Origin: Leucogyrophana mollusca
Taxonomy: Eukaryota > Basidiomycota > Agaricomycetes > Boletales
NCBI GenBank assembly: GCA_021014945.1
Contig: MU266434.1
Coordinates: 29,220 to 93,219, forward strand
Direction of reading: 5' to 3'
Length of the DNA stretch: 64,000 nt
Part shown: positions 1 to 64,000 of the stretch, in pieces
How the letters are laid out: each line of letters starts with the position of its first letter
Numbering within the stretch: the first letter of the stretch is position 1
Translations under genes and position numbers: made by a program
The notes under the pieces: generated by a model
Database searches by the model: none
What the model saw: the letters and a program-made list of their open reading frames with translations, nothing else
Told to the model about the DNA's origin: nothing

Positions 1-2330
1 TTCTTTCTCATGCAAATTTACGGACAGGATGGTTTGGAACTGGCAATTTCAATAGGTGCCTGTCAAGAGGATAAGGCGTTGCGAAAAGCAGAGAAACACC
101 ATCAACCACAGGTACATCACTTTCGCATGAGCCTTGAGACCGATGCGTGCCGGCCTGATCACTTCGTATTTTTTGTGTCACATCAGCCTGGCCAGCCCCG
201 ATCTGACCGAAGGGATGGCAATTCCCGGCCGAAAAACAAACTGGTGGGTCATCGTGTATGACAGCAGGCTCGCTGTTCACCTAAGTGTCACCCAGAAAGA
301 AACAAAGGCGATAATTGCCAGCCAGCGAGCACAGTCAAAAAGAGAGAAGGCCAAGTCGCGCAAAGACGGTGCCAGCGCTCGCCTGGATCAGCCACTCACA
401 GCCACACCTGATACTGTCAAGAAGTTACCCGCCCGAAAGAAAGTTTCCTTTGCTTAGACTTTAGGGCGTAGGATCAGCAAACCCAACAGCTACACGGGTG
501 TTGAAACGTCTATTTTCCAGAACTCAAATAGCCTTTGACTCTACTCAGCCATCCTCGTTGCCTTGCAGTCCTGGGATATTTGTCTCGTTGGACGTTCGTC
601 ACCATTGATGAATCCAACATTGCTGGTATCAGCACATACTGCCATGGTGATAGTTAGCCACAGTGAGGGGTTCGACACCATTGCCCCGGTGGCGAATACT
701 GATCGGACCCTGCCTGGTCAGGCTAGCAATCAATGTAGCTATTCTGGTCTCTGCGAACATCGAGCTGAGGCTCGGGGCAGCATAGATCTCGACAGAAAAT
801 TGAGGCCATACACGGCGACGGATGGCCCCGCCTACTCGTTTGCAAATATACGACACGCAAAGTCTCACCAGCCTGGCTCCATAATTATCGAAATCAACCG
901 ATGGGCTCACTTGACTTCCCTCGACGACGTTGCATCTTCACTTGTGATATTGAATCCAGTTGAACCCCAGGTCTGTGTTCCGAACGACACCTACAAGCAG
1001 CGTTTTCCGTGTTGTGAATCGTCTATGCGACCAACTGATTTCCGTGAGCACGTTGGCCATCGATGACCTCCTGTGCGGCTCAATATGGTCCAATATGGGA
1101 AGGAGCCACTGGATTTCTCGGACGGCTTCGACGCTGACAAGTGGACAGTCTAATAGACCTTAGCTTGGTGTGATCTGCCCTCGCTTCGGCTTATCGAAGG
1201 ATGTCAACGCACATCGTGTTCGCGCCTATTGGCACATGCAGCTTGAGTCTAATAATCACGTCAAAGCCTTTCGGGTGCCCAAAGCACTGGGTGCTCGAGG
1301 AGAACTCCATGAGCGCGATATCTATGAGGTCAACTGCGCTCAATAGGTGTTAGGGCGCGATGGCCCCAAGTATTCGCGGACAAGCCTACATTCCCGCGGA
1401 GCTCGTGCTCCCCGCCGTTAGCAAGTCTCGGCACTATTCGCGTTGGAACCCATGTTTGGCGTAGGTTCCAGCAGTTCTAGCCAGTCTCTAACCTCGGTGA
1501 GATATCTCCTGAAATGGCAAACTGCGGATTGTTCCACACAAAATACGAGTCGGTGCTGGTCGGGGTTCAACTGTATTCACAATCGCGCCACTGGATCTGG
1601 ATGACTGAGGCATTCCCGAGGTGGTCGGCTTTGGGCAAGTCGAGTTTGTGTTGGACGCTGACATGCTCGGGGAACCGCTTGGACGGCTTATCTCAATTCC
1701 AATGGAGGGTCCAGCACAGCGGTATAACGTACTACTCGGAGCTTTTCATGCTTGAAAGAATTACTCGACAGAAAGTCGGTGGTAGGTTCAACGTTTCATC
1801 TCATAAGTACTTCTGAGAGATCGCTGTGAGATTGAATATTGAGCGCCGTGAACATAAGAAAGGTTCGAGGGAGAAGCTTCATATTGCGAGAGTCCATGGA
1901 CCTTGCGGCCGTTATAGTGGGTGCATGGACTATGATTACAAACTCCGTTCGTCTACAAACAGTGGTTCAACGTTCAGTGTCAAACGTCGAACTCCTCCTG
2001 TCTTGCATGTTCATGTGGCTGATATCTCAACCAGCAGTAATTGGTTTCCGCTGCGCACTCCAATAAGCAGCTTCATCTTGTTTTACTCCTCCAAGGCAGC
2101 GCAAGTCTTGCACGAACGCGAAATCTGAGCCTGTGGCTTCAACGTTGTACTGAGTGGTGGGCTTAGGGCTGGAGTTCGACACGACACAACCAGCGCAAGT
2201 GCTATTAACGAAAATATCAGAATAACAGACTATGTCTCTTTATACGCCCGTCTTCCCCTCGTCTCAAAGCTGCGCGCTGCGTAAGTAATCATCGGCCAAG
2301 TCTGCCTCAGCCACCCCCTGCTACACGGAA
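1..2330. other. Gene-poor region, no supportable gene
   Basis: Only short open frames occur here, and none has a recognisable domain or a consistent exon chain. Around 900-1800 on the plus strand short peptide-like stretches appear in changing frames with stops between them. They could be remnants of a decayed gene, but I could not identify a family. No terminal repeats or transposase motifs were seen. Confidence 0.4.
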
Positions 2331-4253
2331 ATGCTACGCGATGTTCATTTATTCTTGTCGAGCCAAACCGAAGTTCTCTCGCCTCCCTCTCGCCCTTCCT
2401 CGCCCGCTTCCGACCATCGAGTCCAGAAACTGAAGGAAACGGTCCAAGAGGCTTTTAATTTTGCCGGCGGGGAGCCCGCATGCGGAGAATGGGTCAATTT
2501 GAGCGAGAAGTTGCGAATGGGGTGTGTGAGGGGAAACTACCGTCGCATGGGTACGATGATGGAACTCCAGCATCAAAATGGGAGACAAGAGGAAGTGCAG
2601 TGGGTATTGCCGGATGACGAAGAAGCGTGGTTTAAATGGGAACGAGCAAGAGAGGAAAGTAAAACGAAGGGCAGAACGACGGAATCACAGAGCCCAAAGG
2701 AGATAACGCATACGACTTCGATGCCAGAGAAAGTCCCCCGGTCCGTCAGAGAGGAATCGCAACCGTCAGCTGTGCAGTTAGGTGTTCCGGTTTCACCGCG
2801 AACGCTGCAGCACGTAACCGACAAAGTGACGAGGTGGAAGGCATCGATGTCTTCCGACAGTATACCAGCGGGCGATGACTTGTCACCCGCGGCTATAATC
2901 GGAGGCGAAGTGTCCACCGTGCCGAAGGGTAAGGAGATGGCGAGAGGCTCCAGAGAGTCGTCTTCCCTCGGCTTTCCGGTGGTGAAGCGGGCAATCGCGA
3001 CAGCTGCCGGCAAGAAAGGCAAGGGCCCCCCTGGTCGGCCCGCCTTTACTAAATCGCAGGCCAACATTGACGCCGTACTTCACAAAAAGCGGACAAATGA
3101 TCCAGCAGATCGGGAGGGGACTGCCGCGGGGCCCAGCGGTGGTATCGATATGGCTAGCACCAGTGTCCCCCTGAACACATCGCTTGCGTCCGATGATGTG
3201 CCAAAGATTACGGAGTTTCCGGAAGCGGTGAGATGATTGTTAGACTATTATCTTATCGTAACTCATCAAGCTGTTTTTTTTGGCATTTCGTACTAGCCGT
3301 ACCTGCCGCCGTCCTTCCCGCCACAGTTAGAAACTTCAACTCCACAACCGCTGCGGGAAAAGCCGCCGCCGATTTTGCCTAACGCACCCTCATCGTCATC
3401 ACCTTCCGCCTCTGCATGTGTTGATAGCCCTGTCTCCGATCATCGGCATAAAGGAAATGATCGAAAGCATAATGCGTCATCGTCGCTGCCACTACCCATC
3501 ACACCTCGGCAGCCCGTTAAACGGGCGCGATCTGTCGCATCGCCAGCTGACCCCGCAGCAGTACCTCACTTGTCTCCTCCTGCTAAGCGGCCGCGTACAG
3601 ATCTCCCGCATGGCGATATTCCGTCATCTTCAACACCTAGTCCTGCAACTCCCGCTCGGGAACCGGAACCGGTGCCAGAAGTGACCAATAAGCAAGCATT
3701 GGGCAATGCGGAGGGTGGAATTTTGACTACCACGCCTCATCGTAATTTACCCACGCTGGACGAACTTTTGGCTTCATCCCGCCGTTCGAAACCGCGCCCT
3801 CGTCCCCCCTCGCGCAAGCTGCCTTTCGTGAAAGACAGTGAGACGGCGAAAGCCGCTACCCTTCCTCGCCCTCATACACCTATTAGGGAGGAAAATCCAT
3901 CGCCAACCAAATCGTATTTTTCGTCGCCCGCCTCGCCAACTGAATCTCCTGGTTCACCTCGTGCCGCGGTTCTACGCTCTCCAGTCAGTCCTATGTTCTC
4001 TTTTGCGCAAAATCCGAATGCATTCCTCCCCCAATACACTTCGACTCAGCAGCCCCTTGCTAGAGGCGGGGGTTCGATGGGACGAACCGGTAGCGGCTTC
4101 TTCGCAATGGGATATAACTCTCAATTCGATGTGGAAGGACAAGTCGATCGTGTCAGCGAGCTACTGGAGAAAGACGTCGACTTTGACGGCTGGTTGCGCG
4201 ATATCCCGGCGAGCGGGTCGCTTGAGCAGCTCGAAGCGAGTAAGGATGACTGA
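2331..4253 (+). CDS. Unknown Ser/Pro-rich, probably nuclear protein
   Basis: Two exons, 2331-3227 and 3297-4253, joined in phase 0 by a 69-nt intron, encode about 617 residues. An alternative acceptor at 3326 is also in frame. I do not recognise the family. The protein is mostly low-complexity Ser/Pro/Lys/Arg sequence with basic patches such as AKRPR, suggesting a disordered nuclear protein. A short N-terminal segment containing VQWVLPDDEEAWFKWERA and a C-terminal block containing GWLRDIP look more ordered and may be conserved. The start is uncertain: an ATG at 2232 could be joined only through a 30-nt intron, which is very short. It is followed by shugoshin on the same strand, but I infer no functional link. 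Confidence 0.6.
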
Positions 4254-4667
4254 GCTAATACCCACGAATGCTATCTTATTCACGACTGACCCCTCTTGTT
4301 ATTTATGACTATACTACAATGAGCCTACCCATGTACAAAAGAACGTCCGAGAGCCTTACTTGGTAATCCGAAAGGGATGAAGCCTCGAGGCGAAGTGGAA
4401 CCGGTTGGGACCCCGAGATATGCTCAATCATGATCGTCAATGATTGAACCTCGAAAGGGCAAGCGCTGCCGGCCGGTGAGGGGGGCTCGGCATTTTCCGG
4501 CCGAGATGTGGCATGAGGGCTGCCGGAGACCGATAGTGGCGTAACGGGGTCCTACCGTGCAAGTCCTCACGTGACTGCCGTATTGTTCGATATCAGCGCG
4601 TGTTGGAGACCACCACGACCACGAATACTCCAGCGGACAGCCACTCGCACTGTCCTCCCTGCTCACG
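4254..4667. other. Intergenic, between the unknown gene and SGO1
   Basis: About 410 bases holding the 3' region of the upstream gene and the promoter/5' UTR of shugoshin. No repeat or RNA gene seen. Confidence 0.5.
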
Positions 4668-6723
4668 ATGAGCAGAAGGGACTCACGCGCATCCTTGAAT
4701 GCAAGGCAGAACGATGCTTTAAACGAGTTCGAAAATTGTAAGCACCCTTTGGCTGGGCTTGGGCATAACTTATGCAAGTGGCTTGCAGTCAAGAAGAAAT
4801 TCTTACTTGCGAATAAGCATATCACGAAGTAAGCTTGCGTTCAAAGACCGGGAGACCGCCTTCAAGCTGAACGGGCTATTGTCTGTAGACTTAATTCGAC
4901 GTTGAGCGTGCGCATTGAAGAGCTCAATGCGCAAATATCCACCCTCTACGTCGAAAACCTCAGACTCCGTGCCTCCGAGATCGCACTCGCTGCCCAACTA
5001 AAGAAGGAGCAAGATAAATCCAGGAAGATCATGGCAGATGCGGAGGCCGCCGTGAGTGCCATGCTGCGTGTGGACATTTGCTCGCCCACTCAGTTGCTCA
5101 CCAGACTTCTAATCTCGCAAAACACCTCAACCTTCTTCGACAGTCATTTAATATTTCCTCTGGTGTACCATCTCCTGTGACAGTGGCCCCGCCGCACCCG
5201 CGAGCTCGTCGTCCCGTCCTAAATCCTAACATGTCTCCTCAGGTCCCTCGGCTGTCCCGAGCACCCAATGTTCCTGGGATACACGAAGACGAGGAGGTCG
5301 CGTCTTCCCCTGAAGTAGAAGATGACGACGCAGATCACGTTCCGGGCCCTACGATTCGTCGTAAGGCGAAGACGCGGTTGTCCGCGTCTCGGCTGCCCTT
5401 GCCGTCTCGTGTATCATCCCCGCCTCCGCTACCTACCCCTTTGCACGTCAATCTCGAAGAGCGTGGTGCTAAGCGGAAAACAGGTAGGAGGCAGAGTGGG
5501 CTGTTGAGTGTCAATACAGACGTACCCGGGTCCGGAACTGCTGCGAAAGTGGTCCCGCCAAGAGCTGCAAGCCCGGCTTTCGGTTCGCCAGCACGCAGGG
5601 AAGCTGGGCTGGCGGAGGATGAGGAAGAGAGGGCGGCTGTCGCTAGATCTCTATTTCCCGCGGACGGTGACGATGGCGAGCACGGTTCGGGGTCGAAGAA
5701 GGAAAAGAGAGAAAAGAAAATCAACCAGACAGAACGAGAACCACCGTCTGAAGAAGGTACTGAGAGTGCAGGGTCGAGGCCGCGAGAGAGAAAGCGGAGG
5801 AGGGACGAAGAACACTCCGGATTGAAAGATGTCACGAACTCACCAAGAAGTCGTGCTCCACTCCCACCCTTGGATACTAACTCCTCAGGTGCGCGTGTCT
5901 GTTATTGATCTCCGTGCCACGAGTTCACCCCTATGTTTCTTATTATTTGTTCGTCGGACGCAGATCGAGACCGTCAACGTACACCAGAAAGTGAAGGCCC
6001 CACACCGATTTCTGCAGCAACTTCTTTGGCCACAACGCGGACTTTCCTATCTACGCCTGCAACAACGCCTGCCACGACTCCGCAGGTATCCTACTTGCCG
6101 ACTCCTCGTGCATCAAGCAGCCCAGTACCCCCACCTGGCGCCACATCCGCGTCTGAATCGGAAGCCCCTGCCGGTGGACGAGAACGACGAACGAGGAAAA
6201 GTGTAAATTATGCTGAGCCCAAACTTAACACGTGCGTTGCATTTTAGCAACATGTATCTCCCCATACGGTTAGACGGCTGATGTATTACTGTCTCCTGAC
6301 AGAAAAATGCGGAAACCTGACGCAACCTCAGTTTCGGGTACCTCTGCACCGAAGAAGCGATCGTCTACCACGAGCACACGAGGCGACGAACCCGAAGCCC
6401 GGCCATCTCTAGACGGCCCGCCGGAACCCAAATCGTCACCTCCGCGTCTTCTTGTTGCCCGCACGTCATCCACGTCAACTTCAACGTCAGGGAACTCTTC
6501 GTCCGCGACTACCACAGTCAAGCGGAAGAAATCTCGCCCATACGTCCATGCTGATGATGAGGACGAGAGCGAGGGCACGCAGGCAGACGCCGAATACGGT
6601 GTCTTAAACGGGTGGGTGAACCTCGACGGAAGGCGGCGGAGTACGCAGCTCGGCGCGAACGGTACCAGCTCACGGAGGGCTATCGAAGCCGACGATGGTA
6701 GGCGGCATAGTTTGGCTGTCTGA
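4668..6723 (+). CDS. SGO1: Shugoshin, centromeric cohesin protector
   Basis: Six exons (4668-4737, 4789-4828, 4889-5051, 5105-5888, 5964-6231, 6303-6723) keep phase throughout and encode 581 residues. The N-terminus has the shugoshin coiled coil: it begins MSRRDSRASLNARQND, then KKFLLANKHITKLNSTLS and a Leu/Glu-rich heptad stretch that in this family binds PP2A. The middle is long, disordered and rich in Ser, Pro and basic residues. Near residues 427-446, split by the last intron, is the basic shugoshin C-terminal motif RKSVNYAEPKLNTKMRK, which in known family members binds phosphorylated histone H2A. Shugoshin shields centromeric cohesin from cleavage in mitosis and meiosis. Both diagnostic ends are present and in order, so I regard the gene as intact. 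Confidence 0.92.
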
Positions 6724-7025
6724 ATTCAGATTCATTCATGATTTTTTTTGGGGGAAACGACTCGCAAGTCCATGCCGTTCCTTTCTCTCTTAATAGGATT
6801 ATTCTATAGTATTGACGTTATGAGCCACCCAAGGTACACGATGCAGTATGTCATTATCATACAGATACCACGCAACTTATCATAGCACTGTAGTTCTTGT
6901 ATTAGCTCTTCGTTATCTTGGCGCTAATGCCAATGTTTACGCTTGAGTGGTGGTGTTTGGCAGAAGCCTTACAATTAAACAAATATCTCGTTCCCTTTGG
7001 GTGCCTTGTTCCAACACAATACTCT
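6724..7025. other. Intergenic, SGO1 to F-box gene
   Basis: About 300 AT-richer bases between two plus-strand genes. Nothing specific was recognised. Confidence 0.4.
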
Positions 7026-8682
7026 ATGCCCCGTCTTGACTTCGACGTGCTTTTGCTTATCTTCAACTCGTTGCTACGAGATGTACATGGAGCATCTCTA
7101 CTACCAGCACAAAGTCAGACATACCTGAAGGATTTCGCGGCTCTTGCTCGCACGTGCCGCGCCTTCTGCAATCCCGCGCTTGACATACTTTGGAGCACGC
7201 AAGTGTCACTCGTGCCATTCATGTCAACGTTTCCTCGTGACCTTTGGGAAGTACGCCATGAAATGCCAGATTTTTTGACCGCCACAGAATTGCCGTTTAT
7301 CGCAAGTAACTCTGACCGAGCACATCCTTCCGTGCTCAATTTTTATTTTTGGTCCACAGTTCCTGACGAGAAACATCACGTCCAATGAGTGGGAAAGGCC
7401 GTTAATTTACGCACGTCGTATCAAGCGCCTCGCGCTTGGCAGACATGAGGTGCCTCTTGCTAGCTTGCCCACCGAGGCCCATCATACCACACTTTGCTCT
7501 CTCCTGAGCGCCTTCCCGTCGGAACTCCTTTTTCCAAATTTGTCCGAACTAAAAATCGGGAGCGCAAGCTGGAAATTCGGCGCACATTTTCAACGGTTTG
7601 AATTCTGCTTGCTGCGACTCATCAATCCCAAATTTCGCCTGCTCGATTTTGCCTCAGATCCCGTGTTGAACCCCAACCTCAGCTCCATCGTAGATTCTAT
7701 CTTCAAAACATGTTGCGAACTTGAGACGCTCAAGATTCATGTGGACCACTGGCGGCGCAGCGAGACCCTTCATATGACGCAGCTCGATCAACTCCGCCGG
7801 CTGAGGTCACTTAGGATCAGTGGCGAGTGGGCCTCTGTATCCCCAGATGCTCTGCTCCGCATTGGTTCCCTGGAAAATCTCGAGGACCTCAACATTCACT
7901 TACTCGATAATGCTTACGCTGATATCAGTTTGTGGCAAGGCTTCCCTGGCGATTTATTCAAGAGCTTGCGCAAGCTCACACTCAATACATTCGCTCTGGA
8001 ATATGGCGACGCTCTCATTTACAGCATTAGCTCCACGCGGCTAGAAGAAATATCTCTGAATACGTATCGCAAGCAACACCATACCTCTCTTCACAATACC
8101 TTCAAATCTCTCGCTCGCCAATCCCTACATTTTCCCAATCTGCGCTCGCTTATCGTTTCATTGCCTACACTCTACCGCGCGGAGGAGCTAATCTCACCCG
8201 CCAATGCTCCGTCTATCATATGCCCTCTGCTTTCCGGCTCTTTTCGTGCCCTCCGCACACTGGAAATCAAGCTCACAGAGAAATTCCCTGTTCCTGTCCC
8301 ACTTGATATCAGCGAGATCCCCGATGCCCTGCCTTTCCTCGAGGTCCTAAAACTACCGTATCTCGTCGCGGAGGGTATGACTCTCCACAGTGTTCTTCAA
8401 ACCGCCAGGCGGTGCAAGTTTTTGAGAGTACTTGGAGTGGACTTCAACGGGACTGTTATAAACGAGCCTTCTGAGGGAGAAGAACCGGCGACGACATTAC
8501 GAGTACTAAAAGTCGGACGGTCGCCCATTGATGAACCAAATGACGTAGCCACCTTTTTACAACGATGGTTTCCGAACTTGACCCGCGTCAAACCAAGCTC
8601 CCTCTCGGAGTGGGAGGAGGAGTGGGAGGAAGTGAACGATCTAGTCACGAGCGCCAGGAGGGGTGACACAGATCGTGGCTAA
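7026..8682 (+). CDS. F-box-like / leucine-rich-repeat protein
   Basis: The ATG at 7026 opens MPRLDFDVLLLIFNSLL, an F-box-like helix, followed by LARTCRAFCNPALDILW, the usual pattern of basidiomycete F-box proteins. The exon from about 7360 carries EWERPLIYARRIKRLALG and then repeating L-x-L-x-x-L patterns (for example LRRLRSLRISGEW, LENLEDLNIHLLD), consistent with leucine-rich repeats, up to an acidic C-terminus. The best phase-consistent model is one intron at 7251-7359 (109 nt), giving about 515 residues. An intron with donor near 7311 would fit family spacing better but breaks the frame, so a small lesion cannot be excluded. The likely role is a substrate adaptor of an SCF ubiquitin ligase; the target is unknown. 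Confidence 0.65.
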
Positions 8683-9156
8683 AATGCATGGCAGATTTCC
8701 GCTGCTGTTATGCAGTGGACATCGAGTGCGCTAGATGTAGATGGAACCCTTGGTAGACCCTGTGCTGCTGGCCCTGAAGCGCACAAAGGCCACTCAAGCC
8801 TCATGACACCCTCACAGCCTATCGTGCAAGCGTACGCATCAGTGCTTCATATTGGCACTCCCTTCCGGCCACCCAGGTTGGATGCATTCACAGTTTTAAT
8901 GAGCAACAGTTGCACCATGTCTCACAGGAGAACTTAAAGGTTGATACTTTGGGGGAGCCAAGACCCCCCGACGTACTTGCGTGAAGGTGAAAACCAGATG
9001 CTCTTAAAGTTGCAGCCCAGTCGATGTTGATTATCACCGTGATCATACCCATACATTCGCAGCAGCTCTTTTCCAGATAATACACAAGCTGACTCAGTCC
9101 ACACCCCTATGTCGTTAGGTGGCATCTCGCTCGAGAAAGCCTCACGCGAATGGTAT
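8683..9156. other. Intergenic between convergent genes
   Basis: 3' regions of the F-box gene (plus) and the cyclase gene (minus). No gene or repeat identified. Confidence 0.5.
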
Positions 9157-11052
9157 TCAGAAGTAAGCCTGAAATCAATTGTTAGAATCGTAAAGGATCG
9201 ACGTCGACTTTCCAAGCTATCTTACCGCGGCATTCGGTGGACTAGCGGCACCTCCGAGACTTGTAAGAGAAGCAGGTTGAGTTGGTTTCTCTGAATCGAA
9301 GGAAGGAATCGGCTCACATGTTCAGGGGCCATGAGGTGAAGAAGAACGTGTATCTTCCTGTTTCCTTGCATAGCAGTGACAGCGCTTCGAGGTCAAAGAA
9401 CTCGCCTAAAAAAGTAGGTTGGTGACAACCTTACTTTGAGGGGCTATTATGCTCACCAATGGGCATACCCCAGAGTCTTTTGGTAAAGAAGGAAGTCAGC
9501 TACGAGGTATACGTGGCTCGCCGACGTCCAGCTCACCCTAGAATTGTCTTAACAACGAGGTGCATGAGCGATTATTCTGTGCGGAGGATGCTCCAAATGT
9601 ACGTACCTGGTGTAGCTGGGGAGTACCTTCCGGCGTAGGCCACCGCTAAAAATGGGTCATGATATTAGTGTAGTTCCAGGAGTATACGACGACTGGTCGA
9701 ACCTCCAAAGAAGGCTGGTCAGACGCAATGGCGGCAAAATGATTGTTCCTACAAGATCATATAAGCCATGCCGCTAGCGCAAGCACATGTGTGCTCACCA
9801 AAGGAAGCGCTTCATATCGTCGCTTTGCTCGATGCCAGCGCTAAGATGAACTCGGTGAACGCATACGAACCTGAAATGAAACCAAAGCTTACAATGTTTC
9901 TGCTTCCTTACCCCCTCGAAGTTTGTGCTTATCTTCGTTGGTGCTCACGTAGTATTTCTGGGTAAATCCTACTCGGAGGATCAGGATGTCAGCTTGTCTG
10001 AATGTCACGCCTTGTTTCTTCGCGACAGCCTCAAGCTCGGCGACGGTAATAGGATGAGTGGTCCAGGGATCGTAAGGCAAAGATCCTCCATCTGCTGTAT
10101 AGTAGTTGACAAGATCCAAGAGGACGCCTCGGCCGCAAATTCCATGCTTTGCCCAGTCTGTCACAGGTATTAATCTATTAGCTTGAACTTGGCCAGCGAC
10201 AATGAAACCCACTGTGCATTCCCAGCTTGACGCTCGCTGCGTCGATTTCGCTTGGGTCATGAATCTCCATTTCACCCTCGGACAAGGCATCTGCAGGAGT
10301 GCTGAGAGAATAGGTAAGAGCTCGGTTTCGTCGTACAATTAGCAGAGCAAGCCGCACTTGTTGTAGAAGACATTATAGTCTCGTAGCCCATAATGCTTCA
10401 AGCCGTCCCATTGAGAACCGGATTGCGTGTTCTACAAATCAGCTAAGATAAAGTGACATTCTTGCACAATGCTCTGAATGCAAACGCACGATATGGATCA
10501 CATCGTCTCTGATTGGTATAGTTGGTCCGTCTTTCTTGAAGGTTGTGATGGAAGGAATTTTCCGTCCAAACACCGGCTACCATAACACATGCTACTGTGA
10601 GTTCACGTACAATGCTGTTAGTTTGAAGCTCTTACCCTGGAGGGGAAATGAAGAGGCCTATGAAAAGAAGCCGCAGTCAGTGGAAGCCTACATCTTGGCA
10701 TATCATTGGATTCACCAGTTCAGGGACACGGTCTTCCCAGTGCTGGGTCGGCCGAAGTCCGGGACGTATGAGCACAACCCCTAAAGTTCGAGTGCATTCA
10801 AACGCACCGGATCTCTTCTTTTGCCGCTCGCTGAATTACATCCTCCGTGAGGAGGTTGATAGTACCTATCTCGTCATCCTTACCCCATACCTCCCAAGCA
10901 CACCCTTTGAAATCATGGAAATTGGGGAGTTCATCAAAGGTCGGAAGTGCCTTTGCTGGGGGCTCCTCCTTCGTGGGGGAGGGCGCCTCCGCTTGTGCCT
11001 GCTCTGCCTTGCTACCTTTCTGAGGGAAGATGCGTTTCAAACGGGAAGTCAT
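9157..11052 (-). CDS. Cyclase-family (kynurenine formamidase-like) protein
   Basis: Fourteen exons on the minus strand, all in phase, encode 370 residues: 10808-11052, 10716-10742, 10636-10657, 10490-10576, 10358-10431, 10213-10301, 9893-10157, 9799-9840, 9703-9748, 9607-9645, 9457-9499, 9318-9405, 9226-9259, 9157-9168. The protein resembles the metal-dependent cyclase/formamidase superfamily (Pfam PF04199). It shows DEIGTINLL, GKTVSLNW, GSQWDGLKHYG (a likely metal-ligand region), NWAKHGICGRGVLLDLV, WNNHFAAIASDQPS and a final PPNAAAYF. Members hydrolyse amide-type bonds, but fungal paralogs are mostly uncharacterised. Several exons are tiny (22, 27 and 12 nt). The acceptor of the exon at 9457-9499 is the least certain, because a more usual site is out of phase. 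Confidence 0.85.
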
Positions 11053-11280
11053 GGTCGAATGTTGGGAGTGATTCCCCTGCTGCGTTCGGGTTAAGTACCC
11101 CAACGACTTCTGGAAATCCTTGCTAAGGCGTCATCCTGTTCACACCTAGACCAGCAGACCTGTCAAATATGGAGATAGAAGAAAAGAACAAGCAGCGTAA
11201 ATATAGGTACACGGAGGCTAAGGGAACAAGAATGTGATACGGTCGACTTTCAGATAAGACACCAATGACGTTGGTAATTG

Positions 11281-13890
<2,610 letters not shown>

Positions 13891-14255
13891 CTTCTTCAAA
13901 GATTATTTGGTTTACGGGGCACCGCACGGACGAAGAAAAAAAGGATCACGGTGAACGAGACTAGTATATATGATAGAAAGAGGGCAAGCGCGATATTATC
14001 GACTTCAAAGTTCAAAGAGATGATGGCGGTACAGGCGAAGGATGAGCCGTCGGAGCCAGCCCGGAGTCAGCCACAAACATAGACCTGGCCCGTGCGCATA
14101 AGTATGCTCATTACCCAGAAACGAAATTCCGATGCAATGTATACTACTAATAGTACACAAAATTATACTGCACGCTGAGTGATGTAACTGAAAAGAATAG
14201 CTATGCAGACATGTTTACGACAAGGGTCCTGAGAAGCCACCTCCGCGTCATGGAT
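13891..14255. other. Intergenic, PRP4 promoter and RAP1 3' region
   Basis: About 365 bases that hold the PRP4 upstream region and the 3' end of the next minus-strand gene. Nothing else was recognised. Confidence 0.4.
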
Positions 14256-16900
14256 TTAAGCCCCTCTTCCCTGCAAATGAGCGGCTGCCCGTGAGCCTTT
14301 GGGAGGGCTGTACGGAGCTCGCCTCGTATCACGTTCCTTTCGGTCTAGGTATTCTCTCGCTTTCGTATTTGGGGACGGGAAATTCATTACTGGCCTTCGA
14401 GACGTGGAAGCCAGGGAAGCCTGCGCAGCTCGTTGACGCCTTGTTTGCCGAGGACTCAGCAAGGTATCTACCGTGACATCGGTGGGATAGTTCATGGTTG
14501 AGGTGATGCGGGTTGAGCCCTGTCTGAAACCTGCTTCAGTAATCCCATCCAGATCCACTTCGTCGTCTTCGTCATCGTCATCCAGATGGGGTTCGGAACC
14601 TGAGGTAGATTCCGAGTCTGATTCATCAGGTCGAGTGGGATGAAGGAATTGATGAGTTTCCGCATCGTCGGAATCCGACGCCTGCTCGTCTGCGTCGGAG
14701 TCGAGTTGGAACTCTTGACTCTGATGGGTTGGTAGTGTGTCGCTCTCATGTGCGAAAGCGCTCGGCTCATCCAGAATGTTCTCCACTGCCATTTCGTCCT
14801 CGAGTGTCTCAGCCATCGGGAGTCGGTGAGATGAGGGGGAAGAGATTCGGCCCCTACGGCGGAAACCCTGTCCATCTCGCTCTTCTTCAACCTTCAGTTC
14901 GTGGTCGCTTTCTGGGACGTCATCGAGTTCCTTCTTTATCGGTTTGCCCTTCCCTTTACTAGATTTGGGGTGCGAAACCGTGGCGAGCTTGGGCTCTACA
15001 GATCTCGACCTCGCACGCGTGTTTCGAAATGGCGCCTCTGCAGGCTGCGGTTTCGCGCTCGGTTGTGCCCTGGAATTCTTTCTGGCGGCGACAGTCGATT
15101 TAACTTCAGCAACAGGAACGGCTGGTTCGATCGTCTGCGCTTCGGTCTGATGTGCCACATTTGATACCTCACCGGCACCATGCCCCCCTGACTCGAGTGG
15201 CACAGAAACCCGGGGACCTTGGACCTGTGTGGGAACCACTGTTGCCTGAGAACTTGGGGGTGGCTTGCGTCGATCAGATGGTCCCGGGTGCGCTCGAGAC
15301 TCCGGACGTTGTTTCAGAGACCTTGTACGAGCTACCGTGTCCTTACCCCGAGAACCTTGGGCCATATCGCCAGACGGACCAGGAGGTGAACCAGGCTCCA
15401 CAAGTGTGCGCTGTGTGGCAGAGGGACCTGGAGCATCATCGCGGTCAATCTCGATATCCGGGGATGGCGGCCGAGCTACATCATCGCTGTAATATTGCGG
15501 CGAGTTAGGCGGCAGTGAGAAGGTTTGCTTCAGCGGACAGCACACGGTACCGAGACTCACTATTGATATTCACCGAACAACGGCTCATCTTCGACATCTT
15601 TATTGACCGCTGGGTCACTTTCATCAATGCCCACTGAGTCCGTCTCTCTTTTACCCCCGCGCGTGGGGGTGCCAGCGCGTCGCCGATTTTCTACGTCCAA
15701 AACGCGCTTGCCCTGTTTCTCCACGGCAGCACGTTTCGCCATGCGGCGCTTCTTCAGCGGCGATTCGTATCCATCGTGTGCATCAGATCTGTCACGACGA
15801 CGCTTTTGCGGGCGTACCCTTGCCTGCGCGGAAGCCACTTTGCCTTCCCCCAGCGCTCGCTCGTCCTCTTCTTCCACGTCACTGAGTAGCGGATCATGAA
15901 TATGACCTTCGCCGTCCTCTCGAGGCTCCCTTCTAACGGCAGCTTCACCCCCACTCACCCCTTCCTCTTCCTCTTCGGTCTCTTCTTCCAAAGAACGCCG
16001 TCGTGTTCTGCCGCCCCTCCCATGTCGTCGTGACCTGGGGTCAACCGCCAACCTCAGACCTACACCGTCAAGTTCGGCCACCTTTTTTATGATAATAGGA
16101 TCAAGGATGCTGGATTTTTTTTGATACCGCTCACGCCATGAATGCCAGGTGTGCCGGTTGACCCACGCGTATTCCTCAGGATCCGCATCTGGCTGATTCA
16201 AGCACACAGCCTATCGTCAGCAGCAGGCATATAAGAAAGATAACATCACACACAAGATCCATCAGGTCCTGATACAGTTGATTTCCGGCCCGCCCGCCAT
16301 CGGATCTGTCAGGGATGCGGGTAGCAATGTAATAGCAGAGGTTGTCATCATCCTCTTTGGTGAACGGTTGCCTTGCCCTTCGTAGCCCACAGAAAGCGTA
16401 AGTTGTGGACAGGTGTAGATCCATGAATGAGAGCTCCTACCGTCTGCCTCCCTCACTCCGCGGTGCTCCAGGCATGCCTTGGCGATTCTGTGGGCGATGC
16501 GCATAATGTTGGGTACGAATGCATCTCTGTATAAAGTTACGTGGTTCGACATGAACACTGAGCTTCCAGCGCTGTCTCGAGCAGCCGTACGACAACACAA
16601 GTTTTTTGATATTGCATTCGGTGTCGTCCGCGAGTACAACGTCGGCTTCTCGATCCGTATCGCATACAGTGCCTCCATTACGCTATAGCACGAAAAATGG
16701 TTAAATGACAAATAATATGTTGAAGAAAGACGCGTTCGTACGATGATATCTTCCGTTAGCCTGTCTCTTCCGGCCCTTATGCTTGGATGGAAGAAAAACA
16801 CGACAGATTGGCCGTCTTTCACGAAAAGTTCGGGGGCTGGCTGTTCGTCGCCACTTTCCTCTTCTTCCCGCGGTTGGAAGCTATCCTCGCGACTGGCCAT
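14256..16900 (-). CDS. RAP1: Telomere-binding protein RAP1 (BRCT + Myb)
   Basis: Five exons (16742-16900, 16441-16682, 16254-16377, 15561-16192, 14256-15486) encode 795 residues. Residues about 23-110 form an N-terminal BRCT-like domain (LFVKDGQSVVFFF, RNGGTVCDTDREADVVLAD). About 136-215 is the Rap1 Myb-type domain, with FTKEDDDNLCYYIATRIPD, GGRAGNQLYQDLM and YAWVNRHTWHSWRERYQK, a highly characteristic signature. The remainder is long, acidic and disordered, with Glu/Asp runs and basic patches; no clear RCT domain could be recognised. In fungi and animals RAP1 associates with telomeric TTAGGG repeats directly or through a TRF-type protein and controls telomere length and silencing. TTAGGG repeats lie about 95-105 bases upstream of the start codon. 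Confidence 0.88.
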
Positions 16901-17702
16901 ATTGTCGTTGGGGTGTGGAAGAAAGAGAGTGTAACAGGAGGAGCGCGTTGATTTCACCTCGGCTGGCTCCGAAATTGAAACCCAGTTGCTAGGTTAGGGT
17001 TAGGGTCGCGTAGTTAGGTTATGACCCACGCCAAGCGACTCCGAGTCTGGTTTTACACCCTTCCAGTAAATAAGTCGAGCTCCAACGACAACGCATTGAT
17101 ACTGCCGAGCCCACTTCTCTGTCGGATCCAAGCTTCATGTTAGCAGAGCCTCACTTGTCGTGCTCGACTGTGGCGGCAACTATCTTTCCCCGGCGAGGTT
17201 CACCAAGATGACTCGGACAGGTCTTGTCACATGTACATCAGGTGAAGTAAAGCGAAATATGTCTATAGGTTCCTTGAGATGGCCGCCGTTGGATTGTTGA
17301 AGGACACTCAGCGACCGCCACGACTCACAGCCAGCGGATCCAACGGCGAGCAAAATTTTATGGGATCTCAATGGTCGGTGATAGTTGGCATTGAAGGTCA
17401 CTACATCCTTTGGCAGGTACGTACTGAAACGCATCAGCCATCTGTGAATGGTACCCTTCGAGGCTGGTGATAGTTAACCCCGCCGACACGGTATGTTCTC
17501 TTCGTATATAGTATGGCTGGCTGAATCCTCTATTGTATTGCTAGGCACCCGTTTGAATTAAGCTAAGGTCATACTTGGTCATTTTATACCTCGATCGTCG
17601 GCAGACCCGTCATTGACAGCTTTCGAATTCCTTTGAGAGACCTTCTGTATGGTTCGGAATAGGCGGTGCGGCACGACGCCACCCTCTAGGCCTTTTTTTC
17701 GC
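16901..17702. other. Intergenic upstream of RAP1
   Basis: About 800 bases between two minus-strand genes. It holds the RAP1 promoter with short telomeric repeats (listed separately). No coding exon chain was found. Confidence 0.5.
16994..17005 (+). repeat. Two tandem TTAGGG telomere-type repeats
   Basis: Two exact TTAGGG units lie in tandem, preceded by AGG and followed by a TAGGTT-like half unit at 17013-17019. On the RAP1 coding strand they read CCCTAACCCTAA about 95-105 bases before the start codon. TTAGGG is the telomere repeat of most filamentous fungi, so this could be a Rap1 or TRF-type binding site in the promoter of RAP1 itself, or an interstitial telomeric footprint. Confidence 0.75.
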
Positions 17703-18140
17703 CTATATTTCGCCCATCTCCCATGCCTCCAGGAGAAGCATCATCTCCGTCTGTAGCGTGGCGTGGGTGATGGTTGGAATAATGTTTAGTCCCTGCATCC
17801 GCAACCTCCGTATCCCCTCTGAAACCCAGTTTTGGCAGTTCCACTCCGGCGTATGGCGAACAACTGGTACTCGGGCGAGAATATCCTCCAGGAAAGGCAG
17901 GTACGACGCAGGAATCGAGCCAACGACAAAGCTCCCCCTCCACATACTGGGACTATAATGTGGTGCGTCCTTCACCGAGTTGTACGTGAAGGAATCGGTA
18001 TTTCCGATCACTTGATATGTGTGGCCTATGCCACGGCTGGTCGGGACGAAGATTGCCCAGTGTAGAGGGTAGGGCCTTCCGCTATGATTTTTGCCTCGCC
18101 AGAATTGAACGACCTCAATTTGGTAGTGGATCGCGGACAT
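17703..18140 (-). CDS. Small basidiomycete protein (DUF6914-like)
   Basis: One intronless frame of 145 residues, starting MSAIHYQIEVVQFW at 18140. The frame is open further upstream, but that part lacks protein-like character. Features are HWAIFVPTSRGIGHTYQVIG near the start, WRGSFVVGSIP in the middle, and VPVVRHTPEWNCQNWVSEGI near the end. This pattern (a His-Trp near the start and a Cys-Gln-Asn-Trp later) resembles a family of short basidiomycete proteins of unknown function that I recall as DUF6914. The conserved His and Cys could suggest a papain-like/PPPDE-type peptidase fold, but this is speculative. Confidence 0.7.
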   Translation of the reverse strand: MSAIHYQIEVVQFWRGKNHSGRPYPLHWAIFVPTSRGIGHTYQVIGNTDSFTYNSVKDAPHYSPSMWRGSFVVGSIPASYLPFLEDILARVPVVRHTPEWNCQNWVSEGIRRLRMQGLNIIPTITHATLQTEMMLLLEAWEMGEI

Positions 18141-19504
18141 CTTGACCGGGAACTGAATGAAGATGTCAGCATTCAAGCAAAGTTGAACTCTACGTTTGAA
18201 ATCGTACCGAGGGAGTGGAGGACTTTGAAAAGGCAAGAGGACGTCGGCTGGGCTGCGCAAGCTAGGCTCGACCTGCGCTCCTTTAATACGCTGAGGCTGT
18301 GGTTCTGCAAACCACATTCGAAGGCGGGCGGACATGTGGCCACACCAGCCACAGCACGCATTCACTGTGCGGTATGCCACAAATCAGATGCGACCACTTC
18401 GTCTAGCGACGAGACTTCCACAGGAAAAATGGAACACCAATAAGTATGGATCATCATTCTTCTTGAGGAAGACGATCGTGCCCATCGAAACAAAGCCTCC
18501 CCACACAGAGTTAAATGGCAGGGGTGTCGGTGTCGTACACCTTACAGCTTCTGTGACTCCCAAGGGATGGCCTAGATCTGGGCTACTTCACACAGCTCAC
18601 TAGGCCCCCAGTTACTCGGCATGCTTTACTAGTTATTTATTGCTAAGCTCAGGCTGTCGTGGTCAATTAACGCCAACATACGCAGCTCCAGGTTTGATGC
18701 ATTCGGCACTGGGGCTCTGAGGAGGAACGTGATCAGACGCGACCGCGGATCGACAGTACCAACCATTTAGACACTGCGGCATAATCCCTGGGGATGATGC
18801 CTGATAATGCTGGGTAATGCTAGGGTGGCCCAGGGCGGGCTCTAGGCTACTCTAGGTTCGGCTACAACAGTGGTCGGTGAAGGAACAGCATCAGCCCAAT
18901 ATTATACGAGTTCTCCATGGATCTGACTTCGACCTCACGTGATTCCGATAGCTGTAAGACCCACATTTGATGTGTAATATTAGTGAGTTGTGAAGGTCAG
19001 TATCGGACGAAAATAGACCAGCATTCGAAGCGCGATCAAGTAGGATCATGACATATGGTGAGGGCGCTGCCCTGTCCATTTTGTCTGACTGCAGCCACAA
19101 CCGAGTCGAGTGTGAGGGAAGGTTACTAGCTGTTGCCAGTGTTATGCACTCGCTGCCGGTCTGCGTATGCAGGCACCCACCATAAACAAGCTGTAAGTGA
19201 ACGGACACTCGCAAGACGCCCAATGTTAGACTCCATGATACGGGCTGCTGTGCGCAACGCGAAACAGCCGAAATCGTCACATCTAGCGGAGTATGAAACG
19301 CTAATACAGAGCGGTGCGGCTCCGGCCAAACCCACTACGAGTATAAGTGCTTACCGAATGTCCCATCATGAAAGATCGTGAACCCCTTACTGAGCTATCA
19401 CAGTGGTAAGTTATTCACCCCTCATACTCGATGAGACTTGAAGTGATGAATGTTTCGTAGCTCGTGTATTTGCCGCTGCAGCTTAGCAGTAGCCGCTGAG
19501 TCAC
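18141..19504. other. Gene-free stretch between divergent genes
   Basis: About 1.36 kb between the small minus-strand gene and the plus-strand MFS gene. Open frames are short and none resembles a known family. Presumably it is regulatory and spacer DNA for both genes. Confidence 0.45.
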
Positions 19505-21497
19505 ATGGCCTCTTTTCATGACTCCGAAACACCTCTACTCGCCGACAGGAGCGAGAATGATGGGGTGTACCATCGATTCAGTAGATCCCAGAAACAGTTC
19601 ATCGTGGGGATCGTTTCTTGGGCTGGTCTTATACCTTGTAAGGGGCTTACAAGTTCTAATGTAGCGAAGTCTTACTCTAGCGGCTGTGTGATAGTTTTCC
19701 TTTTTGGTTCCTTCATCCCATCTATCCCTCAGATTGCAGACGACCTGCGTACAACCCCTAGTTCCATTAGGTGGGTCTCTACTCCGCTCGAGAGCGAGTG
19801 CTTATCTTTTTAAGTGTTAACATATCTATGGAATGTCCCCCGCAGCTTAAGCATCAGTTTTTCGACATTCGCGTCAGGTTTCGGTACTCTATTTTGGGGA
19901 ACATATTCTGGCTACTGTACAGTAACACTGTTCGGTCTTTCCGTCATTGATTACATCGTTATATTGCAGATGGCCGCAGACCAATTTACCTCGCCAGCAT
20001 CCCGTGCCTCATACTTGGTTCTTTTGGATCCGGCCTTTCTACTACGGTACCTGAACTCCTTCTATGGCGCTCTGTCCAGGCTTTCGGAGCTGGATCAGGT
20101 ATGTCGGTAGGAAGCGCCGTCGTGGGTGACATCTACAAACTAGAAGAACGCGGGACTGCGTTGGGAATATTTCTCGCGGTACAGCTTATCGGGCCCGCCG
20201 TCGGGCCTCTTATTGGAGGTGATGGGGAGTTCGTTCTCCCCTTGTTATTTCTACTCATATATAACACAGGTTCAGCAACGCATTACGCGTCATGGCGCGT
20301 TATGCAGCACCTTCTCGGTCTAGGTTCTATAGTAACGTTTGTCCTTGCTTTTGGATTCCTCCCCGAGACAAGCCATCCGCGGTCCAGAGGAATAGACAAG
20401 GCCCCCGAGGGACGCCGCCTTGTGTTCATCAATCCATTGAGGAGTCTATGGTTGCTGCGTAGTCCGCTGTTGATGATCCAGGTGGGCTACCCATGAGTTT
20501 TTACTGCTACATTTGAAACTCACATGCACAATTACGCAGTGTATCATTGCATCTTTTGTATGGCTTACGGATTTCGGTTTGTTGTTAACTATCTCTTTCG
20601 GAATATCCCTTATCATGGTTCCTAGTTCTCTGGGTGCCCCTTCCATATACCATCGTAAGTGTGCCATACTCCTTTTCTATTTGTCTCACTCGTCAGCAAT
20701 CAGGGCGTGCGCTACGGAATAACAAATGAGGCCCTCATTGGCGCATGCTTTCTTCCTTCAGGATTGGGGAACATTAGTAAGGACATCTGCACTGTTGTAC
20801 GCGCGTCTCGCTCATGGATCATAGTTGGCGCGCCAATCGCAGGGCGGTTATCTGATAGAATAGTGAAAACACTGCGTGCAAAGCGGGATGGCAAATGGGT
20901 CCCTGAAGATAGGATTCGTGGGACTGAGGTTGGATCTCTCTTCCTTGTCCCGGTATCTGTCGTCCTTGCGGGATTTGCGTCTAGATACGTCGACGGGGTG
21001 TTCGGTCTCACCCTGTGTCTCGTCGCGCTCCTCATGAACGGTCTCGGGGTGAATGACCTCCCTTGACTTTATTTCGCTGATCATCTGAATTCTGAATTCG
21101 ATATTGCCAGGTGGTGCTCGTTCTAGCCCCTCTAGGCGCTTATGTCATTGATATTCTTCACGAAGACAGTGCTGAGGCTACCGCGGCTACGCAGTAAGAC
21201 TTTCTGCCACTTACGTATCTGAATCTCATTCCCGTTCCCGACAGAGGGATGCGTACCTTCCTCTGTGCCATTATGACCACAGGGCTCATGCCCTGCTTTG
21301 ACCGTTTCGGTGTCGTGTGGACAAATTTAATCTCTGCCCTCCTCGCATGGATCGCGTATGGGTTCGTGGTTTTCTGATTCATCCCCGCCTTCTCTGACGT
21401 ATCCTGCTTCCACAGAATGCTAGTTTGTATGATCCAATATGGCGAAGGCTTGAGAGCTTTAGTCGATGTTGGCTTCTCGACGACCCAGCCCGAGTAG
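19505..21497 (+). CDS. MFS multidrug-type transporter, copy 1
   Basis: Twelve exons (19505-19637, 19695-19770, 19846-19916, 19970-20218, 20270-20481, 20540-20576, 20626-20654, 20704-20776, 20825-21048, 21111-21193, 21245-21361, 21416-21497) encode 461 residues without a break. The sequence fits a 12-helix drug:H+ antiporter (DHA1) of the plasma membrane. The FGSFIPSIPQIADDL start of helix 1 is followed by a loop 2-3 motif with YYGRRPIYL, and the antiporter motif C reads LIGPAVGPLIGG. Further on are YGITNEALIGACFLPSGLG and GAPIAGRLSD in the second half. The substrate is unknown. It is paralogous to the minus-strand gene at 25997-28089, with near-identical exon lengths. Confidence 0.88.
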
Positions 21498-21900
21498 TTC
21501 CAATAGTTTACCTCGGCCACTGAAGCAGAGAGTTCCCGACATCATCGATCGTGAGGCATAGATATTATGTACGGGGACGAAACATTGATATACATGGTTG
21601 TTGCTTTTCATCTTATGGTGTTCCATAGATGCAGTCATAGATCTGGGCAGATAACACAAAGGAAGAGGAGAGAGAAATCCGTAGGAAGGGTTGAATATGG
21701 CAACACTACAAGCTACAGGCATACAATGGTAGAGCATAAAGTTCAACAACAAAAGCATTAGCGTACAGTGCTCGTATCCCAAATCTAAGGTAGCGGAGAA
21801 CGCGGCGCCGATGTACGCATTAATTAAGTCGTCCCGTAGCAGCAAAGTATAACCCACATACCTCTCAGCACTTGCCCAAATCCAACGCAAAGCAAAAGAA
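21498..21900. other. Intergenic between convergent genes
   Basis: About 400 bases of 3' flanks. Nothing recognised. Confidence 0.45.
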
Positions 21901-23640
21901 CTAGCAACTTTCTGTCTCACTATGATCAGCAAAACCAGAACGAGAAAGCGACGATTTGATGTAATCGTGACTCCCGGATGCCGCCTTCCGTTTAGAAATT
22001 GGCTTGCACGTTTCGTTTCGACGAAACACCATTTGCGCAACCAGCTGAGAGATATTGCTAATGACGCCACGTCGTCGGCGAAAATCGACGTCCATGCCCT
22101 CTCCCGGCGGCGGGGAGCCGAGCCTGTCCTCGAGCTTGATCCGAAGTAGAGCCCCGACCTCTTTGCTCCTTTCCTTTTCTTTCTTCCTGATTTTTCGAGC
22201 CTCGGCTCGCACGAACAGGTCACTGTGGTCCACAAGGGACTCAACACGGCGAGCGGCTCGCTCGGCTGCCACTGACCTCTTCCGCAAGTCGAACAATTTC
22301 GAAAGCTCCGGATCAGAAATTTCGTCTGGCGTAAATCCTAAATCGAAATCCTCTGGCGAAGGAGAGCGAGGAAGGGGAACATCTTGCGGGTCGTCAATGA
22401 GTAGTAGTGGCTGGCTGGGCGTCAATGGTACAAAGAAAGGGGGAGCAGAAACTGCAGCCGGAAGAAGGTCGTCGTCTATGTCTGCTCCGGGGAGGGAGAC
22501 GAGGGGTTGACTGGGTGAGGAAGACCGGTAAGCATCCTCTAGCGGGTCACTCATCTCGTAATCAGAATCCGGAAGAAATGAGCAAGAACGTCGGCAAGGG
22601 GAAGAAGGGATGATGTGTGGCGCTCGGTCGTCGTCAATGTCAGGAAGGTCCATATGCAATATTGAGGGGGACTCCGGAGGGGAAGGCTCATCTGCATCGT
22701 TCAACGATAGCAGAGATCCGCGTGGCGACGATGGTATACGGTGATCAGGCTGGGTATTGTGACAGGGCCATGGTATATCAAGCGGTGCCAAGAGGGGCCG
22801 CGGCATGTCAAACTCGAATAACGGCGAGGGTGTTTGAAGCGGCGGAGATATCAGTGGCGAAAAGTCGTCGTTATTCATGAGAGACGTGTCCATGGGCAAG
22901 TCCTTATCCTTCGACGACAAAAAATCTGGAGACCAGAGTGGGTGGAAGAAGTCAGATGACTGGTTGCCAGATGGCGGCTCGGGCTGAACCCCAAGCCCAG
23001 AAGACTTTATAGGTGAATGAGATGAGCCTATTGTCGGCGAGAGGGGAGAAAGCGGAAGAACGGAATAGTCTTCGACGCGGGCACTTGGCATCTGTTCGTC
23101 ACATTCATCATCCGTAGATTCGTCTCCGAACGACTCCATCATGTCCTCATCGCCTTCGAACGCCACATCCCCGTCGGAGTCAGGCAGCTCGAGCGTCAAG
23201 AGTGGCAGAGTCGGAGGTGGCGTTAGAGGTTTGTGACATGAGAGATCTTCGCGGCGCATGACGGTTGGAGAGTCGAGGACGCCAATTGCGTGAGTGGAGT
23301 AGATGGGCTCAAACTCGCCGATTTCTTCTGGGAGTGGAACGGTGCTTTTCGATGAAGAACTGCTGGGTGGAGGGGAGAGGTATGGATTATAAAACACGAG
23401 ACCGCACGGATTGCTTTGCTCTACTCTAGACTGCCAATGATTCTCTGAGGAGTGATCGGCTTGAGAGTAGTGCGCGATATACGCAGATTTGCATACACTG
23501 TCTTGCGTGCGCCAAAGGTGCGACTGAGGCGGCGAGACAAAGGTGGGTCGGCGCGATAGTGAAAATGACCTAGAAAAAGAGCCGGTTGAAGCTGAAAAGT
23601 CCTCGATTGACCCAATGGTATCCATAGAAGGGTTCCCCAT
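21901..23640 (-). CDS. Unknown acidic Ser/Pro-rich nuclear-type protein
   Basis: A single long frame encodes 579 residues from the ATG at 23640. No intron is needed, though a short upstream exon cannot be excluded. I recognise no domain. The first 430 residues are acidic and rich in Ser, Pro and Asp with many SP and TPPP motifs, potential proline-directed phosphorylation sites. The C-terminal 150 residues carry a more ordered, strongly basic helical stretch (AERAARRVESLVDHSDLF, then RKIRKKEKERSKEV). The layout resembles a disordered transcription-associated protein. It lies between the two MFS paralogs. Confidence 0.65.
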   Translation of the reverse strand: MGNPSMDTIGSIEDFSASTGSFSRSFSLSRRPTFVSPPQSHLWRTQDSVCKSAYIAHYSQADHSSENHWQSRVEQSNPCGLVFYNPYLSPPPSSSSSKSTVPLPEEIGEFEPIYSTHAIGVLDSPTVMRREDLSCHKPLTPPPTLPLLTLELPDSDGDVAFEGDEDMMESFGDESTDDECDEQMPSARVEDYSVLPLSPLSPTIGSSHSPIKSSGLGVQPEPPSGNQSSDFFHPLWSPDFLSSKDKDLPMDTSLMNNDDFSPLISPPLQTPSPLFEFDMPRPLLAPLDIPWPCHNTQPDHRIPSSPRGSLLSLNDADEPSPPESPSILHMDLPDIDDDRAPHIIPSSPCRRSCSFLPDSDYEMSDPLEDAYRSSSPSQPLVSLPGADIDDDLLPAAVSAPPFFVPLTPSQPLLLIDDPQDVPLPRSPSPEDFDLGFTPDEISDPELSKLFDLRKRSVAAERAARRVESLVDHSDLFVRAEARKIRKKEKERSKEVGALLRIKLEDRLGSPPPGEGMDVDFRRRRGVISNISQLVAQMVFRRNETCKPISKRKAASGSHDYIKSSLSRSGFADHSETESC

Positions 23641-24154
23641 GATATTTGTTTTGTCCACCGTAAATCAAGACCTGTATCGACGATTTGAACAAGCGTAGTC
23701 ATGGTCAGCGCTCATAACAATGGGATAACAAAAGGACGACTAAAATTTCTCAGTCGTACTCACAGGATTCCTACATCAAATAAAACAAGACATCCCTCAA
23801 GAACAGAAGAAAAAGACGGGTTTGTGGAGAGAACGAAGACGTTCTGTCGGTTGCAGCCCCAGCTGCAGGACCTTGTAGCCTCGTGTCGAATGACTGCCTG
23901 TGGCTGAGAACGTGTCGGGGATTGCCTTTGATGCCTGCAGGCACTCGCAACCTCGTTTTGCCACACCTAATCGGAAAATGATCTGCTAACGTTCTGATGA
24001 GAAGGCTGTGGTAAGTTACTCTATTGCGAGTATACAAGCAGGTAATAGCAGTCAAGGGCCAGATCGTAACAATGGAGCACAAGTCGTCCGTCAGATAATT
24101 ACTCGGAGCAATCACAGTGTGGCTGATTAGATAAATAGCGAAAAGACGGGGACA
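23641..24154. other. Intergenic, no gene recognised
   Basis: About 510 bases between two minus-strand genes. Short open frames only. Confidence 0.4.
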
Positions 24155-25712
24155 TCATGGGTGTATCATGGCGGCGGCAAGAACTTTCGGCTTCTTACTC
24201 GAGGCCCGGTGCCACAGCGTCTCCTCCCCTACAGTAGCATGAGGCTGCAACTCGTTCTCTTTCACTCCACGTTTTGTCAGCGCGTACTCCCTACACGCAT
24301 CCGTGCTCCTCTTCAACTCTGGATCGTCGTGATTGAGCGCCACGACTTTGAAGCCGGGAAAATTAAACTCCAACAGCGCCTTGAGGTCCGGCAATACACT
24401 CGGATCAGGCGAATAGGTCCCAGAATTGTTGTCGATGACCAACTCCCACCCCGCCTCGCGATCCGGAATGTCATCCGAGAAGTTCTCCCATCCACCAGCC
24501 GGTCGTGGGTGAAATTCACCGCTATAGCGCACGCTTTCTGCGCAGTTGCTGTGAAGAGCGTGTTTCGAAGCAAAATCTACGAAAAAGGCCGCGCCTGTCT
24601 CTGAGAACCGGAACGACTCGTCCTCGCTGGAAATGATGTACGTGTACACAGCAGGCTTAACACGATGTGTGTATGATCGGCTGTTGTCGGTCCCAGAGCG
24701 AAGTGAGCCACCTTGAAGGAGATCGAACACATCGTCTGGACTTGTTATAGTCCCAAATCCGTTCGATATCGTTCTTGCGTACAACATGTGATGTCCAGCC
24801 TGAATGGCGGCACGCACTGGAATTGAGGTAGGGCCCTGGAATATGGTCTGTGCAGCCTTATAGCTGCGATTCCAGTGCTGCACACGATCCCCGAAGAAGA
24901 TCGGAATGCCTTTGAGGTAAATCTTCCACGTTGAGTACAGGCGACTGTCCTGCAGGTTGGTGAAGGCTCCAGCAGTTGGCGAACTATGCCGCGAGTAACG
25001 AATTGGCCCGTCGAATAAGTATGGATGTAATTGAGCATCGTCAGAAGATGGCGAGGATTCAATCTTAAGTGATCGCCGGTTCAGTCCCCGGTAACAAATC
25101 TGATGATAGATTTGTTCTTCTCACCTTGAGCCAAAATGTTCCTCTCTTCCGCTTCAGTATCGCGCCCTCAATCTCCGCCTCTTTGGCCCCGGGTGAAACG
25201 GTGGTTTCAAACTTTCCGATGTAATCGTCGATGGGTGCTCCGTTGTCTTTGTCTCGCACTATCACTTGCAAGCATGCTGTATTTGGGACATTCTTGACCT
25301 TCCAAACTTCATTCCAGACAGGAGACGCAGTATTGGGTTGAACCGAGGATCTATCAGGATCTCAGCAAGTCCTCTTTCCATCAGTTGCGAGGTGACGTGC
25401 GTGAATAATATTTTATGATCCAGTTCTGCACGAAAGTAAGGATCTCCCCACCCGACAACGTCCATCTTGGGCAAGCCGGACGCACCGATGAACTATATAT
25501 ATATATTCGCATAGTTCAAAAGGGAAGAAAGCAAGGGAAGTGCACACCTGGATAATCAGATCAACATACTTCATATCAACCTTGAGCTCCTCGGCAACAG
25601 CTTTGGCAGATTCGACACCAGCGGGCGTTCTGTTTTTCGCTTTTGTTACCGCACTATGGATATGCTCGACAACATTTACGGCGCTTTGTAGGGGGTTCTT
25701 GGTGCCACACAT
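24155..25712 (-). CDS. C2-domain protein of unknown function
   Basis: Four exons (25548-25712, 25389-25492, 25125-25350, 24155-25063) give 467 residues. An N-terminal helical segment is followed by a C2 domain at about 56-165: GASGLPKMDVVGWGDPYF, then SVQPNTASPVWNEVW, then CLQVIVRDKDNGAPIDDYIG. The Asp residues in these segments are candidate calcium ligands. C2 domains bind membranes or phospholipids. The 300-residue C-terminal part, with HPYLFDGPIRYSRHSSP near its start, is of unknown type. The junction between exons 2 and 3 only keeps frame with a GC donor at 25388 and a 38-nt intron, so that intron is uncertain and could hide a small lesion. The preceding intron ends in an AT dinucleotide run. 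Confidence 0.7.
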
Positions 25713-25996
25713 GATTGTTGAAGCTCAACGATCCATGAAACACGGAGAATGCTGACTCGGAGGAGCTTATTGGTGGCTGTGAACTTGGCGGCGCAGCGAT
25801 CGAGCTCGTCGGGTTGGCAAATAAACCAGGATTTAGGGTTAAGGTAATATGACATCAATCCATACTACTCCGCCACCCTTCCAAAAGCCCCACACATAGA
25901 TCCGGATGGCTATGAAAACTCTACATGACATTGCAGGGCATCTAAGCACTCCTATTCTGTCAGATTTTTAAGGCAAGGCGATACACCGCTCATGGC

Positions 25997-28089
25997 TCAG
26001 TTGTTTTGGGCAGTTGAATATCCAACATCTACCCAGGCTCGCATCCGGTCGCCATTCCGTATCGTCAGCGCGATAAGCCTGGATGAAGATGAAGATCAGA
26101 CCAAGATTAGCCAAGGGTATGGGCACAGCTCACCCGTATCCCAGCCACGCAAGAAGCGCCGCTATACAATTAGTTCCAGCAACACCAATGTATCCGATCA
26201 GCGGTATCACCGCACTTGCGCCAAGGGAGAGAATGAGGGATCGGAGGGCGCTGAGAGAAATACGGGTTTAGCACGCACGACAAGTAATGGAAAGCAGTAG
26301 GTGTGGCGGACCTGGTGGCAGCTACGAATTCAGCACTGCGAGAATGTAACAGGTCTACCCCGTATGCCCACGACGGACTCAATACAAAGTCCACCTGGGT
26401 AACTATGTTAGCCTCATACTTGCTCCCCAAGTGAAGGTTGTATACCCCAAGTCCGTTCGTGAAGAGGCACAGCAAATTTAAACCAAGACCCACTGGCCCG
26501 TCGACGAAAGTGGTGATCAGGCCAGACGAGGCAACAGAAAGCGGGACCAAGATAAGCCCCCCTATGAAAGTCGCCCTTAGTCGGTCTTCAGGAACCCATT
26601 CCCCCTTGCGCTTCTTTCGCCATCTTTTAACCACGACATCAGATAGTCGACCTGCAAGGGGAGCGCCCACTAAATGTATTCATCAGTAGCAACCCTTGCA
26701 TAAAAAAAAAAGGAACAGTCTGTACGAAAGTTGCCTAGGCCGTTGGGCAAGAAGCATGCACCAATGAAAGCATCATTTGTTATCCCATACCGTACTCCCT
26801 TTTAGGTGACGGGGATCAGCCCATAACTAATAGTGAAATGCGGAAGATGGCTGACGATAGTATAAGCAAGCGGTACTAGAAGGACTGGGTCTGCTATCAA
26901 TCCGTCTGATCAGCACCGATGTACGTGGTGACATACCGTAATCCGTCAGCAAGGAAAGGCTGCCTGCAAAAGCCTGTCGGCGGTTTCTTCAGCAAAGGTG
27001 ATCGCTTCAAACCATTTAATCAAAACACACTACTGCTAGCAGGTTTGGACTGCGAAGTAGCCACAGGCTGCCAAGGGGATTAATCCATACGAATCGTGAT
27101 CTTCTAGACTCTGGCAACTTCTCGATACCTCTTGTCCCCGGGTGACTTGTCTCGGGAAGGAGTAGGTATACGAGGAGAAACTCCAAACCGCCCCATGCCC
27201 CGAGTACAATATGGATTATGCGCCACGATGCATACTGCGCAGCGAGTCCTACACATCCGTTATGACCGTGATGCTTGAAGGTGCTCCAACAATCACTTAC
27301 CGCCTCCCAGCGGTGCGACCGCAAGACCAAAGAGTGATGCCTGCATGAGAGAATAGCCATCAGTCCATGATCGTCAACACCTAGATAAGCTTATAGACGA
27401 CGAATTAAACGTACGCCAAAGAAGGTACCTATTGCGGCTCCTCGTTCCTCAAGCTTGTAGATATCTCCAATTATGCCCGGCCCAAGGGCCATGCCGCCTG
27501 ATGAGCCGAATGCTTGCACAACACGCCAAAACAAGAGAGTTGGAAGGGAGCGCGACATGGCAACTCCAAAACTTCCAAGACACAACAAAGGGAGTCCAAC
27601 CAGAAAAACTGGCCTCTTGCCATCTGTTTCGAGCAATCGATCATAAGATTTATCCTCGACTGGGAGGAGACCTTGACGACTCACAGAAGGTTGAATATGA
27701 CGCCCATACAAGGGATCCTATGGCCCCAGACAATATCGACAGGCTGATTGCCAAACTGTAATCCAGTGGTGCGATTTGGGTCAGCATGCGACATCCAGAA
27801 AGTTGCAAGTTGTTGAATACCTTACGACAGCACCCGTCGAATCGAGGTCTCGGGCGATCTCTGGTATCGACGGGACGAACGTCCCAGAAACAAACACTAA
27901 TATCCAACAAAAACAAGTTGAACAACTGGAAAACGAAAACGATGCCGACGGGTGCGGCTTACTGGGTAGTAGCCCGGCGAGGGAGACCACGAAGACGATA
28001 GTCCTCTTTTGCGAGTCAGTGAAACGCTTGTAGATGGCCTCATGTGCATATTCTTGGGTGAGTAGGAGGGGGCTGTCTTCGGAGGCCAT
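25997..28089 (-). CDS. MFS multidrug-type transporter, copy 2
   Basis: Thirteen exons (27963-28089, 27821-27896, 27685-27755, 27415-27623, 27301-27340, 27031-27248, 26937-26973, 26856-26884, 26726-26798, 26446-26669, 26312-26394, 26134-26250, 25997-26078) encode 461 residues. It is a clear paralog of the transporter at 19505-21497: SGTFVPSIPEIARDLDS in helix 1, FYGKRPVFLVG in loop 2-3, YGITNDAFIGACFLP and GAPLAGRLSD in the second half. The helix-5 antiporter motif reads GLAVAPLGGG, so the usual Pro after the first Gly is replaced by Leu. This could alter coupling or specificity. Relative to copy 1 there is one extra intron (27249-27300 region, splitting 249 coding bases into 209 + 40). The exact donor at 27030/27033 is ambiguous but in frame either way. 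Confidence 0.87.
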
Positions 28090-28471
28090 TGCACTGACAC
28101 AAGGTCCTACGACTCGATGACTCGGGGTGGTGGGTCGTACTTAGCTCGAGTGGGCATTATAGTCAAGTCAATTACGCAACTTGACCTCCACCAGGCGAAT
28201 CAGAAGGAGTGACAGGTGCCAGTGTGACCTCCGGCAAAGGATTGTTATCGGCAAGTCTACCCTATCGTTCGCAGGTACTTATTTATGGCTCCGGATGTCT
28301 GTTGACAGGTGTAACTCGTGGATGTGTAGTTCAAGAGATAATACAAGTGATTGTATAAGTACGGTATGGTGCAGATTATCGAAATGCCAGTGAAAGAGTG
28401 AGTGTGAGCATCGTAGCTAAAGCCGAAATTTGAAGGAACGGTATATGGGTCGGGTCATAAGGGCATTTTCA
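28090..28471. other. Intergenic, no gene recognised
   Basis: About 380 bases between the MFS promoter and the 3' end of the CM1 gene. Nothing specific seen. Confidence 0.4.
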
Positions 28472-31400
28472 TCATCGTGATCTGGAGGTGGTGACTTTGG
28501 CGGTCTCAGCAACATTGTCAAGCTGTGTATTACGTTTCTGTGCGAGCTCAAATTGCCGCTCGAGACTCCTGATAACGACCTCATGTTAATCAACAGCGTA
28601 AAAATAGAACAGGTGACTGACTTTATCTGGTTTTCAAGCTCGAGCGCTCTCTCCTTCCCTCCTTGTCGTTCCCTCTTGTACTTTTCTTCCGCGGCCTTTA
28701 TACGAGCCTCGTACTCCTTCACTCGAGCCTCCCATTTCGAGTCGACGGTAACGGTCTTCTGGTTTATGTTCGAGATCTTCTCTTCCGAAATGAGAAGCTG
28801 ATTCTGCACCACGGTCAGGCGCTTCTCGGCATTCACGGCACGAGACAATAGGCTCTTCACTTCCTGCGAATCTCCTTGCGCGGGACGCCTCGCAGTGGTC
28901 AGTTGAGATGCGAGCTCCGCATTGGTACTCTGCACATGAATGTTTAGATAACGCAAAATATTCCAATCGGGAGGTTGTCTACCTTGAGTGCCTCAAGTTC
29001 ACCCTCCTTCGCCGTGTACTTGCGTCTCCAAGTGGCTTTGGCTTCACCATAAGCCTTGACGCTCGATTCAAACTTATCGATCTGCTTCCACCGCGTATCA
29101 AGTTGCTTCCGCATATCGGTCAGTTTTTCCGAAAACTTCCCCTCTGCCTCTTTGACACGCTTGTCAAAGTCAAGCTGAATCTGGCTAAGAGCCTTCAGGC
29201 GAGTAATGAGGTTATCATGAAAGACACCGAAATTTGTGAAAGGCTTCGTCTCTGCCTGATTGCCCTTCTTCTTGCGCGGCCGTCAGCGAGTGACACCTGT
29301 AGCTTCAAAAAAAGCACGACGTACCGGTGTCTTATCGACGCCGAGGATCTTATCCATATACTGGTAGATAGTGAGCAGGAGAGTATTCCGTTCCGTTAGC
29401 TGATCGCGGTACTGATTCTCAGCGGTGAGCAGGGCACGTTGGTCCTTCGACAGCCGCTGCTCGAGCTCTGACATCTTCGTTCGACAGGTCGACAGTTCAT
29501 TCTCGGAAGTCTTTAAGCTAGTCTGAGTGCTGTCAAGCTTTTCGGAGAGGTTAAGTCGCGCCTGCGTTTGCGACGCGAGCTGAGTAGCTAACTCCCGAAT
29601 CTCGCCGTGCAGCTTGTCGATGACGTCGTCCCGATCACGAGTTTTCCCTTCACGTTCAGCCAGATCTGCGCGAGCCCGCTCAAGGTCGGCCTCCAGTCGC
29701 TGCACGTCTCTTTTGAGGCGGTCAACTTCAAGCTCCAGCGAGAATCGTGCAGTAGTATGAGACTCGCCCAGCTGCTTCCTGTCAGCTTCGAGTGTTTGAA
29801 GAGTAGCCTGGACAGTTTCGAGGTCCGATTGTCTCTGGGCGAGGATTGATTGGGCTCGGGCAAGGTCGGCGAGTGCGGACTGCAGGGCGGCCTCTTTGTT
29901 CTCGAGATTTCGTCGCTCGTGTTGGATGTTCGTGTCGTGCTGATTCTCAGCCCTCTCGAAATCTTGCTCGATTTTCTCTCGGTCATTGCGTTCGCGCTTG
30001 ACCTCTTCGACGAGATCTTCAATGTGCCGAGCGAGCTCTTCTTGTCGAGATCTGTGGGCAAGGACGTCATCACAACATTGGTCGTACATCTCTTGCAACT
30101 CCTGTACTTGGGACTTGAGGTTGGATACTTTCTGCAAAGTATAGGTGCATGAGTATTGTGAGGTTCACTGCATGGATTTGAACATTTTACCTCCTTGAGT
30201 GCGACTGACAGTGCCTCCAACCGCTCCCGCTCGATAGCATCCTCCTCTCGAGCCCGCTCGCTCTCGTCTTTTAGCCTGTCGTTCTCCTCCTCGAGCATGT
30301 AGACCTGGTCACCGAGCTTTTCGATTTCCCTGTTAGCAGCTTCGAGTTCCGCATCCTTCTCCTCTGCTTCTTGTTCGAGATGAGCGAGTGTGGCCTCGAA
30401 CTTCGCATGAAGGTCGTTGGTATTCGCCTCAAGCTCCGAAATGTTCAGTCGCAGCTCTTTGGACTCAGTCTCGCGTTCAGCAAGAACCTGCAAGGTGTCG
30501 ATGAGTGAGAGTATAACCAGAAGCAAGAGAACTAACGTCGCGCAGTTCCTCAACCTGGCCTCGAGCTTCCTCGACCTCCCCTCTCCACTCTTCTTCAACA
30601 ACGTCGACGACGCGATCGTGTTCCGCAACTAAATCGTCGATCTCCTTGTTCTTCATCTCAATTTCGTCTTCCTTCTGCTGCAGCTCAATGGTCGCGGCAG
30701 CCAGCTTGTCTCGGAGAGCGTTAAGATCCTCCTCCACAGCTTCCCGCTCTTCCCGTTCCTCTATTATCTGAGCCCGGCTTTCGCTGCGCTCAATCGACTC
30801 GGCCTCCCTCCTCCGCTGCACATCTTCGATCTCGAGCCGGAGAGCATCTACCTCGTCTGCCAAATCCTCTTTCTCGTCCTCTTTCTGCATGAGCAACTCG
30901 TTCTGTTCCGCGATCTTTGCTCGCAGATCCTCGTTGTCCGCCCCCAGTTCCTCTATCTTCCTCTGCCAGCGCTCACGTCTGCTCTCACCACTCTCATCCG
31001 TAGATTGATCGCCCCGTTTCTCGACTATCTCGCGGAGACGCTCGATTTCCTCCATGTTATCCTCCAACAGCCCACGGACGTTCTCAAGATCTTCCTCCAG
31101 CTCTTCATTGCGGGCCTCGACCTCTCTCAACGCACTCTCATCCACCGTAGGAACGTGTCCTCTCCGCAACTCCTTTATCTCGCGCTCACGTTCCTGCAAC
31201 TTCGCCTCCAGCTCCCGTTCTCGGTCTCGAGAGTTCCCAGTTCCGCGCTGCGATCGCTCGAGCTCACGTTCGAGCTCCAGTACGAGCTTCTTGAGTTTCT
31301 TCATCTCCATTCCACGCTGCTGGACCTCTATCTTGAGCGTGATGTTCTGCTTTAAAGCAGCGTCGATTTGATCTGGAGCCAGTTGGGCAAGCCGTTCTTC

Positions 31401-31939
31401 GAGAAAGTGAACTCGTAGTTTGATGTTGAAGTTTTCTTTCTTGAGGCTGTCAATGTGCTGTGGCACGTCATGTTAGATTTTATGTGCCACCTAAGATTGC
31501 GCGAGTCCACCAGTACCTTCTCTTGATCGCGGAGGGTCAAAGTGACACCCTTTGAGCCTCCTGCGCTTGCTCTAGATCGCTTTGCACGAGTGGCGACTGG
31601 AGTTTCAGGCCCTTCACCCCATGGCTTTTCTCGTCCAGGCGTGTCTAAAAAATCACCTTCGACATGCTCATTCTCCTCGTCGTGGCTTGACAAACCGAGT
31701 CGCCTAAGAGAAGAAGGCTCGTCTAGCCTCTTCCGCAAGTAAGCTGAACCATGCTCAGGCGGCGACGGTGTCGACAAAGGAGCAGACGAAGGTGCTGTTG
31801 TCTGTGACGATACAGATGGTACGCGCAAGTTTTTGGCTGGTGTAGAGAAACCCGACACGAGCGAGCCGAGAGAAAGGTCTGGATGGGTTCCGGCGGACTG
31901 CGAGGACGTGTCTGGTCGGATGTTCAGCGCCGCAGACAT
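28472..31939 (-). CDS. CM1-motif microtubule-organising coiled-coil protein
   Basis: Seven exons (31517-31939, 30537-31457, 30191-30487, 29325-30131, 28983-29255, 28622-28929, 28472-28568) encode 1041 residues. After a disordered Ser/Pro-rich N-terminus, residues about 130-200 match the Cnn_1N/CM1 motif: VTLTLRDQEKHIDSLKKENF, KLRVHFLEERLAQL, then LKQNITLKIEVQQRG. In centrosomin, Pcp1 and Mto1 relatives CM1 binds and activates the gamma-tubulin complex. The rest is one of the longest Glu/Leu/Arg heptad coiled coils in the window, reaching nearly the C-terminus. No PACT motif could be recognised with confidence. The expected location is the spindle pole body or another microtubule-organising centre. 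Its promoter faces that of the AGC-like kinase at 32541. Confidence 0.85.
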
Positions 31940-32540
31940 GGCAGTGTATCAATTACGCTTTGGGAAGCTTCTTGGGCTGTCTGACAACTGGCTTCTGTTC
32001 AGAACGATCGTGTACTGCACTGTGAAATCTGTCACTCGACACACTGTGACTATAAGTCCACTGGGTGATGAAAGACGAACTCACAGGCCAGACCAGGGCC
32101 AAATAGACGTCGTATACACTGTAAAAGAAAGACACCGTGGTTAGCAGGTAGTGCGCACGCCGCAAGGCCCTGGCGGATTGAAGCAAAGGACTCCGACGCC
32201 ACCCAAAGCAATCGGACATGTCCGAATTCCGACAATATAACTCTTGTTCTCTTTCCCGATGGACCCAGCTGGACCTACAAATCGATGAAAATGGCTGCCT
32301 CACAAGGGGGGTCGTAACGAATGCGACCGTCGTCTCCAGGCCTGCTTATTGTGTCTCGAAGCGCCACGATCCAGGGCGCGTAGCACAGGTATCGACCCGA
32401 CACTGTCGCTTTGGCCACGCTTGAGCTCGAGTGGCTCAAGGAGCACCATGTAACGCTTTGACGTTTCTATATAATATGTCTGTTATTATGTAGACTCCCC
32501 AGAACATTTCTCTCTCCCCTCTCATATCCAACAGACCACC
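31940..32540. other. Shared divergent promoter region
   Basis: About 600 bases between the starts of the CM1 gene (minus) and the kinase (plus). A TATA-like element is listed separately. Confidence 0.5.
32468..32474 (+). promoter_or_regulatory. TATA box of the AGC-like kinase
   Basis: TATATAA lies 67 bases before the ATG at 32541 and is followed by a CT-rich leader (TTTCTCTCTCCCCTCTC), a common layout of basidiomycete core promoters. Confidence 0.5.
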
Positions 32541-34996
32541 ATGGGTCTCGTAAAGCGACTCCTCGCTCGCCTCTTCAAGAAAGAGAGGCAATCATCCGCT
32601 ACTCAGCCCGATGCTACTCCCACTCAAGAATCCTCTGATGTGGCTGAACGCCATGCTTCTGAGCTCGCTCGCGATACCTCTCCAGTGAATGACCACTCCT
32701 TTGATGCCGGCTCGGGGTCTCCAACGTCACCCCACGTTCCTTCGGAGTGTCTTGCAGTTGCATGCACTCAGCCCGGCCAAACCAATGGCCGACCCATCCC
32801 CCCCGCCCTGACATTCAGTGTCGCCCTAGCGTTGCAAGGCCCAGAGGTAACACTGCCTGTTCGTAACGGCACGACGGCGCTGCTACTAGGTGCTCCCCTG
32901 ACCATATCTGCCATGATGCTTCCTCTCCAAGGATTAAACCCAGGCATCATCCCCGCGATTCGCCCTACCGCAAAGCGTATCTGGACTCAGCCCCGGTTTA
33001 TCCTCGACAAGTGCATTATACTATCCTCTTCATATCTCATGGACGCGAAACTTACGGGTCCTAAATTGTATATCGCGCCTGAATCGGACGACATGTCGTT
33101 GCCATCTTTGCGCTCTTCGTCTACTTCATCGTCGAGTCAGCAGACTGGAAGCGGCGAGGATCTTCCCGAATTACCTGGAAACGATCCATCTATCGAGCCG
33201 CATGATCCCTGTGTTGCCTTGGCTGGCGAGTTCGCTGCATCGGACGAAACATGGCTGGCTCCCGCTTCGTGGGATACGCCGATCTCGAGCCCTGTCGAGT
33301 CTGGCTTTTCATATTCACATCCCGTTCACCTGGTCTCCCCACCTCACTCAGGCTATGCAACCACTCAGTCCCTGACCGACGATGGAGATGATTTCCGAGC
33401 CGCTGCCAACCACTTGCATGGTGATTCGCTTTATCTCCAGTCAAATAGATCGACGGAATCTTTTTCTTCCTGCGACTCCGCTGAGGGCGTTCCTCCCCTC
33501 CATTTCGGCGACCACACGTTCACCATCGAGAAGGAAATTGGACGAGGTGGCTTCGGCTTTGTTTGGCTCGCACATACCGAGGACGGCGAAGAGGTCGCTA
33601 TCAAGGTCATGCACAAGCAGAGCATGCTTGCTGATATGTTCCCGAGAGGGACTGTCGAACCGGGGGATGTACCCACTCCAGAGCAGGTCCAAGGAGCGAG
33701 CGAATCGAAAGGCATGCCCGACACTGGGGCGTGTTGTAGGTGGAAACACGCGCGAAGCTTAAACAAGCAGGCGGCAAGGATGGTCTACGACGAGTTCACG
33801 GTTCTTCGAAGGGTCACGCAGACTGGTTCCCCGTTCTTGACGCCTCTCTTGTACTCATTCTCCGACAACAACCACTTTTACTTTGTCATGGTGCGTCCCG
33901 CTGGCTCATCAGTGAAAGGTGATCACTAATCATTTCCGACCCCCAGAGGATGTACCCGATGAATTTGCGTGATGCGATGACTTCGATGGCCTGTACTTCT
34001 ACTCCCATCTTATATGGTCAGGCGAAAATCTGGGCTGCCGAACTGGTGTGTTTGATGACTACTATGTCACATTTCCCTCTCTGAATCATAGTCCAACCCA
34101 GCTCGTTGCACTTGAGACTCTCCATCAACAGAACATCATTCACCGCGACTTGAAAGCCGAAAATATTCTGGTAACACCAAGCGGTCATATTTGCCTCGCG
34201 GATTTTGGACTCGCTCATATAGCAAGCATGTCTGAAAACCTCCAAGATGTCACCATGTCCTCGATGTGCGGTACCTCTGGGTACATGTCTCCCGAGCAGA
34301 AACACGGGAGCACGTATAATTATAAGTCGGATATGTATGGCTACGGTCTCATCTTATTGGAGATGCTCATTGGAGAAGGAGCGGTATGTTCACGACTTTA
34401 TCCCATACTCTTTTATGACCTCAACGGCCATTTCCTTGCCAGCCGTGGTTTGCATATCTAGATACGCAGATCGACCCGAACGACTTGGAGCCTGGCGACG
34501 CCCGAGTTAGGACAGTTCTGAAGTATGTTCAAGACGCCGACGCCCGAGTGTTACTTTGCTCGGTCAGCCACTCGTATTTCTTGCTCAACCTTCGTCCCTA
34601 ACGCCCAAACAGTTGTTCACGAGATATCCGCATAAGCGACCGGACTGGGACGCAATACGCGAATCTGCCTTCTTCGATGGCTTCGACTGGGACGCGATCA
34701 AACGGCGCCAATATCTCAGTAAGCCCATTCAACCAGCACGCAGTGTGAACTTGGCCTAATTCACCCTTCCAGCTCTCTATACGCCGCACATCGCGAGCGA
34801 TCGCCTCAAGGATCCGACCTCGGGCATATACACCTTTCAGCTTGAGCACCAGATTTCATGCGACCTGTACCAGGACATCATCGACGAAGGGAAGAACGCC
34901 AAGCGGGCGGAAGGTCTCGGCGGCTTGAATGTGGACTATGTATGCCCAGCTAAATTCCGTGTGGACCCTATCCATGGACAGGTTACGACGTTCTGA
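32541..34996 (+). CDS. AGC-like serine/threonine kinase with long N-terminus
   Basis: Six exons (32541-33890, 33947-34045, 34102-34383, 34443-34562, 34613-34718, 34773-34996) encode about 726 residues. A 42-nt stretch at 34940-34981 has splice-like ends and could be removed in frame. The first 315 residues are disordered. The kinase domain starts at FTIEKEIGRGGFGFVW, has VAIKVMHKQ, then an insertion of about 50 residues with two Cys before the helix-C region. It continues with NIIHRDLKAENIL, LADFGL, a shortened activation segment CGTSGYMSPEQ (SPE instead of APE) and YGYGLILLEMLIGEG. The overall layout and a short C-terminal tail resemble AGC-family kinases in basidiomycetes. The substrate is unknown. 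Confidence 0.82.
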
Positions 34997-35678
34997 ACCA
35001 TGGAGCACGAGGAGTGCAAGGGCACTTCTCCAACGAGTTTGTCGCGTTCTAACACCCGCTTCCTGGGCATAATCAGTCCTCGATGAATTATTGACGATAC
35101 GACCACGCTTGTACGTGCTTATATTTCGGACCGCGTCTTCTAAGGTCCTCCCATACCCTTGAACACTTACGATACCAATGTGTTATCAATATCCTGTACC
35201 CGCTCTTAGCGAATGACGACCATCTGTAGCTGTATTTGGAGACTCTGGCTTTATCGGCCAATTGAAGAAGGGATTCAAATGAATCAGTTGATGTAAAACG
35301 CTGAGCACCTATCTCTTTCACGGCGTAAGTCTACTCCATGCAGTACCACGAAGTTGCGAAGGCGCCTTGTTGGCGCCTCGCATATCTCCCCCTGAGTGGA
35401 GCCGATATGCCGCATTCAGAGACGGTAAGATATCGACCAAAACCTGCGTCCCATTAGAAGACTGGGCCCTTTATCCGGCGATGACGAAGGTATTCCCTTG
35501 GCGCTCGATAATCCTATCACGCCCCGCTATCAGGCATCAGCTTGCACACTCACTCATTCGCAACACCAGTCACTGAGCACCTGCGAGCGATCACTGCGCT
35601 ACGGCTTAAAAGGCCCCTCATTCTCATTTGTACTACCAGCTCCTTCAGGCCTCGCAAGTGACATCGAGAGACAACCTT
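34997..35678. other. Intergenic, no gene recognised
   Basis: About 680 bases between two plus-strand genes. Only short frames occur. A weak TTAAAAGG element near 35606 may be the core promoter of the next gene. Confidence 0.4.
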
Positions 35679-36387
35679 ATGGATTCCAATTTGACTGTTA
35701 TCGCTCCCCCCGTATCTTCAGACGCGACAACGACACTGGATTTCGAGCGTGATGTCGTGACGTCAACTACCATCAGCGCTCGAGGGGACAGCACCCTTGT
35801 GTATTCTGTCGAAAGCGTCAGGCGCTCCGGGTCGAGCAACCTGAACACTCTTATCCGCGAAGGCGATAAGGTGTTGGCTGTGGTCGAGCGCAGAGGTGTG
35901 CTGCCTGACCAGCTGTCCTTGCATGGATCTGCTCCGTTGAACCTCAGGAAATGGATCAAGTCTCCGATGACGTCAATCTTGTGAGTGCTCAGACATGTGG
36001 ATGCGACTCTCACCGTACGACCTCTCGCAGTCCGGCTACGTTTGAGGAATCGGGGCGAAAGTATCGCTGGAAAAGTAACAATGGCGGAAAGCTCCAGGTG
36101 AATACCTATCAGTCACTCGACATCTGTCAGAAAGGCTGAACTTCCGTACCCCTGCCTAACAGCTATACTCAGACGACAGGGCGTCTGGAGCGATAGCGTG
36201 GTTCCATCCCTCTCGACTCACGTTCAGCAGCGACGGTGGAGAACGCACACTACAAACTGCGTGCCTCTCGCTGAGACCAGAGGCTGATAGGATCCGTGAA
36301 ACAGTCATAGTATCATGCATTTTAGTGCTGCAGAAGATGAGGGCAAAGGATAAAAAGAAGGAGACTTCAGCGAGTCGATCCGAGTAG
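35679..36387 (+). CDS. DUF6593-like protein
   Basis: Three exons (35679-35980, 36031-36097, 36163-36387) encode 197 residues. The pattern LVYSVESVRRSGSSNLNTL, a central RPxxLRKWI-like hydrophobic block, then FEESGRKYRWKSNNGGKLQ, LYSDDRASGAIAWFHPSR and a C-terminal hydrophobic helix (VIVSCILVLQKMR) followed by Lys/Glu matches the basidiomycete-specific DUF6593 family, which has a beta-rich scramblase-like fold. The function is unknown. Proteins of this family are often numerous and variable in mushrooms. Confidence 0.75.
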
Positions 36388-37387
36388 GTGATGAAGTCGA
36401 ACGGAATGATGTCACCCTCGGCGGGGATGTGAATACCTTGATTATGGAGTTACCAAACCGCCTTGTAATTTTATATTTTTGTACATTGCATCTGTTGTTT
36501 AATAACCAGAAATGATGGAACAGTGTATTCGAGGCTCGAGATGCGAGGACACTGGGCAAATGCTATATAGCGGATGCGGCTGAGATGAGACATGGTTGAG
36601 AAGTGACTTGGCCGCGGGACAATTAAATGGTGAGGGATCATCGGGGAGGCGAGTAAAATGTTTTGTAGATTGTCGATGTGTCGTTCGTCAGTGTCCAAAT
36701 TCCAGCGGTTTGTGCAGAATGAATTCGGATTGGATAAAGAAGAAATCCAAAAGAAATCAGATCCAAATGGATATAGCGTTGTTTGGCAACACCTTCTGAA
36801 GATAATATACACAAACAGAACCAATTAATCCTCCCTTGCTGTAATACTATTACCAACTTGTTGGCCCCCATTTGCCAGCAGAGCGAGCCGTGTATCTAAT
36901 ACGGAAGCTTAATGGAATGCTACTGCGCTCAAGTATCCAAGCCCATATCCCTGGCTCTCGGAAACTCCCGAACGACGCCTTTTCCACTCATTGAAATGCT
37001 GATCAATCGCTGATTGCCATTTCATTTACTTATGGCAGCCTGGGACAGCCTGGGACGCAGCCAGGTAGCTCAGGGCTGATCTGGGGCGAGTACCTCGATA
37101 CCTCGATAAAGTTTCCTCCGCCAGTGTGCTTGAGAGTTACGATCTGCTGGGTTTGCTGGGTCATCCTGAAGCGTCCCGAGGTCCGAATACTTTTCTTGTG
37201 AACTCATCTGCCACATCTGGAGTATTTCAAGGCCTTTCTGTCGCTTTGGGAGAACAGGGCCACTAGTCCATAGTGATTCCCTTGAATTGGTAAAATTGGA
37301 ATGCCATAAGTTTAGGAAACAAGGTTTTGTTCAACGAATCTTGCTCTTTGCCGCTAAACGTGACTGAGTCTACATAATGACCGACGC
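36388..37387. other. 1-kb gene-free stretch
   Basis: About 1 kb of AT-richer DNA without a supportable gene. A short direct repeat of GCCTGGGAC occurs near 37038-37060. No RNA gene was recognised. Confidence 0.4.
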
Positions 37388-38802
37388 ATGCTGACCACGC
37401 TCCTTCCCCTCCCTACGACGAATCAGCATGGCTTTGTCAACTTCTGTAGAGACCTCGATAGGTAAGCAGCAGCCACGACATTTTTAGCCAATCTCCACCG
37501 TGCTCAGCCAGAATATCCTGGAAACAGTCGTTGGGACTGTACTACAAATTCTCGCGATAGTCTTGGCTTTTTTCAGGTTATACCATCGCCTCGCTATCCG
37601 AAGGTTTTGGTGGGACGATACATGGGCAGCAGTGGCTTTGCTATGTGGCATCAATTGTGTTGTTTGCAATCTGCTGACCACGTTTGCAAGTAGGTCATGC
37701 ATCGTCTCGTTCTTGAGTTGCTCTTCGGTGCTCACTTCAAACATCCTGATTTAGCTGACAGGGAAGCGCTTATTGCGTATTGGATTTACAACTTTTCGTT
37801 CACTGGCGTTATCTGGTGTGTGACCTCCGTCTTGCTTTGAGAATATTATTTGATCTGGGCTACGATATCTAAGGGCAGTTCGCATGAGCATCTTGTTTTC
37901 CATTACTCGATTGATTCACCCTTCAAAAACCTCCCGCCAGATCGCTTTCAGCGTCAGTGCTCTCTTTGTGCTGCTGGCAAGCGGTCTAGTTGCCTGGAAG
38001 ATCTACAATTGCGCTTACGATTTGAGCTGGGAAAAAGTGCACTTTGCGGGGTGCCCCTTTCCTTCCCCGATGGCGATTTATCAGCTGTCTAGTGAGTTCG
38101 GTAACGAGCTGGCTATACACACCTAATCGCATTTTGTCCAGCGGACGTAATATCTGATTCCATACTCGTTGCACTACCTCTCAACATGCTCTGGAACATC
38201 AAGCTGCCCCAGAAACGGCAGCGCAAGATGATTCTCTCCATCTTCTCGACTAGCATCGTCATTTCGTTTATTTCAATATCTCGCGCCGTATGCCGACTCT
38301 TGCGCCTCAGTTATGCGACATATATCACGGGCATCGTTGAGGTGAGTTGTTCAAATCGTTCTTGACCCTTTGGAGGGTTTCTGTATTTGCTCGTTTCGAT
38401 AATTTTCTACAGATTACGTCTTGCCTTTACGTGTGCAGTCTTTTGGTGGTTGTCACCTATGTCGACCGCGTTATAAGAAGGGACGAAGGAAACGATATTT
38501 CAGACATCAGTGCCAGTTCCAACAGTGTTCGCACGCCGGACGGGCCAACCACCCTGTTTTTGACCACCGTCGACCTGGAACACTACGGCGGGAACACTAC
38601 CAGTATATCAACGGATGACGAAAATACTTGTTCGGGAGCTAATGGCGGCAAAAGCAGCAGCAACCAACGGAACGTGACCTCCCAAAGGCCCAACATCGTT
38701 GAGAATGGCAACAACACTACCAGTGCATCAGCCCGCCCTCAGGCTTTGGTTCATCCACCCGCAATAGTACCCCAGGCAGGCAGGCTCCCTATTGTACCTT
38801 AA
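37388..38802 (+). CDS. Seven-helix rhodopsin-like integral membrane protein
   Basis: Six exons (37388-37461, 37508-37689, 37755-37815, 37874-38091, 38142-38341, 38413-38802) give 374 residues. Seven hydrophobic segments are visible, and the loop FFRLYHRLAIRRFWWDDTWA is characteristic of the fungal rhodopsin-domain/PTH11-like membrane protein family. A later loop has KLPQKRQRK. The C-terminal 110 residues are hydrophilic and rich in Asn, Ser and Thr, probably cytoplasmic. The likely role is a receptor-like or sensing membrane protein; the ligand is unknown. The first exon is the weakest part, since a second upstream ATG at 37429 does not keep frame. Confidence 0.75.
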
Positions 38803-38979
38803 ACCAGCCCTGACAGGATGGGTTATTCTTGTTTGGCACTCCGCTGATAGCCTTGAGGAACCGTAGTCTGGTTTGTGCGACCGGTCCATAGTGCGTCCCT
38901 TCGTGGTCCATTGTAACAGCGACTGGCGTAGATTTTGCGAATCCCACGGAACCGTGTCCTCTAGTACGTACAAACACCA

Positions 38980-41404
38980 TCACGAACCACTCTCCACAAA
39001 CGTCTGCCACACATAGCCATGCAAGTGTTCCGCGCCCGGAAGCTCCTGTATGAGGTGTCTAATCGTGTTCTCGGCGAGGCCAAAAAAGTGTGGGCCGGAA
39101 ACCGTACCGGAGGAGCGTATATTGCGGATTGAATGAGCCTGTTTAACGACGATGGCCCATGCGTCCTTCGGGGTGGTTGCAATCATCGGGCGATGAGGCA
39201 CGTCTGCTGCAACGATCTGAAATCTAGGACCAGTGGTACCGTCTAGAATCGAGCATTGGTACGTGACTTCTGCCGTCGGGTCCGTTATTGAAAGATATTT
39301 TCTGGACGAACCAGTCAGAAAAAGACGGAGTTGTGGGAGTATTTGAGCATACCGTTCCATCACGTATCCGATTGGAAAGATCCACCGATCGGTGTAGAAA
39401 CCCTGTCGCGTGCACACTGTACCGAGTTCGACGACGGTGAAGACGCTGACTTCCAGAGGGAGTAAAGGGCGCGAGTTATCGCGAGGGATCATTGGCACCT
39501 TAAGGGGCTTCGAGAGTAAGGTGGGCGGCTTCCAGTGTGGAGGGTTGGTGGGTCGTTGAATAGTGGGAGGGTGGAATGTCACGGCAGAGGTAAGTGGTGG
39601 CGATTGAGGGGTCGATGAGGTTGAAGATGCAGAGTGCAAACTGGAAGGGGACTTGTCGTACTGAGTTTCGCTTTCGCTTGCGACGTGCTGGATGGGATCA
39701 TCACATATTTCTTGGTCATCCAGAGAGGATATAGAGGACATCATTGATAGGAGGGATGAGCCTCGACTGTGGAAGGTTGATGATGAAGTTCCACTGAATG
39801 AAGATGAAGGCGACAACGGTGGTGTTTGTGATCGGGTCCGATGAGGTGGGGGTAGCATAATATCATCGTTTATGATCGACTCCTCTTCCTCGCCGACGCC
39901 AGACGCAGGTGAGGCAAGAGCCAACTGCAGCCTGACAAATTCTAGGATATCGCTGATCAACGGACGGCGTGCTGGCGTGGACCAGCATCGCTGGATGAAA
40001 CTCCACTGAAGATGGTCTATATCTAGGTTCCTGGGACGCCTAGGTGTGGACCCGCTTATTATCGCCACAAGAACCTGTGCGTTTTCTCGGAGGTTATGAT
40101 ACGGAATTGATCCTGAGAGGACCTGGAGAGTGAATTTAATTAGTATCATGATCCTAGACTCGTAAATGCAAGGCAGACCTGAAACATCACGCTGCTGAAA
40201 GAGTAAATATCGCTTTGAGTCGTAGGGAGATTTGGGGGAGTGTCTTCACTCTCGAGGATTTGATACAGCTCAGGCGCCGCCCATCGCACCGCCCCTCTAA
40301 TGGAGGAAGTAAAGTACGACGTCCCCTGAAATTCATATGTTACACTCGACAGGCCAAAGTCGGCAAGGCAAGCTCCGCCTTTGCGATCAATAAGGACATT
40401 AGACTGTTTGGCGGAAATGAGTACAGAACAAAGGTTGGCGCAACTGAAAACATACACCTGAGAGATCGCCATGGATTACTGAACATGAGTGGACTGTGGG
40501 GTTCGCAATGTAATGAAACGGTACTCTCTGAAAAGGCAAAGAAGATACAAACGATAAAAGAGACCGGCCGCGATGTCACTAAGCTGAGGGAAATAGCGTT
40601 GGTACAATGTTCGGAAGCAGTGTCAAGCTTACCAGCTTCCATCTATTATATTCCGTCAGATCCGTCCGCCGTTTCTCCAGAAAGTTGGTTAGTGTTCCAT
40701 TTTCTCGCCATGGACACACCATGGATGGGAAATGTCCGAAGTCTGAGGTTATGCCATAGAGAGGAAGCACGTTCGCATGATCTAATCTCGTCCACACTTG
40801 AAGCTCACGGCGGAGTCTCTGGATCTGTGTGAGGGGAAATAAAGCTGAAAAAAGGGGTGACAAACTAACCTTGCTTTTCTTGCTCAAGTTCCCCGAGCCA
40901 TCGTCAGAGGCGTGAGTCCTGATCGCTTTGACCGCGACCTAAATGGTCTGAGAGAAATGGCACCTGGTAGGAGATCTAGACGCACTTCGACGGATTTCGG
41001 ACTGTTATGCCACAGGCACCTCCAGATGTCACTAAACCCACCATAGGCGACTGGGTACTTCTCCAATCTTGTGATTTTCCCAGTGAGATCGGCTGGGGCA
41101 AACCGACTATCACATTGGTAATCAACATGAGCACAACTGGGAAAACCGAGGGATGACTTTACATGTTTTCCACGTTTACTTCAGACACTGTCCGATAGCG
41201 GCCATAATTGCTAGACTCGGAGTCAGCTGGTTTCCAAGGTTGCGCATCGTACACTTGGCCGTCTGTATGAGGGGAGTGAGGGCCCGGCCGATTGGACCTA
41301 AGATAACCGCTCGGCTGGCTAGTAAATCGTTCTTGGGTTGGTACTGTGCCGAGGTCCATGTCCAGGTGTGCGCGGCGCCCTGGGGGGACGAGAGGAGTCG
41401 TCAT
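38980..41404 (-). CDS. TKL-type kinase fused to FYRN-FYRC domains
   Basis: Eight exons (41163-41404, 40986-41106, 40870-40938, 40633-40824, 40553-40583, 40456-40493, 40179-40403, 38980-40122) encode 686 residues. Residues about 100-375 are a tyrosine-kinase-like domain: degenerate glycine loop YGGFSDIW, VAVK (Lys125), catalytic loop VIHGDLSGSNVLID (Asp228; Gly instead of the HRD Arg), LADFGLSS (Asp246), RWAAPE, and SDIYSFSSVMFQ. A Ser/Pro-rich linker (376-525) leads to FYRN at about 525-590 (VELGTVCTRQGFYTDRW, FPIGYVMERY) and FYRC at about 591-685 (YQCSILDGTTGPRFQI, SGPHFFGLAENTIRHLIQEL). FYRN/FYRC domains are known from chromatin proteins such as MLL/KMT2 and TBRG1. Kinase C-lobe, linker and both FYR domains lie in the single 1143-nt last exon, so the fusion is not a splicing artefact. 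The nearest kinase relative is the head-to-head neighbour at 42377. Confidence 0.82.
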
Positions 41405-42376
41405 TCACGAGGTACTTAAATCGTGGTGAAATTATCTGGTGAGAATATCGAATTCTCTACCAGAACAGTGTGGGACAACCTGAGTTTGTGTCAACTTCGG
41501 CGCTATGTGCTCTCATTGCGCGCCCTTGGTAGAAATTATAGGTACTATGAGTCCCGTGACCCGGTGGACGGCGCACGCAGGCTCCGACCATGACTAAGCC
41601 GCCACCATCGCTGATTCGTCGGAGCCTGAGCAAGAATTTCAATGCCTGCCCCGAGCCATCCGTCACAGGGAAAATCCCTGCCGCTTGTAACATACAGTTC
41701 TCGTCACCGGAGAGCGCCTCAATATTCCTGCGAGCGTCATGAATCCCCGTGCCATATCACGTTCGCGATCTTCCCCGCACAGCCCTAGTACCTCTGGTAA
41801 AGACCGGCCGCTGGTCCACATCAGACTTTGTCATAGGGTCACTGACTTTGTTCTCCAGGCTGATGTATGTACTTATCTCTAAGGAGGCCACCGAGGAAGG
41901 ATGAGTGCATTGACCACCTGGACTCACGATTCGCATACGCAATAGATTAGCTTGCAAGCATGTATGTTTCTTTCTGTTCCTTCTGATCGACGCAGGCCAC
42001 CGTTCGCTTTTCGGGGACCTATATGATTCCTGGTCACCGGTTTTGGGAGGGTTCTTTGACAACATACATATTGCTATATACTAACCGTGCTCACGCGGCA
42101 GTCCGGCCCTAGTTCCACTCGGATTGCCACGATACCTGCTCAGCCTTGTCGACCTTCTCTCAGAAGAGGACGCTGGATCTTCACCGAGCAGAGACAACTT
42201 GGTACCGCAGTAGTCCCTGAATTTTGCGTTTTCTTCACCATAGTCTCGCCAGCGATTATCAGGAGGCATTTCCGTGCCCACAAGGAACCTCGCACGCACT
42301 CAGATCGGTGGGAATTGTCGCCATTCAACTGTCCCGCCGCCTCCTAGCCCTGGCAATAGGTATAGCTCCGTAGGAA
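41405..42376. other. Divergent promoter region of two TKL kinases
   Basis: About 970 bases between two divergent paralogous kinase genes. On the plus strand, 42105-42370 contains two protein-like stretches separated by an intron-like sequence (LPRYLLSLVDLLSEEDAGS; VPPPPSPGNRYSSVG). They could be additional 5' exons of the right-hand kinase but do not join it in phase. Confidence 0.45.
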
Positions 42377-44012
42377 ATGAATTTGCAGGTAAGTGTTTCG
42401 ATCAGTGCTATGTGGCCAGAATGTTCGCTCAAACTTTCATTCCTCTCCAGGTGGAGAGAATTCCCTTCTTTGACGAGAATGTTGCAATACAGAGTGTACC
42501 CACACGAGACAACCTGTTGGAAGACTCGCAAAAGCCTCTACCCACGCTTCCAATGTGAGATTATCGCTCGTGGATCTGAGATGCTATCTAATCTCGTAAA
42601 GAAACGACACTCCCCTACATCCCGCTGATCTAAGTGGCCAGATTCTTCGAGAAGGGAGATTTCCGGCTGCTCACGGAGGCTTCGGCGACATTTGGAGGTG
42701 TAAATGGTCTGTAGGCTCAGACCGCATCGATGTACGTTTGCCATTTGCATCGGCCGAGGCACCTCATAAAGATGACCTAGGTGGCAGTGAAAGTCATCAG
42801 AGCTCCCATTGTCGACGAGGTGGATAGGGCCAAGAAAAGCAAGGTCAGCTTACCCCTGGATGTCTAGTTCTCTCTTCATAGATCCACAGAGGCTCCGCCG
42901 CGAACTCAAAGTTTGGGCAAGGCTTCAGCATGAGTGCGTGCTGCCCCTGTTCGGCGTGACATCAGAGTTTGGGCCTTTCGCATCTATGGTTTGCCCTTGG
43001 AAAGAGAATGGTACACTGAATCAGTTCTTGGGCAAGTATCACGAGCATCTCACAATATTGGATCAATTCCATCTGGTAAGCACCTGCTAGGAGACGTCGC
43101 CGGCCCAATCTAAAGCTATTTCAGCTTAGTAATGTCGCGGCGGGCCTACGCTATCGTCCGTGACGTTTTCCTCTGGTGAGATATTGGGCTAATCTGTACA
43201 CAGTTCATTCATGCTCGGTCATACATGGAGACCTATCCGGTGTAAGTTTTACGACACCATAACGATGCCCATATCATCTCAACTTCGCTGATCGCAGTCT
43301 AATATACTCGTCGACGGCGACGGGAAAGCATGCCTTGCCGATTTTGGCCTATCGAGCGTAATGCTCGAATTCCAAGGCACTTCGTATTTCACGTCTTCCA
43401 TCAGGGGGGCAGTGCGATGGGCGGCTCCCGAGATTTATGAGGTACCTGTGGACGATAACGTCTCTCCGCATATCCCCACTGCACAAAGCGATATCTACTC
43501 TTTCGGTAGTGTCATGTTGCAGGTGCAGAATTCGTTGTCCCGGTGGCTCAAATCTCAGCTGAAGAATTCTTCTCTAGGTCATCTCTGGAGTAGTTCCTTA
43601 CCATTACCTCAAAAATGACGCCCAAGTACTCATCGCGATATCCAAAGGAATCACGCCAATGCGTCCGCTGAACCCAGAGATTGACGACGAGCACTGGAAC
43701 CTCATCCAGCAATGCTGGTCTACAACTAGGCATGGCGCACTTCGCCCGTCCATTCGCGCGATCGCGGATTTTTGTGCATTTGAACCCCATTTTATGTCAG
43801 GAGAGACTCTGGTACTGGGGTCTCAAGACGTGGATACGGACGATGATGCCCGTCGTCGTCGTCAATCTCGCCTGGACGCGTTGTTAGATCGCTCGACTCC
43901 AATTTCGTCCCCATCATCCTCAACGACCTCTCGCTCTTCGGTAGGTGCAGACATGCGCCGTCTTTCTGCAAGGTTCAAGCAAATGTTTCGCTTGACTATG
44001 AAATATTCATGA
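42377..44012 (+). CDS. TKL-type protein kinase
   Basis: Nine exons (42377-42388, 42451-42554, 42602-42731, 42781-42843, 42890-43075, 43125-43155, 43204-43241, 43298-43522, 43578-44012) encode 407 residues. Kinase features are GRFPAAHGGFGDIWRCKW, VAVKV (Lys86), VCPWKENGTLNQFL in the hinge region, VIHGDLSGSNIL (Asp185), ADFGLSSV, RWAAPEIY, and SDIYSFGSVMLQ. A Ser/Arg-rich C-terminal tail of about 70 residues follows. It lacks FYR domains but is the closest relative of the divergent kinase at 38980-41404. Three consecutive exons have exactly the same lengths in both genes (31, 38 and 225 nt). The first 12-nt exon is inferred from phase, and the true start may lie further upstream. The likely role is in signalling; the substrate is unknown. 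Confidence 0.82.
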
Positions 44013-44495
44013 CACCTTCAACTCCCACCTCAACCTGTGTGCCCATCGCCGCGGCGGCTGGCCCAATTCTCCTATATTAACCCTCCTCCCTTATTTTATT
44101 GTAATTCGATGGTAATGTAACACCACATGTACGAATAAACACTGCCATTCGAATTCATCAGAAATTGTCGGTCGGGGCAAGTTCGGCCGCGTAGGACCCT
44201 CATGGGAGCGACGTAGAGCGACGTCCGCAAAATCAAAAGTATAATGGCTACTGAGACATCTCGATGGCATTTTGGAGAAGTTCAGTCTTGAGTGCTTGAG
44301 GTTCTGCAATTGTTGGCGGATCTGAAGGGTGAGCAAGAAAAGTAAAATTCATTATTCCTCATCGCAGTATTATAAACAAGTTGAAAGTCGCAGGCTAAAT
44401 GGTAAAATTTGGAATAGATTGGGGTCAATACACCGACCAGCGGGACAGCGTATTCGACACTATAACTTAGATATCAAGTCCAAAGCAATGGGAGC
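44013..44495. other. Intergenic between convergent genes
   Basis: About 480 AT-rich bases forming the 3' flanks of the kinase and the ABC fusion gene. Nothing recognised. Confidence 0.45.
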
Positions 44496-47400
44496 TTACG
44501 AGCTATTCCTAGCTGCCGCCATCAACTTCGAGAACATGGTGTTGGGGCGAGACAGCAACTCCTTGGGAGAAGCGAACTCAATGGGTACGCCTTGCTCCAT
44601 GACCAATACTCGGTCACACTCCTCGAGAATACGGTCGCTGAGCCTGTGCATAACAGCAAGAATGGTGGCATCGGGGCAGCTCTTGCGCATAGCCTGCTGG
44701 ATGAAAACATCGGCACCGGCGTCGATGGAAGCGGTAGCCTCGTCCAGGAGGAGAATTTTGGGGTGACGAAGGATGGCGGCAGCGAGGCAAAGAAGCTGAC
44801 GTTGACCGACGGAGTAGTTGGAGCCGTTGTCCTCAACGATGGTGTCGAGTTTCAACTCCTGCGAGGAAACGAACTGCTTGAGGCCGACGAGCTCGAGTGC
44901 GTGCCACAAGGCGTTGTCATCGTGCTTTCCGTCGAAGTCAAGGGCAGACCTGATGGAGCCGGAGAAGATGAAGGGATCTGGAGCCAAAATGTGTCAACTA
45001 CATAGATCTTGGATGCGGGTATAACAGGTCTCACCCTGAGGAATCACTTGCATACCCTGACGGAGAGTAGAGACACCAAGGGACGTGATATCTGTTACAA
45101 TAAGATCAGACCTGAGGATAAACACCATCACGAGCAGAACACACCTCTACCATCGATCTCAACGGAGCCGCTGCCAGCCTCGATCATGCGGAGCAAAAGT
45201 GACAAAAGAGTCGACTTCCCGGATCCAGTTCGGCCGACAATGAACACAGTTTCGCCAGGGTTGAAGGTGAGGGTGACATCACGGAGAACGAGCTTGTCGG
45301 GACGAGAAGGGTAGGCAGCGTTGATGTCGCGCAGAACAATCTCACCACGCGAAGGCCATGCCTCCCTGGAGGGGTCTGAGCCAAGACGAGCAGCGGGCTC
45401 TTGGGGAAGTCCTTCGGTGTAGTTCATGAGACGTTCTACCGAGTTCATCTCGGCCTCCACGTTGGCAGCGCTCTTGAGGAGCAAGTTCATGATGTACGTC
45501 AGGGTGGAGGCGTAGGTAAGAGCCAAAGCGAATTGAGTGGAGTTACCAATGAGCGTGGTGTGGGCAAGCATGGCAAGAATAAAAACGATGAGCGACGAAA
45601 GAATTTCCATGCGAAGCGTGACCCAGATCTCAGCGTTCATGCGAAGGAATGTGGGCTTGTTGCTGGTGTCGAGCAAAGCACCAACAGCGTTGGCGAAGTC
45701 AAGTTCACGCTTGTACGCCATGATGGTTGGGATGCCGTCGAGGGTCTCGCTGATACGAGACTGGAGGGGGCCACGTTGGGTCGACTCGAGACGCTTCAAT
45801 TCACGGAGGGACTTGCGGTAGAAGCGCAGAACAAACCAGTAGACGATCATCATGGGGAACAAGAACGCTGAGCAGTGGTGAGGGCTCTGACTATCAAGCA
45901 CGACCGATGGACTTACCAAGCATGATAGGAGTGCTGTATCCAAGGATGATGGTGGTCGATAGCAGAGAACCAGTGCCGGCAACCAACTGGAAGAGCTGGG
46001 GCATCAGCCTTTGGTCGATAGCTTCGATGTCTTTGGAGAAGCGGTTCATGATACGACCAATGGGCTGGCCTTCGAACCACCACATGGGAGCACGAAGGAC
46101 ACCGAGGAGAGCCTTGGAGTGGAAGGTACGGCTAGCGCGGACGGTGCTCAACAGCACGCTGACGTTCAAGACGACTGATAAACACAACGTTAGCATGAAT
46201 GGGGTAAACGAGGCGGTTTAGGTGCATACTAAGGAAGAAGACAGATCCAAAGCCGATGCCGTTGTAAATCCCGATCCATCCTTGGGCTTTTTCGTGGAAG
46301 GTGTCTTCGGTCCACCAAGTCAACCACTGGCTGAGAATGACGACGCTGGCTTGCAGGAGAATCAATTGAGCGAGCAACATGAATGCCATTCTAGCACCGC
46401 CGGTAGCCTTGATGTATGCCCACCACGTAGCTGCGCCTACTGCACCGGTGTTACGTTGTTCCTCGACGATGAGCTGGTCGGGAGTCTCTTCCTTCTTGAC
46501 AGCTTGTTTCGCGGCGGCCATGCTCTTCCTCTTCTCGTCCTTCTTCTCATCGGAGCTCTGCGAGAACGATTGGAGGTCGCTGAGCAAGCGAGTGAGCTCT
46601 CCGTTCCTCCTGACGAGCTCGTTGAACGAGCCTTGCTCGACGATGGAACCCTCGGAAACGACGATGATGTGGTCGACCTGGTTGAGGTACTGGAGCTGGT
46701 GGGTAACGAGCACGCGGGTCTTTCCCCGAAGGCCTTTCTTGATGCAGTTGTTGAACACGTTGCGACCGACGCGGGCGTCAAGAGCAGCGAGGACGTCATC
46801 GAACAGGTAGATATCGGCATCCGAGTAGACAGCGCGAGCGAGCGCAAGACGAGCTTTCTGGCCACCACTGAGGTTGTTGCCCTTCTCACCCATCTGAGTT
46901 GCCATGCCGTGGGGGAATGTGTCGAGATCAGAGTCAAAAGAGGTGGTCTGGATAGCAGTCTGGAGGTGGTTCAAGTCAAGCGGACGGCCGAACAGGATGT
47001 TCTCCTGGATGGTGCTGGTTTGAACCCAGGGTTGCTGAGCACAGTAAGCGATTGAGCCAGCGCATTCGATCTCGCCGGAAACACGCAGCATCTCCCCGAT
47101 GATGGCAGACAGAAGGGAACTCTTGCCAGACCCGACACTGCCGACGATGGCGGTCAAGGATCCTTGCCTAATGTTGATGTTGACGTTGCGAAGGAAGGGA
47201 CGGGGACCCGAGATTTCCTCAATTTGTTCCTCAAGCCCACCTTTCTCAAGATCGATGCTCTCTACGTCGGTCTTCTCGTCGGCCTTCTTCTGCTGTTGAG
47301 CAGGAGCAGCAGCCTTGGCATCACTGTCGTTCGAGGGCCAGGAGAAAGCTCCGTTGCTGATGGTGATTGCGTCGCGGCAGATGGACATGACGGAGGAGAC

Positions 47401-50400
47401 AGAGGCCTCGGCACCAGATGACTTCTCGTCAGCGAGCAAAAATGCGTAAATGCGGCCCCAAGAAGTCATAGCGATGACGAAGGCACTTGCGACGCTATGT
47501 TAGTACAAATACGACCAGCAGATATTCGAGCATACCTGAGCAGCTGGGGGAGAGCAATCAAGGGGTCGACGAGCATACCGAAGAAAGACAACGCAGGGAA
47601 AACGCGAGCAGAGGGGACCTTGCCCATGTTCTCGTGACCGAAGAGCGAGAAGGCGGCGAGCGGCATAACCGTGTTTGTGATCTGGGCAGCCTTTAGCGCA
47701 AGGGGGGAACATACAGTGATCTGAACGCACCTGGCCAACAATGACGAAGCAGGCTACACCGGTGTTGAACTGCCTCAACCAACGAAGCTGCTCTGTGCGG
47801 ATTCCTTCCATCTTAGCCAGGAAGTGCTCCTCGCGGCCGTTAATCTTGACAACGCGGATGCCTGGGGCGCACAATCAGCACCAATGAATTCCAAATTATT
47901 AGTAAACCTACCATCGAGGACCTCACGAATAGTCTTCAGACGCCTGTCGCCAAGTCTCATGAACCACGGGGCAGCCTTGCGCATGAAAACGGGGACGACC
48001 ATGATCAGAAGGAAGAGCGAGAGGAAAAGGACACCGATGCCAGCCCACGCGGAGACGCCGAGGAGACGAGACAAGAAGATGGTGACTGCGGTAAGCTGGA
48101 GAGGAATGCTCCAAACCTGGTGAGTGACCTCAACTGCCTTAGAGACAGACTCGCAGTCGACGTTGACGAGGTTCATGACGTATCCTTTGCCGTACTTCTG
48201 GTTGCTCTCAGCCGAGAGCCTGAGAGCCTTCTTGTAGACGGCCGAGATCAAGACGGTCTTGACGTCCAAAGCCATACGCTTGACGAGCTGGTCGCAGGTG
48301 CGGCCACACAGAGTGAAGACCAATTTCAGCCCAAGAAGGATACTGCCCAATGCATATGTGCTGTCAACAAAGAGAGGGAAACCGCCTGTGTTCTCTTCGA
48401 TGGCCGTAATCCACTCAGACAGGTTGGGCTGAGTAGTGGGGCGCGTAGGGGCATTCGCGGCAACAATGATTTGCTGGAGCATCAAAGGAGCAAGAATCGC
48501 CGAGGCAACGGAAAAGAACCAGAGAAGGCCAGAGATCATCCTGAAAACGGCGCAAATGAGCAATCAAAACATTCAAGCGATTTCATTGATCACCGACCAG
48601 AGCTTTGAAGCAGACGAAAAGATGGACTTGAACAAGCTTGGGAGGGGCCTGCTTCGGTCAAAGAACCAGCCTCGGAGCTGTCTCCAAAAGGGATCCGACC
48701 ACCGTTCGACCATGATAGCTTCGTCATTGCGTCTCAAGGGGAGCAGGTCCTAATAGAATAGGAAACAATAGTAATTATATTTTAAGATGGGTACACTTCA
48801 ACCAGATAAGAAGATAACTACCGATTCCAACAACGGCCTCTTCGCTCCCAAGCTCATCAACGGCGTCATCCACGATACAAACAAAAACGACAACGGGCCG
48901 AAGTGAAGAGTGGGGTGGTTTGCGACATCGTTGGTAGACTCCGGCAGGACATTGATGACCGGAGGCTGCATGACGATCATGGAGCTGACGGGGCGGGGGC
49001 GGGACCCCTCGATGACATCCAGAGAGTCAACCTGAATCTTGGCAGGGAAGTCCGAATCGGAGCAGTCGTCAATAACGATCTTGGGGACGTCATCCTCAAC
49101 GATCGTGGCCTGGCTAGCAGGGCTGAAGGGAGTGGCAGGCTCAATAACAACCTCCTCAATCAACTCCTCCTCCACCTCATCTCCCAGGATCTCCACAGCG
49201 AGAGCCTCAGCGGTGACTTCCTCCTCGAAGAGGTGGGTCATCTCCTCCTCGTACTCGTACTCAGACTGGAGCCAGAAGTAAAGGCGCACGATAGTGATGG
49301 AGTTAAGGCCGGAGTAGAGAAGAGGCATATCGGCGGGAATGGGCTCAGAGGATTTGGTGAGCTTGGTGATCTCGGCAGCGATAGCGGCGGCAAGGTCGCC
49401 AACTCTGGAAGACGCAGACATGGTCATGGGTGCCTCAGCCGAGAGACCGGGGGTAAGAAGGTCAGAGGAGTCTGCGAGCTTCTGCAACTTCGCGAGGTCG
49501 ATCTTGTACGAAGCGTTGAAAGGCATCTCGTCAAGGCAACGAACAGAGTGGATAACCATGGCAAGGTCATCGCCGAGAGAAGCGCGAAGGCAGTCACGAG
49601 CCTGCTTGAGGATGAACATGGCATCAGCGGTTTCCGTGCTGGCGAAGAGAATGATCTTGTCGTCGGCATTGGACTTCACGAGCTTGAAGCCAGTGACGTT
49701 GACAGTCTTGTCAGCGAACGCGGGAGCCAGAGCGCGCTCAACGTAGTCCAGGTCAACGAAAAGTCCGTTCACCTTAACGTTGCGGGAGCTGCGACCCTTG
49801 ATCACGATGGAACCATCGGCTTGCATGCAACCAATATCATCCGTGTAGAGGAGCATATCAGCGCCAGACCACTGGCGGAACATGTGCTCTGTCGCCGCAG
49901 GGTTGTCGAGGTACTTGGTGGCACTTTGGCTAGTGACGAAGCCAACAATGCCAGTGGCGCCCTCCTCGTGTTGAGAGATGACGCTGAAGGACTCGTCAAG
50001 CAAAACGAGATCGGTGCAGCCTTGAGTGGCACCGAAGCTGATCGTGGATGGCATGCGATCGGTGGGGCGCACGAACATTTGTGAGATGCCGGCGAAGCCG
50101 ACCTCGGAGCACTGTGAGAACATAGATGAGAATGCTGTTATAACCGATACCCAAGTGATACTTACAGCGTAGTTGCACGCAATGGTGCAGGATGGGAAGG
50201 TGGAGCGTGCAAGCTCGAGGTCGCGGATGCTGAGAGACTCGCCACCAATAACCATCCAGTACACACGGTTGAAGCCACGGGGGAGCTGAGAGCCTCCAGC
50301 ACGCATCTGAGCGAAGTCGGCAAAAGCGCGGAAGACACTGGGTGTGAAGTGGACACGCAGGAGTTGCGAGTTGCGAGTCGACTCCAGCTCCTCGCACAAA

Positions 50401-51200
50401 GCCGCACATTGGTCAGCAACTGAAGAAGAGGCATCGAGGTAGAGAGTGGTCTGGTTGAACATGAAACGACGGATCTCGAACAAAGGGCGTAAGAATGTCT
50501 GTATGAATTCGGTCAGATCATTGTCAAGCGCTCAAGATGAAGACGTGCCGTTCCACCGCGAAGCCACTGGCCATCCATAGGCCTCAAGAGCGTTGAAGAC
50601 TCTTCGCACAACACTGCCAAGCTCCGGTTCATAGGGTACACAATGCTCTTCGGCACGCCAGTGCTGCCGGAAGTAGGGGTGATGCTGCAGATCACGGGGA
50701 TTGCCTCAACAGTCTCGCTGGGTGAAGGTGGAGCCACGAAGGGGGGAGCGTCCTGGGAGGAAACGAGAGAGGACGTTGCAACGGCAGTGACACCGGTGAT
50801 AGCCGGGGGCGTAGATGCGCCGTGCAAGATAAGGCGCACTGAAGCGCGAGAAAGGACGACCGCGAGCACTTCGGGGGTCCATTTCGAGGAGAGGAAGACG
50901 ACAGTACGGCCGGACAACCAGATGGCATGCGAGGCGGCAACGTAGTCGATTTCAAGGCTTTATAACAGTCAAGTGAGCAGAGGGATATAGATCAGCGACG
51001 TTGACAACGCACCCCATGTAGAGGCCAACAGGGTTCCTGGAACCATCAAGGTCGTGGATTTGGTCGGCAATCTGCCTGACGCGGGCCCAGAGGGCGGCGT
51101 ATGACCATTGAGAGCCTGCGCTTCGAACAGCAGGGCGGAAAGGATGGGACTTCGCAACTTGAAGCAAAGCCTCGGTGGGAGTAATCATCGATCCGGACAT
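44496..51200 (-). CDS. Adenylation-carrier-ABC-C transporter fusion protein
   Basis: Thirteen exons (51013-51200, 50549-50957, 50166-50498, 48822-50111, 48598-48749, 47912-48540, 47731-47861, 47536-47681, 46230-47494, 45917-46174, 45151-45867, 45035-45091, 44496-44977) keep phase to encode 2018 residues. Residues 1-540 are an NRPS-like adenylation domain: TSGSTGVPKS (A3), NYACSEVGF (A5), YTDDIG (A7, TGD changed), GRSSRNVKVNG (A8), and SYKIDL with the A10 Lys. About 545-620 is a carrier domain with SGLNSITIV (Ser581 likely phosphopantetheinylated). After an acidic linker, an ABC-C/MRP exporter begins near 710 (FGPLSFLFVSWMTPLMSLG). NBD1 has GSVGSGKSS, LSGGQKARLALARA and the MRP-type non-Glu site IYLFDD; NBD2 has GRTGSGKST, YSVGQRQL and ILLLDEA. 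The module replaces the usual TMD0. The donor of exon 2 must be a GC site (50548); otherwise all junctions are GT-AG. Confidence 0.85.
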
Positions 51201-54200
51201 TCTGCTAGAGTGTCAAAAAAGGAGTGTTTGAATGAAAATACAAGTCCCAAAAGCTTGGACCAAAGCCAAGTATTAGAATACGAAGAAGAATGAAAAAAAT
51301 GAGAAGAAACGAAAGCTACAACGGGGACCAGCCCGGGATAAAAGGCAAAAGAAAGAGAAGAAGCGTGAGGGAGGTCAACCAAGGGCCTGTGGAGCTAGAG
51401 GGAAGAGATGGTTTATATATGGCTCAAGAGCACATGTTTGTCTATAGGCGCTCACCAGGCACTGCTTAGCCGACAGTTACAGCCTCGCTGCCGTGTGTAG
51501 ATCAAATTGTTTAGTCCAGGACACACTCCGAAACAACCCCATCACTCAGTTCACTCACTGTGACAAGGCCAAGGCGCCATTTCGTAGGTAGTCGCGACCA
51601 GGTGATCCGGTAGGCAACAGGCTGTGGGTACAGCGTTTGCGGGATATCGCTGCAAATTCCTAGAAATCGCCAGTTATTAGTGGATCCGCACTTTCCGAGA
51701 CAAGAAGCCCCATCCAATCTCCCAATAGATGAATCCCTCGTCAATCAACCGCAATGACGCTGGGCTCTGGGGGAGTTCAGAAGCCGGTCGCAGTGGTCCC
51801 GATCCACGGTCATCGCCATCAAAGTGATACGAACGGGGACGATTCCTCCCATCATCTTCGGATCGCGGGGCTGTTTCCTTTCCAAGGGGCCAACGTAACT
51901 ATCCACACAGCCTCGAGCAACTCTGCTTCCCAACTTTCTCCCAACTGTAAAATAGTGGTGATGCCGCCTCCTCTTCAACTCACAGTCCAAATTATCATTC
52001 TAGCGACCGGGTAACTCTCCCTCCTTACGTTGCCCATTGGACTATTGTACTCTTGTTGTACTCAACGATCAACGAATGAGGCACAGGCGCCGATAACACG
52101 AATGCCTCCCGCGCCCCTAATCGGAAGCAGACGAGCACGTACCTTTGAGCTCGGAACATTCGGATTGGCCAGACCGAGAATGGCGATACGCAACCGGTAA
52201 CAGCGCAGAGCACAACAGCCATTCAGCTTGCTGGTAATTTGGGATCGTATCGATGGGCCACAAGAGCGCCATCATCACTATATTTCGGCGACCGCTACTA
52301 ACCAGACGATGAACGCGCAGATAAGGATTTAAAATGTTGTGGCTCAGTTGACCAATATAACTCACGTTAAACGGAGCCTAGAGCAGGAAAGTGGAGCGTG
52401 CACGAAATCACGAAGTGTTGTTCACATCACTTGACCTGACGTATGTGCGCATTGCCGGCCCAGTCATAGCTGGCAAGCTGATAACAGATTCTCCTATGTT
52501 CACGAGGTTGGCAGTTCAACTGTCCTGCGCCTTGGTACTTGACAGGCACCATATGTCCAGTGGCCATTGGCGGCAGAGCAATCAATGCTACACCCTACCG
52601 GGGATACGGAGAGCGCCTTTCCCACCACGTCACGTAAGGTTGTCCTCGAGGCATCAAAGATCCGAGAGCAACTTGACAGAGAATCCTTGTCGACGACGTT
52701 TCAATGGGTACGCATGAAGTCAAGAATACATCGCTTACGAAGACACAGGACTGTGCGTTCGCTCTGACAAGAGACCTATGAATACGTGGTCCCGCACACG
52801 AGATGAGACTGGTCAATGACGGGGTGCAACTTGTGATCCAGACTACGGGGAGGATCACCCCGATACTTCCTGGTCCTTGGCGAACATATCGTGAAACTGC
52901 CCTCCAATGATTGTGAGTTTTTGTGTTAGCTATCTTTCATGGACCTCCTCACAGCTCCAGGTGTTTCATGAGTCCATGTGGCTGGCACTGTGATGGGGAT
53001 GTTCAACTGCTATTTCGATTGTGTCTGGATTTAGGCGATCGGAGAAACTCACGGGTCGCAGCGCAGAAACTCCACAGTAATAGGACCACATATTGAGCAC
53101 ACCAAAAGTGCGAGAACCTAGTCAGCACAAAAGTCATTCTGTACTCATGGCAATAAATTCAACCTTATTGTAGAAGTGAGGATTGTCTTGGATTTTGTGT
53201 TCGGAGTTGCACATACTCTGTAAGACACATTCAGAGTGCACCCGTCTCCTATCGGACGTCGGGGAAAAGGGACGACGCCTAAACAGTGTGATTGAAAAAT
53301 TCAGCATTTATGACCAGAGTCCTGCAAGTCAACATGCCACCAATTACGTGCCAGTACAAAGAGATCTGACGCGTCCTCAACACAGCCCGCTCAGTAAGCG
53401 CCCCAGACCCCAAATTCCGTGTTGTATCGTCATGGAGCTCTACGATTGTGCCAAGCCGATATGCCGTCACTCAGTGATGAGCATTATGCGCGTCGCCAAG
53501 GACAGTGTGACTTGCGACTGCGAATAGCAGATAGCCTGATACCTGAAGTGATGATAGTGGTCATTTTCAACCGGAGGATAAGTCCCAGGTCAGTTGTGGC
53601 TGAAAACAAGGGTGCAAATTGACAGGATGTGGCTGAGCGCTGAGCCCCGAAGCTGAGTAGCGAGTGGACTAGCTAGTACGGCCAACTTCACCGGGTGCGA
53701 CGCGAACTATATCACCTACATATACCATGCATAGTAACCTTCAGGAAGATCACTGACGCAGTTCTCTTTAATCAGGCTGCTATCAGACCGCACACCAACT
53801 TATCCATGGATCTCACCGAGATCGTGTGCAGGGCGTGTCGACTCGGTCAACATCACATCCTACGATTGAGCGACGGGATCAGTTTCATTTCGCCCTCCAA
53901 GCTGATCCCGATGGTCTTTAAGGTCTATGAATAGGCATCATTCTTTGTGGCCCATGATGCGTTGTGTCGGATCGCGCATCACCGTTGGGGTTAAGACCCC
54001 CATCAGCGATTTAGGGACAGGTGGGTATTACATTATAAGATTTTGCCAGGGATTACAAGATCCTTGTCATTTTCGAAAAATGCACCCGTTCACAGTTTGT
54101 AAAACCATGTAATGGATTATCCACCTGTCCTCGGTTCAGTGATGCCCCTGGGTCCGTACTAAAGTGTGCAGACATTAAACTTGCGCGGGGCGAGCTCAGG

Positions 54201-56631
54201 TATAAAGCGTCACCGCTTGTATGATGTCCATGTCACATTCGCTGCTTTGCAGTTGGACCCGCGGCGGGTGGCCTAAGCACAGGTTCGTGGTTCGTTGAGA
54301 TCCTGGAGTACCACCTGTGAATTTGAGGATAATGGCCACAGCAAAATGAATGGAATCACGAGACCATCCCAGGGATCGATGTATCGGAAAACGATTGAAT
54401 CAATCGACAGTTGCGAGCTAAAAGTCAAAACTACCCGATCAACCTTGGCTGTAACTTGGCATTCCGCCAGGAGCCATGGGATTGACGAGGAAGTGTGGTA
54501 AAGGAGTCTGACAGAACAGGCTTTAAGATCAGCGAACGATGGAGCGAGCTTTACATAGTAGTCATGAGACACCCACCGAAGCTGTGCGTTCACGAGAGTG
54601 AAGATCAGAACCCATAACCTTTAAGGGTTCACAGCATCGAACTCGGGCACAAAATTCCGGGACAAAATACTTAAGTCCGGACTTACCCTGAAGACCGAGT
54701 AGTCCGGCATGCTCTCGCGGGAGGATCCAGGCTTCGATTTGGGATGGAACGATACGATCTTGGCGATGGCTCAAATGAGCCGCAACGGAACTGATCGCGG
54801 ACATTCTATTTTCCACGTGCAGGGCTATCGCAGGATGAAAGGCAAAGGAGACCACCCAGGCCGGCCCCTCTGAAACTATCATCGATGATGCTGCCAGTGC
54901 CAATCATGAACTAACTTCAAGTTGAAGAGCAGAGGGGTCCACCAAGGTGCTGCACTGCCACCTCTCCAAAAAAGGCAGCTGCTGTAGATTAGCTCATTTT
55001 GGTCCCATGAACCTGGTTCGGAGCGGAGCCGACCAGCTCACTTCGTGAAGAATTGAAGAACTTTGGTGACGCATCATCGCTGATGCGATCACGGTGGCAG
55101 AAACAGACATCAAGGGTGGCTGTTGCGATGGATCACCCTATCATCTAAACTTATAAAATCTGAAACTTCAACATGTCAGCAGGAAGACGAAATCCACACC
55201 ACGATGGGACCCATTTTGTCGGTCCGACCCAAACGCTGGGGGGAATATATTCACAAGGTTGCCCAGGTATGATATGGGCTACAGTGGTGCGAGTTTGCTC
55301 GAAGCGACGGTTTCCTCGTAACCAGCACAAGGACTTCATGGGAGCCGTTGTGCAGACCTCCGATACAAAATAGCATAGATTGGAGCTCACCTCATGGCTT
55401 TGTACCTCTCCGGCACGCATCATTACTCTGGCATGGGTGATATATAGCATGGCATTTCCACGGGGTAATTTGTAGATCATTGGGTCATTAGGTGGAGCAG
55501 CGAGGTAGTGTGGAAGTAGTAGGGATGCGGCACGGCCCAGATTACATTGAACCTGAACATTTACTCATCGGAGGCGGTGAACATGGCCATACCTGCCATA
55601 TTATCATTGTGTGCCTTCAGGTACCTGAACAGAACGGGGCATTTCGATACTTTTCTACAATGTTGAATGGGCGGTGAACTTTGGGGCATTAAACTTAAAA
55701 AGAGGGGCATATGTAAGTACCTGCGACAAGGAATCGGCGTTGTTGCGCCAATCCGGAAGATAATTTTGAATTAGGAATTTGAACCTCCTTGGGAAATACG
55801 GTCGTTGAGGGTATGGGCTGGCAAACGACGTAAAAAGAATGGTCAGACAATTCGAAACTCTCGCCCGCTTAGCTACAAGGATGTTCATCGGCTTGGTGGG
55901 AGATAGTCTGTCCTTTGCGCTGTAGCCTGAGGTTTGGTGTTCACCCGAAGCTATGACACGCGTGTATCTGTGTGTCAGCGGGTGCTGGCGATTCCGAGGA
56001 ACTTCATGGGCACGCACCAGTGGACCCGTCACGTAGTATTGGATAGGAACCACTGGGGAATGAAACATCTACGTATTCGCGATTGGCACAGCCGTCTTTA
56101 GATGGATCGAGAAGTAAGATGGTGAAAAAAATAGACGTTCGTCGATAGGTATGTCGCTAGGGAAGAGCTCACAGAGACACTTCATAACCAGCCTTGGGGC
56201 TCGAAGACCGGAAATCGATACATACTTGAAGCTTGAAGGTAAGTGCTGAGTTCTGATGAATTGAATTCCCCGCGAGCTCTACTTTCGCCTTGGTAAAAGT
56301 AGTTGTGAAGCTATCTGGTGACCGATTCGGAATTCGGAGATGGGCATGTTAGATGGTGAATGTCGAGGTATTATTTCAAGGACTAGACGGCCTGCACAGC
56401 GCAGTGTGGTAACTGTCGAGGCAGTCGCGTTCTCAACCCCCAAAACCGACGTGCCCCGATCCTCCAGTGTTTTTTGCAGGGGTTTTCGATTCATGCGTCT
56501 GCCGGGGGTCTCCAGCCAGAGGGGTCGAAAGGAAATCTTGTCTTGTGTCAAGTACTCTAAAAAGTCCAAAATATCTGTTTGCTACAATACGTGGATCTTC
56601 GTAATTGTCCATCAACTCGTCACACGCTCAT
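51201..56631. other. 5.4-kb gene-poor region
   Basis: The first 220 bases hold the promoter of the fusion gene. The remainder shows only short scattered frames on both strands without splice-connected domains, signature motifs or terminal repeats. A minus-strand frame at 55151-55480 and a plus-strand frame at 53183-53527 look slightly protein-like but match nothing I recognise. It may be a decayed gene or repeat-derived spacer. Confidence 0.45.
51412..51419 (-). promoter_or_regulatory. TATA box of the fusion gene
   Basis: TATATAAA on the minus strand, about 210 bases before the ATG at 51200. A long 5' leader is implied if this is the core promoter. Confidence 0.45.
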
Positions 56632-57598
56632 TCATGAAGGGAGCTCATCCCGGGAGGGCACGAGGCCAGGAGCAGCGAACAGTATCACAGCCACTAGCTC
56701 TGTGAGGGCGGAAAGCGGATACCACAGGTTCTCATCATTCTGCTTCGCCGAGTTGTTGGATGTCGCGGTGAAGAACGCCTCGCGAGCAAGGAGGAGCAGA
56801 GAAATGAGGCAGAGGATGTGGATTCCATAGGTAGATCCGAAAGCTCCGTTCGAGACTTTGTAGGAGCCGTCTGTTACAAAAACAAAGGTTGAGTGGCGTG
56901 GCAAGGGTTGAAGTGAGCGATACTTACACATCGATCCAGAGCGGACAAGGAGGATCGTCTGGAACGCCACTAGGATGCAGAGAACGAGGAAGATGTAGAT
57001 AGCCACTTTGCGCAGGGTGGTGCCTGTGCTCCGAGAGCTTGCTGAAGATGACGTGGCTTCAATGGCACCAGTGATTCCGACGGCAACCGCAGCCATGAGC
57101 GCAATGCGGAATAATTGACGTCTCCGCGTTATGCGGGAGATGGGACCATCAGGAAGAGGAGCGTCGGACAGAAGTCCACTGTGGATGGTTCGTAAAACTG
57201 CCTCAACCAAAAGTCTTCGAAGCACCTACCGGTCAAGGACGAGGGTGTAGGCCGAATAGAGCAGACCGAAGAAACCGACATTGTAGAGAATTTCGAACGT
57301 TATGAAGAGTGTGAGGTTCTTCCCATCAGAGGTTACGCCAGCTAACAACGCTCTCAGTACAAATGCAGCAATCCGCACTGTGCATTCGATGAGTATTTCG
57401 TTGAACAATCGAGCGACTCTTTCACATACCTGCACAAAAGAGAGAGAGAACGATGAAAACATAGGTGGGACGGGCGATTGCCTGCTTGATATAGAACAAC
57501 AAGAGAGGGAAGTAAATGATGGCAAAGATCACGGCGCCAGCGACGGAATCGATGCCGTTTTCCTTTGCGAAGTTGTAGTCGGGGGGGAAGGCGGACAT
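56632..57598 (-). CDS. DUF7702-like membrane protein
   Basis: Four exons (57430-57598, 57230-57377, 56928-57178, 56632-56870) encode 268 residues with about seven hydrophobic helices. Recognisable pieces are FAIIYFPLLLFYIKQAI in helix 1, FITFEILYNVGFFGLLYSAY in helix 3, then FQTILLVRSGSMYGSYKVS, ILCLISLLLLAREAFFTAT and the C-terminal NLWYPLSALTELVAVILFA followed by APGLVPSRDELP. This matches the fungal membrane family DUF7702, whose function is unknown. The gene lies divergent to the PKS with 1.1 kb between them. Members often sit in secondary-metabolite or stress loci, but that is only a weak contextual hint. Confidence 0.75.
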
Positions 57599-58724
57599 GT
57601 CGGATACGTTTGAAGGGGAGGAGAGGGTAAAAAAAAAATGAAGTATAAATCACAAAAGAATGGGAGTGTAAAATAGGCAGATCAACCGCACAAGGAGAGA
57701 AAGAGAAGAATGGGTGAATCCAGCGCCTTTTGACTGGGTGTTAGCTCCACAGCTCGGTTGTAGCACCGCCCCGTTGCCGAGTTCTTTTGTTCGTTTCACC
57801 TTGCCTCATCGCCGGGGCTTGTTCGCTGAGTTAGAAGGCTTTTGAAGGCATGAGATATCTGTGCCAAAATAAGATCGCCATCACTTGATGATGCGTCGTT
57901 GGGGATATCGCTTTCACTGCCTTGGTCTGTTCCTAGCCATGAGCGCTCAGACCCTGCAAGTCCCATTGTCCCTGCAACAAAAAGTGAGGGGCAAACCCAC
58001 GGGGGCCTAAGCAAGCAAGAGCAAAATATACGTGAGTCGCCGCGTCGAGGTAGTGGTGCACTTATCCGCGTCGGCTTACTGCTGAATTGCAAGACGAGAC
58101 TCCTGATCAACTCCTGATGAGAGTGTCCTTCCACCGGATGTTTATACCCCGAACGGTCGAAGCGGGAGGTGTAGTGCCGAACTGAACTGGCTCTAAACCG
58201 GCTTGTTTGTGGTTTACTTTCTGTGTTTGGTAAGTTTGTTCGCATCAACGAACCATCTCCACAGACCCTCTTGATCCATCCTTTGCCTTTACTGATCACG
58301 TTGCAGACTTTACGGAGCCAAATTTTGAGGTTCAGCATCGCGACCGTTTCATCAATCGGCTTTACCGTGGGCATTGAGATCTATCAACACGGGTTCAGAG
58401 ATCATCCTCCGGGCAGTGCAAAGTTTGGAATCGACATGATGGAGCGATACTTAAGTAGGATTTCCGTTCCAGCTTTTCATTATCACTTTCGAAGCCTTCA
58501 TACTCGGTGCTGCGCGGTCCTCATTGTGAAGAAGCTTTGCAAAGATCCTATCCATCGATTGTAATCATCTGCCAACTTGGCCAGTAATCCCCAACGTTTG
58601 TTTCCCCGATAACATTCAGGCTTGCCGCCGTAATCCATCGCACCCTTTTGTCACTTGAGCGCTCTCGGCTCGTCGTAGTAACCTTTATAATCTCACATCA
58701 CCAGCTCGAAGGACTTCCAACAAA
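57599..58724. other. Divergent promoter region, DUF7702 gene and PKS
   Basis: About 1.1 kb between divergent genes. A minus-strand frame at 57796-58374 is open but has no family resemblance and is rejected as a gene. A TTTATAA element at 58684-58690 is listed separately. Confidence 0.45.
58684..58690 (+). promoter_or_regulatory. TATA-like element of the PKS
   Basis: TTTATAA lies about 35-40 bases before the PKS start codon at 58725, which would imply a very short leader. The match is plausible but weak. Confidence 0.35.
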
Positions 58725-61700
58725 ATGTCTGCTGAAGTACCAGTCGCCATCGTCGGTATCGGAGGGAGATTCCCTGGAGGGTCTGATACTCCGGACTTGT
58801 TTTATCAATTTTTGCGCAACAAGGTGAGTATTGAGTCTATTGTAGCCCGTTATCTGTCTGACAACCCCCAGGGAGATGGGATGGTTGAGCCGCCCCCGGA
58901 ACGTTGGATTCACGCCGAGTGGAATGGTGGGCCGTAATCCAATGATTCATATGGATAAAAGTCTAAATCGAAATCTCGCTCATAGGCGGAGCCAACGAGC
59001 CAGGCAAGTATCACTGTGCCAAGGGCGGCTTCATTTCAGGCATCGATCAATTCGACCCCCTCGAGTTTGGCATTTCCGCCAAGGAAGCTCAGCATCTCGA
59101 CCCTGCCATTCGTCTGACGCTTGAAGCTGCTCACGATGTACGAGCGCTTGACACACGTATATCACTCTTCTGTGCTAACCGCAACTCGACAGGCCTTGCA
59201 AGACTCTGGTATTGACTACCGGGGATCAAAAACTGGAGTATTCTTCGGTAATTTGCTAACGACTACAGATGAACTTGATGACGATCGTTATGAAATGAAC
59301 AACTACAATGGTGTCGGAAAATGTGTTTCTATTCGCGCCAACCGTATTTCCTTCACGTTTGATCTACGTGGACCCTCCCTGACGGTCGACACTGGTGAGT
59401 TGGAGTCTCTTTGAAAAGGGCAGGTTGCTCAAGCTAGTTCTCCCTTAGCGTGCTCCGCTTCCGCGACTGCAATGCATCTTGCACTTTGCGCGATCAAGCT
59501 TGGCGACTGCGACCAAGCGTTGGTTGTTGGTATGGATATCACTAACCTCCCGGGTACGAGGTCATTACTGACTCTCATCAGGTGCCAACACGATGATTAA
59601 TCCCGAGCACACCGTCTCTTTCTCTAAACTCGGCGTCTTGTCTCCCACCGGCTCCTCAAAATCCTTTGATGCTTCCGCCGATGGTTACGCGAGGTAAGAT
59701 CTCACTTGGACGTGTTGCACCCGAGACTGATAAATCCACCAATACAGAGCTGAAGCTGCGGCTGCCGTCCTTATCAAGCGCCTTGATCACGTCAAGCGTG
59801 ATGGTGACTCTGCGTACGCTGTTCTCACGGGTTCGGCTATCAATGCGAACGGAAAGGGTAAGAGTTTGACGATGCCGGAGGGTGCGATGCAGGCGGAGAC
59901 GATCAAAGGCGCCTATGCTACCGCTAAGCGCGATCCTGCTGAGGCGTTCTTCGTTGAGCTTCACGCCACTGGTACGAAGGTCGGCGATCCCATCGAGACT
60001 AACGGCGCCGGAAAGGTGTTTTCGAAAGGACGCTCAGATGACAAATTACTTCGGTAGGCCGCAGCTACATTCATGACGGCGGGCGTGACCTAACGCAATG
60101 GACGCGCGCAGAGTCGGGTCAATCAAGGCCAACATCGGACACGCGGAAGGATGTTCATTCCTTGCCAGTTTGGTCAAAGTCTCGCTCATGCTGCACCACA
60201 AAGAGATTATCCCGAACATCCGTTTTAACTCGCCTAACCCTAAGATCGACTTTGCGGGTGGCAAGATGAAGGTGCAAACCGAGGTATGCAAGGTCATCTG
60301 TGCACTTGCGGTCAAGTCTAATCTGGGATGTTCGCAGATCGAAAAGATCACTCCTGCGATGGCTGCCAAGGACGGCAAGTGGGTCACTTCGATCTCCTCG
60401 TACGGTGTCGGAGGTTCAAACGCCCACGTCGTCCTGGAATCATTCGATTCTGTACACGACCTTGAGAAGCCTACGGCCACAATCACCACTGTCCCAAGTC
60501 CCCTCTACTTGTTCTCTATCGGAACGCTCACAGAGACCTCTCTCGCTCGCTGGAAGGACACGCTCACCACGACCTTCGCCGACGTTGCAGACGACAGGGC
60601 CTTGCGTTCTATCGCACGTGATCTTGGTCGCCAGACGCGTGCATACCCTGCACGCAGCTTTGCTGTAGCAGCCTCTCTTGGCCCCGACACCAAATTCTCG
60701 AAGCCCGTCCTCACAAACAGCAACTCTAGTCCCAAACTCTGCCTCGTCTTCTCTGGGCAAGGCCCTCAGCACGTTTTCATGGGTCGCCAGCTTTCGGAAA
60801 GCTATCCCGCGTTCTTGGATGCCATCAAGGAGAACGACAGGATCCTCGTGGAGAAGTATGGCCAAGAGTCGATGCTTGAGCGCACTGGGCTTTTCATCCC
60901 AGGTGTGGAATGCAAACTCGCCTCGAGTGGGGTGTGGCCTGTTCGCGAAGTCGTCCTTTCTCTCGTCTTCGTCCAAGTTGCACTCGTCGACCTCATCCGC
61001 AGCCTCGGTATCCGGTATGACGTAGTCGTCGGTCACAGGTAAGCATCCTGATATTTTCGGGTCTGCACATTGTAAGCTCAAACGTCTATATCAGTATCGG
61101 TGAAATAGCGATGGGCTACGCTTCTGGCCACTACGACAGGGAGATGGCCGTTGGCATCGCTGTGGCTCGTGCAGCTGCTATGACACAGGCAGAGGGCAAT
61201 GGTGCCATGGTTGCTCTCGGCGTTGGTGTCCAGAAGGCAAAGACAATGATCCGCAAGGTTCTTTCTAAGGCCAAGGTCACAAGTGGTCTCTGGATCGCTG
61301 GTCTCAACTCCCCCTCTGCAGTCACGGTCGCCGGAACGCACGAGCTTATTGACGCCATGGTCGAGCTCGCAGCTGACCCCGATGCGAAAGTCTTCGCTGC
61401 CAAGCTTCGTGTTGGGTGTGCTTTCCATACACCTTTGATGGAACCGCAGGAGGAGCTCTTCAAGACACGTATCAACCAGACTCCTCTTGCCAGGGGAACG
61501 AACACGCCTATCGCGCGGGTCATGTCCACCACTGACGGCAAGTGGTTGGATCGGGACCTCGACATCAACTACTGCTGGGACAACATCCGTCGCCCAGTTC
61601 TCTTCGGTACTGCGATGAACAAAATCCTCAATGATTACGGCGCAGAAGGACTCCTCTTCCTCGAGATCGCTCCTCACCCGGTCTTGAAGGCTTACATCGA

Positions 61701-64000
61701 GCAGTGCGGTGGAGAACCTGTTTCTCTTATTCGCCGCCCCAACCCGAAAGTTCCCGCACAGAACACTGGCGAACACTACCAGTTCCTGGAGGGTATCGGG
61801 AACATGCTCGCCGCTGGCTTCAAACACGTTGACTTTGACAGACTTTGCGCGTCTCCAGATGGGCGGACCGACTTCTACAAACCTAAGCTCCCTGACTATC
61901 CCTACAACAAATCGTACTGCTGGGCCGAGTCCGGTGGAGAGCGCTCCCGGCGTCTTCGGGAGAAGCCTCGCCCCATTGCCACCCCTCACTTCCGTATTAA
62001 CGTTGACAGCCACCCTGACCTGACTGGACACATCGTGTTTGATGCAGTACTCTTCCCCGCTTCTGGGTAAGTGTTAGGTGGCGTCATTTTGGCCTGGTGC
62101 TGAACAAAATGTATCTAGATACGTGGAGAGTATCCTAGAGAACGGCGCCATGGTCGCATCTAATATCGCCATCCATAAACCGCTTGTCCTTAACGCCAGT
62201 GGAACATTCCCTGGCCACGCTGGTTGCGTGATCGAAGGCGACAAGTGGCAATTCAGAGCTTCCACGAACAATGATTTCAATAATGGCGAGATCATCCTTG
62301 ACTCTGTGTACGCGAGTGGATCGTTCTCCCGTGTCAACCCTGCCTACGATGAAAACGCGCCTCGCATGTTCGACGTTGAGTCTAAGCTTTCGCGATCACG
62401 GGGTTCAGTCACCGGCGACGAGTTTTACGACGCGATTCCCGGTGCTTATCGCTATCAAGATCATTTCAAGAACTACCTCAAGACTGTCCACGAGATCGAC
62501 GACGAGAACAGCTGGGGTGGCAAAGCCTACCTCACGCGACTTGAGGTGCCCGAGGGAACTCCAGACGTCTTCGGCAACGGATATGTCATTCACCCCGGTA
62601 TTCTCGATAGCATCACACAGTGCGGTTTGGCAATGTTCATCAACATGGACACTAAACTGTTCGACTTCAACGGCGTCTTTCTCCCTGTGAAGATCGATGC
62701 TCTTCGTCGGTGGGATAGTCGCGATGCGCCGGATCTCGATTCCGAGATCAAGAAAGGCATCTGGACCTACTTCACTGGTCGCACATGGGCACCGGGTGGT
62801 CCATTCAAATCGGACTACGTGATTGCCAACTCCGAAGGACGCGTCCTTTTCACGATTGAAGGTTTCGAGATCGCACGCGCACCAGACGCAGAGCCCGTTC
62901 CTATCACGGACAGCAGCTTGGAGGAACGATTGACCACTGTGTGGCAGGCCAAGTCGTTCCCCTCAAAACCTTCCAGCCTGACCGCGGACGCTACTCTAAC
63001 ATCGGTCTTCAACGCACTCGCTCGTTCTGCGGGAGCCGCTGGACGCAAAGTCGTTAGAGTCGTGGACCTGTCCCCCACTGCAGACATCGCCAAAGGCCTT
63101 GACTCGTCGCTGATGTCACTTCTCACCGACGCGCACGTCGTGACTGAGTATTTCTGTGCTGCTTCCACTCCCGAGGACGCCGACGCAAAGACTTCAACTT
63201 TGACATACACCCATGCCAGATCTTTGGCGGTCGAATCCTGGAAGCTGACGGACGATGTAGAGGATACGATGCTCGTGAGGTAGGCACGTCCAGAGCAGTT
63301 TCGTAACACACTCCTGACACCTTCTCTAGCTTCGACATCGCTCTCTACTCGGCTGATCTCTCAAATGCGCCTGTCAACGTAGCGGATATTACGAACTTCC
63401 TGGTGTCTTCCGGCGTACTGGTGCTGAGCGTATCAGGTGTGTTGGTCGACCCTGCGCGACATACTTCGAACTCACCATCCGCCCCAAAGATTCGAAATCC
63501 CACTCAGACAACGATGAAACAGAACAACTAACTATTGATGCATTGTTGGAGAAGCTTCGCGCAATTCCCGCTTCGGATGTCCAAATTTCAAGGCAAGCGG
63601 ATGGTTCGTCCATCGTAGTCGTTCGCATCACCCAGCCTATCCTCTCTGTCCCTGCTGGGCCATTCAAGAGCGTTGTGATTTATCCGTTCGAGCACGGCAG
63701 AGAGGGAGAGCTTATCGAGATTGCAAAGAACATCTCTGCTGATGCGGAGTTCTGGATCACTGGCAACGACGACGCGGCGGGCATTGGGGCCTTGGGTATC
63801 GCATCTTGCATCATTGCCGAATCGCCCGAGTACACAGTACGATCCGTCCTATTCGAGGATCACTCTTTGAGTGAGGCAGCCCGCGAGAAGATTGTCCATG
63901 ACCTGCGGCGCAACTCCCTGCTTCTTGAACAACACATGAAGATTTCGCAGAATGGTGACGTGTACGTTCGCAGGCTCGTACATGGCTCGGTCGAGGTCAA
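58725..64000 (+). CDS. Reducing-type polyketide synthase, 5' part
   Basis: Twelve exons to the window end (58725-58823, 58872-58926, 58986-59137, 59193-59394, 59449-59529, 59582-59693, 59748-60053, 60112-61038, 61095-62066, 62119-63279, 63330-63436, 63490 onward) encode about 1561 residues; the gene runs off the window. KS starts at MSAEVPVAIVGIGGRFPGG, with active-site DTACSAS (Cys171), ELHATGTKVGDP and KANIGHAEG, so Cys-His-His are all present. AT starts near residue 548 (LVFSGQGPQ) with VGHSIGE at about 645. DH has TGHIVFDAVLFPASGY (the HxxxGxxxxP Gly is Asp) near 957, and the second-site Asp in HPGILDSITQ near 1130. The following region shows no SAM-binding motif and looks like a pseudo-methyltransferase. 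From about 1400 it resembles the structural/ER-side region of basidiomycete reducing PKSs (DDAAGIGALGIASCIIAESP). KR, ER and ACP would lie beyond the window. Confidence 0.88.

What the first reader, a model, noticed from the sequence alone, without database searches (positions are those of the whole stretch)
44496..51200. Adenylation-carrier module fused to a full ABC-C exporter
A complete NRPS-like adenylation domain and a carrier with a SGLNSITIV Ser are joined to a two-NBD ABC-C transporter in one phase-consistent gene. Carrier Ser581, the linker and the first transporter segment lie in the same 1290-nt exon (48822-50111), so splicing cannot separate them. The module sits where ABC-C proteins usually have TMD0. 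This suggests the activated substrate is tethered at the cytosolic mouth of its own exporter, or that carrier loading gates transport. I know of no characterised fungal protein with this order.
Basis: partly seen in the sequence, partly recalled or inferred. Interest (0 to 1): 0.93.

Follow-up and report, generated by a model that had tools for sequence, protein, structure and literature searches.

The report
Mushroom enzyme-exporter fusion, already described
A bolete-relative fungus carries one gene that joins an acid-activating enzyme and its carrier arm to a membrane pump; the pairing is real and was reported before, but its carrier arm and a conserved stop signal inside one intron may be new.

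Summary
On the minus strand, 51200..44496 encodes one intact 13-exon protein of 2017 aa: adenylation domain, one carrier (Ser581), low-confidence linker, then a full two-NBD ABC-C exporter without TMD0. One apparent frame break is a GC-AG intron that homologues support. The fusion recurs in Boletales (Astraeus, Chiua, two unnamed sources) and in a chytrid (Irineochytrium). One relative lies on a 6368-nt contig too short for exons plus introns like ours, so it reads as a spliced full-length transcript.

It is not new: PMC4692070 (2015), citing a 2013 paper, describes an ABC-C transporter with an N-terminal AMP-binding domain in Boletales and reports the idea of coupled biosynthesis and transport.

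Additions here: a structurally supported carrier; Leu where amino-acid-activating domains have the A4 Asp, so the substrate may not be an alpha-amino acid; chytrid fusions; relatives with two or three carriers; and intron 4 (48821-48750), whose weak donor leads into a conserved 7-codon tail, followed by a stop in 19 of 20 sequences. One short contig with introns 1-3 spliced keeps this tail, suggesting a transporter-less product. A PKS gene starts 7.5 kb away. Substrate, loading and coupling are inferred.

The parts
51013..51200 (-). exon 1, start codon at 51200; A domain N-terminal part
   Evidence: P0001-P0003 align from residue 1
50549..50957 (-). exon 2, A domain with core A3 TSGSTGVPK (residues 158-166)
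50499..50548 (-). intron 2, 50 nt, GC-AG borders; resolves the apparent frame break
50166..50498 (-). exon 3, A domain; FLRPLFEI with Leu202 where NRPS A4 has Asp
48822..50111 (-). exon 4: A domain end (A5 from its Cys, A7, A8, A10 Lys513), carrier, linker, transporter lasso/elbow
49176..49415 (-). carrier (PP-binding-like) domain, about residues 543-622, four-helix fold
   Evidence: Pfam below cut-off
49299..49301 (-). Ser581 codon (TCC), predicted phosphopantetheine site at the start of helix II
48822..48917 (-). start of the transporter core (PLSFLFVSWMTPL...KRPLLES), residues 709-740
48750..48821 (-). intron 4, 72 nt, the only donor of 12 without G at +5 (GTAGTT), 72% A+T
   Evidence: with the intron-11 donor as corrected
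48798..48821 (-). read-through of intron 4: VVIFLSG and stop TGA, conserved in orthologues
48598..48749 (-). exon 5, between elbow and TMD1 helices
47912..48540 (-). exon 6, TMD1
47731..47861 (-). exon 7, TMD1
47536..47681 (-). exon 8, TMD1
46230..47485 (-). exon 9, NBD1 (Walker A at 1208, LSGGQ at 1298, Walker B YLFDD) and start of TMD2
45917..46174 (-). exon 10, TMD2
45145..45867 (-). exon 11, TMD2 and NBD2 Walker A (1809)
45035..45091 (-). exon 12
44496..44977 (-). exon 13, NBD2 signature SVGQR, catalytic Glu in LLLDEATAS, H-loop; stop TAA

Best explanation
This is a member of the known Boletales family of ABC-C exporters with an N-terminal acid-activating module; no second copy was found in the genome. 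Shown by sequence: one intact reading frame A-T-ABC-C with the catalytic motifs of each part. Inferred: the A domain makes an acyl-adenylate from a carboxylic acid (probably not an alpha-amino acid), a phosphopantetheinyl transferase arms Ser581, the acid is held there as a thioester at the cytosolic face of the pump, a partner enzyme (for instance a PKS or NRPS) uses or releases it, and the ABC-C half exports the finished product. The linker of about 85 residues would let the carrier reach both the A domain and the mouth of the pump. Also inferred, with less weight: retention of intron 4 yields a soluble A-T protein, so the cell can make the activating enzyme with or without the exporter.
Against: No biochemistry. 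Carrier below the Pfam cut-off in this protein. Chiua's fused protein has Pro instead of the carrier Ser and lacks the first part of the A domain. Two pump relatives (P0142, P0144) keep the carrier Ser but lack the A10 Lys, P0121 has Glu there, and P0122 and P0123 have lost the motif, so cis activation is not kept everywhere. The PKS neighbour runs off the contig, and PMC4692070 detected no such clusters next to the gene in mycorrhizal Boletales. Many public annotations list the two halves as separate proteins.
Confidence: 0.5

Rival explanations
1. Bifunctional by address only: the A-T part makes a diffusible acyl product and the pump exports it; fusion only keeps both proteins together at the membrane, with no hand-over from the carrier to the pump.
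For: Database proteins with A and two or three carriers and no pump exist, though some may be split gene models; P0142 and P0144 keep a pump with a defective A domain.
Against: Fusion with the carrier next to the pump occurs in fungi as far apart as Boletales and a chytrid.
Confidence: 0.28
2. Two-product gene in which the transporter-less A-T protein is the main catalytic form, made by retention of, or early poly(A) in, intron 4, and the full fusion is a minor or conditional form.
For: Tail pattern kept in 20 of 20 and stop right after it in 19 of 20 sequences at 51-90% exon identity; tail peptides median 0.86 identical against 0.43 for intron-2 read-through peptides at 65-90% exon identity; weak donor in the window; P0049 runs through introns 1-3 spliced and ends in this tail on a 2422-nt contig. 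The two-carrier proteins P0044 and P0046 behave likewise on 2886- and 2978-nt contigs, but with a different tail.
Against: Intron DNA seen only in the window; contigs may stop there because assemblers break at splice forks; only one single-carrier contig of this kind was seen; the tail may be kept for splicing control rather than as peptide; P0121 lacks the stop; lowest tail pair identity is 0.29.
Confidence: 0.13
3. Regulatory sensor: the A-T module no longer makes a product, and loading of the carrier gates the pump, as SUR-type or CFTR ABC-C proteins gate rather than simply export.
For: Ser kept where the A10 Lys is lost (P0142, P0144).
Against: A3, A7, A8 and A10 are conserved in most rows that cover them; NBD2 is intact.
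Confidence: 0.05
4. Two neighbouring genes mistaken for one.
For: Many public models split the locus; 15 of the 27 pump-half hits compared (P0126-P0152) start at the same Met880.
Against: Met880 lies after the first hydrophobic segment of the core (residues 790-817), so such a pump would be headless; the elbow is in the carrier exon and intron 4 joins it in phase; P0002 reads as a spliced full-length contig; P0003, P0005 and P0006 stand in public records as one protein.
Confidence: 0.04

Closest known systems
Boletales ABC-C transporter with N-terminal AMP-binding domain (PMC4692070, 2015, passages seen; earlier Kovalchuk, Lee, Asiegbu, Mycologia 2013, known to me only through that citation)
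   Same: ABC-C exporter with an AMP-binding domain at its N-terminus, in Boletales; same proposal of coupling biosynthesis to transport
   Different: The word 'carrier' has 0 occurrences in the main text; intron-4 tail and chytrid members are not in the passages seen; NRPS neighbours reported in Coniophora and Serpula, here a PKS
MRP/ABCC exporters, incl. those without TMD0 (MRP4, MRP5; their lack of TMD0 is recalled)
   Same: TMD1-NBD1-TMD2-NBD2; the 60 solved matches shown (of 578) are all ABCC members incl. ABCC2, MRP1, YCF1, MRP4, MRP5, SUR, CFTR
   Different: A-T module in the place of TMD0; the group of Boletales and chytrid pumps stands apart from the ten other ABCC proteins used
ChNPS12-type A domain followed by a ferric-reductase transmembrane domain (PMC2823734, section 21 read)
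   Same: Fungal A domain joined to a membrane domain
   Different: Redox-type membrane domain, not a pump
epsilon-poly-lysine synthetase / PosA (PMC10522769, passages seen)
   Same: A and carrier domains joined to a terminal membrane domain
   Different: Membrane domain serves polymerisation of amino acids; no ABC core

Membership tests
ABC-C (MRP/ABCC) exporter | two ABC_membrane and two ABC_tran domains in one chain | tested here: met
   P0001 and P0005 likewise
ABC-C (MRP/ABCC) exporter | best sequence matches are ABCC members; asymmetric NBDs | tested here: met
   (60 shown of 578); motifs
ABC-C (MRP/ABCC) exporter | active export | not testable with these tools
   needs a transport assay
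[quoted passage not shown]
   94% identity to a Hygrophoropsis aurantiaca pump over 1138 columns; description
AMP-binding ABC-C group of Boletales (PMC4692070) | falls in the paper's own ABC-C tree group | not tested
   the paper's sequences were not fetched; own tree includes Coniophora, Paxillus, Pisolithus and Boletus pumps
NRPS-like adenylation domain | A3, A7, A8, A10 motifs with catalytic Lys | tested here: met
   Lys513; fold of the stand-in P0047
Amino-acid-activating NRPS A domain | Asp of core A4 (F-D) that binds the alpha-amino group (role recalled) | tested here: not met
   Leu202, same in the 10 relatives shown; the 24 NRPS domains compared were picked by a pattern holding F-[DS]
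Phosphopantetheine carrier | four-helix fold with Ser at the N-end of helix II | tested here: met
Phosphopantetheine carrier | Pfam PP-binding above cut-off | tested here: not met
   17.1 bits against 20.8; relatives P0045 and P0057 are above it
Phosphopantetheine carrier | phosphopantetheine actually attached | not testable with these tools
   mass spectrometry needed

The most novel reading that the evidence does not exclude
One gene makes two machines by a splicing choice: with intron 4 removed, an activating enzyme and carrier welded to their own exporter; with intron 4 kept, a soluble A-T enzyme ending in a conserved VV[IM]FxSG tail. The carrier then presents its thioester-bound acid directly to the pump, so that an ABC-C exporter draws its cargo, or its gating signal, from a covalent arm instead of from solution.
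Probability: 0.18. Interest if true: 0.85.

Novelty: new member of a known kind. Interest (0 to 1): 0.52.

Why it matters
If the carrier hands its load to the pump, this would be a covalent link between making and exporting a metabolite in one polypeptide, testable with one point mutation (Ser581). If intron 4 is a switch, it would show mushrooms choosing between a soluble and a membrane-tethered form of a biosynthetic enzyme by splicing; light-dependent splicing of a mushroom biosynthesis gene is already reported (PMC9603100, abstract and outline seen). The gene is also a marker for an unknown bolete metabolite, perhaps linked to the neighbouring PKS.

Tried and rejected
Frameshift or pseudogene in exon 2: rejected; the break is a 50-nt GC-AG intron, as homologues show. 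Nine relatives (P0058, P0061-P0067, P0072) read through an intron at the same site, which confirms its place.

Second copy in the same genome: none found for the A-T part or for the elbow-TMD1 part beyond weak matches (C32, C435; C75); these searches score the best candidates only.

Structure prediction of the A-T part used the relative P0047, not the window: mean pLDDT 62.4, residues 151-224 under 50, so the substrate pocket was not read from it. The exon-4 model has mean 66.5, with 89-95 in the carrier. Their alignments had 27 rows (A2) and 20 rows (A1), picked from the hits, plus the window exon in A1.

RNA families: no match in 44000-52000. More sequence on the PKS side: the contig ends with the window.

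Literature: the listings of searches show no paper on this fusion by title or abstract start; of the papers listed there I opened three (PMC2823734, PMC10522769, PMC9603100). The paper that describes the fusion came from searches; one search gave it again with two others that I did not open. PMC2848647 was only searched for terms: AMP-binding 0 occurrences. The 2013 Mycologia paper was seen only as a citation. One search (intron retention) was seen as a listing.

A result that does not fit neatly: PMC4692070 lists Ceriporiopsis subvermispora among fungi with the AMP-binding ABC-C, while the Gelatoporia subvermispora protein P0057 (I recall these as synonyms) is a 1013-aa protein with three carriers and no pump. 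P0057 may be a split model, or a second gene exists; so 'free' multi-carrier proteins are not proven free.

Tail count: of the 82 hits I took the 19 single-carrier proteins that reach the splice junction, plus the window; shorter hits and two- or three-carrier proteins were left out. Two-carrier relatives end in other tails (for example VLSMLAV, ILMLTV). The control uses another intron and another fungal group, so it is a guide, not a matched test.

Protein searches were capped lists: searches scored only the 7992 and 7996 candidates sharing most words, and one search lists 120 of 140; the distribution is a lower bound.

Trees are quick ones without bootstrap; long branches meet at the outgroups; in both, the order of the chytrid and basidiomycete branches is unresolved, so horizontal transfer is not excluded.

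Full report
WHAT IS THERE. On the minus strand of the window one gene runs from ATG at 51200 to TAA ending at 44496. The final model has 13 exons, 6054 nt of coding sequence and 2017 residues in a span of 6705 nt. Eleven of its twelve introns have GT donors and one, intron 2, has GC. Without that intron the A domain seems to break frame; enumeration of splice pairs offers the GC-AG pair 50548-50499, and P0001, P0002, P0003, P0005 and P0006 all read QWLRGGT-TFLRPLF across the same place. Two other borders, the acceptor of intron 8 and the donor of intron 11, were set by homology.

PARTS. The N-terminal 525 residues form an adenylation domain: Pfam AMP-binding, and, for a model of the 73% identical relative P0047, best structure fits to NRPS A domains and DltA; sequence matches to solved structures agree. 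Core A3 TSGSTGVPK, A7 YTDDIG, A8 GRSSRNVKVNG and the A10 Lys513 are present. Next comes a carrier, about 543-622, whose predicted structure (window exon 4) is the four-helix carrier fold with Ser581 at the start of helix II and which fits BlmI ACP and the carrier seen with Sfp. Then a linker of about 85 residues predicted with very low confidence, and from residue 709 an ABC-C core with both NBDs. No 19-residue window before the core passes the hydrophobicity threshold used, so TMD0 is absent.

CONSERVATION. A search with residues 200-720 of the long protein gave 43 hits, of which the first six are fusions: two from unnamed sources at 72 and 69% identity, Astraeus odoratus, Chiua virens, and two from the chytrid Irineochytrium annulatum. 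In the ABC tree the Boletales pumps, two carrier-ABC proteins (P0142, P0144) and the chytrid pumps form one group apart from the ten other ABCC proteins used; the order of its three main branches is unresolved. In the A-domain tree the chytrid fusions, the three-carrier group and the Boletales group are three branches of unresolved order. The nearest named pump is Hygrophoropsis aurantiaca at 94%, so the host is probably a Boletales species close to it. No second copy was found in the genome.

IS IT ONE TRANSCRIPT. P0002 has 2004 residues on a contig of 6368 nt. Coding sequence alone takes 6015 nt; with introns like ours (651 nt) the gene would need about 6670 nt. So that contig is spliced RNA, or the lineage has lost most introns. 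The gene calls on many contigs clearly do not splice: P0106, P0109, P0111 and P0112, for example, begin at residue 322, the first Met of exon 4, and nine relatives read straight through intron 2. Public models of Boletales often split the locus: A-T proteins and pumps sit on contigs of the same length in Pisolithus marmoratus, P. microcarpus and Boletus coccyginus, and 15 of the 27 pump-half hits compared begin at Met880, after the first hydrophobic segment of the core. I read these as annotation splits.

INTRON 4. The split A-T models end at the same spot. Of 20 single-carrier sequences that reach the junction (19 database proteins and the window), all carry a seven-residue read-through of one pattern and 19 stop right after it: VV[IM]FxSG or close variants (VLMFASN, VVMFASN, VVIFIFG). 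Their exons are 51-90% identical. The tail peptides have median identity 0.86 (0.80 for the five residues away from the donor; lowest pair 0.29); nine read-through peptides of intron 2 in another group have 0.43 although their exons are 65-90% identical. In the window the donor GTAGTT is the only one of twelve without G at +5, once the intron-11 donor is corrected to GTGTGT, and the intron is the longest and richest in A+T (72%). The second codon of the tail is Val in 19 of 20 and Leu in one; either implies T at +5 in all 20 (inference from the code). P0049 has introns 1-3 removed but keeps this tail, on a contig of 2422 nt; two-carrier proteins P0044 and P0046 end at the equivalent place with other tails on contigs of 2886 and 2978 nt. 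A regulated, transporter-less product fits well; splicing control without a protein product and contig breaks at a splice fork are not excluded.

SUBSTRATE. In an alignment with 24 NRPS domains (chosen by a pattern that includes F-[DS]), the A4 Asp position is Leu202, as in the 10 relatives shown. Established NRPS knowledge (recalled) ties that Asp to the alpha-amino group, so I expect another kind of carboxylic acid. A PKS gene with ketosynthase, acyltransferase and dehydratase pieces, hence probably reducing, begins near 58725 on the other strand and runs off the contig; it is a possible source of acid. ACPS-type domains match at three places in the genome, one of which may belong to a fatty acid synthase.

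RESULTS AGAINST. The carrier is below the Pfam cut-off here. Chiua's fused protein lacks the carrier Ser and the first part of the A domain. P0142 and P0144 keep the Ser but not the A10 Lys; P0121 has Glu; P0122 and P0123 have lost the motif. So activation in cis is not kept in every relative. PMC4692070 names Ceriporiopsis subvermispora as a bearer of the fusion, while P0057 of (by my recall) the same species shows no pump, so split models blur which relatives are truly free.

WHAT IS KNOWN. PMC4692070 (passages of the Boletales section) reports an ABC-C transporter with an N-terminal AMP-binding domain in all Boletales it analysed except Suillus luteus, earlier in Serpula, Coniophora and Ceriporiopsis, states the hypothesis of tight coupling of biosynthesis and transport, and notes uncharacterised NRPS clusters beside it in two species. 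The finding is therefore a new member of a known kind. Related ideas are A domains joined to a ferric-reductase membrane domain (PMC2823734, section 21) and poly-amino-acid synthetases (PMC10522769, passages). The carrier, the chytrid fusions, the multi-carrier relatives and the intron-4 tail did not appear in the passages I saw; the 2013 paper was not read.

VERDICT. The fusion is real (about 0.95). Loading of Ser581 is likely (about 0.75). Direct coupling of loading to export is open. The bold reading, a splicing switch plus covalent hand-over to the pump, has probability about 0.18.

Noticed in passing
window 58725-64000 (+): PKS gene (KS, AT, PS-DH pieces) running off the contig end, divergent from the fusion gene; possible biosynthetic neighbour
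   Followed up: partly
window 56632-57528 (-): Likely multi-exon membrane protein with a sub-threshold DUF7702 match (26 against 27 bits) between the fusion gene and the PKS
   Followed up: no
window 43292-43615 (+): Protein kinase piece; the open frame next to it ends at 44012, about 480 nt from the stop of the fusion gene, convergent
   Followed up: no
window 38983-40245 (-): FYRN-FYRC domain protein
   Followed up: no
window 30480-31472 (-): Centrosomin N-terminal motif protein
   Followed up: no
P0057 and P0083: Proteins with one A domain and three near-identical carriers (Gelatoporia: three PP-binding stretches; Thelephora: three GLNSIT motifs read in the sequence) and no pump in the model
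   Followed up: partly
P0044, P0045, P0046: Two-carrier Boletales-type proteins end in a stretch like the TMD1 elbow (for example FSFLFSSWITPL), as if they are, or once were, fused to a pump
   Followed up: no
P0142, P0144: Carrier-ABC proteins with the carrier Ser but without the A10 Lys; their N-terminus may be cut
   Followed up: no
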